From Leptodactylus fallax (lineage: Eukaryota > Chordata > Amphibia > Anura > Leptodactylidae), in the NCBI GenBank assembly GCA_947044405.1, contig CAMRHE010000017.1, positions 9,826,001-9,890,000 on the forward strand: a stretch of 64,000 nucleotides of DNA. Direction: 5' to 3'. How positions within the stretch are numbered: position 1 is the stretch's first letter; each line of letters starts with the position of its first letter. Made by a program: the position numbers and the translations under genes. Shown one piece after another: positions 1 through 64,000 of the stretch. The notes under the pieces are model-generated. The model was given only the letters and a program-made list of their open reading frames with translations, searched no databases and was not told the DNA's origin.

Positions 1-1401
1 TGAAGAATACATACAGATACCACATAAGGTTATAACAGTAGCTTTATAAGAATCAACAGGGTAATAATACATACATACAATATACTCAGAACACAGCAAT
101 ACTACAACAACCAGCAAGTCCTCAACCGTCTTAGGTTATATACCCGGGTATATATATAGATATATAGCAAGAGTCCAGTGCACAATACCTCCAGGCAACA
201 GAAGAGATGCAGGGGCCCCTGTGGATGACTGTGGATCCTCGGATTCTTCCAGGAGATGACAGACAGCCGATCAGGAGATGATGATGATGATGAGATTCTT
301 CACAGGCAGCAAACAGGGCGACGGTGACGGCAGTAGATGCAGGCCTGACTACCCTAACACTGAGTCCTTAACCTGCCAGCTAAACTACTAGTGCCACCGG
401 GCCTCTAACTAGCTAGTTGGCCTTCGGAAGCCTAACCTATCACTGCCCTGAACTGTATATATATTGATCCCTAACTAAGGTTACTAGCTAGGTCCTGTGA
501 GTATATAGGGGGTAACACATACCTAACTATATACTGTGAAGTAAAGAGGAACAAGTGGCTCTTAGACTCCCCCAGACATAACATGTCGGTCTCAGCAGCT
601 CTGCTCACATCTCTCCCCCCAGCAGCTCTGCCTCACATGTCTCTGACTCACTGTATTTACAAAACAAAACTTGCACTAAATGCCTGGGGTCTCTGAAGCC
701 AAACTGCAGGGGCAAAGAAGCCAGATACATTATATACTAGTAGAAATGGCAGTTCCCTACACATGTTTTTGCAACATTCTGTCAGGAAATTTCTATTCTA
801 TATCTATCTAATTCAGCCACCCTGTGGTTGTATTGTGGTTCGCAGTCTGTCATGACTTTTGCTTGCATGGAATTGAATTTGTTTCTTGAGAAAGTGGAAT
901 CCTTAACCAGATTGAGGATAAGAGAAAGGTGGGCACATCTGTATGTTGTTCAGGAGACTGGGTAAGAAGGCTGACAATCACTATGGGGACTGTATTGCTG
1001 GCAATATTGGTTACTACATATCTTTCTTAGAAACTGAAATACCTGGAATACATCTATCCAGAAATATTAATGTCTGACAGAAGACAACTCAAGGACTCAC
1101 ATTTACATGTTTTCATTTTCTTTTAGAGTAAATGCCCTTTAGGGTTTGTCGTGAGGCTTCCTGTTGTCTGCCGGGCTGTCCTTCTCTGATGTGGTTATGA
1201 GGTATGGATGTCTCTTCCGCTTGTGGTATTTATTTATGCACATATTATCACTATGTTTTATCCAATATATTCATGAGCTTTAGATTTGATGACTTGTGCA
1301 ATTCACCTGCTAAATCCTGGAAAAATTAATCACATGGAATGAGCTGTCCTTCACTGTATCATTCATGGTGGATGTTCTCATACACTCATACCATTCAAGC
1401 C
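1..1401. other. Non-coding stretch, no gene seen
   Basis: No ORF of note and no recognisable exon. A short segment near 760-880 resembles parts of 40185-40390 and 48490-48660 (a shared series of words around 'ttctgtca' and 'gtggttgt.ttgtg'), so it is probably a decayed dispersed repeat of unknown class. The first 750 bases are rich in short palindromic words and could be an old LTR, but I see no defining termini. Confidence 0.5.
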
Positions 1402-1409
1402 ACTTAAGA

Positions 1410-1682
1410 CAGGGGTGTAACTTGAGGGGGTGCAGAGGGTGCAGTCGCAGCGGGGCCCAGGAGCCTTAGGGAGCCCTTAAGCACTGGCATCACTATTGAG
1501 ATTGCTGCTTCCATCTGGCCCATAAGCCAAGGAGACCCCCAGATTACCCTAACCACATTAAGGTTGATTAAACTCCTTAGCAGCCGTAACCATCACTATC
1601 AAGAATTCACTGTAGGGATGAGGTAGGGGACCTCGGACAAAAGTTTGCATCGGGGGCCGACAAAACTTTAGTTACGCCACTG
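1410..1682. mobile_element. hAT-type non-autonomous transposon (MITE)
   Basis: The left end reads CAGGGGTGTAACTTGAG and the right end, reverse-complemented, reads CAGTGGCGTAACTAAAG, giving imperfect terminal inverted repeats that begin with CAG as hAT elements do. The 8 bases on the left (1402-1409, acttaaga) match those on the right (1683-1690, acttaggg) at 6 of 8 positions, consistent with the 8-bp target duplication of hAT transposases. The interior has no coding capacity and contains the 'ggggccca' word seen in related fragments at about 7210-7350 and 30630-30710. Confidence 0.75.
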
Positions 1683-1887
1683 ACTTAGGGCATGGTAAGA
1701 TAAGGTCACAACCTCCGCAAAGCATCATGGTCCAGGGGTTTAAGACCATAAACGTCATGAAACCAGTCTGAAGGCAGGATAGGTCAGAGGAGTTTGGACA
1801 TATATAGTTTTATACGATCTGATTCAATATTCTTACGTTGAAAGTTTTAGAACTGCTGCAAGGACTCCTAGAGAAAGAATTTGACTC

Positions 1888-4452
1888 CTGCTTTCCCCCA
1901 CCTACATAAAGAAAACCTGCTTCTCCCATATACATAGAGAAAGCCTGTGAGTCCTGCTTCTCCCATATACATAGAGAAAGCCTGTGAGTCCTGCTTCTCC
2001 CACATACATAGAGAAAGCCTGTGAGTCCTGCTTCTCCCATATACATAGAGAAAGCCTGTGAGTCCTGCTTCTCCTATATACATAGAGAAAGCCTGTGAGT
2101 CCTGCATCTTCCATATACATAGAGAAAGCCTGTGAGTCCTGCTTCTCCCACATACATAGAGAAAGCCTGTGAGTCCTGCTTCCTACATATACATAGAGAA
2201 AGTCTGTGAGTCCTGCTTCTCCTATATACATAGAGAAAGCCTGTGAGTCCTGCATCTTCCATATACATAGAGAAAGCCTGTGAGTCCTGCTTCTCCTATA
2301 TACATAGAGAAAGCCTGTGAGTCCTGAATTGCCCCATATACATAGAGAAAGCCTGTGAGTCCTGCTTCTCCCATATACATAGAGAAAGCCTGTGAGTCCT
2401 GCTTCTCCCATATACATAGGGAAAGCCTGTGAGTCCTGCTTCCTACATATACATAGAGAAAGCCTGTGAGTCCTGCTTCTCCTATATACATAGAGAGAGC
2501 CTGTGAGTCCTTCTTCCCCCATATACATAGGGAAAGCCTGTGAGTCCTGCTTCTCCCATATACATAGAGAAAGCCTGTGAGTCCTGCTTCTCCCACATAC
2601 ATAGAGAAAGCCTGTGAGTCCTGCTTCTCCCATATACATAGAGAAAGCCTGTGAGTCCTGCTTCTCCTATATACATAGAGAAAGCCTGTGAGTCCTGCTT
2701 CTCCCACATACATAGAGAAAGCCTGTGAGTCCTGCTTCCTACATATACATAGAGAAAGCCTGTGAGTCCTGCTTCTCCTGTATACATAGAGAGAGCCTGT
2801 GAGTCCTGCTTCTCCCATATACATAGAGAAAGCCTGTGAGTCCTGCTTCTCCCAACTACATAGAGAAAGCCTGTGAGTCCTGCTTCTCCCATATACATAG
2901 AGAAAGCCTGTGAGTCCTGCTTCTCCTATATACATAGAGAAAGCCTGTGAGTCCTGCATTGCCCCATATACATAGAGAAAGCCTGTGAGTCCTGCTTCTC
3001 CCATATACATAGAGAAAGCCTGTGAGTCCTGCTTCTCCCATATACATAGGGAAAGCCTGTGAGTCCTGCTTCTTACATATACATAGAGAAAGCCTGTGAG
3101 TCCTGCTTCTCCTATATACATAGAGAGAGCCTGTGAGTCCTTCTTCCCCCATATACATAGGGAAAGCCTGTGAGTCCTGCTTCTCCTATATACATAGAGA
3201 GAGCCTGTGAGTCCTGCTTCTCCCACCTACATAGAGAAAGCCTGTGAGTCCTGCTTCTCCCACCTACATAGGGAAAGCCTGTGAGTCTTGTTTCTCCCAT
3301 ATACATAGAGAAAGCCTGTGAGTCCTGCTTCTCCCATATACATAGAGAGAGCCTGTGAGTCCTGCTTCTCCCATATACATAGAGAAAGCCTGTGAGTCCT
3401 GCATGTCCCACATACATAGAGAAAGCCTGTGAGTCCTGCATGTCCCACATACATAGAGAAAGCCTGTGAGTCCTGCTTCTCCCATATACATAGAGAAAGC
3501 CTGTGAGTCCTGCATGTCCCACATACATAGAGAAAGCCTGTGAGTCCTGCTTCTCCCATATACATAGAGAAAGCCAGTGAGTCCTGCTTCTCCCACCTAC
3601 ATAGAGAAAGCCTGTGAGTCCTGCTTCTCCTATATACATAGAGAGAGCCTGTGAGTCCTTCTTCCCCCATATACATAGGGAAAGCCTGTGAGTCCTGCTT
3701 CTCCTATATACATAGAGAGAGCCTGTGAGTCCTGCTTCTCCCACCTACATAGAGAAAGCCTGTGAGTCCTGCTTCTCCCACCTACATAGGGAAAGCCTGT
3801 GAGTCTTGTTTCTCCCATATACATAGAGAAAGCCTGTGAGTCCTGCTTCTCCCATATACATAGAGAGAGCCTGTGAGTCCTGCTTCTCCCATATACATAG
3901 AGAAAGCCTGTGAGTCCTGCATGTCCCACATACATAGAGAAAGCCTGTGAGTCCTGCATGTCCCACATACATAGAGAAAGCCTGTGAGTCCTGCTTCTCC
4001 CATATACATAGAGAAAGCCTGTGAGTCCTGCATGTCCCACATACATAGAGAAAGCCTGTGAGTCCTGCTTCTCCCATATACATAGAGAAAGCCAGTGAGT
4101 CCTGCTTCTCCCACCTACATAGAGAAAGCCTGTGAGTCCTGCTTCTCCCATATACATAGAGAAAGCCTGTGAGTCCTGCATGTCCCACATACATAGAGAA
4201 AGCCTGTGAGTCCTGCTTCTCCCACCTACATAGAGAGAGCCTGTGAGTCCTGCTTCTCCCATATACATAGAGAAAGCCTGTGAGTCCTGCTTCTCCCATA
4301 TACATAGAGAAAGCCTGTGAGTCCTGCATGTCCCACATACATAGAGAAAGCCTGTGAGTCCTGCTTCTCCCACCTACATAGAGAGAGCCTGTGAGTCCTG
4401 CTTCTCCCATATACATAGAGAAAGCCTGTGAGTCCTGCTTCTCCTGCCCACA
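1888..4452. repeat. 37-bp minisatellite, about 69 units
   Basis: A tandem array with the core cctgcttctcccatatacat followed by agagaaagcctgtgagt, 37 bp in total. Most units differ at a few positions (catata/cctaca/catgtccc/tcctatata, agagaaag/agagagag/agggaaag). A few units are 38 bp (the cattgcccc type near 2330 and 2955). Because 37 is not a multiple of 3 and the minus strand lacks stops in the unit, all three minus frames stay open for hundreds of bases and read as a 37-residue peptide repeat. There is no sign that this is a gene: no flanking exon, and the variants do not respect a frame. Confidence 0.95.
3088..4146. repeat. Higher-order duplication inside the 37-bp array (518-bp period, 14 units)
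   Basis: The order of unit variants from about 3088 to 3628 is repeated from about 3606 to 4146 with an offset of exactly 518 bp, which is 14 x 37. Markers are the rare 'ttcttccccc' unit (3141 and 3659), the 'gtgagtcttgtttctccc' unit (about 3284 and 3802) and the 'gccagtgag' unit (about 3572 and 4090). The translations of 3264-3596 and 3782-4114 are identical. An older block sharing the 'ttcttccccc' marker lies near 2511, about 630 bp further upstream. Confidence 0.9.
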
Positions 4453-6530
4453 AACAGCTTTTTCTGTATAACATTAGAGCTTATAGTCATCCTATGTGGG
4501 TGGGCAGAACGCTCAGGCAAGTTTTTACTACACAAATCACATTAAGCTTTCATGACTTCAATGATGGCCAGAGCTAACCTTCCCCTCGAGCTATGTTTAA
4601 AATTCTTTTTTGCAAAGATGCAAAGGTCACCATTGCGAATAAGGCAGAGGTGGAAGGGACTTGTATCACCTTTTCTCCAACCATATAGCAGAGGCAGCTC
4701 CAGTGCCGGAGTCCATTGTGAATAGCTGCATCACAAGTGTTGGTTGTTTTTGTCTATTCGCACTTATATGACTTGGTGATGGCTCGCCAGGAATTCTGGA
4801 TCAGCACTAGAGAATATGAGCTCTGCTGTCACATTATAAGACATTTTATCTCGTAACCCTCTTTAATAAATCTGTTGATTCTTCAACCACCAGTGCATGC
4901 CATTATTTCTTGCACAGTGTGTGCCCATCGTGTGTCTTGGGAAAGGAACATTCCTGAATAATATGTTATTTCCTTCAAACCATTTTTTGGACTTGTCAGC
5001 AGAACAAGGTTTATTAGAGAATAAATGTAGAACTCAATGCCAGGTGGCTGCGGGACAGTTATATAACAAGGTGCTGGAAATGTGAACTCAAGAGAAAATG
5101 GACTCAGACCTTTTTATTTAGAACGTCACTTTGAGGCAGGAGATCACTTTAACATGTGTTGTCAGCATAGGTATGAAGGTTTATAGTCTGTGGGAAATCT
5201 ATTGTATATTGTAATATTTTTGTATTTAAAAAAAATATATTTAAAATTTTATTTATTAAATGATATTTAAAATTATATTTTAGATATTTTTTTATTTAAA
5301 ATTACTCTATATTAAATGAAAAGTCATTATTATCACTATTTCTATAAAAGATAACACCTATATTATAAGCTTGAGGCACTTAAAGGGGGTCAAATAATAG
5401 GATGCATCAATACAAAACACTTCCTAATATATATCCTGTCTAAATTCAGCCCCGTTTATTTGATTTATTTTCAGGTCATTAACCATAGCTGTGATGTTTC
5501 ATTTGCAAGGTCACTACCCCTCCCTGTGAGCAGTCCAGGCAGCAAATGAAACATCACAGCAGCACACGACCTCCTTGCTCCTTGAATACACTCATGGGAG
5601 GGATTTAATGCTTGGTCAGATATGCGGAGGAGAGCAATGCTGCATGGACTGAAGAAGTGAGACACAAGACAGACACTGTAACACAGAGCAGACCCTGTAG
5701 CAGGGAGGGAATTTGCACACAGGGGAGAGTGGGGAAGGGAGGGGTACAGAGAATGAACGCAGGCAGTTGATCCATGGGAAAAGTAGTTTGTCCACAGGTT
5801 CATTGCATGTAAACAATAGTGATAGAAGGAGCAGAAAGTAAAATAAAGTAAAGCAAAGGGTGCACAAGGGAAAAGTGAGTATTGTGGATGTATTTACAGT
5901 TAATTTTTGGAAGCTAGATAACCCCTTTAACACAGCAATGCACCATAAACAATATGTATTAGAGACAGCTCCTCCTAACTCCTCTCCCACCATCCAGGTG
6001 GTATTGCAACTCAACCCCACTCCTTTCAAGGGAGTCGAGCTGCAATATCAGATGTAATTCATGGGCAGATATGACACTGTTTCTGATAGAAAGTAACCAT
6101 GCTTTGATAATCCTGGACACCCCCTTTAAAAGTCAATTATTAATATTTTTTTTACTGATATAATACAGTATGATATCATGGAAAGTGAGTTGCTTTAAAG
6201 ATCCAGCAGTGTCATCCAAAATAACAATAAAGTACCATCAACACTTCCGGAAAGCCTAGACAAAAAGTCTTCACTGCTAAAGCATGGATCGATGGATAAA
6301 TGATAGATGGATTTTTTTTTTGTAGTACCAAAGACGGCCAGTGGAGGCAGTGTATTTTAGTGGGATCTTGACTGCATCATGCAGATTTAGCAAAAACAAA
6401 TAGAACCAAATCCTCAGCCTTTTCTTTCCTTTACTATAACTCCTCTCAATACAACCATCACCACTGGCCCTAATGGGGCTTATGGGCAACATAGAAGGGT
6501 TCCTTCCACTTGGGGCTTTGGAAGAGATGA
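4453..6530. other. Non-coding stretch, no gene seen
   Basis: Unique-looking intergenic DNA. It includes an A/T-only block at about 5225-5330 made of TATTTAAAA-like words. The small ORFs here (up to about 137 codons) have no recognisable domain and no codon pattern I can defend. Confidence 0.5.
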
Positions 6531-6532
6531 GT

Positions 6533-7162
6533 GAACTAGTTCGCCAGTTTTCCAAAAGTTTCAGACTCGACCCAGACCTGAAACTTTTGGGGTTCGTCAT
6601 CCATAAATTACTATTATACTCTGGGGTCTCTTCATCTCCATGAGTCTAATAAGTGGAGGCTCAATGGAGGTGTGAAAATCTAATAAACACTCATATCCAC
6701 CTTGCCTCACCTTTCCAGGGCTTCCTTGGGGTCTTCTTGGGTGGTGGTATTCCAGCCTCTTTTGGCCTGCTGAGTGATGTCACAGGTCGCCAGGGGAATG
6801 CTGAGGCCTGTGATTGGGCCTCAGTGATCATGTGGGATGTGATGATGTCATGACCTTTGCGATAAAGCATCATGACGTTGTGGCGTCCTGAGTGATCACT
6901 GAGTCCCAATCACTGGCCTCACCAGTTACCCTGGACTTGGAATGACATCGAAGACGCTGAAAGAGGACCACAAGCAAGCACCAGACGCCACGAGGGAGCT
7001 CGAAATAGGTGGGGGAAGGTGAGTATAGGTCTTTATTATGTTGCCTCACCACCACCACCACATTCTGGGGTCTGAAGCTCTCCTGGGTCATGTCGAACAA
7101 GATCAGCCTGAAATGAAACAGGCAGACGAAGCCATGAATCTCATGAGCTTCGCCCATCTCTA
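6533..7162. mobile_element. hAT-like MITE, 'AGAGATGAG' family, decayed copy
   Basis: The left end reads aagagatgagtgaac and the right end ttcgcccatctcta, the inverse of the AGAGATG terminus. Inside are the hallmark words of this family, actattatactctggggtc (6609-6628) and cattctggggtctg (about 7061). The same family recurs at 11514-11884, 27834-28476 and 33488-34794, two of which have good 8-bp target duplications. I cannot find a target duplication for this copy, so its left boundary is uncertain. Confidence 0.6.
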
Positions 7163-7209
7163 GTCCTGTCTGCTAGGCCAGAGAGCTGCAAACATTTGAA
7201 TGGCCTTTA

Positions 7210-7350
7210 GTAATATTTCCAGGCACATAGCTATAGGGGGGGGCAGTGGTAGCGTTTAGTACCGGGCCCTGGCCCATGCCACACAAAATATACCACTATT
7301 GTCAATTGCAGAAGGTAAGGGCCCCATTGCTTATTCTGCACTGGGGCCCA
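7210..7350. mobile_element. hAT fragment ('ggggccca' family)
   Basis: Contains 'catagctataggggg', 'gggccctggcccatgcc' and 'actggggcccaggaactc', words shared with the hAT MITE at 1410-1682. No intact termini or target duplication are visible, so this is a truncated relic. Confidence 0.4.
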
Positions 7351-8877
7351 GGAACTCTGAATATTGCATTAACTCTGTATGTTCCGGCATCTTCCTTAGT
7401 AATATCAGATATCATCAGGTTTCAGCAGCCGCACCCCTCATAATGAGATAGAAAAACCCAAAATCGTGCCATCCGTTTGTAGCTCGTGATGACATTGCAG
7501 TGAGTTGTGTTTCTGCACCTGACACACTCAGCTCAGCTGCATCTGTATACATGGTATATACTTTTTATGTATTTCCAGGCCTTTTCCTGCATCTAATCTG
7601 CACCTGATTTTATTTACATAGTTTATGCAATCCCGGGGAATATGTGGCTGGCGACGTTTCTAAGCAATCATCAGTACATTGACGTGCGCCATTATTTCGA
7701 TTTGCGAAGTCTTTTCAGTGTATACCTCTTATGTATAATGTCTATATATTTCCTGTTTTTAATCATACACCACTGTACGGTATTCAGGGTTGTTGTAGAG
7801 GCGGCTCCACTGGGGGACTCATAATATAATATCTTTATAGCCAGCATGCACGTAGTTATTATGTGCAAAGAATTGGCTCCGTGCAACAGAACTGCATGAA
7901 AATATTATAAGCCCCACTACAGGACTTCTTTAACACTCAATTCACACCTGCATGGGAGGCTCCATCAGCGCATGCAGCATCATCTTGGTAGGACTGGACG
8001 AAACCCACTGTGGGGTCTATCAGGGGCCCCTGATATCTGGCATGCAATGCGTCTGGAACAGATTCCTTCGTAAGCCATACTTTGACTGTAAACCGAGCTT
8101 ACTCCTCCACCAAGTCCAGCTCCTTGCATCCCTTAGTAGACGCCTTGCATCCGGTACATTTGGAATTTTTTAGCCCCCACCATTCACCAATAAGTGCTGT
8201 TAGTTTTGGGGATGCTATTAGGGCTCTGTACGATACGCCAGCCTTAATAAATCTGCCCCAATGTTCTGTTAAATCAGGAATTGGCTCCCAAATTTTTTTT
8301 TTTTTTGCAAATTTTGGAAAATAATTTCTTGGTATGGTAGCCCTGGATGTAATCCAATTATTAGCACTAGGTATACAGATCCTACAAGGAGCCACAATAT
8401 GGCCATAGTTACGCGTGCACTCCCTGATCCAAATAATCCCCAGGTACTTAGAATTTTACAGTATGTGCTTCTGTGGTGGCAATAAAAGCCTGTCAGACTG
8501 ACAATACCGTATTTATTTGCAGGGTCCTCTGCTCATGGCCAAGTATGCAGTGAGCGACCTGGCTATGTGGTTAGACCGGGTATCCTGCTTCCCATTTATA
8601 GCACTACAGTATATAAGCTATAGAACACTTGCTATATAATGCACTTTTACTCTTCCTATGCATAAAAGATAAATTGTAAGTGATTCATACAAATGTTCAT
8701 GTGACATTTTAGTAGGTCCTAGGGCGCCCCCTCCTGTTTCCATGCAGTAATACACCAGACAGTACTAATAATGCAGTCCTTACAGCCTCAAGAATCTATA
8801 ATAATACTATGCTTGGCATAGCTATTAGTGTCAGTTTGTACATCTGATCTCAGGGAATATTACCGCTATATGCTGTT

Positions 8878-9190
8878 AATACGTTCATTCATTTCAGTAA
8901 TACAATCCATAATCAGCGTCTTCCATGATTGTGTGTCCTACTGAACCAGACTGAGGGGCCATTTAAAGGCTCAGGAAACCTTGGCAGGTGACACTGAATT
9001 TACAATACTGAACTGAACTTACAATATTCTAATTTTCTTACATTTTTGTTTTCATTTGCAGAAATAAAACACTTGAAATAGAAGACTCTGTGTGTAAAGA
9101 ATCTAGAAAATATAGGAAGTCACTTTTTTAATCTAATTACTGAAATAAATAAACGTTTCAAAGATATTCTAATTTATTGAGCTGCACCTG
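8878..9190 (-). mobile_element. TA-flanked MITE, copy 1 (inverse of 48953-49324)
   Basis: This is a reverse-complement relative of the element at 48953-49324. Shared stretches include the 'cagtaatacaatccataatc' core, the 'tcctactgaaccagactgag' segment and the terminal 'ttcaaagatattctaattta'. The right end reads ttattgagctgcacctg followed by TA. The left end is degenerate and starts inside the terminal repeat. There is no coding capacity. The class is uncertain: the TA flank suggests Tc1/mariner, the CAG-start termini would also suit hAT. Confidence 0.65.
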
Positions 9191-9192
9191 TA

Positions 9193-11513
9193 TGTTACAG
9201 GTTGGAATTTATGGGGTGTTATACTGATGTACCATCTATAACAGATAGGAAGAGGTTGAGTCTTTCAGATTCTGCCATAATCCCAAAGGCGTGGCATTCA
9301 AAGTGACCACGTTATAGCGACAGGACTTGTAAAAGTGACAGTCCCGGTGCCGCCATTATAGTAACCATCACAATGCCCCCATAAAAGTCAGCGACAGCCA
9401 CATACAGTGCCCATATAATGAAGGCAACCACTGAATCCTTTTAAAAGTGGTGTCTACAGTATCCCACTATTAGGGACAACTAGTACCTCCATAACAATAA
9501 CAACCACAGTGTCCCCATAACAGAGCCCACCATTTTGTCCCTCTAACAATTGGTAAAATATTCCCATAGCAGTTCCCTTCATAGGACTACCATAAGACCT
9601 AGCAATTTTGATGTTTTTGTATTTTTTTTTTGCATTTTTAGCCAAATATATGATCTTAAACAGGGAAAAGTAATATCAAAAACTTTATAATTCTCCATTT
9701 TTTTGCATTTAATCTCAATTTGGCTAGAAGAGAAGCCGCCACCAGGTCTGACAGTGACAAGTGCCAAGCATATGGTTTATTTTCTCTTGTCTAGGATCTT
9801 CAGGTTATGTGAAAAAAGATGCCAGATTAAGAAATAAGATAGTGGAAGCAATAGCAGAAGACCCGCCCATGAGGAACAGCCTGCATACGCTATATAGCCA
9901 TATGAAGTTATGGTTCTATTTCAGATCTAATTGATACTTGGAAAATAGAATTCAGGGTCTACCGGCCAAAAAAAAGTTGTAATAGGAAGCAAACAATGGC
10001 TAACAATTTCATTTTATGTAGTCTTCCAATATCCAGGTTTAATCCAATTAAAAACTCCATGTCTGCCAGATTAAAATTCAAAGGCAATGCAAGTAAACAA
10101 CTTGAAAGACCCTGAACCTTTTTTATATAGTTTCTATTGCAGAGAATATGTCTGCCAAATGGATATTTAGCTTTGAATCATTCCTTAGTGCTGCTGTACA
10201 GGACTCAGGTTGGCAGGCAGGGCTGTGGACCATTTTTTAGCTGTTCTACTGGACTCGAAAGGTAATTCTGCTCCCGTGAACTAATACACAGCAGTGGTCT
10301 GGCACGTACCATTAATAAATCAGTGTGAATAGTACCGCTATTCTGGACTGCTTAGATAAATGCTGCAAATGTGCCGTGTCCCCTCTTTTCAGCTTTCTTT
10401 TTGGATCTGTCCAGACGGTTTATCATGCTGATAGTGGAAAATACAGCAGCGGCTCCACTTGGTCTTTTGCCATGGTAATTTAATCCTTCAGGGGATAAGA
10501 TTGCGGGAGGTTCTTTAAGTGGGTATTTATGTGTTTTTTACCTTCTCATCATGTGATTAATCATTTATAGCTTTGCAATAAGATCTCTAAAATGATTGTA
10601 GATATACTTTAGAACAAAATGGCTGCTACTTTACAGTACACGGATCTCAGCTAATGGAACCCAGGGGACGCTAGACACGACCCCCATTACTCATAGTGGT
10701 CATCTATTTCTTGTATCTTACATTTACTATACCTTAATATTTCCTTGTCACAATTTCCGTTTCTCTGCCCAACACCCAGGGAGGACGGTGAGGTCAAAGT
10801 CAAGAAAAATAGAACCCAAGACTGCTCCTTTAATGTCTTGTATCTAATGCCTTGCCTGGAATGTTTTATTATACCTTGATAAAATCGGTTTTGTGAATAT
10901 TTTTGCTAAGTTGGATTGCAGCGTTGATGTTCCCAAATAATATGAAACAGATCTGGATGTTATTCCAATCCTTTCCAGATCCTTACTTGTCTTACGCTAT
11001 GGATGATTTTGGTGAAGGAGTGGAACAGACATTTGCATTTTGGACCTTGTCTTCCAGTACTATGGATTTAGACACCATGTTTCTCGATGTTGGTGGTCTG
11101 TATGGCTGACCAGTAGAATCACTTCTAATAATGTAAAACAGGAATAGTATTATTATTATTTTTCATTAATTCCATGGTGCTGCATACAAGAAAAGTCTCT
11201 ACCTGCATAGTACAAAAGACTGGTGCAGAGGGAGAGAAGACCCGGCCCACGAGGACTTACAAGCTACAAGACAAGGGAAAGAAGACAGTAGAAGCCTATA
11301 TAAGCTGCTCATATGGTATTGTAATGGCAGCAGGGTTGTTGTGAGTTGTAAGCTTTCCTGAAAAGTTTGGTTTTCCGTGTCCCTTTGAAGGTTTCCCTTT
11401 TTAGAAGTTTTGTTGGGATAGCGAATTCCAGAATACGAGGGATTCGCAAGAGAAATCTTGGAGACTGTTATGTGAAGAGCAGATAAGAGGAGAGTGACAA
11501 GAGCTCTTGGAAG
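9193..11513. other. Non-coding stretch, no gene seen
   Basis: No recognisable coding exon or repeat with clear ends. Small ORFs are scattered and carry no identifiable motif. I see nothing else to report. Confidence 0.45.
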
Positions 11514-11884
11514 TAGTGATGGGTGAACCATCTTGAGATTTGTTTTGCAAATATTGGCAAGGATTGGCAGGAAAATTTTTGGCAGACTAAACTGGAAGCT
11601 CAGGGCAAAGTTGATTATTATACGATGGGGTTTCTTCCCAGCTGGTGACCTGGGAAGAAAATCGGAATGTAGGAAAAGGCCACATCCAAGCCCAGGAAAG
11701 GTGAGACTGTTTTCTTTTTTACACATCTTCTCTGGCCTTCAGTTATTATACCTTAAGAGACCCCAGACTATAATAAATAACTTTGGTCAATTCGTGTAAT
11801 CTGAACCCCCAAGATTTTGTGTTCAGTAGAACCTGAGATTTTTAGAAAATTCCTAATGAACCCAACATGTTAGACCCAACACTA
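11514..11884. mobile_element. hAT MITE, 'TAGAGATG' family, with target duplication
   Basis: The left terminus TAGTGATGGGT and the right terminus (reverse-complemented TAGTGTTGGGT) form an inverted pair. The 8 bp before it (11506-11513, cttggaag) match the 8 bp after it (11885-11892, cttgtaag) at 7 of 8 positions, the hAT signature. The family word 'gagaccccagactataataa' lies at 11758-11777. Confidence 0.75.
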
Positions 11885-12516
11885 CTTGTAAGCATTGTAG
11901 ATTAAATTGAAGTATCAAAAGATAAGGACAGAGATATATTAAGGGGACATGATGTAGATTCATTGTCCACCTTCCATGGTCTGGTCCAGATTGGAATCAT
12001 GGTCAACCAGTTAAGTACCCCTGATGTAGAAGTAGCTGTGAGCTGAATGGATACAGATGCCTTCACTGCTTCCTACAAGATACTATATTCCTCCACCTCG
12101 CAGAGACCGGAGCACTAAGGATGAGGCTACCAATATGAATGGTGACAATCTCTGGCCAGTACTCAGGAATGTATTTGTGCAAAATAAGCAAGAAAAATGT
12201 ATACTGAAAGTCGTCCGGCATTGCTACTTTTTAGAGGACAAAAGGAATGCAGACAAGATATTACCGAGCCTTCTAACTATATATGAAATACGTGAAGAGT
12301 TTACCAATAACTGTACTTATCAGAGGTTTTCACTCTTTAGCAGCAGTTTGCTGTGCAAGCACATAGCAGATTATACACAGGGTGACTTTATAGCTATGTA
12401 CATGAATTATAGTAATATATAGCGGTACATTCATAAGGGGCATGGGCACAGGGCTTTGCCTAATGTTGCTCAGAGCCAGTGTGGCCCCATTCTATATTTC
12501 ACTATAGAGCCCAGTG

Positions 12517-12745
12517 GTTTCAAAAACTGAAAGTGACCTCTGCCGGACCACAAGATCTAAACCAACAAATAACTTATACTTGCCACTGACTAGTTTAAGT
12601 AGAGGTTGCTCTTGGTCATTGACTTAGTTTCAGTGACTGATAGTAACCTCCCAGATCACATGATCTAAATCAACCAATGAGAAAGCTGTAAGCTGACTAC
12701 AGATGCCACGGGCTGGTTTAGTTCGGTTTCTCTTGGCCATTGAAA
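12517..12745. repeat. Diverged tandem duplication, about 120 bp period
   Basis: Two successive segments share 'gtgacctc.gccgga.cacaagatctaaa.caac' and 'ggttgctcttggtcattga' in the same order, with roughly 20-25 percent divergence by eye. Probably part of an old repeat. The fragment directly downstream (about 12780-12873) ends in ttgctcatctcta, the right terminus of the hAT family above. Confidence 0.5.
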
Positions 12746-12873
12746 ATAGGTTGTTGACCTACTCTTACTGACTGACAAAACAAATGTCAAAAGTTTAGGT
12801 TTTGCAAAAAATTTAAATTTTTGTGAAATTCAGATCAAATGAGATTTATTCCAAATCGATTTGCTCATCTCTA

Positions 12874-13855
12874 ACTGTGACATCACTGGGTGTATATTCC
12901 CTGTATTGTGTCATCGCTGTGTGTATTATCCCTGTACTGTGACATCACTGATTTTATGATCTCTGTGTTGTGATGTCACTGTGTTTATTATCCCTGTACT
13001 GTGACATCACTGTGTGTATTATCTACTGTATGTAGTGTGACATCACTGCGTGTATTATCCCTGTACTATGACATCACTGATTTTATGATCTCTGTGTTGT
13101 GACATCACTGTGTTTATTATCCCTGTACTGTGACATCACTGTGTTTATTATCCCTGTACTGTGACATCACTGTGTGTATTTATTATCTCTGTACTGTGAC
13201 ATCACTGTGTTCATTCTCCCTGTAATGTGATTTCAATTTGTTAATTTTACATATACTATGATATTCCACTTTTCTTTAATCCCTGTACTGTGACATCACT
13301 GTGTATGTTATCTCTGTACTATGACATCATTATGTTTCTTATGCCTGTACTGTGACATCACTTTGCTTATTATCTATTTTGACATCACTGTATGCATTGT
13401 GTTTATTTTTTTTCTGTACTGTGACATCACTATGTATATTATCCCTGTACTGTGACATCACTGTGTGCATTATCCCTGCACTGTGACCTCACTTTGTCTA
13501 TTATTCCTGCACTGTGACATCACTTTGTCTATTATCCCTGTGCTGTGACATCACTGTGTTTATACTCTGATATTCCACTTTTCTCTTATCCCTGTACTGT
13601 TACATCTCATGTTTATTATTATTGTACTGTGACATCACTGTGTATTATCTCTGTACTGTGACATCACAGTGACTAATATCCCTGTACTGTGACATCACTG
13701 TGTGTGCTATCCCTGTACTGTGACATCACTGTGTATATTTTCCCTGTATTGTAACAACACTGTGTGTATTATCCCTGTACTGTGACATCACTGTGTGTAT
13801 TATCTCTGTACTGTGATATCACTATGTTTATAATCCCTGTTCTGTGACATCATCA
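12874..13855. repeat. 31-bp minisatellite with CRE-like core
   Basis: About 30 degenerate units of the type ctgtactgtgacatcactg followed by tgtgtattatcc. Nearly every unit carries TGACATCA, one base away from the cyclic-AMP response element TGACGTCA; one unit (about 12969) has TGATGTCA, the other CpG-deamination product. Unit length varies because of indels in the tatt/tatc part. No coding capacity. Confidence 0.9.
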
Positions 13856-15415
13856 TTAATAGGGGCCCTTAGTGGATATTGATGCACCCACCCAGGTCCT
13901 CTCTATAGGGGAAATTTTAGATGCCCTAAGTTAATGGAGTCAGATGCATTCAGAGATCCATTTTCTCAGCTTGTTGACTAGTCTTATACCGTCCATCTTA
14001 GCATCTTGACTGGTATCGTATATCTCAGCTTCTTGTTTAATTGTAATGGGAGCATTAAGAGGTTAGGCAAAAACATCAACAGTTCGCTGACACTGAAGTA
14101 TGGGCAATTACAAGAGGAAGCCGTGTAAGTTATGCATCAGCACATAAAAAAGCAAAAATGTCACAGACAGTATAAAGCAAAATGCATCAAGGAAACTCCG
14201 ACCCAATAATATGCCTACAAGTTGTTACCTCTTCTTATATAAATTGAGGGTTTATATTATCTTTGTGTCATCTGCTTTCATCATGAATAGAGTATGGCTT
14301 CAGATCCGTCACATGAGGCAGTCACCATTACTTTACATTATTTCAGTACATTGCACAGACTGGTTTCTACATAAATATATCTTACATGGAGACTAGAAAT
14401 TTAATAACCCACAATTCATACCACAGCGCGGGCGGAGATGTCACCGAGAAAGTGTAACAAAAAGTTTATTGAGTTTTCAGAGCAAATTCTAAAGAGCTGT
14501 TACTATGGAAAGCTGGGTAAGAACCATTGTAGCTGTTAGTGACCTGACAGATTGTCATCCTGCTTTCCCATCTGCAAGCTATGTAGAAATAAAGTGTACC
14601 GCAGCAACGGTGATGTCAGGGTTATGTCAGCACGGAGCAATGATTTCTTCTTATTACTATAGCATATCCAATAGGGCGCCTTAGATAGCACTTACTATAA
14701 AAAGTCAATTAATATTATCACATTTATAGACAATTGTACGGTATACAGGATATATCGTAATCCGCTATAACCTGAAATTCGTTCCATGACAATGGCATCT
14801 GTCAAGGCGTGGGCAATGTTTGGTAGCAAGAGAATGGTCGTGTTTAGGAGAAACCATAGTCACAGATTGGTCAGTGTCCATGCCCAACCCTGAAAGTACC
14901 AAAGCACCTACAGGTCTGGACCATGGGGCAATGGAAAAAGGTGGCCGCATCTCATTAATCCAATGGCCAGTGTCGTCCTTTGCTTACCTGGGGAAGAGAT
15001 AACACTTGAATGTATTGTGGAAAGAAGAGTAGACAGCCGAGGCTATGTGATGCCCAGGACAATGTTCTGTTCGGTCCTGGCATTCATCTAGATCTCACTG
15101 TGACATGTACCACCTACCTAAACATTGTGTAGACCAGGTAAACTCCTTCATAGCAGAAGTATTCCCTCTTTCAGCAGGACAACCTACCTGCCAAACTGGT
15201 GGTGGTGACTTGGCCTCCAATGTCTCCAAATTTCAATCCTATCGAGCTATTAAATCTGGGGAATATGTGGAATATACTGTAAAAACAAGCCTGATCCATT
15301 GAAATCTCATCCTTGTAACTTAAATAGTGCAACGTTAAGGTAAAACAATTGCAAAAAAGACAGTGCAACATACAACAAATGCAATAAACAAGTGGATGCA
15401 TACTAGACTACACAA
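13856..15415. other. Non-coding stretch, no gene seen
   Basis: No element termini, RNA gene or exon recognised. Short ORFs only. Confidence 0.45.
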
Positions 15416-15640
15416 TAAGGCTCACTAGCATTCGTTACTGTTCGGGGACTAGGTCCCACATGCCGCTTAGGACTTTTCACTCCGCTAATTTTGGGCGGAA
15501 ACCCAACGGACCCCATTGTAGTCTATGGGTTCCGTGGGTTTCTGTGGGTTTCTGCTTTTTAAGCAGATAGGGTTTCCATTTTTTGGGTCCCCAAGCGGAC
15601 TCGAAGAACAGAAACCCGAACACTAGTGTGAACCTAGTTA
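15416..15640. mobile_element. MITE, 'TTCACACTAGCG' family
   Basis: The right end reads cgaacactagtgtgaacctagtta and the left end taaggctcactagcattcg, an imperfect inverted pair. It shares with the copies at 32545-32781 and 37710-38200 the internal word 'cccatt.tagtctatggg' and runs of t next to 'aagcag/aagcg'. No coding capacity; superfamily not assigned. Confidence 0.65.
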
Positions 15641-15687
15641 AATTCTGTGTTGACTATATAAGCTTACAATCTATAAGGTCCAAACCA

Positions 15688-16049
15688 AAAGTGCTATTAT
15701 TATACTATGGGGTCTCTTCATTCCTAGAGTATAATAACTGGATGCCCTCCTGGATGACATTGGTGACCCTGGCAAACCACCTAGTCCTGTTGTAGGTCCT
15801 CAGTGATTCCACCAGGAGGCCATTAGATGCCAAGGAACAAACACCGCAAGGAAGCCCTATAGAGGTAAGGGAAGGTGATTATGACTGTATATTATTTTCT
15901 GCACCACCCTTGGGCTTTTGATTATTATATAATGGGGTCTGCAGAGATCCCAGAGAGGCAAACCTAAAAATTTTGGGTTCGTTATAGCCAAAATGTTGGG
16001 AGAATTGGTAACGCACCTAGCTCATTGCAAACCGGTTCGCTCATCTCTA
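15688..16049. mobile_element. hAT-like MITE, 'TAGAGATG' family, left-truncated
   Basis: The right end reads ttcgctcatctcta, the family terminus. Internal family words 'tattatactatggggtctct' (15697-15716) and 'tattatataatggggtctgc' (about 15923) are in the expected inverted arrangement. No left terminus is visible, perhaps lost when the neighbouring MITE (15416-15640) inserted or through decay. Confidence 0.55.
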
Positions 16050-16922
16050 GTGAAAACCACGGGTCAAAGCATCAATCAATTTATTAGCTCTAATGTTCTA
16101 GAATTTTAGATGGAAATGCCAGTTTTTGTAACTTTTTATATTTGCATTTCTTGTACAGGGGAATTTGTGAAGCCATGATTGTATTAAGTACACCACATCT
16201 GGGCTGTCATGGCTGGCACCAGGACACATATCTTCTGAAGCCCTACAGAACAGTCATTCCCCTCTGTGGAAACAGCAAGGATCTCGGTTCATTGCTATAG
16301 ACGTCATCATTACCGTGATTTATGGCTCTGCGCACACACACAATGCGCGCTCTTCGCATTCTTCATTTACCCAGATTTATATGCTATAATTCTTAGAAGG
16401 GAAAGTATTTGGGTTTGTATTGTTGATTTGTCTTGTATACTGGCAAATTAATTCTGCTGATTTGTTGATGTGGAGGGCACCTTTGCTAGGGCTGTGAATT
16501 TGTTACATTACAATTGGCCCTGGGAAACAAATCATTGATCGCTGGAGGTGATATATCAGCGAGATATTCTCATTGCAGAACAATAGGGAAATGCAGACCT
16601 AGCTCACGTCTCGAGAATCTCCTAAGATCTGACCTAAGGACAGTGTTATGGCCAAGAGTGTTTACAGCAGAGAGGCATTACCCACTTTGTGATCCCTGGA
16701 GAAGGAACCCCAAGTTCAAGTCTGAGTGATCCCCTAGTAATGGAACTTGAGGATCTTCTAATGGACCCCAAAGATCTAGTAGAAGACAACACATTTGGTG
16801 CAGACATTGGATAGGCCATCAATATCTGATTGGTGGGGGTCCACCTCAAGAAACCTGTGAAAAGCACCTGTCAGAAATAGATGTGGTCTTTATGGCTTAC
16901 CAGGTACAGCACCATGCACTTG
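16050..16922. other. Non-coding stretch, no gene seen
   Basis: Intergenic DNA between a MITE relic and the Gypsy element. No recognisable exon or repeat end. Confidence 0.45.
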
Positions 16923-16926
16923 GTAG
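16923..16926. repeat. Target-site duplication GTAG, left (element 1)
   Basis: The four bases GTAG directly precede the 5' LTR and recur at 25542-25545 directly after the 3' LTR. Perfect identity supports the LTR boundaries and a simple integration event. Confidence 0.9.
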
Positions 16927-18043
16927 TGTGGCATCCCAGAGCTGGCTATGGCTGGGCTGAGGGTGATCTCTGTGCATTGTATTATTTCCTGTTGCTTCAT
17001 AGCCTGTGTGACATAGCAGGGGGTCCTGAGTCTCACACAACACAGCGCCACCTAGTGAGCCTCACACATGCATTACACCTCCCATAGGATTGAATAGTAA
17101 CCAAATGTCCAATGGGAGGACATCGCCTGGGAAAAGGGGAGGAGTCAGCTGATCACTGGGTCCCCATGGTAACACCCCTGCAGGAAGGTCCTGCGTGTGA
17201 GGAGTTAGAAGTGTGGAGTGTTAGGAGGAGGAGGTGAGGAGATAAGTGTGATGTCCTGTGAAGAAAGCAGTGAGTTTAGTGCAGGAATCTCAAGTCCTAG
17301 ACAGGCCCAGGAAGGTTGGAGAGCTGACATACTCCAGCTATTCAGAAGATCCTGTCCCCTGTCTGCCTAGCCATCGCCCTGAAGGAAGTCAAGCATCATT
17401 ATCTTGTCAGCATGAGACTGTGGAGAGAACATTCTGGAACACGTGCTCCATAGCAAGTATCACAGGATCCAGGGGCCAAGGCCAGACCTGTGGAATATCC
17501 TGCCACCCTGACTATTGCACCCCGAAACTCTGAGCTATCAGGACCACATAACGTGAGTGGGGAATATTATGTACTAGTATCATGGTGGGCATCCTGAGCC
17601 AAATAGGAGCCCAGACGCACCTCAGGGCTGTAACACTGAAGTATAAGGGGCTAGGAACACCTTTCATCAAGTCTACCCTGCACCCCAGGACTTTGCTGCG
17701 TCACCAGGCGTACCCCGTTGTTTTGTATTGAAGAAACTGTTTAAGCATTTGTGCCTCCACACCCATGGAAGTAAAAGTTCAACTTTACAACCGTTTCTGT
17801 GTCTGACTCTGCACCGACAACATCAGGGCGCCCCAAACACCACCAGTCGGCACAGTATAGGGGAAGCGCCCCGGGGGAACAATCACCACCAACATTTGTG
17901 CAGCCCCCTCATCACCGGTACCAGTGGTGGTAACGTGGGACAGCACCAGCGCTGCACCCTCGTGCCCAGAGACCGTGACAAGTCTGCGCTGTTTGCACCC
18001 CCGCAATCCCAACTGCAGCGTTACCTTCCATCTGGTCACCGCA
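16927..18043 (+). repeat. 5' LTR of Gypsy element 1
   Basis: A 1117-bp terminal repeat, starting TGTGGCATCC and ending TCACCGCA. It matches 24419-25541 except for a one-base G-run change (about 17020), a 5-bp indel (about 17593) and about five substitutions. A possible TATA-like word (tataagg) lies at 17641-17647. The 91-codon frame at 17258-17533 is present in both LTRs but looks incidental. Confidence 0.95.
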
Positions 18044-18051
18044 AGAAAAAC

Positions 18052-18069
18052 TGGCGTCACGAACAGGAT
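18052..18069 (+). promoter_or_regulatory. Primer-binding site, tRNA-Ser type
   Basis: The 18 bases TGGCGTCACGAACAGGAT start 8 bp after the 5' LTR. From memory of vertebrate tRNA genes, they are the exact complement of the 3' end, including CCA, of a tRNA-Ser(CGA) isoacceptor. This would prime minus-strand DNA synthesis. The isoacceptor should be verified against a tRNA database. Confidence 0.8.
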
Positions 18070-18812
18070 ACGGGTGTGTGCCATTTTGAGAAAGTCGCCA
18101 CGAAAAGTGCGCCAAATTGTCTCCAGAGCATCGGTCTTTATTGTGGACTTTGCTAAGATCAAGTTTATTCCCTGAGAGTGCTTGCCACAAAGAGGGGGAG
18201 CCCTATACCCCTGAAGTAAGCCCTAAAGACTGTCCTCTCAGTGTGTTACAGCCCTGGAAGAGTTAAAACGCCCAGGACTTGTTTGCTGCGCCACATCGCT
18301 GTGTAAGAACGCCCACAAAGGGTTAACTGTACCTTGCAAAAGTGCGGGAGATTTTTAGCACTGCCCATGAGGCCAGGAGACCCATCTGCCGCCATCTTAG
18401 GAGAGCCCAGAATGCTGAGCGCAATGCTCCAGCGCACCCATACAAGAAAGTGAAAGGCGAACGTGCCAGCGCTATTTCTGACTCTCCGATGCCGCATCAC
18501 CGTCCCTGCTGTGCACCACTGATCTCTGGTCCACGCTGCAGTAGCTGTCAGTGAGTACTGTGCCTCCCTGTCCTTGTCTTCAGTCCTCCCATGGCCCCAG
18601 CGAGTGTTTTCCGTGTACAGTACAGTGTCCGTGGGGAGTGCCACCATTAAAGAGGGGGAGCACACCGTCAGCCTGCATCACAGTGACTCTGTTAATAGCT
18701 ACAGCATTCTTAAAGGGACAGCATTCCAAGTTGTAGTCTCCATTCCCTGCCAGCAAGCAGTTGAGTTTCTTAAAGAGACGGCGACCTAATTTCAGTCATA
18801 CCTGCAAACAAC
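18070..18812 (+). other. Untranslated leader of Gypsy element 1
   Basis: 743 bp between the primer-binding site and the gag ATG. It probably holds the packaging signal. Short out-of-frame ORFs occur but none resembles a known protein. It contains two exact copies of AAAGAGGGGGAG (18189-18200 and 18649-18660), identical to the core of the polypurine tract at 24405-24416. Confidence 0.7.
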
Positions 18813-19901
18813 ATGACTGAGCAAAGTGACATTGTGCCATCTGTTTCTAGTGATCCAGCAGTGCCCATGGCGAGCAGCCTACCATTCTCCATGCCATTTT
18901 ACCCTGGCGCACCATGGCTGCCGAGCTACAAAGGGGAGGCGCATACCCTCAGGGACTTTCGTGAGAAGATGCTGTCTCTCTTCCAGTTCTATCCTCTGAA
19001 TACAGAACAGCAGATACAGATCCTGCTGGGCCAGCTTGAGGGTGCTGCAGCTAGGGAGGTCAAATCCTGGCCTGCCTCTGACAAAAGAACCCCTGGGCAA
19101 ATTCTGGACAAACTCCAGGTGAACTTTGACGTGCGATCTGTCTCCGAGGTAAAGATGCGCTTCTTTTCCAGACGACAACTACCTGGTGAGACCCTGCGGG
19201 ACTATGCTTTATCCCTACAAGAGGCGTTCAGAGCTGTGGTGCAAGTGGATCCACGTGAAAATGTGGACTCTGATAAAATCTTGCTTGACCGCTTCATAGA
19301 CGGGGCGGGTACCACATTGCTCCAGAGTCAGTTGCGAATGCTTGCTGCACAACATCCCAGCATCACGTTTGCTGACTTCAAGGCCCTTGCCATCCAGGTC
19401 TTGGGACAGGAGCAGCCCCAGCCGAGCCCAGTCATCTGTGCTCCCTCACCTGGACCCTCAACAAGCATTGCTCCAGTTGTCCTGCCACTACCTCTGGGTA
19501 CCTCACCTGCTGCCCAAACTGTGCAGACTACACCAGCAGACTCCAGAGATGACCTTCTGGCCCGAGTGGATCATCTGACCCGTGCCATGGAACAGATTAC
19601 CGTCCGTCTAGATCGTCTGACCCAGCCGTCTTCATCATCCAGTGATCCTTTGCGAAGTCTCAACATCTCACCTGAGTCGCCACTCAGACGTCCTTCTTCA
19701 GTGAAACCTCCGCAGAGTGAGAGGCCATACTGTACCTATTGCCATAGATATGGACACACCAGGCCTCAGTGTTTTCAGTTAAACGGGCCACCCCCGAGGC
19801 AGCGGGCCGCCCCTCGGGAGGAAAGAAGAAGGGCCCAGGTGAATCTTCAGTGCCATTGTCACGCTTCGTCTCAGCCTGCCCACACATCACAATCCGGGTG
19901 A
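18813..19901 (+). CDS. gag: Gag polyprotein of Gypsy element 1
   Basis: Structural protein of 362 residues that would form the intracellular particle and bind the genomic RNA. The start is the first ATG (18813) of a frame that runs unbroken to 19901. Residues roughly 35-200 look like a retroelement capsid domain rich in helices (words such as 'FREKMLSLF' and 'MRFFSRRQLPGETLRDY'). The linker is rich in proline and serine. One CCHC zinc knuckle, C-X2-C-X4-H-X4-C, lies at residues 307-320. Pol overlaps the 3' end in the -1 frame, and a frameshift signal sits four residues after the last cysteine of the knuckle. No inactivating change is seen. Assignment as Gag rests on position and the knuckle; the finer capsid family (possibly PNMA-like) is a guess. 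Confidence 0.93.
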   Translation: MTEQSDIVPSVSSDPAVPMASSLPFSMPFYPGAPWLPSYKGEAHTLRDFREKMLSLFQFYPLNTEQQIQILLGQLEGAAAREVKSWPASDKRTPGQILDKLQVNFDVRSVSEVKMRFFSRRQLPGETLRDYALSLQEAFRAVVQVDPRENVDSDKILLDRFIDGAGTTLLQSQLRMLAAQHPSITFADFKALAIQVLGQEQPQPSPVICAPSPGPSTSIAPVVLPLPLGTSPAAQTVQTTPADSRDDLLARVDHLTRAMEQITVRLDRLTQPSSSSSDPLRSLNISPESPLRRPSSVKPPQSERPYCTYCHRYGHTRPQCFQLNGPPPRQRAAPREERRRAQVNLQCHCHASSQPAHTSQSG

Positions 19902-22900
19902 ACGGCGTCCCTCTGACAGCGTTGGTGGACACTGGATCTCAGGTAACAACCCTGCGCAAGCAGGTGTTCCTTGAACATTGGGACTTAGGTGTGTTGAATA
20001 GAACACCTGACACATGGATAAATCTGTGTGCCAGCAATGGACAGCCCATACCACAGCAGGGTTATTGGGAACCCACTATCCAGATTGGGGACTTGAAACT
20101 GCCTAGACAGGGTGTAATTGTCACTGATGTAGAGGATGATAGGTTTGCAGTTGTAATATTAGGCATGAATGTTTTACGCCATTGCTTTGCAGAAGTGTTG
20201 GATGCCTTGCATGCCTCTCTCCTTACAGCTTCTCCCAGTGACCAGCAGAACATTCAGCGGGCCATTCGTGTACTCAATGCCCAGCACAAGTTCGCCAACA
20301 AACAAGGTGAAATTGGTCGAGTCCGGATCCAAGATACCCGTCCAGTAACCCTACAGCCTGGAACAGAAACTATGGTGTGGTGCCGTGCCCGTCCGGGCAT
20401 AGAAAATCAGGACTACGAGGCCTTGCTACAACCCATACAGGTAGATGGCCAACCACTTGTCATGGCTGCCCGCAGCCTTGTTACAGTTTCCAATGGACGT
20501 GTTCCTGTCCGCTTAGTCAACTTGGGCGATGCTCCCGTGAACCTCCACAAGTTCCACTCTGTGGCCCTGCTACACCGGTTAGCACCAGAAGACATTCTCT
20601 CTGGTGATTCTACCACCACACAGCGTTCCACCCAAGCTGCTGAAAACATTCAGAATGGAGCCACGAAGTCCTGGTGGGATGAATTGAACGTGGGAGACGC
20701 CAATACCCCTATAGAGCACATCAATGGGGTTCGCAATGTGGCCAAGCGTTACCAACAGGCATTCAGCAAACACCCATTGGACTTTGGTAAGACCACGACC
20801 ATACAACATCGCATTCTGACTGGCGACCACCATCCAATCAAGGAGCGTCACCGTCCAATACCACCCGCGATGTACCAACCGGTGAAAAAGTTGATCCAAG
20901 AGATGCGAGATGCTGATGTCATCCGGGAGAGTAACAGCCCCTGGGCAGCCCCGCTAGTCCTTGTCAAGAAGAAAGACGGAACCCTACGATTTTGTGTGGA
21001 CTATCGTAAACTCAACAACGTCACGCACAAAGACGCATACCCATTGCCGCGGATTGAGGAATCTCTAACGGCTTTGGGATCAGCTACCTGTTTCTCGACC
21101 CTGGACTTAACCAGTGGATACTGGCAAGTCCCTATGGCGCCTGAAGATCGTGAAAAGACTGCGTTTACGACCCCAATGGGACTCTTTGAATTTAATAGTA
21201 TGCCATTTGGGCTATGTAATGCCCCAGCCACATTCCAACGGCTTATGGAGAGGTGCCTCGGCCATGAGAATTTCCAGAGTGTGCTACTGTACCTGGACGA
21301 TGTTATTGTATTCTCCCGGACATACCAAGAACACCTTCGTCACCTGTCCGAGGTATTCAAGGTACTTATACAGCACGGCCTAAAGTTGAAGCCCTCCAAG
21401 TGCTACCTGTTGAAACCCCAAGTTCACTACCTTGGGCATGTCGTGAGCGCACAAGGCGTCCAACCTGATCCTGAAAAGATCACTGCAGTCCAGAACTGGC
21501 GAAGACCAACTACCGTCAAAGAAGTCCGAAGCTTCCTTGGATTCGCAGGTTACTACCGGCGTTTCATACCACACTTCGCCCAAGTAGCCGAGCCTCTGAA
21601 CGAGTTGTTGCGCGGTTGTCCCAGAGAAAACTACAACCGAAAGCTTCCGGTAGACTGGACAGCGCGTCAAGAGGAAGCCTTTCAAGCGCTTAAAGCACTT
21701 CTGACGCAACCACCAATTCTAGCCTATCCCGACTACAGTCAGCCATTCCGCTTGTACACAGATGCAAGTCACCAAGGTTTGGGTGCAGTGTTGTCCCAGG
21801 TTCAGGACAACAAAGAGCGAGTCATCGCCTACGCCAGCAGGAGTCTGAGAGGCGCGGAGAAGAACGACCAGAACTATAGTTCTTTCAAACTCGAACTTCT
21901 GGCGCTTGTCTGGGCCGTGACAGAGAAGTTTAAAGACTACCTGGCTGCCACACCCTTTACCGTGTACACAGATAACAATCCGTTGGCGCATCTGGACACT
22001 GCTCGACTGGGAGCCCTTGAACAACGGTGGGCCTCAAGACTCGCGAATTATAAGTTCTCTGTCAAGTATCGCAGTGGCAAGTCCAACGCTAACGCTGATG
22101 CACTCTCAAGGTTGCCTGTGGGAGAAGAACCACCCCGAGAAGACATCTGGGAAGAGGTGGAGATGCCACCATTCTACAACAAGTTTGCCCAACAGGTTGC
22201 TATTGGTGTCCCTGTAGAAGGAGAATCTCTGGCGAAAACAGCTGCCGAATCCCTCCAGGAGCCATCTCTGTGGAAAACGTTCCAAGAAGAGAGCAGAGTT
22301 TTAGGAGAATTGTCAGATTTCCTGCTTACAGGAAGAATACCAACCCGTGTAAAGAGAGGTCTTCATGACGTGGAATTAAAACGCCTTTGGCGACAAAGGA
22401 AGCGCCTGTTTGTCCAACGAGGCCTTCTACATAGAAACACTCTTGATCCTGTCACAGGTGAAAGGCTTCATCAGATCCTCGTACCAAGAAGAGACGCACA
22501 GATGATACTTGAGGCGTATCATGACAGATCCGGTCACTTCGGGGTACAAAAGACCGAAGCTACCATCCGTCGTCGCTTCTATTGGGTTGGGATGAGGAGT
22601 GACATTGAGAGTTGGTGCCGAGAGTGTCTCGCCTGTAGTATCACCAAGGAAGGTCGAAGAGATCAGAAGGCCCCTCTACATCCAATTAAGACTCAAAAGC
22701 CGTGTGAAATTGTTGCTCTGGACCATGTGAAGTTGGGTCCCACACGTTCCGGCTACAGCTACGCTCTGACAATGGTGGATCATTACTCCAAGTTCCTTGT
22801 CATCGTGCCTGTCAGAGATCTTACAGCAAGAACTACGGCTGAGACCTTCTACGCAGAGTTTGTCCGCCATTACGGTTGTCCTGAGCATATCCTCACCGAC

Positions 22901-23836
22901 CGTGGATCGGCGTTTGAATCCCAATTGTTCCGTGAGCTGTGTCAGTTCCAAGACTGCAAGAAGTTGCAAACCACAGCGTATCACCCTCAAGGGAATGGTA
23001 TGTGCGAGAAGGCAAATCAAGTGATCATTGGCATGCTAAGAACAGCCGCAGTTACACCTGGTGTTGAGTGGCCTGAGCGTATCAAGGACTTGGCCTATAT
23101 TTACAACAACACACCCCAAACATCTACGGGATACGCACCATTTTATCTAATGTTTGGAAGACAAGGTCAACTTCCTTCAGACTTAATCCTTGGTGTGAAG
23201 GTCCCTGACACCATCAATCCACTACCCATAACAGACTGGGTTGTTGAACACCGCCGACGTATGGAGGAAGCTAAAGAGATAGTTGAAACGCGCATGGATG
23301 AGGTTCGTAGGAGACAACAGGAGGATTACAACCATCACGCCCATGCAGCGCCCCTGAAAGTTGGCGACCGTGTATGGTTAAGGAATAACCATCGGAATGG
23401 GAAACTGGATCCATTCTGGGAGAAAGAACCATACAGTGTCATCTCCATACCATATCCTGAATCCGACGTGTATGAGATCTCTAAACCTGGGAGACAGCCC
23501 CAAGTAGTACACCGAAACCGTCTGAAGCTGTGCCTTAAAGAAGGACTACCCACAGAGGTGCCCCCAGCTGAGACAACGAGTACAGAGATCTTGTCACCTT
23601 CTGAAGCCAAAGAGAGACCCCCAACGTTAACTGAGCTTATGTGGGCGCCTAAACTACTACCATTTAGCTGTTATCCACCAATTGCTCTAGTGCAAGAGAA
23701 CCCTTCGACAGATGATTTAATTGATTTCAGTGACTCTGTTCCTGATTCAAATCTCGTTCCACTTAGGCGTTCTGAGCGTACCACAAAAGGCATACCTCCA
23801 ACACGCTATAGTGATGCCATGGCTGTCCTTGGGTAA
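19769..23836 (+). CDS. pol: Pol polyprotein of Gypsy element 1 (PR-RT-RNase H-IN)
   Basis: An unbroken frame of 1355 codons, counted from a GTG at 19769; the frame itself opens at 19748 and is entered by -1 frameshift at 19778. Order of domains: aspartic protease with DTG at residues 54-56; reverse transcriptase with YLDD at 508-511; RNase H with its first aspartate (YTDAS) at 665 and a TDNN at about 734-737; integrase with an HH-CC zinc-binding region (HDRSGHFG...CRECLAC), and the catalytic triad D985, D1044 and E1080, the last two 35 residues apart as expected. The C-terminal part (VWLRNNHRNGKLDPFW) resembles the GPY/F module; no chromodomain is visible. The protein would cut Gag-Pol, copy the RNA and insert the DNA. 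All catalytic residues are present, so the copy looks functional. Confidence 0.96.
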   Translation: MFSVKRATPEAAGRPSGGKKKGPGESSVPLSRFVSACPHITIRVNGVPLTALVDTGSQVTTLRKQVFLEHWDLGVLNRTPDTWINLCASNGQPIPQQGYWEPTIQIGDLKLPRQGVIVTDVEDDRFAVVILGMNVLRHCFAEVLDALHASLLTASPSDQQNIQRAIRVLNAQHKFANKQGEIGRVRIQDTRPVTLQPGTETMVWCRARPGIENQDYEALLQPIQVDGQPLVMAARSLVTVSNGRVPVRLVNLGDAPVNLHKFHSVALLHRLAPEDILSGDSTTTQRSTQAAENIQNGATKSWWDELNVGDANTPIEHINGVRNVAKRYQQAFSKHPLDFGKTTTIQHRILTGDHHPIKERHRPIPPAMYQPVKKLIQEMRDADVIRESNSPWAAPLVLVKKKDGTLRFCVDYRKLNNVTHKDAYPLPRIEESLTALGSATCFSTLDLTSGYWQVPMAPEDREKTAFTTPMGLFEFNSMPFGLCNAPATFQRLMERCLGHENFQSVLLYLDDVIVFSRTYQEHLRHLSEVFKVLIQHGLKLKPSKCYLLKPQVHYLGHVVSAQGVQPDPEKITAVQNWRRPTTVKEVRSFLGFAGYYRRFIPHFAQVAEPLNELLRGCPRENYNRKLPVDWTARQEEAFQALKALLTQPPILAYPDYSQPFRLYTDASHQGLGAVLSQVQDNKERVIAYASRSLRGAEKNDQNYSSFKLELLALVWAVTEKFKDYLAATPFTVYTDNNPLAHLDTARLGALEQRWASRLANYKFSVKYRSGKSNANADALSRLPVGEEPPREDIWEEVEMPPFYNKFAQQVAIGVPVEGESLAKTAAESLQEPSLWKTFQEESRVLGELSDFLLTGRIPTRVKRGLHDVELKRLWRQRKRLFVQRGLLHRNTLDPVTGERLHQILVPRRDAQMILEAYHDRSGHFGVQKTEATIRRRFYWVGMRSDIESWCRECLACSITKEGRRDQKAPLHPIKTQKPCEIVALDHVKLGPTRSGYSYALTMVDHYSKFLVIVPVRDLTARTTAETFYAEFVRHYGCPEHILTDRGSAFESQLFRELCQFQDCKKLQTTAYHPQGNGMCEKANQVIIGMLRTAAVTPGVEWPERIKDLAYIYNNTPQTSTGYAPFYLMFGRQGQLPSDLILGVKVPDTINPLPITDWVVEHRRRMEEAKEIVETRMDEVRRRQQEDYNHHAHAAPLKVGDRVWLRNNHRNGKLDPFWEKEPYSVISIPYPESDVYEISKPGRQPQVVHRNRLKLCLKEGLPTEVPPAETTSTEILSPSEAKERPPTLTELMWAPKLLPFSCYPPIALVQENPSTDDLIDFSDSVPDSNLVPLRRSERTTKGIPPTRYSDAMAVLG
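19778..19818 (+). promoter_or_regulatory. Probable -1 ribosomal frameshift signal (gag-pol)
   Basis: In the gag frame the heptamer G TTA AAC occupies 19778-19784. After an 8-nt spacer, CCCGAGG (19793-19799) can pair perfectly with CCTCGGG (19812-19818) around a 12-nt GC-rich loop. Slippage by -1 moves the ribosome into the pol frame (GTT AAA CGG). GTTAAAC is a known slippery heptamer, used for instance by equine arteritis virus. Heptamer, spacing and stem all lie inside the gag/pol overlap. Function is inferred, not shown. Confidence 0.8.
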
Positions 23837-24404
23837 AAGAGGTTAACTGTCTCTGCTCCTGTATATATGTTATTCCTGCTCTGATTACATTAATGTTTTT
23901 CCTGTGTGTATATACAGTATATATATAATATCTTGCCATGTAATATAGTATTTACATTTATATGCAACAATCCAAGCCATAGTGCCTGGCTCAACGAGCC
24001 AAGGAAGTTCTGTTACCCCATTGCGGTATGGACATTCGTGCTAGAGTGCCTACTCTTCCTTACAGAAAGGACTGTTTATTGTTTCTCAGAGAGACTCTCA
24101 TGATAATGGACACTCACGAAATTTGTGCCAGAGAGCCTCTGGACCCATTTGCACTACTGTTGTTTCTATATGGACTGTCTGATGGTACCGCCAAAAGGTT
24201 CCATAAGTCTGAGTTTAATTATCTCTCCGTTACCCTTCAGACTTCTCATGGACATTTCAGGACTATGCCGGGAGGTCTTACCTCAAGTTTCTAAGTATTA
24301 TATTTTTCTAAACTGTTAGTGACATTTGCACTTTATTCGTATTTATTAACGTTATGTTACATTTCTCACCTTCACCCCAGCCCGTCGCCGAGGTCGGCTC
24401 AGTG
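23837..24404 (+). other. 3' untranslated segment of Gypsy element 1
   Basis: 568 bp between the pol stop and the polypurine tract. It contains an 88-codon frame (24028-24294) with no recognisable domain, membrane segment or signal peptide, so I do not call an env gene. A TA-rich word (gtatatacagtatatatata) is at about 23907. Confidence 0.6.
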
Positions 24405-24418
24405 AAAGAGGGGGAGTA
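24405..24418 (+). promoter_or_regulatory. Polypurine tract of Gypsy element 1
   Basis: AAAGAGGGGGAGTA lies directly before the 3' LTR, where RNase H leaves the plus-strand primer. The core 12 bases recur twice in the leader. Confidence 0.88.
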
Positions 24419-25541
24419 TGTGGCATCCCAGAGCTGGCTATGGCTGGGCTGAGGGTGATCTCTGTGCATTGTATTATTTCCTGTTGCTTCATAGCCTGTG
24501 TGACATAGCAGGGGGGTCCTGAGTCTCACACAACACAGCGCCACCTAGTGAGCCTCACACATGCATTACACCTCCCATAGGATTGAATAGTAACCAAATG
24601 TCCAATGGGAGGACATCGCCTGGGAAAAGGGGAGGAGTCAGCTGATCACTGGGTCCCCATGGTAACACCCCTGCAGGAAGGTCCTGCGTGTGAGGAGTTA
24701 GAAGTGTGGAGTGTTAGGAGGAGGAGGTGAGGAGATAAGTGTGATGTCCTGTGAAGAAAGCAGTGAGTTTAGTGCAGGAATCTCAAGTCCTAGACAGGCC
24801 CAGGAAGGTTGGAGAGCTGACATACTCCAGCTATTCAGAAGATCCTGTCCCCTGTCTGCCTAGCCATCGCCCTGAAGGAAGTCAAGCATCATTATCTTGT
24901 CAGCATGAGACTGTGGAGAGAACATTCTGGAACACGTGCTCCATAGCAAGTATCACAGGATCCAGGGGCCAAGGCCAGACCTGTGGAATATCCTGCCACC
25001 CTGACTATTGCACCCCGAAACTCTGAGCTATCAGGACCACATAACGTGAGTGGGGAATATTATGTACTAGTATCATGGTGGGCATCCTCCTATGAGCCAA
25101 ATAGGAACCCAGATGCACCTTAGGGCTGTAACACTGAAGTATAAGGGGCTAGGAACACCTTTCATCAAGTCTACCCTGCACCCCAGGACTTTGCTGTGTC
25201 ACCAGGCGTACCCCGTTGTTTTGTATTGAAGAAACTGTTTAAGCATTTGTGCCTCCACACCCATGGAAGTAAAAGTTCAACTTTACAACCGTTTCTGTGT
25301 CTGACTCTGCACCGACAACATCAGGGCGCCCCAAACACCACCAGTCGGCACAGTATAGGGGAAGCGCCCCGGGGGAACAATCACCACCAACATTTGTGCA
25401 GCCCCCTCATCACCGGTACCAGTGGTGGTAACGTGGGACAGCACCAGCGCTGCGCCCTCGTGCCCAGAGACCGTGACAAGTCTGCGCTGTTTGCACCCCC
25501 GCAATCCCAACTGCAGCGTTACCTTCCATCTGGTCACCGCA
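24419..25541 (+). repeat. 3' LTR of Gypsy element 1
   Basis: 1123 bp, starting TGTGGCATCC and ending TCACCGCA; 6 bp longer than the 5' copy through a 1-bp and a 5-bp indel. It is followed by the target duplication GTAG (25542-25545). Confidence 0.95.
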
Positions 25542-25964
25542 GTAGTGGATGTGCTTGGTAATGCAGCTCAGTCCCTTGAAATTAAATGGGACTGAAATTC
25601 AGGACATAGAAAATGCATGGCCAAATGACCAACACTGTGAATTGTAGACAATGGAGTGGATACAGTGCTGGTTATAGTGTCAAAAGGTGGTCGATGAAGG
25701 TGCTAAAAGTCAGACCTTCAAGTTTAATATTGTAGTCGTGGAAAATCCCATTACATGGGTGGTGTCACAATGGATATTTATTACCTATCCACATAGGTGA
25801 AAAATACCGATCCTGGGACCCCACCAATTACTAGAAAGGGGGTTTTCACTGAGCTTGAATGGAGCAGTAGTGGAGCGTATAGCCTGTAGCTCCATTTAAT
25901 GTCTATGGGTCTGATAGAATCAGTATAGTACTGTACCTGGCTATTGCCATCAGCCCAATAGAGT

Positions 25965-26352
25965 TTAAAGAGGACCTTTCACCAGGTCTGATAAGCCATC
26001 TGATCAGCGCTGTCACCCTGAGCATTGTGGTGCTTTGTTTATCTAAATGGTGTTCAGCCATTCCACAGATATAAGCCCTTTTAGTGTTGATGCAGATTAG
26101 GCTCTACTAGCCAAGTGGGCAATAACACTGTGATTTCTCTTGGGGTGGGGTCTCTGTGTGCTGTATGTCATGCAGTGTTACCGCCCACTTGGCTAGTACA
26201 GCCTAATCTGCATCAACACTAAAAGGGCTTATATCTGTGGAATGGCTGAACAGATTTGGATAAACAAAACACCAAAATGCTCAGAGTGACAGCGCCGATC
26301 AGACGAGGTATGTCATTGGGCGTTTTAGACCTGGTAACAGGTAACTCTTTAA
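25965..26352. mobile_element. T2-like foldback MITE (TTAA-flanked)
   Basis: Starts TTAAAGAGGACCTTTCACCAG and ends, inverted, with a matching series closing in TTAA (26349-26352). The two halves are long inverted copies of each other: the left arm's 'tggctgaac'-complement through 'gcccacttggctagta'-complement is mirrored around a short centre near 26130-26170, so a single strand could fold into a hairpin of about 170 bp per arm. TTAA target sites and TTAAAGG-type ends are those described for the frog T2 family. No coding capacity. Confidence 0.8.
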
Positions 26353-26395
26353 ATGCTTCTCACTGAGGTCACCAGTTCTGTAAAGCTGGGAGGGG

Positions 26396-26475
26396 GAGGT
26401 ATTGTGGAAGTATTGTGGTAGTATTTTGGAGGTTTTGTGGAAGTATCTTGGAGGATTTGTGGAAGTTTTGTGTTT
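26396..26475. repeat. Short tandem repeat, 'ggtattgtggaagtattttg' type
   Basis: Degenerate repeats of about 15-30 bp built from gtggaagt, attttgg and aggttttg. The shape of the ORFs crossing it on both strands is explained by the repeat. Confidence 0.55.
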
Positions 26476-27237
26476 CCTGCTGGTTATTAGGATGTACTTG
26501 ATGAACATCTTTGTTTTCCTATTCTGCCACTTTTTGCACAGTGTGACTTCATGTGCGAAATTTCATTGTTCAGCATTTGCAAAATATTTATGGACTTTCA
26601 TAACCTTTTCCAATATATGCAAAAAATGTCTTGTATCAAGCATGAAACCGTAACACAACTGTGCTCTGAGCGATTTCAGATTGATAGTTTCTCTGCAAAG
26701 ACTTTTTTTTTGTATTTTTCATTAAAAAAACGTCAGCGTGCAAAATGATATGGGCTGAAACCTAACACTCACTCTGCATTCCTCCAGGAACCTCAGCAAT
26801 ACTAAGACATCTATTGAAAATTTTATTGCAGTCTCAGAGAATTATGAGGCATAACTTACCCTGTCAGAACGCTCCGAAAAGTATAATAGGTCGTAGGTTG
26901 TGATGTTTACTGGCATAAGCCCTGAACATTTGCTGAAGCTTTTGGTATATGGAAAGATTTAGACTAATTACAGAAAATACCACCTCATCTTCTTGTGACA
27001 TTTAGAGTAATATAAGTGATACATTGTGACTGGGCGATTCTACCCCAACCATCCTCCGAAATGTTCTTTTCCATCCCAAGATGTCTCATTTTTGTTCAGG
27101 TTATGGCATTTACTTCATTTAGTAGAGCGAGGAGGTGTCATAGGTTAGTAGGCCTTCCTCAAGTCATCCACATCATCTTTGGAAGATGCCATAGTAGAAA
27201 AGAAATACATACTGGATTATTACATTGGATCTTTACT

Positions 27238-27475
27238 TTAAAGGGAACCTGTCACATTGAAAGTGCAGTCTTATCCACGGGCGGCATGTTATAGAGCGGG
27301 AGGGGCAGAGCAGACTCATAGATACTTTTATAGGATAAGATTCTATTACTTGTATTTCATTAAACATCTGCTCATTCAGGAGTCCAGTGGATGGTCCTAC
27401 GCAATGATTGACAGCGTCTCTGTCAAAATAGGACTGCCCACATGACTACTAACCCCAGAAAGAGAAGAAATTTCG
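27238..27475. mobile_element. T2-like MITE, one end only
   Basis: Begins TTAAAGGGAACCTGTCACA, a typical TTAAAGGR terminus, at 27238. I do not find the matching inverted end, so this is truncated and the right boundary is approximate. Confidence 0.5.
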
Positions 27476-27833
27476 ATAAATAAGTATACCAGAGTATATC
27501 TAAATATATATTTAATATAATATAATGTAATAATGTATCAATCTATTTAGCTCATCCTGCTCTGTAGCATGCTGCCAGTATAACCAGATACCCAACTACT
27601 CGCCAGAGCCGGGACAGTGGCGGATCTGCTGTGACCGGCTCTGCTGTGACCGGCACTTCTTTACTCCCACAGCCAACACACTGTTGTGCTTGGACTGCAG
27701 GTCATCACAAACTAAGTATGTCGATCTCCAGTGGCGAGACAGGTGACAGGTTGACAGTAACAGTGATAGTTAGGCCTAGTGTGCAAGATTGCAGACCATG
27801 GCGATGAACACTCACTGTCATGAGTGTCCTAGG

Positions 27834-28476
27834 TAGAGATAGACAAATTTCCCAAGATTCATTTAGTTTCGGGTTCAGGGGTCCCTGATTCGTTTCAGGT
27901 CAAACAAGTTTGGATAAAACTGGAAGTGAAATTATTATACTTTGGGGTCTCTTCCGTCACCTCTTTTGGGCCTCCTCACATCGTCACATGGGCATGCCGA
28001 GCATCATGATGTCATGGCGACCGGCGTGCGCATGTGACTACTGTGGACCAAATCACCAGCGTTCAGTGCACTCTCTCAGTCTCCTCGTAACCTAATGTGC
28101 CCAGCGTCACTGCTGAGGCCTGTGATTGATGTCATGGTGCTCGGCATTCCCATTTGATTGATGTGATTGGGCCACAGCGGTGACCCTGGGCACATGACGT
28201 CACCAGGAGAACACCGGACACCATGAGGAGGCCTAAAAGAGGTGAGGGAAGGTGAGTATGAATGTTTTTCATTTCTTACACCTCTCTTGGGCCTTCACCT
28301 ATTATACTATGGAGACTGAAGAGACCCCAGAGCATAGTAATTTAGCACAATGCATGTTGCGGTGGCTATTTTAGTTTGTCCAAGGCAAATCCCCAATTGT
28401 TCGGTTTCTTTAAAATCTGAACAATTTGGGATTTTCAGATCAATACTAGCTCATGATGAAGGTTCACCCATTTCTA
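27834..28476. mobile_element. hAT MITE, 'TAGAGATG' family, with target duplication
   Basis: Left terminus TAGAGATAGACAAAT, right terminus ttcacccatttcta. The 8 bp on the left (27826-27833, gtcctagg) match the right (28477-28484, atcctagg) at 7 of 8. Inside, 'attattatactttggggtct' (27931-27950) and 'gagaccccagagcatagtaa' (about 28321) face each other, and several near-repeats of 'cagcg/catgatgtcatgg' occur between them. Confidence 0.75.
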
Positions 28477-28484
28477 ATCCTAGG

Positions 28485-29787
28485 TTGTCTGGTTAGGAGA
28501 ACCAGAGGCTGTATTTGTGTCTTTGAGGCCAGGAGAGCCTCTTCCTCTTAAGCTTTGCTCTCCCAAGTTGGTTATGCTCTGAGTTATCCTCCGCTCCTAC
28601 AAATATTCCTCCTTCCAAGATGTCCTCCAGGCCAGCCAACACACCAAAAGAAGAGGAAGGGGCTCTTAAATAGGGAATCATTCCTGTCCTGGACAACGTC
28701 GCTCCACGGGGCAGCAAGAGACAACTTTTCCCAAGGTGGAGCTCACAGGTACATCTCCATTCTGCCTGTGAAGAGTCGGCACGCAATACAACTACTAGAA
28801 AGTACTAGAACACCGACCCATTGAAGTGACATGAGCATGTATAACATATAGTACCATGTAACAGAATGCAAATACATCACAACACATGAAACAACCTATA
28901 TATGAAACAAATAACCAACACAATGCATGACACAAATAACCTATACTATGGCAAACTCTAAGAATATGCTCTGCTACTGTCCCAAGCGCAGTCAGGAAAG
29001 GGATTTAACCCCTCCTGTGCACCAAAGCCCAAACGTTTAAGGCATGTCTGCACCACTTACACCAGTCTCACCCTATAGGCTTTGTCTAGTGTGAATTCAA
29101 GTGAACAGCAGGCACAACCCATGGACAAACATGGTGCCCTTTCTGTAAAAAGAGCTTTTTTTTTTCTAGTCCTGAATACCCCTTTAACTCCGAGTTTCCG
29201 TTCAGTAGACTTGATAGCTGAAAATAAAAGTAACGTTGACATGCTGGAGTTTAACAAATCTCCCAGTGTTACAGGATACAGAATACAAGTGATTTACAAC
29301 GTGTGCTCTAATACCAGACAGAGAGAGATATACCAAGCACGGCTCTGACTGCGGCACAGTGGCATCGCTCCCATTAGTCTGTTGTTTTCTAGCTAGAATT
29401 ACATCTCAGACACTCGAGTGTTAGGAGAACAATCCCGGCTCGGGGTAATTAACATTATTAGCGCTGGAGATAGAAAACAGAACATGAGCGATTATTGTCA
29501 TCAGAAAGAAATGCTCTGATATATTTATCGGCCTGCCAGATACACCGCCTTCATTACAAGGAGCCGCGCACACAAGGTAGCCGCTGTTATGACTCACACA
29601 GGACTCAGGGTTGTTGTCCATATTTTATACTCCACAAAACTGCAAAATGTCCATTCACTGCCCTTATTAAAATGTCAGCAGAACATGAATAGAAAAGAAA
29701 TACAAAAGCAGGGATTTCATCCCAAGCAATGTATCATCTGGAAATGACCTATTCTTTAAATTAAGCCTTTTTTTACCAAGAAATTCT
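28485..29787. other. Non-coding stretch, no gene seen
   Basis: No defined element or exon. The ORFs here reach about 97 codons and carry no recognisable motif. Confidence 0.45.
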
Positions 29788-30075
29788 GAAATATTGCACA
29801 CTTCCTGTTCTGTAGAGATCACTATAGTCAGCTTATTCCCATCACAAGAAGAATTACATCAAAGAATCCACCATTTATAATAGTTGGTGGGTACAACTTA
29901 CCTCCTTTCTCTACCTCTGAAATATTGCACACTGACCCCTGACAATAGGATGACACTTCCTGTTCTGTAGAGATCACTGAAATCAGCTTATTCTAATCAC
30001 AGAAAGGATTACAGCATGGGATCCACCTTTAATAATAGTTGATGGGAACGATTTACCTCCTTTCTCTACCTCTGA
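29788..30075. repeat. Tandem duplication, 155-bp period, two copies
   Basis: The string cttcctgttctgtagagatc appears at 29801 and 29956. Around both, the same order follows: agcttatt, aatccacc, aataatagttg, and tacctcctttctctacctct. Two diverged copies in direct orientation. Confidence 0.8.
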
Positions 30076-30629
30076 ACCAATCGTAAAGCATGCCAACACC
30101 ACTTAACCACTGTGCACTAAACTATAAAAAACAATTATGGAACTCGTGTAATTATTTGTCGATTAAGCAACTATAGGGGACCAAAACATACAGTAGTAAA
30201 GGGGCCCTCTTGCAGATTTTGCATTGAGGCCCAGGACCTACAAGTTCTGCCTCTGGGTCAAAAATTTACAGTAATACATTACTGCAGGATCTGACTACAA
30301 ATTGCTTGTTTGTAGTCTGTAACTATGGAAACACATAAGTCTGTGTACACAAAATGGTAGGATTATGTATATAATGACAACGTACTGATTGAATTCTCTA
30401 ATTCAAGGCAATAATTCAACACAATATCACAGCATGTTAACAAAACTCACCTAGACACATATAGGATATCACTTTGTGACACAATATCACCAAACAATAT
30501 TGTCTTTAAAAGCTGGTCATCTGAGACACACATCTGGTCATGTCCAGCCAAGATTATAGGTAAGGAGGGGCACATCTGTATTCTACTAGTATAGAGAGAA
30601 CACACTATCATTACTTTTGGGCCCTATAA

Positions 30630-30710
30630 ATGTACCCATTCAGGCAGAGACGTAACTTGAAGCTCCAGAAGCCCAGTGCAGAATTTGTAACAGGACCTCC
30701 ACCTACTATG
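30630..30710. mobile_element. hAT fragment
   Basis: Starts near 'caggcagagacgtaacttga', close to the CAGNGGCGTAACT terminus of the MITE at 1410. No partner end found. A related inverted relic ('ggggccctcttgcag...gaggcccagg') is at about 30200-30260. Confidence 0.4.
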
Positions 30711-32544
30711 ATACCTTACGTGGCAGAGAGACCTTTGAGCCCCTTCAGACTCCATGGTCCACACACGACCCTATGACATAAAGATTTACAATATACAAAA
30801 TTTTAATAAAAATGTTTGAAAATTGAAACAATAATAATACTTGGGTTCTTGTTCTTTGGAGGTCCTTTGCCCGTACTGGTCTGAAACCTTCAGCTGAATG
30901 CTACATCACTGTTGACTGATACAGCCTTTTACATTGTACTGGACCCGTTCATTTTTAGATATTTTGATAGAATCCATTGATTTTGCTGCAGCCCAGAGCA
31001 GACAGTCTATTCTATGGCTACCCTGCGAGATGAGAGATACAGATTACAGCCTCAAGAGATGTTCTGTCAGCAGCTTTCTACGACCGACCTCAGTAACCTT
31101 GACCCAGAACGGAACATTTTTTTTTTCCTTTCCACAAATAAGAATCCTTATCTCTAATAAATGTTAATTTACACAGCTCGAAAATCATTTGGCGGCAGTA
31201 AACAGGAACACGGGTGAACAGATGAATAATCTTGTATCAAGTTGGGATTTAATTAGGTTATGGCCTGAGTTAATCTCAGTAAATAATGAATAGAAGCTGC
31301 ACATGGAAAATAACAAGAAGAATACCAGTGTCATAAGGTAATAGATAGTGCGTCACTTACAGGACTGGGCTATTACCAAATCTGATTCGAGGCAGCACAT
31401 GGCATCTGTTTTTATCCAGTCTTTCAATATTATATTACTTTATCTTTAACTCCTTAAGGACATGGCCTAGATTTGTACCTTTTTTTTTCCATTTTCATTG
31501 ACGAAGGCCTGTTTTTAGTGGGATAAGTTCTAGTTTTCAATGGCACCATTTTGCAGTAACTTTTATATATCATTTGCCTATATATTAATTTTTTGTTCAT
31601 TTTTTGGAAGGTGGAAAATGGTCTTTCCGCCATTGTTTTTTAGGTTTAATTGTTACAATTTTGACTGTGAGATATAAATGACATAAAGCGTCTTATAATT
31701 ATGGTAATACTAAATTCTTATAGTTTTTTTACCTCTTCTGCATAATAAAAACATTTTTAAGAAAATAATTCACGCATCTAATGCTCAGCACATTTTTATT
31801 TATTTGACTTTAGTCACTTTTATTCCATTTGTAGGGGGAGGCCAGAGGAAGAAAAAACTGCAGTTCTGTATTTTTGTTTTGTTTTGTTGGTGCAGGTATT
31901 AAGCCGTTCATTGTATTGTATGAATTTTTATTTTATTCAATAAAAAAGAAAAGTTACTTTTTTATTATGATTTTTTATTTTTCTAAAACTTTTTGCAAAC
32001 TTTTTTTTTTTACTCCTAGTAGTGGACCAGTGTGCAGTTTTTTGAGTGATCATAAAATATATGTATTTTCACTTTATTGCAGTAACATATATTATTATAC
32101 TGACAGGCAACCTATTAGGTCCTGCTGACAGCACCTACATGAGGTAGCAATGGTGGCCTCCTCAACTATGCTGATGGGGTTCCGGGGGAGACTCCTCCCT
32201 TTAACCACTAAGATGCCATAGTCAGCACTGATTGTGGTATTTAAGGAGTTAGACAGCTGGACCAGAAGTACTGTATCTTTGATGCCAGCCATTAAAGTGG
32301 GGATGTCATCATTCTGATATACCATTATGTCAAACCACAGGAATATTCCATGTACTGTGACGTAATATGGCGCAGGCACAGGGTAAAAGTTAGAAACTAG
32401 TTCTCCTGTCCCCTAATATTTTCATTGGACAGCCCAGTGTGGATTTATGCTAATGTGGACATAAAATTGACAAATGGGATGGCTTAAAAAAGTGGACACT
32501 CCTTTTAGGGGGAAATTCTTAGAACACTGAGATGTATGTAAAAG
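30711..32544. other. Non-coding stretch, no gene seen
   Basis: AT-rich intergenic DNA with T-runs near 31490 and 31990. No exon, RNA gene or bounded element recognised. Confidence 0.45.
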
Positions 32545-32781
32545 TAATGCTATGTTCACACTAGCGTTCGAGTCTACATAGACTCAGTCCCAGGTTCCGC
32601 TTAAAACCAGCGGCGAGCACAGTCCTGCCAGTTTCAGTATAAAATTGGCAGAAACCAGACAGAAACGCGGCAAACCCCATTATAGTCTATGGGGTTCGCA
32701 GGTTTCCACAGGTAATCGATTTTTAAGCGAAGAGTGTTTCTGCCTTTCAGGTCACCGAACGCTAGTGTGAACCTAGCGTTA
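32545..32781. mobile_element. MITE, 'TTCACACTAGCG' family, best copy
   Basis: Left end taatgctatgttcacactag and right end, reverse-complemented, taacgctaggttcacactag, so terminal inverted repeats of about 26 bp with three mismatches. Contains the shared inner word 'cccattatagtctatggggt' (32677-32696). Related copies at 15416-15640 and 37710-38200. Confidence 0.8.
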
Positions 32782-33487
32782 TGCAAAGGAAAAATGGCGC
32801 AGTAACCCCTAGCAACATTGATTGAAAGAATCAGATTGTCTACCATGGAGAACTGCTCCACTTTTCCTTTAAATCTCTCATTTTGTCTAAAAATAAATAT
32901 TTCTCTCCGCAGGAATGTTAGCTGAAATTATATACAATACAAGAAACAAAGTGACGCTCCCAATAATTATCACATAATTATCACTCCGCTTATTAACTCA
33001 TTTCTGTCCTCTGCGATAATTCAGCAAGAAACATTTACCAGGACTGGCACAATGGGACATAGAAACTGCAAATTAAAGGAATCTCTGATATCAGCTGTAC
33101 CGAGGCGTATCATGTACTAACAGTCCTCATGGGACGGCCATGAATTGTTCCCATGGACGTGCCATATTTAACGGAGATATAGTTTCATAGACTCGAGAAG
33201 GGGTTTTATATTTAGAGTTTCACTTTAAATAAAATATCAGGAAACTGTCAGCAAGCTGTTGTTTAGAGATCTTTATTATGTTACTCTGTGTCCATGTTTA
33301 GAGTGTTAGTTGTTAGTGGGCTCTGCCTTTCATGTGTCATGTGATTTTACCGAGCAAAGGAACTGCCCCAAAGTACAGGACATCAGTAACCATGTGGGCA
33401 GGACAACAAAGAGGGTAGGGAGGCTCGAGGGGCATTACAATGTAGTTTACTGTTTCGATAATTCTCATTCACTTCTATGGGATCTAC

Positions 33488-34794
33488 TAGAGATGAGTAA
33501 ACCAGTTTGGATCAAACCGGATTCGACACAAATTAGGGTATGTCTCCCACAAATCACTAATATATATATATATATTATTTTCATCAGACCCCAGAGTATA
33601 ATAAGTGGAGGCCTAAGGGAAGAGTGGAAATATATTAAACAACTATACTCGCCTTGCCTCACCCCTCTTGGGATCCCTCGCAGCATCCCTTGACGTCTTT
33701 TTCTGACCTGGTTGATGTCACATGCCCCAGGTGATGCTTCCATTAAAGCGTCATGATGTCGGCATGCTCCATGTGATAGAAGGGGATGGACTGGAGGCGA
33801 AGCCTAGGGGGAGGACCCACATGACGTGGGTATGTCTGGACGGAAGTCCATTGGTGGATGGGTGGTAAGTTGGGTTGAGAGGCGGGTTTGGTTGCAGGCG
33901 GGCGGGCTTTAAAAGAAAAAGCCCGCGAAGACCAACGGCAGTCGCCGTGAAGGACATCAGCATCAGGAAGCTCCCACCCTCCCTCCCGTTGTTTAGTCTT
34001 GAGGGAATTGTTGGGTGTTGGTTCAATGAGGGTTCCGGGGGAAAGGAGAGGGGTTTTGTTCCTCTAGGTATGTCATAGGGTCTCTGTCACGGCAGTTGGG
34101 CAGGGGGTCCTAGGAGTTGGGAAGGAAATATCTGGTGGTATGGTTGGGGGAGAGCTGTGAGGCTCTGGACTCCCCAAAAACAATGTATCGGTGATGAGGA
34201 ATTTTTGGGCTGGCCTTGGATCGTGGGATCTTTAATGATACATCCTTATATCACCAGGGAATGGTGATTTGGTGCCTCCGAGCTGGGCCTTGCGGCTGGA
34301 GGTAATTTAAAGGGTAAGTTATAGGTCAGTGTGTTGGCTCCGAGGACCTCCTTAGTCTAATATGTATATATTCTGTTATTTGGATCTTTAGTTTGTATGT
34401 TTGTTTAATAAAAAGGCTGCTGTGGCCAATTCAACTCCACTTCCTTTCTGTTGAGTCTTTATTATACAGGTGGGACAAGGTACGTGAAGTGGAGGAACTA
34501 AACATTACCTCATCCTGTGGTGCTCATGATATAAGCCAGGAGGCCAGAAGAGGTTGGAAAAGGACATCAAGGGACTGCCAGATGCCATGAGGGAGCTTAG
34601 GAGAGGCAAGGCAAGGTGAGTAAAGGTGTTTATTATGTAGATGCAACTCCCCTAGGCTTCCACCTATTATAATCTGGGGTCTGTAGAGACCCCAGAGTAT
34701 AATAATAGCACTTCCCGTTTGGCCGAAATGAACTGGACAGATGAACCTCATAAATATTAGTCAAAACGAATCTTATGAGGTTTGCCCATCTCTG
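33488..34794. mobile_element. hAT MITE, 'TAGAGATG' family, enlarged by an inner insertion
   Basis: Left terminus TAGAGATGAGTAAACC, right terminus ggtttgcccatctctg. Flanks ggatctac (33480-33487) and ggagttac (34795-34802) match at 6 of 8. At 1.3 kb it is about twice the length of relatives. The middle (about 33780-34480) differs from the family and contains ctttaaaag, a late aataaa (34407) and 'caactccacttcctttctgt', which looks like a promoter-to-polyA unit such as a solo LTR. A (TA)n run is at about 33560-33575. Confidence 0.6.
33780..34480 (+). mobile_element. Possible solo LTR or other retroelement fragment
   Basis: A segment inside the hAT MITE with no likeness to the rest of the family. 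A TATA-like ctttaaaag at about 33907 is followed by a G-rich tract and, some 500 bp on, by aataaa (34407) and then 'ggctgctgtggcc'. I cannot define the ends or a target duplication, so class and boundaries are guesses. Confidence 0.3.
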
Positions 34795-35530
34795 GGAGTT
34801 ACACTGTTTCTGTAAAACCTGATCATCAAGGACAGTCTGGATTTCACTGTCATGGTGGTCGCAGTGAGGTAGAGCCTGGGGGTTTCATCTTAGTTATAGG
34901 CATGGGTCCATCCTGTGGAAATGTCAGCTTTGTGGGAAACCCCTCTAATGTGTATTTCTGTGTGTACATGCATGTGTCATGCCTATGTGCATATGTTATA
35001 TATGCAACTGTATGAAGAAGTGCAGGAGTATACACTTGTTCTGGCCGACTTCCATTCCATAAACCCAAACCCAATATCGCAGTATCACACTCTGCATTGA
35101 TGTATTAAAGTAAGACAAAAACTGTGGCTTATTCGTAGTTTCTTACTGAGAGGAAGTCATTTTTATCAAATCTGAGTACGGAGCAGAGGATTCCACGTCC
35201 TCCCACAGGATCACTTTAAAAGCTTTGTATAACACAAAATGACTGCTGTAAAGTGCGTGTAGTGGACAGAAGAGCGCAGCGTACAAGATCCTCTCCAACA
35301 TGACTTATTATTATTCCCTTTCATCAGCGGCGACTACTCTAAGCAGAGACAGTTTTCTTAAATATTCTACTTGAATAAAATGCACTCCCGATATTCTGTA
35401 TACCCTGGGAAATGCAGTAGATGGAAGAGTAGTCATTATTAATAGGAGAATGATGGTTTTACGTCTGATGCAGTTACAATACGTAGAGTCAAAAATGCAG
35501 AGCCAAAAAGCAAAAATAATTGTACTAAGT

Positions 35531-36271
35531 TTAAAGAGAGACTGTCACCAGAAAGTAGGATTTCAACCCAGCCTTGCAGATAGATAGGTTAGTGTCAACA
35601 GAACCAGCATATCACCCCAGCCTGGCGGATAGGTAGGTTAGGGTCAACAAAACCCAGCATATCACCCCAGCCCCAAGGATAGATAGGTTAGTGTCACCAA
35701 AACCCAGTATACCAACCCAGCCCCGCAGATAGATAGGTTAGGGTCACCAGAACCAGTATATCACCCCAGCCCACAGGTAGATAGGTTAGGGTCACAGCAC
35801 AGGAACCCAGCATATCAACCCAGTCCTGCAGATAGATAGGTTAGGATCACCAGAAACAGTATATCACCCCAGCCCTGCAGATAGGTTAGGGTCACCAGAA
35901 CCAGCATATCAATCCAGCCGTGAAGATAGATAGGTTAGGGTCACCAGAACCAGCATATCACCCCAGCCCCACAGATAGATAGGTTAAGGTCATCAGAACC
36001 CAGCCCTGCAGATATATAGGTTAGGGTCACCTGAATCAATTGATGTTTTCCCCTTGAAAATCGGTGCCTCTGATCTCAAGATATCGCCTTTTTTGTCAAT
36101 ATGGGAATTGCGCCAATGATCGCTAATTTGGATATTGACAAAAATGGCAATGTCTCAGCAATGGAGGCAGCAATTCACTTAGGGAATACACCATTTGATT
36201 CAGGTGACCTTAACCTATCTATCTGCAGGGTTGGGTTGATATGCTGGGCTCTGGTGACAGACTCCATTTAA
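35531..36271. mobile_element. T2-like MITE with a minisatellite in its left arm
   Basis: Begins TTAAAGAGAGACTGTCACCAG and ends, inverted, ctggtgacagactccatttaa, so TTAA-bounded. The right arm holds a single copy of the inverted word 'cctatctatctgcagggttg' (36217-36236). In the left arm the corresponding word (ctgcagatagataggttag) is amplified about ten times. Confidence 0.8.
35555..36030. repeat. About 50-bp minisatellite, about 10 units
   Basis: Units read roughly gatagataggttagggtc, accagaaccagcatatcac, cccagccctgca. Unit lengths range from about 40 to 57 bp because of small deletions. The array lies wholly within the left arm of the MITE and is not mirrored on the right. Confidence 0.85.
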
Positions 36272-37709
36272 ACATCACCTGTTCTCAGTATAGGTGACAA
36301 GTGTCCCATCTTCCTTCCGCTCATGCATGCCCATTACCACTCCGTTCACCTCTATAGAAAAAGATGCATGACGCAGCACTCAGCTAACATGCATCCCGGC
36401 TCTGTAACATGTTACCTGCTGCCTTTTCTCATAAATTCATAGTGCAGGTACATATAACAAACGTTGTAAAATACATTATTAATGAAAAGTGCCTGTTTCT
36501 TCCCTTATTTGCCTTATTCTGCCACTGATGAAATATGTACAATAGAAGTCTATGGAGAGGGCGTGGGGAGTAACTATAGAGAGACAGTTTTCTTTCACAA
36601 CACAGCTGGCTCATCAGAAATTATTATCTAGCCTTCTCCTGACAGTGATGACTCATTTAATGCTGTAGACGGCCTCATATATCTGTTTCTCTCCTTCTCC
36701 CCTTTCCATAGACTTCATTGTAAACTGATCTGGTTGTATAAGGAGCACAGACCAACATCATTCAGATAAGAAGTAAGCAATGAATTATGGCATATCTGTA
36801 AGGATCATGGTTGGAGGAGCATCTAGTATCCATTGCTTGTGTCTAAGGTGATTAGAGGGGTAGCTGAGTCAATCATAATAGACCAGAGCCCCACTTTAAT
36901 CTTCGGCATGGTGCCCCCTCCTCTTGGTCTGCCATTGTTCCCGAATTTAATAGTTTATACGTTTTCTCTTTTCAAGTCAGATTACCTTAAATGTGAGCAG
37001 CGCTCAATACGATTAGACATAAGAACTAACATTTGCTTCTTCTTGAAGGCTCACATGCTTCTTAGATGCTATTGTCCTCTATCTGGGACATCTTTATGCT
37101 GACATTATTTCTTCCACTTAACCAAAGAACCACATCCATTCCCTTTGATCTGCACATAGATGACAGATTCTGCTTAAATGAAATACGTCCTGTGAGATAT
37201 GTGCCTGCGAATACTGAGACTTCTCCACCATGCATAAAAACTGACTCAATATCAATCACACTGTTCATGGAAATAACTGTATTTTTATATCGTTCTTCTA
37301 AACTCTAAGTGTGGCTTTCAAGAAATTGCAAAAGCCTGTGTGCATGGGCGTACATGCCGCATAACTGCCTTTGTACTCTATAGGAGTAGTCGGTCCCATT
37401 ATCTTGCTACTGGTTTGGAACCTATGTAAAAAGGTGAGGAGATGGAAGCAAACCCTAAGCACTTCTAGAATTGTTTGAAAAATGCGAGCCTGTCAATCTC
37501 TTCTATGTAACTTTGTAGCAGACAGCTGTGTCCTGGCTGTGAATTATGCAGATCTCTCTCCCCTCTCCCAGCAGGAAATCTCAGCTCTGTTTCTATTACA
37601 TACTGTAAACTAACTATGGACATTAGATAATATTTTCCCAGAGCCGCCTTCTCTTGGTCAGTTCCCCTATTAACATGCTTGAGAATGAAAATACATATTT
37701 TATGCTCTC
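36272..37709. other. Non-coding stretch, no gene seen
   Basis: No recognisable exon, RNA gene or element end. Short ORFs (up to 89 codons) without motifs. Confidence 0.45.
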
Positions 37710-38200
37710 TTAGGCTAGGCTCACACTAGCGCCTGATCTGCGTTCGGGGTTTCCGTCCCCAAATCAGCTTAAAAAATGTTCTTTTTTTGGGTGGAAACTG
37801 AAAGGAAACCCAGCAGACCTCATTATTGTCTATGGGGTCTGCGGGGTAACCGCTTTTTTAAGTGGATTAGGTTTACATGTGTTGGATCTCCAAGTGGACT
37901 TGGTGAATGGAAACCTGAATGCAGGTACGAACCTAATGTCAGATGACATTCACGTCTATACCAGGCATCCGTCCAGCAAGGATCCATCAGAAAAAGCTGA
38001 AAAAGTGTTGGTGGAAATATCACTTTTAAATAAAACCGACACCCAACAAACACTTGACGGTCCCCCATTATAGTCAGTGGGGTTACTTGGACTCCATTAG
38101 TGTCCATTATCTTTGGGGTTGTTATCCATTTTTTACCATTCTTCTGTTCCTCCAACAGACCAGAAGAACAGAAATCAAAATACACATGTGAACGTAGTGT
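37710..38200. mobile_element. MITE, 'TTCACACTAGCG' family, decayed and longer copy
   Basis: Left end taggctaggctcacactagc at 37711, right end near tgtgaacgtagtgtc (38187-38201). Shares 'ttgtctatggggtctgcggg' and 'cccattatagtcagtggggt' with the family. Its length (about 490 bp) is double that of the others, suggesting two fused or nested copies. Confidence 0.5.
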
Positions 38201-38209
38201 CAAGGTGAT

Positions 38210-38217
38210 AATATAAA

Positions 38218-38252
<35 letters not shown>

Positions 38253-38692
38253 CAATAATAATAAATAATAATAATAATGACAACAACAATAATAGAACAC
38301 AACAATAGCAATAATAAGATTAACAACAAACCATAATAATAACAACAACAACAATAACAAACTAATAAGTTATAATAATAATAATAACAATAATAAATAA
38401 TAATAACAACAATAATAAAAACAACAATAGCAATAATAATAATGACAACAAACAATAATAATAAATAATAATAAAAACAAAAATAATAAGTAATAATATT
38501 AACAACAGTAATAACAATAAACAATAATAATAAAAAACAATAATAATAGTAACAACAATAATAATGATTAAAAAAAACAATAGCAATAATAATAACAAAC
38601 AATAATAACAACAATAATAAATAATAATAACAACAACAATGATAATAATAACAACAATAATGATAATAATAATAAATAATAACAATAATTAT
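38210..38692. repeat. (AAT/AAC)n microsatellite
   Basis: About 480 bp built from AAT with AAC and occasional AGC triplets. It explains the long leucine/isoleucine/tyrosine frames on the minus strand (37823-38737), which are not a membrane protein gene. Confidence 0.97.
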
Positions 38693-39345
38693 AACATAGA
38701 TGGTTTTTACTGCAAGCATGAAAGGAACACAAAACAAGCCATGTAATGGGATTTGGCCATGGATTATAAAAGTTTTTATGCATGCAATATAGAAATGTTA
38801 CATAGGTATTTATTGCAGACAGAGGGTACCCAGGAATAATACTACTTGGCAGGTGTATATCCCATGCAGCAGCCATTAGGGAACCATTACATGGGACTGT
38901 TGTAGGATTACCACCATTACAGGGAATATCATTTATTAATGTCAGCAGAAATGCCAGTGTCTTGCTACACCGCTAACCACTGAATTGTAGGAAATCACAT
39001 ATTTTCTCAACCTACCTGACCTCAATTCACAGCTTCTCTAAGCGCACAATCTCCCTGGCTCATACCTCAGCATATAGCTCCTATTAATATGTTATTATCC
39101 AGAACCACTGCAGTGAGATGGACTGAATTAAATTGTGGGGAAAATCTTGAAGCCTTTGCATATGTCATGCATGTAAACCTGATATATGCCTTGAGGATAG
39201 TGCATTTACAGATTGTCAGAAATGTCAGCCTGGCTGTCTGTGCCAAGGTGTAGAATGACCTATATGCATGAATAAATGTAACCTTTCCTTTCTCTGCTGT
39301 ATTCAATGCTTTTTTTTTTTTCTTGTGAATTTAGTGATTTGTCTA

Positions 39346-39393
39346 TGATTGATAGATAGATATGAGATAGATGGATGGATGAATGAATAAATG

Positions 39394-39429
<36 letters not shown>

Positions 39430-39794
39430 TAAATACTGTAGATAGATACATAGATAGATTTACTGATTTGAAATAGATATTCAATAGATTTATAGATAGA
39501 CAGGTAGTTAAATTGTGTAGTTTGAGTAGACTGATGAACTGACTGATATGAAATTAATATTATCTTGATAATACATAAATATGAAATAAGTATACTAATA
39601 AGAAATTCAGAGATAGGTAAATATTATATAGGAATCAATAGATAGATAGACTGATAGAGATAGACTGATAAAATAACTGATATGAAACAAATAGATATTA
39701 TCTATATAATAGATAATAAATAATAGATAAATATTAAATACATTTTGTGATATGAAATAAATAGATATTATATAGAAATAGATGGATAGCTAGC

Positions 39795-39830
<36 letters not shown>

Positions 39831-39847
39831 AAAAAAAAAAAAAAAAG

Positions 39848-39894
<47 letters not shown>

Positions 39895-39922
39895 TAGATA
39901 GATAGATAGATAGATAGGAGAT

Positions 39923-39965
<43 letters not shown>

Positions 39966-40039
39966 ATAGAGTAGATAAATAAATACATTGACTGATATGA
40001 AATAAATAGATATTATATAGAAATAGATAGATAGATAGT

Positions 40040-40074
<35 letters not shown>

Positions 40075-40078
40075 GTGT
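39346..40078. repeat. GATA-rich microsatellite region
   Basis: Runs of (GATA)n at 39346-39430, 39784-39829, 39893-39965 and 40025-40075, separated by degraded GATA/AAAT sequence such as repeated 'tgatatgaaataaatagata'. The intervening motif recurs at about 39668, 39749 and 39991, so the region has grown by larger duplications as well. Confidence 0.95.
39830..39892. repeat. Poly(A) run inside the GATA array
   Basis: About 60 A residues with a single internal G, bounded on both sides by perfect GATA repeats. It may be a fossil poly(A) insertion, an expansion, or an assembly artefact. Confidence 0.9.
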
Positions 40079-40184
40079 AACTATAGGGTTGCAATGATAG
40101 CAAATGCCCTTGTGCTCGAAATTAGCCCAGATACTCTCTGCCACATAGAAAGGCCATGGCATTCAATATGAAACACAGGACAGA

Positions 40185-40390
40185 TGTTACCTTTCCTCGT
40201 GGCTGGATATGTCCAGATATATGTGACACAAGATCATCAGTTTATCAAAACAACAAGATTCTGTGATACTGTGTCATAAGAGGTCTATTCAATGTGTGTG
40301 TATATGTCGTTTATTGCAGTCTTTTTAGGGTACTGTCAGAATGTTGTGATATTGTATTGAAGTGGATTCTTTAACCAAATGCAAGTCCGT
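40185..40390. repeat. Dispersed repeat of unknown class, copy near 40.2 kb
   Basis: Shares with 48490-48660 the order 'atgtccagat.t.tg', 'cagcttttcaaaacaaca', 'ttctgtcataagatgtctat' and 'gttgtgatattg'. A poorer third relative is near 760-880. No terminal structure seen. Confidence 0.5.
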
Positions 40391-41140
40391 GGATGGATGT
40401 CATGAAAGATTTTGTATTTGGGTCTGGTATCTTTAGGCTAACCCCTTGTTGTACTGAAGGATCCTCTGGCGACCCAGTCTGACATTGCATGGTTCTTTGA
40501 TCTGGAGGAGCCAACAACCTTAGAAGCCTAGTAGTTATTGCAAAGCCTGCAACCCTTGGGTCGGTAGGATCTACCCCTGGGCTGTGAGGGACAGGGCAAG
40601 CTATAAGACAGTACATTATTGCTGTACCCTTGGCTGTTCCTTATTTCTATTACACACACATTCTTTGCTTCTTGAAATACTATCCTCGAAACAACCCAAC
40701 CATAGGATAATGTTAAGCGATAGATTAAATCAGATGACCATAATGAACGACTCAAGTCATCCGGCTGATGAATGTTTTTTATTCCTAAACAGCAGAGTCT
40801 GCCTGTACTGTCATGATTGATGGGGTTTATATATTGAATAATACATCATATAAATAAATCACCATTGTACCGTGTAGAAAACACAGCATCGGGGACAGGA
40901 GTGTACCGCGCTGCATTAAAAGGCAGCACTTTATTCTATTATATAATTCATCAAGGCAATGGCTCCTTTCTTTAGTCTTTATATTTTTTTTATATAGTCT
41001 AAGGTCTACTCGTATGATACCTGTGTCTGGGGTCATTTATAATTTTCTTAAAGTAAATTCTGATTTTCTAAGAGATGATTTAAGAATAATCTATTCGAGG
41101 TATAAAGAACACCGCAGTCATGTACAATATTTGGGAATGT

Positions 41141-41494
41141 TTAAAGGGGTATTCCCATCTTACGAAGTTATCCTCTATCTATACGATAGGATATAACTTG
41201 CAGATCCAAGCGCTGAGACCCCCACGGATCAGGAAGACGCAGAGTTTTGGCCCTCGTTCTGAATGGAGCGATGGTTGGGATGGACCGGCACTGCTCCATT
41301 CATGGACTCTGGGCTTCGGCTATCTCTGGAGCTTCCATTGAAATAAATAGAGCGATGTATCTTCATCCCGACATACGCTCCATTCGGAACTGCCCTTTCT
41401 CTTCATCTCAGCAGTCAGACCCCCACTGACCTGCGAGTTACTCCATATCCTATGAATAGGGGATAACTTCTTAAGATGAAAAAACCCTATTTAA
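41141..41494. mobile_element. T2-like MITE (TTAA-flanked)
   Basis: Starts TTAAAGGGGTATTCCCATCT and ends, inverted, with agatgaaaaaaccctatTTAA; 'cgaagttatcctctatctat' near the left mirrors 'cctatgaataggggataact' near the right. Both ends are TTAA. The small ORFs inside are incidental. Confidence 0.8.
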
Positions 41495-41706
41495 TAGAGG
41501 GAGGTCTACTGGTCAGGATCCTCATCTCTTGGCCAGAATGGAGAGTGGTTACAAATAGTATGTCTCGCTCTGGAGGACCTGTCCTGTGCTGTATTAAACA
41601 TACAGCCCATTTCTGTGAGTGGACACCGTGTAATGCTTAATTTCACCTGTGGTGGTGCTGCACGGAAACTGAACACTTAGTACAAGGACACTTTGTGATC
41701 AACTTA

Positions 41707-43341
<1,635 letters not shown>

Positions 43342-43449
43342 TATTGTAAAGAGACAATTTCAATAAATAGGGATTGCTCAAAATAGAGATTCTCTTCACC
43401 CTCTTTCATCCCTATGCTGTGAATATTAAAAATCTCAATTCAGCTGCTA

Positions 43450-43960
43450 TTCCTTAAGGTTACTGTGCCGACCTGAGAAGCTTCTGCAGTATCAGAAGTT
43501 CCCTGGGCTTGTCCAATTATCAGTGGAGGAGGCATATAAAAGACCCCATCCTCCTGAACCAGGTGCCTGCTAATTTAGTATTCTAGTTTGGCTCTGAACC
43601 CTGATCATATGTGTATTGGATTGCTTTATTCAGACTCTTGTTTCTGGTTATTTGTTTGTCTCCTGATTCTGCCTCTGACGTAACCTCTCAGAACTGAACC
43701 TTGGCTTCTCATAGTATATCTGTTTTGTCTCCTTATTCTGCCTCTGACGTGACCTCTTGGTACTGACCATTTTCCTGTACATTTATTCTCTTGTTTCAGA
43801 TCTTCCTTGTAAGTTAAATGTGAGTTCTGGTTTTAATTTCAGTTAGTGGAGCATTTATTTCTCGTACGGTTTCTGGTGGTGATAACTTGGACTCTGAATT
43901 CAGCAAAGTCCATCTGGCCTTGCAGCTGGCACTGGTGAAAGTATGTGGGTGTCTGGATCT
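43450..43960 (+). mobile_element. Probable solo LTR or LTR fragment
   Basis: Contains a good TATA box (TATAAAAG, 43535-43542), followed by two copies of 'ttctgcctctgacgt.acctct' (about 43666 and 43736) and then 'aaagtccatctggccttgca' (43906-43925). Promoter-like word order followed by short T/C-rich repeats is common in Gypsy LTRs and leaders of frogs. I see no terminal repeat partner, so the boundaries are approximate. Confidence 0.4.
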
Positions 43961-45252
43961 ATCACTCAGCACTGTATAAGATTTAAGCAGATAGATCTAC
44001 TGCTCTCTGTTATCAGCCAGATCCTGCTATTTTCTGATATTTTCTCCTGGAACTCTACCATAACAGTAATAGTATGCACTTCTGCATACTTCTCTCAAAT
44101 TAGTGTACTATTATGGTGCATTGTTGGCTATGCCTAGCTGGCACTCCACTGTAATGGCTAGCATTAGAGTCTACTTCAAATCCAGCTGTTTAACTATTTA
44201 GATGCTGCAGTCAATGCTGACCACAGCATCCAAGTGGCTAGATAGAGGCGGGTCCTTCTATCACCCCATCATCCCTCCCTTGTGACACACTCATGGGTGG
44301 CTGATGGGTTGCTCTAACAACAGTGTACAGGGCTACATTGGGAAGAAAACTATTAGGCTCTGTCTGAGGCAGAGCCTAATAGGCTGCCTGGCAGTTTTTA
44401 CACATCAGATCTATTATCTATATTTTTATTCCAACTCTTGCTACTAAGCCTAAAATACTCTGTAACTTTCTGCCTCTTGGAGATGGACCATGGGCCATAG
44501 ACACAATGATCTGGAGCAGAACTGATTGACTTCTATGGGGGAGTTTTCTGGGCATGCTCTGTGATCTGGGCAGAGGTCATTGTATAGAGAGGCGAATAGA
44601 TAAGCTGTGATATCACCTATTGTGATTGTGTGGATTCTGTGTCTTATCTACATTTACATGATAGCTGTGATCATCAGTGTGCTGAAAAGTGAGTTGACTG
44701 CTGCAAAGAAAACAGGAAGTCTCAGCATATAATTTGGCTTAGGGGCCAGCATCATAACTGCAAGATTTTTAGAATTTTATAAAATATAGACAATAACATG
44801 GAAAAAATTTTAAAAATCTCACCAAAATGTTTTTAAATATATGTATACAATAAAACATAAAACATTTGCACAGTATTGTATGATAAAGCAAAACCTAACC
44901 ATCTTTTATCTTTATTTTTCATTTTACTTGTAATAACCAATATAAATCTAAATGCAATTTGCAGATCATTAGTTGAAAAGGAACAGTCTATACAATGACC
45001 GTCCACCAACACATAAGAATACCACTTTAAGTGATTTTCTTATCTACAAAGGGATTTAGCTCCCTCTAGTGGTATAATTGTAAATTACGGTAGCTAAAGA
45101 TAATAACTTATAATAGAATAATATATGGTGGAACTGTAAATTTTTTACAGAAAATCTAGTCTAGATATGAGGGGGTGCAAATGCACACTTTGAGCAGTTG
45201 GCTATATCCCTTGTTAGAGTGTGAGCTTTGCTTGGGGCAGGTGCAGGAATAG
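43961..45252. other. Non-coding stretch, no gene seen
   Basis: No recognised exon or element end. AT-rich stretches near 44760-44900. Confidence 0.45.
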
Positions 45253-45567
45253 TTCAAGGGGTTGTCCAGGAAAAATAGATTTTTCTATGGAAGCTGCGGA
45301 ATGTGAAATATTAAAAAAAACAACAAAAAAAAAACCTATTCACCTGTCCCCAGTGCTCCATTTACAAGACTGCTCCGGCGTCCCGCCAAAGTCCTTGTCG
45401 CACGTGACTGCTGAGACTAATCAGCGGTCACTTATGTCGGAAGAAGCCCTGGAGCGCCACGGGACCAGACAGCGGCCTGGGACAGCGGAGCACCGTGGAC
45501 AGGTGAGTATGCTTTTTTTTCCCCAGCCTCTATGGCAAAAACAGCTTTTCCTGGACAACCCCTTTAA
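45253..45567. mobile_element. TTAA-type MITE
   Basis: Left end TTCAAGGGGTTGTCCAGGAA and right end, inverted, ttcctggacaaccccTTTAA. The right target is TTAA (45564-45567), the left a one-base variant. The internal 131-codon ORF (45221-45616) runs through both ends and is incidental. Confidence 0.75.
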
Positions 45568-45660
45568 GCCAAGAGTGAGCTGTGTGCAAAGGTGCAGGGC
45601 TAAGGGATCTTATTAGCAAATCAGCGCATTATAGTCACTTTGTGCACTGGGTATCTGTTG

Positions 45661-45840
45661 AATTAACTAGTCAAGTGGGAGACCACACAGAGAAACCACA
45701 GTGTTACCGCCCACTTGGCTAATAGAACCTACTTTATATCAACACGAACAGGGCTTATATCCTTGGAATGGCTGAACAGATTTGGATAAGCAAAACACCA
45801 AATTGTTCAGCATGACAGCACCGATCAGATGATGTATGTC
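45661..45840. mobile_element. Half of a T2-like foldback MITE
   Basis: Closely matches the right arm of the MITE at 25965-26352: 'gtgttaccgcccacttggct', 'gggcttatatc.tggaatgg', 'ctgaacagatttggataa'. The left arm and TTAA ends are missing. Confidence 0.7.
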
Positions 45841-45904
45841 ACAAACTCACAGAATTCAGGAGAAGACAAATCTATGGCAGAAGATGTATACCCAGCAGCA
45901 TATT

Positions 45905-46530
45905 TGGCTGTCCATCTAATACATGAATGGGCTTGGGTTGCCAGAGTGAGAGCCAGCTTTGCACTTATAGAGGGGGTCTTAAAGGGAGTCTGTCACCCGA
46001 ATAGTCACTACTGATAAGCACAGTTAGATAGCCAGGTTTCATGCGAATTAGACACTTTTTCTGCTTAATAATCGGTGCTTCCAGTGCTAAGGTATTAGCT
46101 TTTTTTTTCCTGATATACTAATGACCTGTTTGGTGCAACAAGGGCATAACCATTGCTCTCTCTGCACCAAACATCTATGCTGTCTACAGCCCAGTCCCTT
46201 CATCCCTCCTATGACTGACATTTAAGTAGTGTGACCCTGTCAGTCATAGCAGGGAGGTCGTTATTTGGTGTGATAAGAGCAATGGAGATGTCCTTGTTGT
46301 ACCACACAGCTCATTGGTATGTCAGAAAAGAGCTAAAATCTCAGTAACTGAGGGATGATCAAGAATCATTCAGGTGAACCCTGGCTATCTGACTGTGTTC
46401 ACAGTTCAAGAGGGACTGTTCTGGTGAACATTCCCTTTAAGAGCCCCTCTATAAGTCTAAGTGCAAAGATGATAAAAAAAAAAAAAGGCTCTCACTCTGA
46501 CAACCCAAGCCCATCAATGACTTAGCTATT
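45905..46530. mobile_element. Palindromic element interrupted at its centre
   Basis: The sequence left of 45979 ('tgggcttgggttgccagagt' through 'tgcacttatagaggg') is mirrored to the right of 46440 ('cccctctataagtctaagtg' through 'tctgacaacccaagccca'). The arms are about 60-75 bp with a few differences and an A-run on the right. A T2-like MITE sits exactly between them. Confidence 0.75.
45979..46440. mobile_element. T2-like MITE nested in a palindrome
   Basis: Begins TTAAAGGGAGTCTGTCACCC and ends, inverted, ggtgaacattccctTTAA, with TTAA at each end (45979-45982 and 46437-46440). Inside are opposed words around 'cctgatatactaatgacctg' and 'gtaccacacagctcattggt'. No coding capacity. Confidence 0.8.
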
Positions 46531-46710
46531 GATGATCTATAATTAGGATTAGTCATCAATATCATATTAGGGGGTGTCTGGCAACCAGCACCTCCACTGA
46601 CCAGCTAATAGCAGAAGTAACAGCGCTAGGAATAGCACAATGTATGGAGCCAATAGTAAACAGCTTTACCCCATGTGTAGTGGCCGTGCTGGGTTATAGA
46701 AGGTCAGAGC

Positions 46711-48036
46711 CCATTCATGGAAGTATCACAGACCCATATCATGGAAGTATCACAGACCGGTATCATGGAAGTATCACAGACCGATATCATGGAAGTATCA
46801 CAGACTGGTATCATGGAAGTATCACAGACCGGTATCATGGAAGTATCACAGACCGGTATCATGGAAGTATCACAGACCGGTATCATGGAAGTATCACAGA
46901 CCGGTATCATGGACGTATCATAGACCGGTATCATGGACGTATCACAGACCCGTATCATAGAAGTATCACAGACCTGTATCATAGAAGTATCACAGACCGG
47001 TATCATGGACGTATCACAGACCTGTATCATGGACGTATCACAGACCGGTATCATGGAAGTATCACAGACCGGTATCATGGACGTATCATAGACCGGTATC
47101 ATGGAAGTATCACAGACCTGTATCATAGAAGTATCACAGACCCGTATCATGGAAGTATCACAGACCGGTATCATGGAAGTATCACAGACCGGTATCATGG
47201 AAGTATCACAGACCCGTATCATGGACGTATCACAGACCCGTATCATGGACGTATCACAGACCCGTATCATAGAAGTATCACAGACCTGTATCATGGACGT
47301 ATCACAGACCTGTATCATGGTGTATCACAGCAAGTATCATAGAAGTATCACAGACCCGTATCATAGAAGTATCACAGACCTGTATCATGGATGTATCACA
47401 GACAAGTATCATAGAAGTATCACAGACCCGTATCATAGAAGTATCACAGACCTGTATCATGGACGTATCACAGACCCGTATCATAGAAGTATCACAGACC
47501 TGTATCATGGACGTATCACAGACAAGTATCATAGAAGTATCACAGACCCGTATCATAGAAGTATCACAGACCTGTATCATGGAAGTATCACAGACTGGTA
47601 TCATGGAAGTATCACAGACCGGTATCATGGAAGTATCACAGACCCGTATCATGGAAGTATCACAGACCCGTATCATGGAAGTATCACAGACCCGTATCAT
47701 GGAAGTATCACAGACCTGTATCATGGACGTATCATAGACCGGTATCATGGAAGTATCACAGACCTGTATCATAGAAGTATCACAGACCCGTATCATGGAC
47801 GTATCACAGACCCGTATCATGGACGTATCACAGACCCGTATCATGGACGTATCACAGACCCGTATCATGGAAGTATCACAGACCTGTATCATAGAAGTAT
47901 CACAGACCTGTATCATGGAAGTATCACAGACCCGTATCATGGACGTATCACAGACCTGTATCATGGAAGTATCACAGACCTGTATCATGGAAGTATCACA
48001 GACCTGTATCATGGAAGTATGACAGACCTGTACATA
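46711..48036. repeat. 24-bp minisatellite, about 55 units
   Basis: Unit atcatggaagtatcaca followed by gaccggt, with variation almost limited to three sites: ggaagt/ggacgt/agaagt, cacaga/cataga, and ccggt/cccgt/cctgt/caagt. One irregular unit near 47318-47340 ('ggtgtatcacagcaagtatc') breaks the 24-bp phase. Because 24 is divisible by 3, both strands read as eight-residue peptide repeats for hundreds of codons. No flanking exon supports a gene. Confidence 0.96.
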
Positions 48037-48489
48037 GGTGAGGCTAAATAACACTTACTACCATCTAATGTCAGCCATCAGACTCCACAATGTAGATACA
48101 CTGTATGTGACCCCGGATCGCAGCATAAAATAAAGTGAGCAGCTATACCATGTAAGTAAGATGTGCAGTTAGCAATGTGCACACGATATTAATGATCATA
48201 TTAATGAGCGCAATGTAATAAGACGGCTGGAATTCTCTGACTCGCAAAACATCTCCGGCAAATCTTCTGATACCAAGCAAGAAGTAGAGCATGAAAATTG
48301 TTTCCTTCAGATCATTGCTGGGTTCCATGCTCTCCCTGTGCTTTTCCTGCAGGGGAAATCTTAGAGGTCTTCGTGAACGATTTTAATTTCTTTTCAGGAT
48401 AAATGTTGAATACAGGTCAGTAACTATTAACACAATCTTGTACCAGTTCATACGCCCTGACCAGACACATTATCTCGTAGCAGAGTGTA

Positions 48490-48660
48490 TATATATATCC
48501 TTCCTTATTCTTCCTCTTGGATGGACATGTCCAGATGTGTGCCATGAGATGACCAGCTTTTCAAAACAACATGAGTTTGCAATGTTCTGTCATAAGATGT
48601 CTATCTTATATGTGGCCACCTAATGGTTGTGTTGTGAATTGTAGCTTGCTTTGGTTTTAG
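48490..48660. repeat. Dispersed repeat of unknown class, copy near 48.5 kb
   Basis: Relative of 40185-40390 in the same orientation (see that entry). Boundaries uncertain. Confidence 0.5.
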
Positions 48661-48952
48661 CAGTGTAAAGGTTGCGCATCAGGTAAGGACAATGGTGGTA
48701 GTTATAGTGGCTGTGCACCCTGTACCCAGTGTGGTCCAGGAATAATTATGGCAAAAGATTGTACAATGGACCCATAAAATGACTGCATTAAACACAGTTA
48801 CTTTTAGTGGCAAACATCAGCAGAAGGCACATTGGCTTGAACAGTGCAGACAACATATGTATAGAGTTGATACACACATCACAGCAGTGCAATCACTTTA
48901 TGTCACACTCCTCGCAGGCTACATCTCACTCTCCTGTGGCTCTCTAGTACTA

Positions 48953-49324
48953 CAGGTGCATCTCAATAAATTAGAATATCTTTGAAACATTTATTTCTTT
49001 CAGTAATTAAATTAAAGTGACCTCCTATATTTTCTAGATTCTTTACACCCAGAGTGTTCTATTTCATGTGTTTTATTTCTGTAAATGTTGATTATGGATT
49101 ACAGGGAATGAAAACCCAAATCTAAGAAAATTAGAATATTGTAAGTTCAGTTCAGTATTGTAAATTCAGTGTCACCTGCCAAGGTTTCCTAAGCCTTTAC
49201 ATGGCCCCTCAGTCTGGTTCAGTAGGACACACAATCATGAAAGACGCTGATTATGGATTGTATTACTGAATTACTGAAATGAATGAACGTTTCAAAGATA
49301 TTCTAATTTATTGAGATGCCCCTG
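48953..49324 (+). mobile_element. TA-flanked MITE, copy 2
   Basis: Left end caggtgcatctcaataaatt and right end, inverted, aatttattgagatgcccctg, with terminal repeats of about 43 bp. TA precedes (48951-48952) and follows (49325-49326). No coding capacity. The opposite-strand relative is at 8878-9190. Confidence 0.8.
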
Positions 49325-49547
49325 TACATGCAACTCAATTGTGGCTACTCCCTCTCGGGTCCCTAATGCCCACTGCTACCTAGAATACAAAGCGGCTCCT
49401 GCCCATCTCTGCCTGCTGGTAATTTCAGCTCACAGTCCCTCTCTTGGGCTTCTATCTCATGGACCCCTCAGCACAGACTTGCAGGCAGACTCACTCTGGT
49501 CACTTATTGATCCCTTTCTTTAAATTTAGGCCTCTCCGTCATGCTGT

Positions 49548-50526
49548 TGTAAGAGACAGCCAATGTTGTCTTAAGCTTCATTTGTCTGTATAAACTGTTA
49601 ATGTTGAATGTATTTCTGTGATTCTGTTCCTTTAAGACAGCAGCCATTGTAATTGTGACATGATGCTGGAGTGAGACCCCCCCCCCCTTTTATGTCAGCC
49701 TGCCTGTTCTACAGACAGAGTGTGAGCAGAGAAGCAGGAAGTGACGAGACAGAGAGCAGCAGCCATCTTGGCAAGTGTTGTATTGAACTGGTGTGGAGAT
49801 TTTTCTGTACAGCTAAGCTGTATCTTGGTCCAGAGACAAACAGAGTGTAAAGAGACAACAGGACTAGTGAGTCCACGTGAAAGGAACTGTGCTCAGTGGC
49901 TGATCAGTGAGACTGACATTGTGACTGTGTATATGGATACCACAGATAGAGACTCGCAGTGCTGTTGATGTACTGGACGGCACCTGCTAAATCCCGGCTT
50001 ACATCCCAGCTCAGTGTATGGATTCGGCAGGACTGTCAGTGTGCTGAGTGGAATCTGCTGTTGGATTACATTGCATTCAGTTGGTTTCCCTGTCTGTTAA
50101 AGAGGACTTCATTTCTCCCAAGATCCTGATAACCGTGAGGAGAGGACGCTTCACTATAAAAGAAAGGACCGACTTTGGGCCCCACCGCGCGCTTCTACGG
50201 ACTGTAAGCGGTCCACCTGGACCACTGGGGAAAAGGGGGTGCACCCAAATGTGAAGTCAGGGTCAGTTAGGGATAGTTTTGAGTATATTGTTCATTCAGT
50301 GTCCATACTGCAGAAGTGGACAGAGTAAAAGTAGAAACCATTGCAGAATTTGCCTTGAAATTGTTCATGCTATATTGTATATTTTGCTTGTCTTTAGCCC
50401 TGTCATTTTACCTTTAACTAGCCTTTATTAACTTATAGTAAATATATATTTTTTTTCTTGAACTACCGCGTGTGCGTTCATTTCTGGTTGCGGAGTCCAA
50501 ACCACCTGCCTTGCTCTCGGTTCACA
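49548..50526 (+). repeat. 5' LTR of Gypsy element 2
   Basis: 979 bp, TGTAAGAGAC to GGTTCACA. It has a run of 11 C at about 49677 and a clear TATA box (TATAAAAG, 50155-50162), so the U3/R border should lie about 25-30 bp beyond. The 75- and 68-codon ORFs inside are present in both LTRs and are probably incidental. Confidence 0.95.
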
Positions 50527-50529
50527 AAT

Positions 50530-50547
50530 TGGCGTAGTCGGCAGGAT
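50530..50547 (+). promoter_or_regulatory. Primer-binding site, tRNA-Ser type
   Basis: TGGCGTAGTCGGCAGGAT starts 3 bp after the 5' LTR. From memory it is the exact complement of the 3' end with CCA of vertebrate tRNA-Ser(AGA). Element 1 uses a different serine isoacceptor. Confidence 0.85.
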
Positions 50548-50559
50548 CCGCTTACCAGA

Positions 50560-51585
50560 ATGGACGGTGACGCACCCGTTCGGGAGAATGGTGCTGGAGG
50601 AAGAATGCCAGCAGGGGCTATAATGAGTCAGTTAGCTAAATTTGATGGCAATAATATGTCAGTGAGTATGTGGGTGGAACAGATACGAATGATACAGCGA
50701 ATGTACCAGACCGCACCAGAAGTACTAGTAGAGCTAGCAATATTGACATTACAAGGGGATGCTAAGACCACGGTGATACTGAGGCCATTTGAACAAAGGC
50801 AGACATTTGAGCAAGTAGTCCAGATTCTAGAAACCATCTATGGAGAAACTGCATTGCTGGGGTCTCTGCAGGCTCGGTTCTTCCAGAGGGTACAACAGGA
50901 GAATGAAAGCCTTCCCCAATATGCAAATGCCCTACAAGAACTGCTCCGAGATATTCAAAGGAAGGAAAGAGGGGGCTCGCCAGCCTTCTGTAACCCTGAT
51001 CGGACTCTCCGTGACCAGTTTGTCCTGGGGATACGTGACGGCAGTTTAACTGTGACTATGCAGGATTTTATACGACGAGAGACTGATGCTAAATTCCATG
51101 ATGTACAGGTAGAGGCCATCTCCCGTGCCAATAGTATGGTCCCGAGGCCGCAGACCGCAGTTGGAGTTACTTTGTCACAGGGGGCTAGTTCTGGCTCAGA
51201 GACAGTAGAAAAAGGGACGGTTAAAGAAATTCTCACAGTAATGCAGAAACTGCAAGAACAAATGGAACACTTGCACACTCGTTGTGATGAGCAGTCTATG
51301 AAAATTGCAGACTTCCAGAAGACTGGAGATGAAAGGGTGAGCCATCCACACCCAGCAAGTCAGAATCACCCACCACCCCGCTGGAGGGGTGAGGATAGGA
51401 CCTACCGAAGGGGTCCAAATCATTTAGTGCAGTGCTCAGGAGAAATCGAAGGGGCTTACCGAAGGGGCCCAAACAGATGGCCAGAACGACGGGGGATACG
51501 CTGCTGGGAGTGTGGACGGATGGGCCACGTTGCTGCTACATGTCCAGAGCAGCGACAAACTTATGAGAGACCGCCGTTAAACTGA
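50560..51585 (+). CDS. gag: Gag polyprotein of Gypsy element 2
   Basis: A protein of 341 residues. I chose the ATG at 50560, 12 bp after the primer-binding site; the frame extends back into the LTR but without another ATG. The region from about residue 25 to 220 is a likely capsid domain ('FDGNNMSVSMWVEQIRMIQ', 'LGSLQARFFQRVQQENESL'), followed by a charged helix at about 240-265, a basic PRW/RGPN-rich stretch, and one CCHC zinc knuckle at 315-328 (CWECGRMGHVAATC). It ends TTA AAC TGA, with the frameshift heptamer overlapping the final two sense codons. No defects seen. Confidence 0.93.
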   Translation: MDGDAPVRENGAGGRMPAGAIMSQLAKFDGNNMSVSMWVEQIRMIQRMYQTAPEVLVELAILTLQGDAKTTVILRPFEQRQTFEQVVQILETIYGETALLGSLQARFFQRVQQENESLPQYANALQELLRDIQRKERGGSPAFCNPDRTLRDQFVLGIRDGSLTVTMQDFIRRETDAKFHDVQVEAISRANSMVPRPQTAVGVTLSQGASSGSETVEKGTVKEILTVMQKLQEQMEHLHTRCDEQSMKIADFQKTGDERVSHPHPASQNHPPPRWRGEDRTYRRGPNHLVQCSGEIEGAYRRGPNRWPERRGIRCWECGRMGHVAATCPEQRQTYERPPLN

Positions 51586-51619
51586 AGTCCCCTGCTGCTG
51601 AAGGGCGTGTAGTAGGGGA
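51576..51619 (+). promoter_or_regulatory. Probable -1 ribosomal frameshift signal (gag-pol)
   Basis: G TTA AAC at 51576-51582, directly followed by the gag stop TGA. After a 5-nt spacer, TCCCCT (51588-51593) can pair with AGGGGA (51614-51619) around a 20-nt loop, which leaves room for a pseudoknot. Pol is in the -1 frame. Same heptamer as element 1. Inferred, not shown. Confidence 0.7.
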
Positions 51620-51647
51620 GACTGACAAGGAGACTATGTGGGGAGAA

Positions 51648-51650
51648 TGA
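51648..51650 (+). other. Premature stop in the gag-pol junction of element 2
   Basis: In the -1 frame entered at 51576 the reading is open for 24 codons and then meets TGA at 51648-51650. From 51651 the same frame is open to the end of pol. The next bases contain a short direct repeat (tgacctgatga, tgacctgatcg), but removing it would not restore the frame, so a substitution is the simplest cause. Confidence 0.85.
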
Positions 51651-51689
51651 CCTGATGATGACCTGATCGCTGCAAGTCCTGTCATACAG

Positions 51690-54600
51690 GTGGAAATGGA
51701 GGGTATTCCGGTTACCGGGATGATTGACACGGGTTCCCAAGTAACGACCTTGAGTAGAGACTGTTATGAACGGTACTTCCGGCAACATGTGAAATATGAT
51801 CCCCATACATTCGTACGAGTGGTCGCAGCTAACCAGTTACCAGTTCCGGTCGTGGGAGTGGCCTGGATGAATGTCCGGGTATGTGGCCAAGATCTAGGTA
51901 GGAAAGGCATTGTGGTGGTACAGGAGTCACATGAAGTAAAGGTCCCTGTCATTTTGGGGATGAATGTGTTAAAAGAATTAGATCAGATCCTCTTTGAAAA
52001 GAAAGGTCACGGTTATTGGAAAGAAACCACCACCCATCGGCCTACTCAAACAGCTTTCCATCGGCTGATCCGGACATGTGGCTTACAGAAAAGTTCAGAT
52101 GCACAGCGTCCTCTGGCTCGAATTTCAGTTCCTTTGCATACAAAAGTTACACTGCCACCCAGTCGGGAGACAATAGTGTCCATGCCCGTAGGCACCTGTC
52201 GGAAACTAGAGGGCATAGCTGTGTTGGTAGAACCACTGCAGGCAGCCGAAGGAGGTGTTGATCCGCTAGTGGCCCGTTCCTTGGCAATAGTTCGCAATGG
52301 AAGAGTACCACTTCGATGTGTAAACACTCAGGACCAGAGTGTGGACCTGACCCCAGGGAGGCTGCTGGCTAACATCTATGTGACTCCGGAGGAAGTAAGG
52401 AAAGTAACTCCAATGCAGCTGAAGCCGACTGAAAGGGATGAGTGGACCGTAACTGTGTCCATGGGAGAAGATGAGGAACCCACCTCTGAATGGAATGGCT
52501 GTGCAATTCGAGAACAGATGAAGATGGATGTAAGTTCATGTTCTCTGGAATGGGTGCAGAAGGTAGATGAGCTGTTGTGGGAGAACCAAGCCACCTTTGC
52601 ACGGTATGCTGAAGATTTTGGATGTACCACAGGGATCTACCATGAGATTCCCACAGGAGACACCCCTCCAATTAGAGAGCGCTACCGACAAATTCCTCCA
52701 CAGTTGTATCAGGAAGTGAAAGAACTGTTAGCTAAGATGCTACAGGGTGGGATCATCCAAGAAAGCCAGAGTCCCTGGGCGGCTCCTGTGGTGTTAGTAA
52801 GAAAAAAAGATGGGTCCATCCGATTTTGCGTAGACTATCGGAAGTTAAACGCTTGCACCGTACGAGATTCCTACCCCTTGCCACGGATTGAGGAGTCCCT
52901 CTCAGCGCTAGGGAGAGCCCGGTACTTCTCCTCACTAGATCTGGCTAGTGGGTATTGGCAGGTGCCGATGGCCACAAAAGACAAGGAGAAGACGGCATTC
53001 ATCTTGCCCATGGGACTATACGAATTTAACCGGATGCCCTTCGGGTTGACAAATGCACCCGGAACGTTTCAGCGGTTGATGGAGAAATGTCTCGGTGACT
53101 TCAACTTTGAGTTCACTCTCATCTACTTGGATGACATTATAGTGTATTCTGCGACCTTTGAAGACCATCTCCACCAGTTGGGGCAAGTATTTCGAAGATT
53201 GCGGGAACATGGGCTCAAATTGAAACCCAGTAAATGTCGGTTGTTCCAATCTGAAATTGATTACTTGGGTCACCGCGTATCAGGAGAAGGGGTGAGACCA
53301 TCAAGAGACAAGATAGCGGCTGTTCAAGATTGGCCGATACCGACTACCCTGCGAGAAGTGAGGGCGTTCCTTGGAGTAGCCGGTTACTATCGACGGTTTA
53401 TTAAGGATTTCGCCAAGGTAGCAGCACCACTTAATGCTCTCCTACGAGGCACATCCGGTGGTCCAAAGAACCGGTCCGTGAAGTGGGGACCTGAACAGGA
53501 ACAAGCCTTCCAGGCATTGAAGGATGCACTGACAACAGCCCCAATCTTGGCATATGCTGATTACCACTTGCCGTTCCAGCTATATACAGATGCAAGCCTG
53601 TATGGTCTTGGAGCAGTGCTTTCCCAGCTTCAGGATGGCCAGGAGAGGGTCATAGCGTACGGCAGCCGGTCTTTGAGAGATTCTGAAAGAAACCCCGAGA
53701 ATTATAGTTCATTTAAATTGGAGCTGTTGGCACTGGTATGGGCCATGACCGAGAAATTCTCTGAATATTTGACCGGTGCTGAAGTTTTAGTACTGACTGA
53801 CAACAACCCACTAGCTCACCTGGAAAATGCCAAGCTCGGGGCGTTAGAGCAGAGGTGGATAGCCCGAATGTCTACATTCAATTACCGCATTAAGTATCGG
53901 TCCAAGACAGAGAACCAGAATGCTGACGGACTTTCTAGGGTAACTGCCCAGACCCCCACAGAAGACGTGGATCATGAGTTGGAGCATGTGGAGGTGCCCG
54001 ATTTCAGCAGATTTTCACAGGCCTTGACCGCCACTAATCAGTTTGAGATGGAGGGGACTGAAATGGCTCCTTTCTTTGGTCCCTCACGACAGGAATGGGC
54101 ACAGATACAACAGACCCATGAGGGGCTGGCGCAGATGATCAAGTGTGTTGAGAAAGGCCAGAAGCCCTGTAGAGAGGAAAGAGAACGACTGACACGTGAG
54201 ATATTATCTGTTTTGAGTCAGTGGGAAAAGTTGGAGATGAAAAATGGAGTGCTATGCCGAAAGGTCTATTTACCTTCTGAGATCGACATTCGATACCAAA
54301 TTGTGGTGCCTAGTGAACTGGCTTGCTCCTTGGCAGTTGAGGCTCATAATAAGAATGGATATTTTGGTCATGAGAAGACCTTTCGTTGGTTACAGCGACT
54401 GATTTACTGCCCTGGTCTTCGTCAAATGGTCGAAGAAGTATGCCGCAGCTGTCGAACTTGTGAGATCCATAAGGCAATAGAACAGAGAGCTCCCCTGCAA
54501 ACCATCGTGACCCAGGAACCTTTAGAAATCGTCATGATAGACTATCTAATGGTGGGCCCATCCAATAGCGGACACCAGTATTGCCTCGTAATGGTGGATC

Positions 54601-55724
54601 ACTTCACCAAATTTGCGGTGGTAACCGCCACCAAGGACCAGACAGCTGAGTCAGCAGCTCGTGCTCTGTGCCAAGATTTCATTCGAGTATATGGGTGCCC
54701 CCAACGCATCCACTCCGACCAGGGCGCCTGCTTTGAGGGACACGTAATGAAAGAAGTTCAACGTATCTACGGGATAAAGAAGTCGCACACGACTCCATAC
54801 CACCCTCAGGGAAATGGGGCCTGTGAAAGATTCAACAGAACTCTGCTACAGATGCTGCGGACTCTGGAGGAAGACAAGAAGTTACAGTGGCCTCAGTTCT
54901 TGTCTGAAATGGTGTGGGCCTATAACAATCAGGTCCATTCTACAACGGGGTACTCTCCTTATACACTTCTCTTTGGGCGGTCTGGGCGAAGTATAGGAGA
55001 ATTACAGTTGAATGATGTGGATGGGTTCCCTCCGAGGGATCCAACCTCTTGGGTGCGGGCGCATCGGCAGAGACTTGAGACGATCCATCGATTGGTGCGG
55101 CAGCGCCTGCAAGAACATCCCCATCCTGATAAGACCCCAGTGCAAGAAGCACCATTGCAACCAGGCGACCTGGTGCTAGTTCGTGTCAAGAAACCCCAAG
55201 GGAAATTGGAAAGCAGATGGGAGGCTTTGCCGTATCGTGTTGTTGGCCGCAAGTATGCGAATGGGCCAGTGTACCAGGTCCAGAAAGAAGGAACTGATTG
55301 TGTTCGAGTACTTCACCGAAATATGTTGCGCCTGTGTCATTCTGAAGGGACAAATCACGATGGGCCTGCCAATGTGAATGAGCTCCCACAGTCAGAGAAT
55401 GGAGGTGCGGAATGGGCCTCCGACGAGGAGGATGATTGTTGGCCGATCCCTGCTCCTGGGGATGTTCCACCTGTGACTACTGTATCTCCGGCCTGTGCCC
55501 CCTCTGGTGCGGAATCCGCTGGTCCTTCTCAGCCCATAGCTGCAGCACCCCATAATATACCACCGGTCCTCAGACGGACCACTAGGCCAAATGCTGGTAT
55601 TCCCCCTGTTCGGTATGCGCAGGATGAGTTTGTTTGGCCTGCCATACATCGGTATACTACCACCCTGTGCATAAAAGTACAACCCTCTGGATATACAGTC
55701 ATAGGCAGGGACTGCCACTCTTAA
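51690..55724 (+). CDS. pol: Pol polyprotein of Gypsy element 2 (PR-RT-RNase H-IN)
   Basis: An open frame of 1344 codons counted from a GTG at 51690; the frame is open from 51651. Order: aspartic protease DTG at residues 13-15; reverse transcriptase YLDD at 479-482; RNase H first aspartate (YTDAS) at 634 and a later TDNN; integrase with an HH-CC zinc region (H...H...CRSCRTC) and the triad D951, D1010 and E1046, again with 35 residues between the last two. The C-terminal 'LVLVRVKKPQGKLESRWEALPYRVV' area is GPY/F-like; no chromodomain is seen. It would be made as Gag-Pol by -1 frameshift, but the TGA at 51648 would stop that product before the protease. The stop codon (55722-55724) overlaps the polypurine tract. 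Confidence 0.95.
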   Translation: MEMEGIPVTGMIDTGSQVTTLSRDCYERYFRQHVKYDPHTFVRVVAANQLPVPVVGVAWMNVRVCGQDLGRKGIVVVQESHEVKVPVILGMNVLKELDQILFEKKGHGYWKETTTHRPTQTAFHRLIRTCGLQKSSDAQRPLARISVPLHTKVTLPPSRETIVSMPVGTCRKLEGIAVLVEPLQAAEGGVDPLVARSLAIVRNGRVPLRCVNTQDQSVDLTPGRLLANIYVTPEEVRKVTPMQLKPTERDEWTVTVSMGEDEEPTSEWNGCAIREQMKMDVSSCSLEWVQKVDELLWENQATFARYAEDFGCTTGIYHEIPTGDTPPIRERYRQIPPQLYQEVKELLAKMLQGGIIQESQSPWAAPVVLVRKKDGSIRFCVDYRKLNACTVRDSYPLPRIEESLSALGRARYFSSLDLASGYWQVPMATKDKEKTAFILPMGLYEFNRMPFGLTNAPGTFQRLMEKCLGDFNFEFTLIYLDDIIVYSATFEDHLHQLGQVFRRLREHGLKLKPSKCRLFQSEIDYLGHRVSGEGVRPSRDKIAAVQDWPIPTTLREVRAFLGVAGYYRRFIKDFAKVAAPLNALLRGTSGGPKNRSVKWGPEQEQAFQALKDALTTAPILAYADYHLPFQLYTDASLYGLGAVLSQLQDGQERVIAYGSRSLRDSERNPENYSSFKLELLALVWAMTEKFSEYLTGAEVLVLTDNNPLAHLENAKLGALEQRWIARMSTFNYRIKYRSKTENQNADGLSRVTAQTPTEDVDHELEHVEVPDFSRFSQALTATNQFEMEGTEMAPFFGPSRQEWAQIQQTHEGLAQMIKCVEKGQKPCREERERLTREILSVLSQWEKLEMKNGVLCRKVYLPSEIDIRYQIVVPSELACSLAVEAHNKNGYFGHEKTFRWLQRLIYCPGLRQMVEEVCRSCRTCEIHKAIEQRAPLQTIVTQEPLEIVMIDYLMVGPSNSGHQYCLVMVDHFTKFAVVTATKDQTAESAARALCQDFIRVYGCPQRIHSDQGACFEGHVMKEVQRIYGIKKSHTTPYHPQGNGACERFNRTLLQMLRTLEEDKKLQWPQFLSEMVWAYNNQVHSTTGYSPYTLLFGRSGRSIGELQLNDVDGFPPRDPTSWVRAHRQRLETIHRLVRQRLQEHPHPDKTPVQEAPLQPGDLVLVRVKKPQGKLESRWEALPYRVVGRKYANGPVYQVQKEGTDCVRVLHRNMLRLCHSEGTNHDGPANVNELPQSENGGAEWASDEEDDCWPIPAPGDVPPVTTVSPACAPSGAESAGPSQPIAAAPHNIPPVLRRTTRPNAGIPPVRYAQDEFVWPAIHRYTTTLCIKVQPSGYTVIGRDCHS

Positions 55725-55738
55725 AGTGGGGGGGAATA
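55723..55738 (+). promoter_or_regulatory. Polypurine tract of Gypsy element 2
   Basis: AAAGTGGGGGGGAATA directly before the 3' LTR. One pyrimidine interrupts the tract. Its first two bases are part of the pol stop codon. Confidence 0.85.
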
Positions 55739-56716
55739 TGTAAGAGACAGCCAATGTTGTCTTAAGCTTCATTTGTCTGTATAAACTGTTAATGTTGAAT
55801 GTATTTCTGTGATTCTGTTCCTTTAAGACAGCAGCCATTGTAATTGTGACATGATGCTGGAGTGAGACCCCCCCCCCCTTTTATGTCAGCCTGCCTGTTC
55901 TGCAGACAGAATGTGAGCAGAGAAGCAGGAAGTGACGAGACAGAGAGCAGCAGCCATCTTGGCAAGTGTTGTATTGAACTGGTGTGGAGATTTTTCTGTA
56001 CAGCTAAGCTGTATCTTGGTCCAGAGACAAACAGAGTGTAAAGAGACAACAGGACTAGTGAGTCCACGTGAAAGGAACTGTGCTCAGTGGCTGATCAGTG
56101 AGACTGACATTGTGACTGTGTATATGGATACCACAGATAGAGACTCGCAGTGCTGTTGATGTACTGGACGGCACCTGCTAAATCCCGGCTTACATCCCAG
56201 CTCAGTGTATGGATTCGGCACTACTGTCAGTGTGCTGAGTGGAATCTGCTGTTGGATTACATTGCATTCAGTTGGTTTCCCTGTCTGTTAAAGAGGACTT
56301 CATTTCTCCCAAGATCCTGATAACCGTGAGGAGAGGACGCTTCACTATAAAAGAAAGGACCGACTTTGGGCCCCACCGCGCGCTTCTACAGACTGTAGGC
56401 GGTCCACCTGGACCACTGGGGAAAAGGGGGTGCACCCAAATGTGAAGTCAGGGTCAGTTAGGGATAGTTTTGAGTATATTGTTCATTCAGTGTCCAGACT
56501 GCAGAAGTGGACAGAGTAAAAGTAGAAACCATTGCAGAATTTGCCTTGAAATTGTTCATGCTATATTGTATATTTTGCTTGTCTTTAGCCCTGTCATTTT
56601 ACCTTTAACTAGCCTTTATTAACTTATAGTAAATATATATTTTTTTCTTGAACTACCGCGTGTGCGTTCATTTCTGGTTGCGGAGTCCAAACCACCTGCC
56701 TTGCTCTCGGTTCACA
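55739..56716 (+). repeat. 3' LTR of Gypsy element 2
   Basis: 978 bp, TGTAAGAGAC to GGTTCACA, followed by the target duplication CTGT (56717-56720). TATA box at 56346-56353. Confidence 0.95.
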
Positions 56717-56720
56717 CTGT

Positions 56721-57416
56721 CTCCATGGAACTTGCTCTGTGCTATGCAGCCACAACAGCACATTACAGATTGGGCCTGGACCAGTTACTCTGGCCCCAGG
56801 CTCTCTGACTGGCCTTTACTCTGAGTCTAGCCCATGCTGCTGGACACACCATGCCATTTGTCTAACTTGCACCCAGTCTCTGTAGGCCTCATACGCATGC
56901 CTTGCTGCACTAGGCCTCACATCAGGCTTATGGCATAGTCATTTTCACTTCCCCAGCAGTGAGCTTCCTGGCAGACTGACGCCAAAGCACCATTCCGGTC
57001 TCTAAGGAAAGCAAAACTCTCTATTTAACTCCTAGGTCAAGCCCCGACCACCTTCTAACAAGCTATGGAGCTGGAATGTGTATTCACTGCTCAATGTAGC
57101 AGTGTTTTACACTGAATCTGTAATGCAACTGCACCACCTATTGACTAGCACTGGTACTGCACCTTAACAGATTAATACAGCAACATTAATATAAACCACA
57201 GCATGCACTTAGTTAGTAGGCTGCCAGACCTGTCTGCAGCAAACTCTTAAGCTCCCCCTAGTGGTGACTGCAGATAGCCATAATATTACCATTTACCTCT
57301 ACATCTGTGTAAATGGCAACTTCAACCCTTATAAAATATTTTGTGATGAATCAGATGAGAATTTTGGATCCAACAATTAAACTGTGTTATAAAGTAGGCT
57401 TTCATAGAGTTATCCC
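56721..57416. other. Non-coding stretch, no gene seen
   Basis: No exon or repeat termini recognised. Confidence 0.45.
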
Positions 57417-57705
57417 TTAAAAAGAATGTGTCATCAGAACATAGGTTAGGGTCAATTGAATCAAATGGTGTATTCCCCTTGTAAATCGCTGGCGCCGTTC
57501 CCGAGATATTGTCATTTTTGTTAATATGCAAATTAGCTTTTTGCAGGAACAAGGGCATTGCCATTGTTTCAAAGAGGTAAGTGATAGCGCCCTCATTGCT
57601 CCAAAGAGCTCATTTGCATATTGACAAAAACAGTGATATACCGGCAATGGCGGCAGCGATTCACAAGGGGAAACACATTTTGATTCTGGTGAATGCAAAG
57701 GTATC
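57417..57705. mobile_element. T2-like MITE, diverged
   Basis: Starts TTAAAAAGAATGTGTCATCA and is related to the central part of the MITE at 35531-36271: 'ataggttagggtca', 'gtattccccttgtaaatcg', 'gagatattgtcatttttgtt' and the inverted 'tattgacaaaaacagtgata'. The right end is unclear. Confidence 0.6.
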
Positions 57706-58590
57706 ATCCTGAGGGCACAAGGCCTGTAGTCTGCCCCACTCATCTGTCCAACTCTTGTTACCATAGATCAGGCCAAAACTACAATGGCAGGGGTATGAAG
57801 ATCAGTAACTGACTGTCTCCACCAGCAGGTAGAGAGGCCGGTGCAGATAGCAGGTTTGAAGGTTTTATCTCACCCCAAGTACTTTATTTATATCAATACA
57901 TGTCAGTACTTCCCTATAATGTCCTATATATTGATGCCACTTTTTCAACAAAAACACAAGTGGATCCTCTGCAGACTATGACTTATCGGTGACATTCTCT
58001 TTGATAACAGTCACTTTCTCTTTTCTCTGGTATATATGAGTACAAGTGTGGTGAAAAATATATGGTGGATCCATGGCTAGAGCATAACTATACCTCCTGC
58101 GATATCCCTTCCTTATTCCTCACCTATGGGCTCCCTCTACAAGACTGAATTTTTGTTATTATTTGGCAATTGGCTATATTTAGGCAGTTTTGGTTATAAA
58201 TTTTGGAATGCAAACAGTACTGATTACCAAAAAACTTATTTTTTTGGGGGGGGGGCAGGTGATTTTAGGGGTTCCAACATTGTTTCTTCCATCTTCTCTG
58301 ACCCATGAGGAGCCAGCAGAGTTTTAAAAGTCTAAATGTAGCTGAACTCTTTCTGAGGGTAGAGATCTTGCTGGGATCTGTAGTGCACATAGCCTGTGCT
58401 GTTGACAGGGCCAGACATAGGTTAGATGGCATCCTGTACAAATGTCGCCCCCCCCCCCCAACCGCTATGGACTTTTGAAACAGGACATTAAAGTGTTAAT
58501 ATATGAAACAAATCTAATTCCGCCTTTTAGTTACTGCAAAATACAGTAAATTACAGCAAGAAATTATATTTAGCTTTATGGGGAAATGTA
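57706..58590. other. Non-coding stretch, no gene seen
   Basis: No recognisable feature apart from G- and C-runs at about 58246 and 58449. Confidence 0.45.
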
Positions 58591-58597
58591 CAGCTAA

Positions 58598-59035
58598 TTT
58601 TTTTTTTTTTTTTTTTATCGAAGGTCTCAAAGCTGTGCCAACGAAAACACCAGTGCACGGCAAAAAAGTGACGGGTGCCACTGAAAAAAAACGTGCAAAG
58701 GATGCAGTCTATCGCAAAACCCATCTCAAAAGAGAATGGGTCCTCCGAAACTGTCCCCAAACTCAAAGCCAAAAGGCACAAGAGTAAGGGGGCTGAACCA
58801 ACCCAACTGCCTAGACAGGAGGGTCAGTAACTTACTTGGTTTCCTCCATGGGCTGCCACCACCAGGAGTACTACCAAGCCAGCTACTTGCATCAGTCTCC
58901 TCAAGGGCTGCCACCCCAAGAGTACTACTGAGCCTGCAACTGTTGCCTATCTCCACAAAAGCAGAGACAGGCACTGGAGAGCAAAGAAGGAGGGAACCCG
59001 AGGGCCACACACTCCAACTCCTAGACTTCGGGTAG
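58598..59035 (-). mobile_element. Possible retrotransposed fragment ending in poly(A)
   Basis: A run of about 19 T at 58598-58616 would be a poly(A) tail on the minus strand. The sequence beyond it (to about 59035) is more GC-rich than its surroundings and contains overlapping ORFs on both strands (58726-59010 minus and 58736-59035 plus) without known domains. The parent is not recognised; this could be a LINE, SINE or processed copy. Confidence 0.3.
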
Positions 59036-59478
59036 GACCCAAAAGGGTTTCCGCACCCCTACATCCACACAAAAACAGTGACAAACAGGTGACAAAACGT
59101 GATAAACAAAAAAGAATAAATAAGTGAATAGAGTGCCAGTGTACTGGCCCGGTCTATCCGCTGGATCTATAAAAAATTACCCATGCTGGATAAACCAAGC
59201 AATAGGGTGAGTGCTCCTAAGGTGTGTTCAAGTGCTTGTGCAATGTGCCATACTCAGTGGGTTTCCCACGCCCAGTGAGTTAAGGCACCTCTGGAGTCAC
59301 CGTCCCCAGAGGCACTTGCACCATGAGACCTTCGAAAACCTCCCCAGCCCCTTGGCTTCGATCTACCAGGGCCCTCTGCAATCCCTGGTGTGGTTCTCTG
59401 CCTCATGTTCACAGTGTTCAGTTGGCTCCCTACAGGGGGTGAGCGACTTCCCCTGGCGGAACCAACCTACTGGCTGTT
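59036..59478. other. Sequence downstream of U2-associated copy A, unidentified
   Basis: Read on the minus strand it follows the U2 tail. It contains 'gaggcacttgcaccatgaga' and 'cgcccagtgagttaaggcac', with short inverted words, and could be another repeat. I do not recognise it. Confidence 0.35.
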
Positions 59479-59494
59479 ACTGATAAGAACAGAT
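59479..59494 (-). ncRNA. U2 snRNA fragment, nucleotides 38-53 (3' flank of copy A)
   Basis: On the minus strand this reads ATCTGTTCTTATCAGT, identical to U2 nucleotides 38-53, and lies directly after the A-rich end of copy A. U2 identity stops after position 53. It continues, in register, the U2 head at 61510-61541. Confidence 0.8.
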
Positions 59495-61509
59495 TTTTTA
59501 CATTTTTATTTATAAAATTATAAAGCATACAATAAATAGTCAAAGAAACAAGCATTACAATATGCACAAAAACCAAAAATACAATCACACAAAACAACTT
59601 TTACAGAAAAGGAAAGCACTAGATCAAAAATTGATCATAAATCACAAAGTTAGAAATAACCCGAAAACCAAAATTTTCCAACAATTAACTTCGAAAATTA
59701 AAAATGTCCCCATTGTCATCCCATGGCCTAAAGCCCTTAGACCAAGCGTCATGTAACACTAATGTTATGTCACAGGTGTCCAAATTAATTTTACCACTGA
59801 CCCAATTACACAGTAACACCTGCGATATGGCATCCAACTGATACTGATCGAGGGTCCCAGCCAAATTTGTCCTAAGCCTCTGAGAAAACTGCTTCAGTGT
59901 CTCTGGGTGATTCCTAAAGGCACGAAAATCAGAATTTTTATTCAATACCTTCTCCAGATATTTGTGTATGGATTTACGCTCTTCCCTTTGTTCAAGAGTA
60001 AGTAAACTCTCCACACTTATCCCCTTAACTACTTCTTGCACTCCAGAACCTACCTCCTTTTCAATACTTAACTGGGTCTCTTCAATAATCTCTCCTGACC
60101 CTATTACCCTCCTACTAGGTCCCTCTTCCTCATCTGAATATTCCTCATTAATCGTTTCTGCAAGTTCACTGTCTGTTGCAGCTTCCACCGGAATCTCAGC
60201 CTCCATCTCAAAAAATTCTTCTATAATCGCTTCTGCAAGCTCACTATCTGTTGCAGTTTCTACAGGAATCTCAGCCTCCATCTCTACAATTTCCTCCTCC
60301 ACCACTTACTCCGCCCAATCTGTTCTCTTCCTCCTCTTCTTCTTTCCCTTACGCTGACTATCACTATCACACACACTTACAACAGATTCTTTAACAGCTT
60401 CAATCATCCCAGAGTCAGAAATTTCAGTACATGCGGCAATCACCTCATCCACTCCCACATCCGGCACAACACTCACACTGACATCCTCACTCACCAGACC
60501 ATCCACACCGTCATCCTTTCCGTCCCGTCTGCTGGGGCACTGTCTAAAAAAATGTTCGGTAGAATCACATAAATGGCATTTCTTCAAACTATCACAGTTA
60601 GATGATAAATGTCCTTCCTTCTTGCAACGGGTGCATACTATTTTGCTGCAATCAGTGGCAACATGTCCATAGTCCTTACAGTTGGAGCAAAAGTCCGGAC
60701 GACCTTTAAAATAAACGTCTCCGGTAGTCTTCCCAATCTTGAACCGAGCAGGTGGTAAGTGCAGAGTCCCATCAGGTTTCCTCTTGATAGTACAGGCGAA
60801 GCGTCTTTTGCAAGTCCAAAAACCGCACTCGTTGTAAACTTTTCCACTAGGAACACAAGCAAAACAAAATTGTGACAGAAACAGAGCGATATCTTTTTCC
60901 TCGATAAACGGGCTATACATCAATACAGTCACCATCAATTCATTATCCGGAAAGTGGGGAGTTATTTTCACTCCCTCCATCTCTGAACTATCACGTACTA
61001 CAGACATGTCCAAAAAGTTTTTCAGATAAGCTTTGCAGCCAAAAGTAACGTCGTACTCGCCTTTTTTAGGTCTGTCCATAACGGAAAGAATCCTCTCTCT
61101 GGTCATCCTGAAGATCCCAAGAAGTAGAGTGTTGCAAACGAATCGCAGCCCTTTTGCTGCACGGAACTTCTCCTCAATGAAGATCCTGACGGAATTCTCC
61201 ACCCGTTGAAAGTTAGGAACGTCTCTCATTGCTGCTGTGTAGCTGACAGGAACGTTGAAAACGAAATCGACTTCGCTCAGGAACCGGAACCACCACGTCT
61301 CTGGCAGGAACAAATCCCAAGCGCCGTCAGGAAACCCAGACACCAGGCAGCTGTCCGGTTTGATCGCCCCTTGTTGTCTTGGGACTAATCCCCTGCCCCA
61401 ATAGCTGCACTCCGGTGAAGGCTCGGCGATAAACCGAGCCGATCCGGAGAGGCCGAGGAGGGGGTACCCAAGACACCTTTTAGCAGATCGCCCCAAGTGT
61501 AGCACGGCT
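59495..61509 (-). mobile_element. ORF1-only non-LTR-like unit, copy A, bracketed by U2 sequence
   Basis: On the minus strand: U2 head (61541-61510), about 280 bp of 5' leader, an ORF1-type gene (61229-59685), a T-rich 3' leader ending 'ataaataaaaatgtaaaaaa', and the U2 tail (59494-59479). There is no endonuclease or reverse transcriptase. Joined U2 parts would be continuous at nucleotides 38/39, so this looks like a target-specific insertion into a U2 gene or pseudogene. Tx1-clade elements of the Keno group are known to target U2 snRNA; membership here is inferred from the site and the zinc-knuckle ORF1. Confidence 0.7.
59685..61229 (-). pseudogene. ORF1-type CCHC protein of copy A, one internal stop
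   Basis: Starts at the ATG at 61227-61229 (MRDVPNFQRVENSV), the position conserved with copy B; the frame is open further upstream through the leader, but that part is not conserved as protein. The first 307 codons end in TAA at 60306-60308; the same frame then runs 206 more codons (60305-59685). Together they span the same length as the intact copy B protein. It has an N-terminal domain of about 180 residues ('RIFIEEKFRA', 'GVKITPHFPDNELMVTVLMY'), three CCHC knuckles (CSNCKDYGHVATDC, CTRCKKEGHLSSNC, CHLCDSTEHFFRQC), an acidic repeat-rich middle and a conserved C-terminal part. The build resembles vertebrate ZCCHC3-like proteins. Such proteins bind nucleic acid; the role here is presumably as a retroelement ORF1. 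Confidence 0.8.
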
Positions 61510-61541
61510 ATACTACACTTGAGACTAGCCAAAAGGCCGAG
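61510..61541 (-). ncRNA. U2 snRNA 5' fragment, nucleotides 8-39 (head of copy A)
   Basis: On the minus strand the segment runs from CTCGGCCTTTTGGCTA to CAAGTGTAGTAT and matches U2 nucleotides 8-39 at 29 of 32 positions; differences are at 24-26. The sequence just upstream (61542-61549) may be a decayed remnant of nucleotides 1-7. The CAAGTGTAG part can pair with CTACACTTG in the element. Confidence 0.85.
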
Positions 61542-61549
61542 AATTATGG

Positions 61550-61632
61550 GACTCGGTGAGTCAAAAGCAAACTGAGGATCTGTTACATCCAACAGAGGGC
61601 GCATGAGCTCCCAGCTCCTTTCCCATAATGCC
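61550..61632 (+). repeat. 83-bp direct repeat, left copy
   Basis: Identical by eye to 63842-63924 in the same orientation. It starts gactcggtgagtc and ends cccataatgcc. The pair encloses copy B with about 184 bp of upstream sequence, as a long target-site duplication would. Confidence 0.9.
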
Positions 61633-61816
61633 TTGTGATATGTAGATGCTTAGTAGAGGGCGAAAGGCAACTCAAAACTCTACACACCTGGTGCTCTCCT
61701 CAAGGAGAGATGTCCCTGTCCATAACCAACTCATTGCCTCCCACAAAGCCAGCCAGCACACTTTGCTCTGCACTGATGAGGGACAAAAATCCCGAAACGG
61801 CGCTGTGTGCAGAATG
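61633..61816 (+). other. Segment upstream of the U2 head of copy B
   Basis: About 184 bp between the left direct repeat and U2 nucleotide 1. It contains 'ctctgcactgatgagggaca' and 'atcccgaaacggcgctgtg'. It could be U2 upstream DNA, a separate repeat, or an extra 5' part of the transposed RNA. No promoter element is identifiable with confidence. Confidence 0.4.
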
Positions 61817-61855
61817 ATCGCCTCTCGGCCTTTTGGCTAATCCCAAGTGTAGTAT
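61817..61855 (+). ncRNA. U2 snRNA 5' fragment, nucleotides 1-39 (head of copy B)
   Basis: The 39 bases begin ATCGCCTCTCGGCCTTTTGG and end AAGTGTAGTAT; they match U2 nucleotides 1-39 at 35 positions (changes at 6, 25, 26 and 27). The fragment stops at the same U2 position as in copy A. It is not a functional U2 gene. Confidence 0.9.
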
Positions 61856-61873
61856 TGCCGTGCTACACTTGGG
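61842..61873 (+). other. Hairpin joining the U2 head to the element
   Basis: CCCAAGTGTAG (61842-61852, U2 nucleotides 26-36) can pair perfectly with CTACACTTGGG (61863-61873) around a 10-nt loop. Copy A has the corresponding 9-bp pair (61494-61502 and 61513-61521). The paired part covers most of the U2 branch-point-recognition segment. Confidence 0.8.
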
Positions 61874-63841
61874 GTGATCTGCTTGAAGGTGTCCTGGGTA
61901 CCCCCTCCTCGGCCCCCTGGATCGGCTTGGTTTCTTAGCCAAGTCTTCACCAGCGTGTAGCTATTGGGGTAGGGGATTAGTCCCAGGACAACGGGAGGCG
62001 ACCAAACCGGGCATCTACCTAGTGTCTGGGTTTCCTGACGGCGCTTGGGATTTTCTTTCTGCCAAAATCGTGGTGGTTCGTGTTCCTGGGCGTAGTCGAC
62101 CTTCTTCCTTTTCAACGTTCCTGTGAGCTACATGTCAGCTATGGGAGGCGTTCCTGACTATCAGCGAGTGGAGAACTCCGTAAGGATCTTCATTGAGGAA
62201 AAGTTCCGTGCATCTAAGGGCTTGAGATTTGTATGCAACACCCTGCTTCTAGGGATTTTCAAGATGACCAGAGAAATGATCCTCTCCGTCATGGACAGAC
62301 CAAAGAAAGGCGAGTTTGACATCACTTTTGGCTGTAAAGTCTTTTTGAAAAATTTTTTGGAAATGTTATCTGTGGTGCAACATTGCCCAGAACTCGAGGG
62401 TGTGAAAATAACACCCCATTTCCCCGATAATGAGTTAATGGTGACTGTGTTAATGTATAGTCCTTATACTGAAGAGAAAGACATTATCTTGTTTCTGTTA
62501 CAGTTTTGTTTGTCTTGTGTTCCCCAAGGGAAAGTCTTCAATGAATGCGGCTTTTGGATGTGCAAAAGACGTTTCGCCTGCACCATTAAACGAAAACCAG
62601 ATGGGACCTTGCTGTTACCGCCGGCTCGCTTTAAAATTGGCAAAACCACTGGGGACATCTATTTCAAAGGCCGACCAGAATTTTGTTCCAATTGCAAAGA
62701 CTATGGACATGTTGCCAAAGACTGTGTCAAAATCGTGTGCTCTCGTTGCAAAAAAGAAGGACATTTATCGTCTAATTGCGATAGTATTAAGAAATGTCAT
62801 TTATGTGATTCCACTGAACATTTTTTCAGGCAATGCCCTAGAAGGCGTGGCGAAAGGGATGACGGCATGGATGGTATGGATGGCGATGAAGGTGAGAAAG
62901 CTGGTACGAGTGTTGTGGTGGACGGTGCTTGTAGTGAGAGTGTGAAAGAAAGTGACGTGACTGCTGTATGTGCTGAAATTTCTGATTCTGGTATGATTGA
63001 AGCGGATAGGGAGCTTGCTTTGAGTGAGGGTGATAGGGTTAGCCAGCGCAAGGGGAGGAAGAAGAAGAAGAAGAGTTCTGATTGGACTGAAAGGGTGGAG
63101 GAGGAGCCTATCGAGATGGAGGCTGTGATTGAGGATAAAGTTGTCTTAGAGGCAGCGACTGATAGCGAGTTGGCCGAGGCGGTCATCGAAGAGTATTCAG
63201 ATGTAGAAGAAGGGCCTAGTAGACGAATTGATAGTTCAAAGGTTATTGTTGAGGAGTCTCCGTCTGAAGGTGTGGTGGAGGAAACACAGCTAAGCTCTAC
63301 TGTTGAGAGTTTGTTTAGTCCGGATGAATTTCGATGTCTTAGGGAATCCGTCAATAGTATTTTAGATGTTGATTTATCTAATACGAGTTTTCACGCTTTT
63401 AGGACTCATCCGGAGACCTTGAAACAATTTCCGGCGTTACTTAAAGGGAATGTTTCTGCGACATGTCGTATTTTTCATCTTTCTAGGTTATCATGTATAT
63501 TATTAGCAAATTGGGTTGCAGGTAATGTTAAGCTGGATAGTGATTACATTTTGTTTATATTACATTCTGCCTGGCAGGGTGGGTTTAGACCTGTAGAGCC
63601 AAAAACGGGTATTGGTCTTGAATTTTGAGTACTATATTTGTCGTGTTTTTGTTTGACGCTTACAATTATATATGTGTCTTTTCAATTTTTGTGGATATTG
63701 ATGTACAACATTGTATTGAGTATTTTGTTTGTGAGGATACTTTGTATTGTTATTTTTGTATTGTTGTTTTTGTATTGTTGATTTTATAAATAAAAATGAA
63801 AAGTGAAACTGGCTTGACTAAAATCCCTTTTGCTGTCTCAA
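61856..63841 (+). mobile_element. ORF1-only non-LTR-like unit, copy B
   Basis: Follows the U2 head at 61817-61855. A leader of about 285 bp closely related to that of copy A ('ggtaccccctcctcggcc', 'gggtttcctgacggcgcttg') precedes an intact ORF1 gene (62141-63628) and a T-rich 3' leader that ends 'attttataaataaaaatg', as in copy A. No U2 tail follows; instead there are about 40 bp and then the right 83-bp repeat. No reverse transcriptase is present. Confidence 0.75.
62141..63628 (+). CDS. ORF1-type protein with three CCHC zinc knuckles, copy B
   Basis: An intact frame of 495 codons. I chose ATG 62141 (MGGVPDYQRVENSV) because it aligns with the only usable ATG of copy A; another ATG lies three codons upstream at 62132. 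Residues 1-180 form a conserved domain ('RIFIEEKFRASKGLRF', 'ILSVMDRPKKGE', 'RRFACTIKRKPDG'). Three CCHC knuckles, each C-X2-C-X4-H-X4-C, are at 182-195, 200-213 and 219-232. Then come an acidic, serine-rich segment with a lysine block (RKGRKKKKKSSD) that could be a nuclear signal, and a C-terminal region (about 400-495) also present in copy A. Likely an RNA-binding ORF1 protein of a retroelement; resemblance to ZCCHC3 is from memory. A host-gene origin cannot be excluded, but two inverted copies with U2 heads argue for mobility. Confidence 0.8.
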   Translation: MGGVPDYQRVENSVRIFIEEKFRASKGLRFVCNTLLLGIFKMTREMILSVMDRPKKGEFDITFGCKVFLKNFLEMLSVVQHCPELEGVKITPHFPDNELMVTVLMYSPYTEEKDIILFLLQFCLSCVPQGKVFNECGFWMCKRRFACTIKRKPDGTLLLPPARFKIGKTTGDIYFKGRPEFCSNCKDYGHVAKDCVKIVCSRCKKEGHLSSNCDSIKKCHLCDSTEHFFRQCPRRRGERDDGMDGMDGDEGEKAGTSVVVDGACSESVKESDVTAVCAEISDSGMIEADRELALSEGDRVSQRKGRKKKKKSSDWTERVEEEPIEMEAVIEDKVVLEAATDSELAEAVIEEYSDVEEGPSRRIDSSKVIVEESPSEGVVEETQLSSTVESLFSPDEFRCLRESVNSILDVDLSNTSFHAFRTHPETLKQFPALLKGNVSATCRIFHLSRLSCILLANWVAGNVKLDSDYILFILHSAWQGGFRPVEPKTGIGLEF

Positions 63842-63924
63842 GACTCGGTGAGTCAAAAGCAAACTGAGGATCTGTTACATCCAACAGAGGGCGCATGAGC
63901 TCCCAGCTCCTTTCCCATAATGCC
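63842..63924 (+). repeat. 83-bp direct repeat, right copy
   Basis: Identical by eye to 61550-61632. The different sequence beyond each copy (ttgtgat on the left, ctctgca on the right) sets the limits. Confidence 0.9.
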
Positions 63925-64000
63925 CTCTGCATAAGATAGGCATGGGAAAGGCTAAGTCCCTGTTCAGATTGTGCATTCAGCGATAGCCATTGGAATGTAT

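Follow-up and report, generated by a model that had tools for sequence, protein, structure and literature searches.

Two elements that begin with the 5' part of U2 snRNA and code for an ORF1 protein lie head-to-head in the window, by which we mean the whole stretch of 64,000 nucleotides analysed here, positions 9826001–9890000 of C17. Copy 1 is found on the minus strand inside a U2-headed repeat, copy 2 on the plus strand inside a hammerhead repeat. The features of the locus are listed below, with the evidence for each of them in brackets.

58598..59478, minus strand: body of the U2-headed repeat R1, interrupted by copy 1 (91–93% over 0.81–0.89 kb to flanks in L019, twice, L022 and L024)
59479..59494, minus strand: U2 nt 38–53 of the copy 1 target, a U2-headed repeat (16/16; same junction at other loci)
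59495..61543, minus strand: copy 1, ORF1-only element with U2 head (alignment with copy 2; relatives L015 and L016 at 86–88%)
59685..61229, minus strand: copy 1 ORF1, with two ZCCHC3-type RNA-binding domains and three CCHC knuckles (Pfam, translation)
60306..60308, minus strand: in-frame TAA in the ORF1 of copy 1 (translation)
61474..61509, minus strand: loop and antisense arm of copy 1, predicted to pair with U2 nt 12–39 of the head (folding z −5.19 and −5.78; pair list; covariation)
61510..61543, minus strand: head of copy 1, U2 nt 6–39, changed at nt 24–26 (31/34; changes common to L015 and L016)
61550..61816, plus strand: hammerhead-repeat unit 5' of copy 2, putative ribozyme core at about 61760–61816 (Rfam Hammerhead_HH9 20.2 bits, below the cut-off of 52; repeat in eight other loci)
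61817..63798, plus strand: copy 2, ORF1-only element with U2 head, inside the hammerhead repeat (blastn, alignment, sister loci)
61817..61855, plus strand: head of copy 2, U2 nt 1–39, beginning at U2 nt 1 (35/39, E 8e-10)
61856..61891, plus strand: loop and antisense arm of copy 2 (folding z −5.45 and −4.63; pair list; covariation)
62132..63628, plus strand: copy 2 ORF1, open (Pfam RBD_ZCCHC3_1st/2nd and zf-CCHC)
63799..63924, plus strand: hammerhead-repeat unit 3' of copy 2 (83-bp exact direct repeat with 61550–61632; sister loci)

Copy 2, on the plus strand and head-to-head with copy 1, was absent from the initial annotation. The human U2 sequence served as query for blastn against the 64-kb window. 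On the minus strand, positions 61543–61510 correspond to U2 nt 6–39 (31/34 identical, E 3e-8) and adjoin the 5' end of copy 1, while positions 59494–59479 correspond to U2 nt 38–53 (16/16, E 0.009) and directly follow its A-rich 3' end. In 30 random Markov-1 windows, the best match to U2 nt 6–39 was 24/34 and the best match to the 16-mer of nt 38–53 was 14/16. The coordinates and the junction of the U2 pieces as originally annotated are thus correct; the 5' piece, which had been given as U2 nt 8–39 (29/32), is confirmed as a match and reaches further, to nt 6. The Rfam U2 model assigns 23.6 and 21.5 bits to the two heads of the window, below its cut-off of 46, as expected for pieces of just 39 nt.

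Both copies share one layout consisting of the U2 head, a noncoding 5' UTR of about 280 nt, ORF1 and a T-rich 3' UTR of 170–190 nt with a terminal TTTATAAATAAAAATG. They are 78% identical over 1.3 kb. Identity is 91% for the head and 85% for the 5' UTR, drops to 54% at the C-terminus of the ORF and recovers at the 3' end, where 28 of 31 positions agree. The 5' UTR differs by about 15% between the copies and the fourfold sites by 58% (63/109). An N-terminal coding extension in the 5' UTR was ruled out by substitutions spread 15/14/14 over the codon positions and by frame-breaking indels, and Rfam returned no HDV-like or other known ribozyme for the element 5' UTR. With the ORF2 of L029, a full-length relative from the same genome, as query we found no ORF2 match to either copy in window positions 57001–64000, which agrees with the original description of copy 1 as devoid of endonuclease and reverse transcriptase.

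Insertion sites of the two copies

The initial annotation had placed copy 1 within U2 snRNA sequence. The flanks of copy 1 contain no U2 sequence before nt 6 or beyond nt 53, and as U2 stops at these two positions a U2 gene at this locus could be ruled out. The 28-mer spanning the junction occurs 104 times without mismatch in the genome, and we examined 20 places with 22 of these occurrences. Seventeen run upstream into U2 as far as nt 38 and five are broken exactly at nt 38 by the A-run of another element, the inserted element having an L029-like 3' end in three of the five (L034, L043, L046). The target of copy 1 is therefore the U2 head of a dispersed repeat, R1, which comprises U2 nt 1–53, a body and an A-run at its 3' end, and the flanks resembling its body in L019, L022 and L024 each lie 3' of another element. 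The changes in the head of copy 1 recur in its relatives L015 and L016 and in none of the 17 uninterrupted target heads. We conclude that the 5' U2 piece arrived with copy 1, rather than being part of an interrupted target as first proposed, and that the 3' piece belongs to the target. The insertion point at U2 nt 38/39 was borne out, and section 6 of PMC4640811 gives the same position as the insertion site of Keno and Utopia, with a 3' U2 flank from nt 39.

Copy 2 is one of nine examined copies of its type (window, L009–L014, L017, L018), all at a single site in a repeat whose unit measures about 310 bp and contains a core like that of a type I hammerhead. Directly 5' of U2 nt 1 these copies read GCAGAGTG (seven copies) or GCAGAATG (two), and the AAGTG of the hammerhead repeat follows the element end, with L012 diverging after about 20 nt; none of the nine has U2 behind it. 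Among uninterrupted units, the 16 listed have GCAGATAAGTG or GCAGAAAAGTG instead, and a genome-wide search with a 30-base pattern (at most one mismatch) returned no uninterrupted hammerhead site reading GCAGAGTG. The ribozyme cleavage position is a G in 7/9 interrupted vs 1/16 uninterrupted units. As cleavage positions of hammerhead ribozymes obey the NUH rule, the interrupted units would mostly not be self-cleaving. An earlier stem test on the hammerhead had given moderate results (joined-flank energy matched by 27/500 random joins, cross-junction stem by 39/1500) and is superseded by the sister loci. Two further candidates were discarded: the 83-bp direct repeat around copy 2 is not a target-site duplication, being part of the hammerhead repeat that is present in eight other loci, and L017 and L018 were not counted as a second inserted lineage because they are mosaics (flank and 5' UTR 80–95%, middle 53–63%, 3' part 94–100%).

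The junction of GCAGAGTG with U2 was detected at 27 places in the genome (at most one mismatch), seven of which are ORF1-only copies already described. Ten of the other 20 were examined; in nine the body is that of the U2-headed repeat, in the tenth that of a second U2-headed LINE, and at one of the ten (L066) just about 13 nt of hammerhead flank are left. For six of the nine U2-headed repeats we could follow the 3' end, where an A-run precedes varied sequences without the hammerhead motif. The hammerhead–U2 junction is hence common to different bodies, and its sharing may reflect repeated site-specific insertion, template switching onto one hammerhead–U2 module, or exchange in arrays.

The ORF1-only clade and its full-length relatives

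Searching the genome with ORF1 yielded 89 matches, part of which were examined with their flanks. Copies were called ORF1-only if the next 1.6 kb downstream, read on the same strand, lacked any match to L029 ORF2 whose query start lay before residue 700. In the cleaned tree, one branch with support 100/100 separates 28 ORF1-only rows from six full-length rows, and in a tree that keeps two more distant full-length rows the 28 ORF1-only rows group together at 96/96. The cleaned tree was built without L025_8029, which is cut by the locus end, and without the long rows L053_1779 and L028_6130; the tree with 96/96 is the one that includes them. L013, first classed as full-length owing to an ORF2 fragment beyond its hammerhead flank, was relabelled ORF1-only for this tree. 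Split or short ORF1 matches (L021, L022, L023, L057) were kept outside the trees, L022 being interrupted by 3.4 kb of other sequence and of uncertain class. Another ORF1, on C1432, is 93% identical to that of copy 2.

Nine of the 28 ORF1-only rows lie in the hammerhead repeat; the other 19, together with L021, L022 and L023, make up 22 copies outside it. Fourteen of these 22 (window copy 1, L015, L016, L019–L026, L054–L056) show an A-run followed by TCTGTTCT of U2, i.e. from nt 39, ten of the tails reading TCTGTTCTTATCAG and four TCTGTTCTAG. No U2 tail was recognised in the stretch examined for the remaining eight, and since the tails were searched with this motif the count states how many copies have it and not that the others inserted at random. 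In the short relative L057 (69.6% over 115 aa) the A-run leads into non-U2 sequence. Insertion at U2 nt 38/39 is thus seen in the 14 tailed copies; copy 2 and its eight sisters in the hammerhead repeat, as well as the eight copies lacking a recognised tail, speak against a strict U2 specificity.

In the 2.50-Gb genome, the Rfam U2 model finds at least 46 places, at least 39 of them in a tandem array on C361 and at least seven on C336. A gap in the C361 array harbours the full-length element L029, a relative with ORF1 and ORF2 inside a U2 gene, of the kind looked for as a check on the initial annotation. The gene is split, with U2 running from nt 1 at L029:504 into the element and resuming behind the A-run with nt 38–188 at L029:5890–6040, and the head resembles U2 as far as nt 42, nt 38 being mismatched. 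L029 encodes an ORF1 of 517 aa with the same two RNA-binding domains as the window ORF1 (33% identity over 235 aa) and an ORF2 of 1185 aa with an Exo_endo_phos domain, i.e. an apurinic-type endonuclease, and RVT_1, whose closest PDB match is human L1 ORF2p (E 3e-82). Over its first 180 nt it shares 73% identity with copy 2. A second such 5' end, 98.6% identical to that of L029 over 500 nt, interrupts a U2 gene on C336 (L063, the locus covering the 5' side alone). An A-run directly before U2 nt 39 onward was found at 32 places genome-wide. The ORF1 matches on C361 and C336 are 30–31% identical and of the full-length type, and the genome search with ORF1 found no ORF1-only copy in a true U2 array.

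The 3' end of L029 differs from that of the ORF1-only copies. Remains of an ORF2 joined to a 3' end of the ORF1-only type are seen in elements ending at L021:583 and L026:7741, which are partial or in pieces; these elements and L029 are candidates for the autonomous partner of the ORF1-only elements. A second break point became apparent in the C336 array, where two U2 genes (L061, L062) stop after nt 63 and continue into other sequence that is 90.5% identical to sequence behind the ORF1-only copy of L015 and 84% identical to that of L016. In L015 and L016 this sequence comes after U2 nt 39–66, and in L015 it leads to an ORF with endonuclease and reverse transcriptase matches.

No Transposase_22 match was obtained for ORF1 in Pfam. 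For estimates of selection, omega was calculated by the NG86 method over the first 200–245 codons of 15 ORF1-only pairs. Strong purifying selection is indicated by the seven pairs whose dS is 0.25 or higher, with omega values of 0.033, 0.038, 0.041, 0.048, 0.055, 0.073 and 0.096, three of them rough with dS near 2, and synonymous sites were saturated in four of the 15. Constraint was weaker in the four pairs with dS of at most 0.12 (omega 0.25–0.38), as expected for young, decaying copies. Over the whole ORF, copy 1 vs copy 2 gave 0.115 with saturated dS. If the tree is correct, these values point to selection on ORF1 in the absence of ORF2. Outside the clade, a large protein collection contained no ORF1 homologue at the E-values used and viral contigs no relatives. 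The AlphaFold model of ORF1 had a mean pLDDT of 37.9, with residues 1–387 and 488–497 below 50, and this low-confidence model gave no significant match in a fold search of the PDB; the structure was set aside.

A predicted hairpin of the U2 head

In both window copies, U2 nt 12–39 of the head are predicted to pair with an arm located just 3' of it, with z scores from −4.6 to −5.8 in four foldings. The head changes at nt 25–26, present in both copies, regain pairs that the wild-type U2 sequence loses, and pair 24–59 is A–U in one window copy and G–C in the other. Across 13 aligned heads, pairing holds for 95.0% of 337 cells and four pairs have changed on both sides; with the hairpin slid out of register, 30–50% of the cells pair and no pair shows such a double change. 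Of the five measures compared with shuffles, two were less convincing, namely both-side changes (17/500) and further pair types (432/500, no higher than in the shuffles). One motif matched 18 distinct non-gene heads in the loci sampled; 16 of these fold with at least 11 such pairs, their antisense arms differing between lineages, and two do not. L029, a full-length element in a true U2 gene, forms a like fold.

In an ungapped count, U2 likeness reaches nt 39–42 in nine of the 18 distinct heads and stops at nt 19–37 in the remaining ones. These early stops may be due to a change, an indel or another break. The U2 heads of other repeats end elsewhere, at nt 53 or nt 63–66.

Relation to known elements and proposed origin

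Copy 1, 13 other ORF1-only copies of the 22 and L029 share the U2 nt 38/39 site with Keno, a U2-specific member of the Tx1 clade, and L029 resembles it also in having an APE-type endonuclease and a reverse transcriptase. Unlike Keno, the window elements have no ORF2 and their head travels into non-U2 sites, and copy 2, the eight hammerhead-repeat sisters and L057 are not at U2 nt 38/39. Because ORF2 is lacking and Keno was compared by its published description, we did not assign the window element to Keno. Utopia, a U2-specific element of the RLE type, has the same junction at U2 nt 39, but the endonuclease of L029 ORF2 is apurinic-type (Exo_endo_phos) and not restriction-like. SINEs with U1/U2 heads, named SINEU, were reportedly described in crocodilians by Kojima in 2015. 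The window elements have a U2-derived head as well, and the R1 repeat resembles SINEU; SINEU is a noncoding SINE, however, whereas the window elements code for an ORF1 under purifying selection.

HAL1 (half-L1) is a non-autonomous element for which PMC5753468 gives ORF1p as the sole product, as in the window lineage. It differs from this lineage, which has ZCCHC3-type domains and CCHC knuckles, a U2 head and site, and a single clade in the sampled rows. The window element was not assigned to HAL1 because its ORF1 is not of the L1 type, defined in PMC4120745 by a coiled coil and a single RRM. Metazoan retrozymes are given as tandem repeats of 150–450 bp in PMC7229834, and the host of copy 2, an approximately 310-bp tandem repeat with a type I hammerhead-like core, is similar to them and to newt satellite 2; this likeness concerns the host of copy 2 only, with an Rfam hammerhead score below the cut-off. 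Among the open-licence papers listed by literature searches, no title or displayed abstract opening described a U2-headed ORF1-only element.

Judged from the sequences, we consider it probable, at a little over three in four, that copies 1 and 2 represent a non-autonomous lineage that codes for ORF1, operates in the manner of HAL1 and relies on Keno-like U2-specific elements for its movement in trans. Movement in trans, proposed for copy 1 from the start, is likely the route taken. The RNA would start at U2 +1 through transcription from a U2 promoter or a U2-headed sequence, and ORF1p translated from this U2-headed RNA would coat its own RNA. The ORF2p of an autonomous relative would then nick U2 between nt 38 and 39 and reverse-transcribe the RNA in trans. 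Because the U2 head of the RNA would match the target sequence upstream of the nick, full-length 5' ends would be kept. U2-headed dispersed repeats would add further targets, one of which was used by copy 1.

The U2 head might instead have been acquired by a template switch in which the reverse transcriptase jumps from the element RNA to U2 snRNA, as in U6/L1 chimeras. Such snRNA/LINE chimeras are documented in PMC4476161 and PMC13174262, the jump would likewise give a start at U2 nt 1, and the varied end points in other repeats (nt 53, nt 63–66) as well as the loss of U2 likeness before nt 38 in half of the 18 heads fit this process. We nevertheless regard it as unlikely as the source of the head, as both window heads and that of L029 keep their likeness to U2 as far as the nt 38/39 target site (in L029 to nt 42, with nt 38 mismatched), the true U2 gene split by L029 continues from nt 38/39 behind the element, and the head changes are inherited together with the element. 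As the source of the shared hammerhead–U2 junction, a template switch may still apply.

The ORF1-only copies could also have arisen independently, by internal deletion, from different full-length Keno-like families, and be short-lived with no selection acting on them. This would match the several origins of HAL1-type elements in mammals reported in PMC5753468, and the loci examined are a sample. The single branch holding all ORF1-only rows in either tree, the low omega of divergent pairs and the alike short 3' ends of the ORF1-only copies compared make this quite improbable. Very improbable is a U2 pseudogene that was hit by a copy 1 without a head of its own: the target repeat is indeed the source of the 3' U2 piece, but copy 2 and its eight sisters bear the head at a non-U2 site, which refutes this reading in its present form, and the head of copy 1 has lineage changes missing from the 17 uninterrupted target heads.

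Building on the HAL1-like lineage moved in trans, a wider picture is tentative and in our view rather doubtful. The U2 5' domain may be a portable 5' module with an evolved antisense arm that folds nt 12–39, including the branch-point-recognition sequence, and is kept by compensatory change. At least three kinds of U2-headed RNA (the ORF1-coding parasite, the U2-headed repeat and a second LINE starting after U2 nt 63–66) would share the hammerhead–U2 junction as one exchange network of ribozyme repeat, head and bodies. The clade would then persist as a stable protein-coding parasite, dependent on its own ORF1p in cis and on ORF2p taken from elsewhere.

Omega values of 0.03–0.10 between divergent copies, combined with the lack of ORF2, suggest that ORF1p is needed by the element encoding it. 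The ORF1-only elements thereby raise the question of which role ORF1p plays for its own RNA when the enzyme is borrowed, and the clade permits a clean complementation test. Through the predicted hairpin of U2 head and antisense arm, the co-transcription of a site-specific retrotransposon with a host snRNA gene becomes linked to RNA structure. Section 11 of PMC4640811 discusses the shortage of true U2 targets, and the many U2-headed repeats indicate how such elements may escape this scarcity.

U2 junctions and the mosaic copies

At places in the source genome, loci L066-L075 among them, the junction GCAGAGTG followed by U2 nt 1 links the hammerhead repeat that surrounds copy 2, the plus-strand ORF1-only element of the window (61817-63798), with U2-headed bodies of no fewer than three kinds. 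Head-to-tail joins between elements were observed on contig C20 of the same genome (L021, L023, L025-L028), where ATCTGTTCTAG leads into U2 nt 1 of the element behind it.

Two of the eight sister copies of copy 2, L017 and L018, are mosaics, as their hammerhead flank, 5' UTR and 3' part resemble copy 2, while the N-terminal two thirds of their ORF1 derive from another lineage.

Other repeats and mobile elements

The window also holds further mobile-element sequences, the two Gypsy-type ones each featuring long open gag and pol frames, with Pfam matches on the pol frame:

18813-23836, Gypsy-type LTR retrotransposon
50458-55724, Gypsy-type LTR retrotransposon
41925-42734, minus strand, Tc1-type transposase frame (Pfam HTH_Tnp_Tc3_2 and DDE_3)

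Positions 1902-4416 and 46644-48054 of the window are long tandem repeats in which several frames are open throughout, with units SQAFSMYMGEAG and YHGSITDR. Outside the window, contig C353 (147280-183819; L050, L064) carries a tandem array of five ORF1 matches at a spacing of about 8.9 kb; no match to U2 turned up in a 1.2 kb stretch covering the 5' end of one of its units.

A second break in U2

A second LINE type adjoins U2 3' of nt 63-66, both in the U2 gene array on contig C336 (L061, L062) and at L074 and the flanks of L015 and L016, two relatives of copy 1 (59495-61543, minus strand). This break, found in two U2 genes (L061, L062) and elsewhere, is distinct from the one at nt 38/39.
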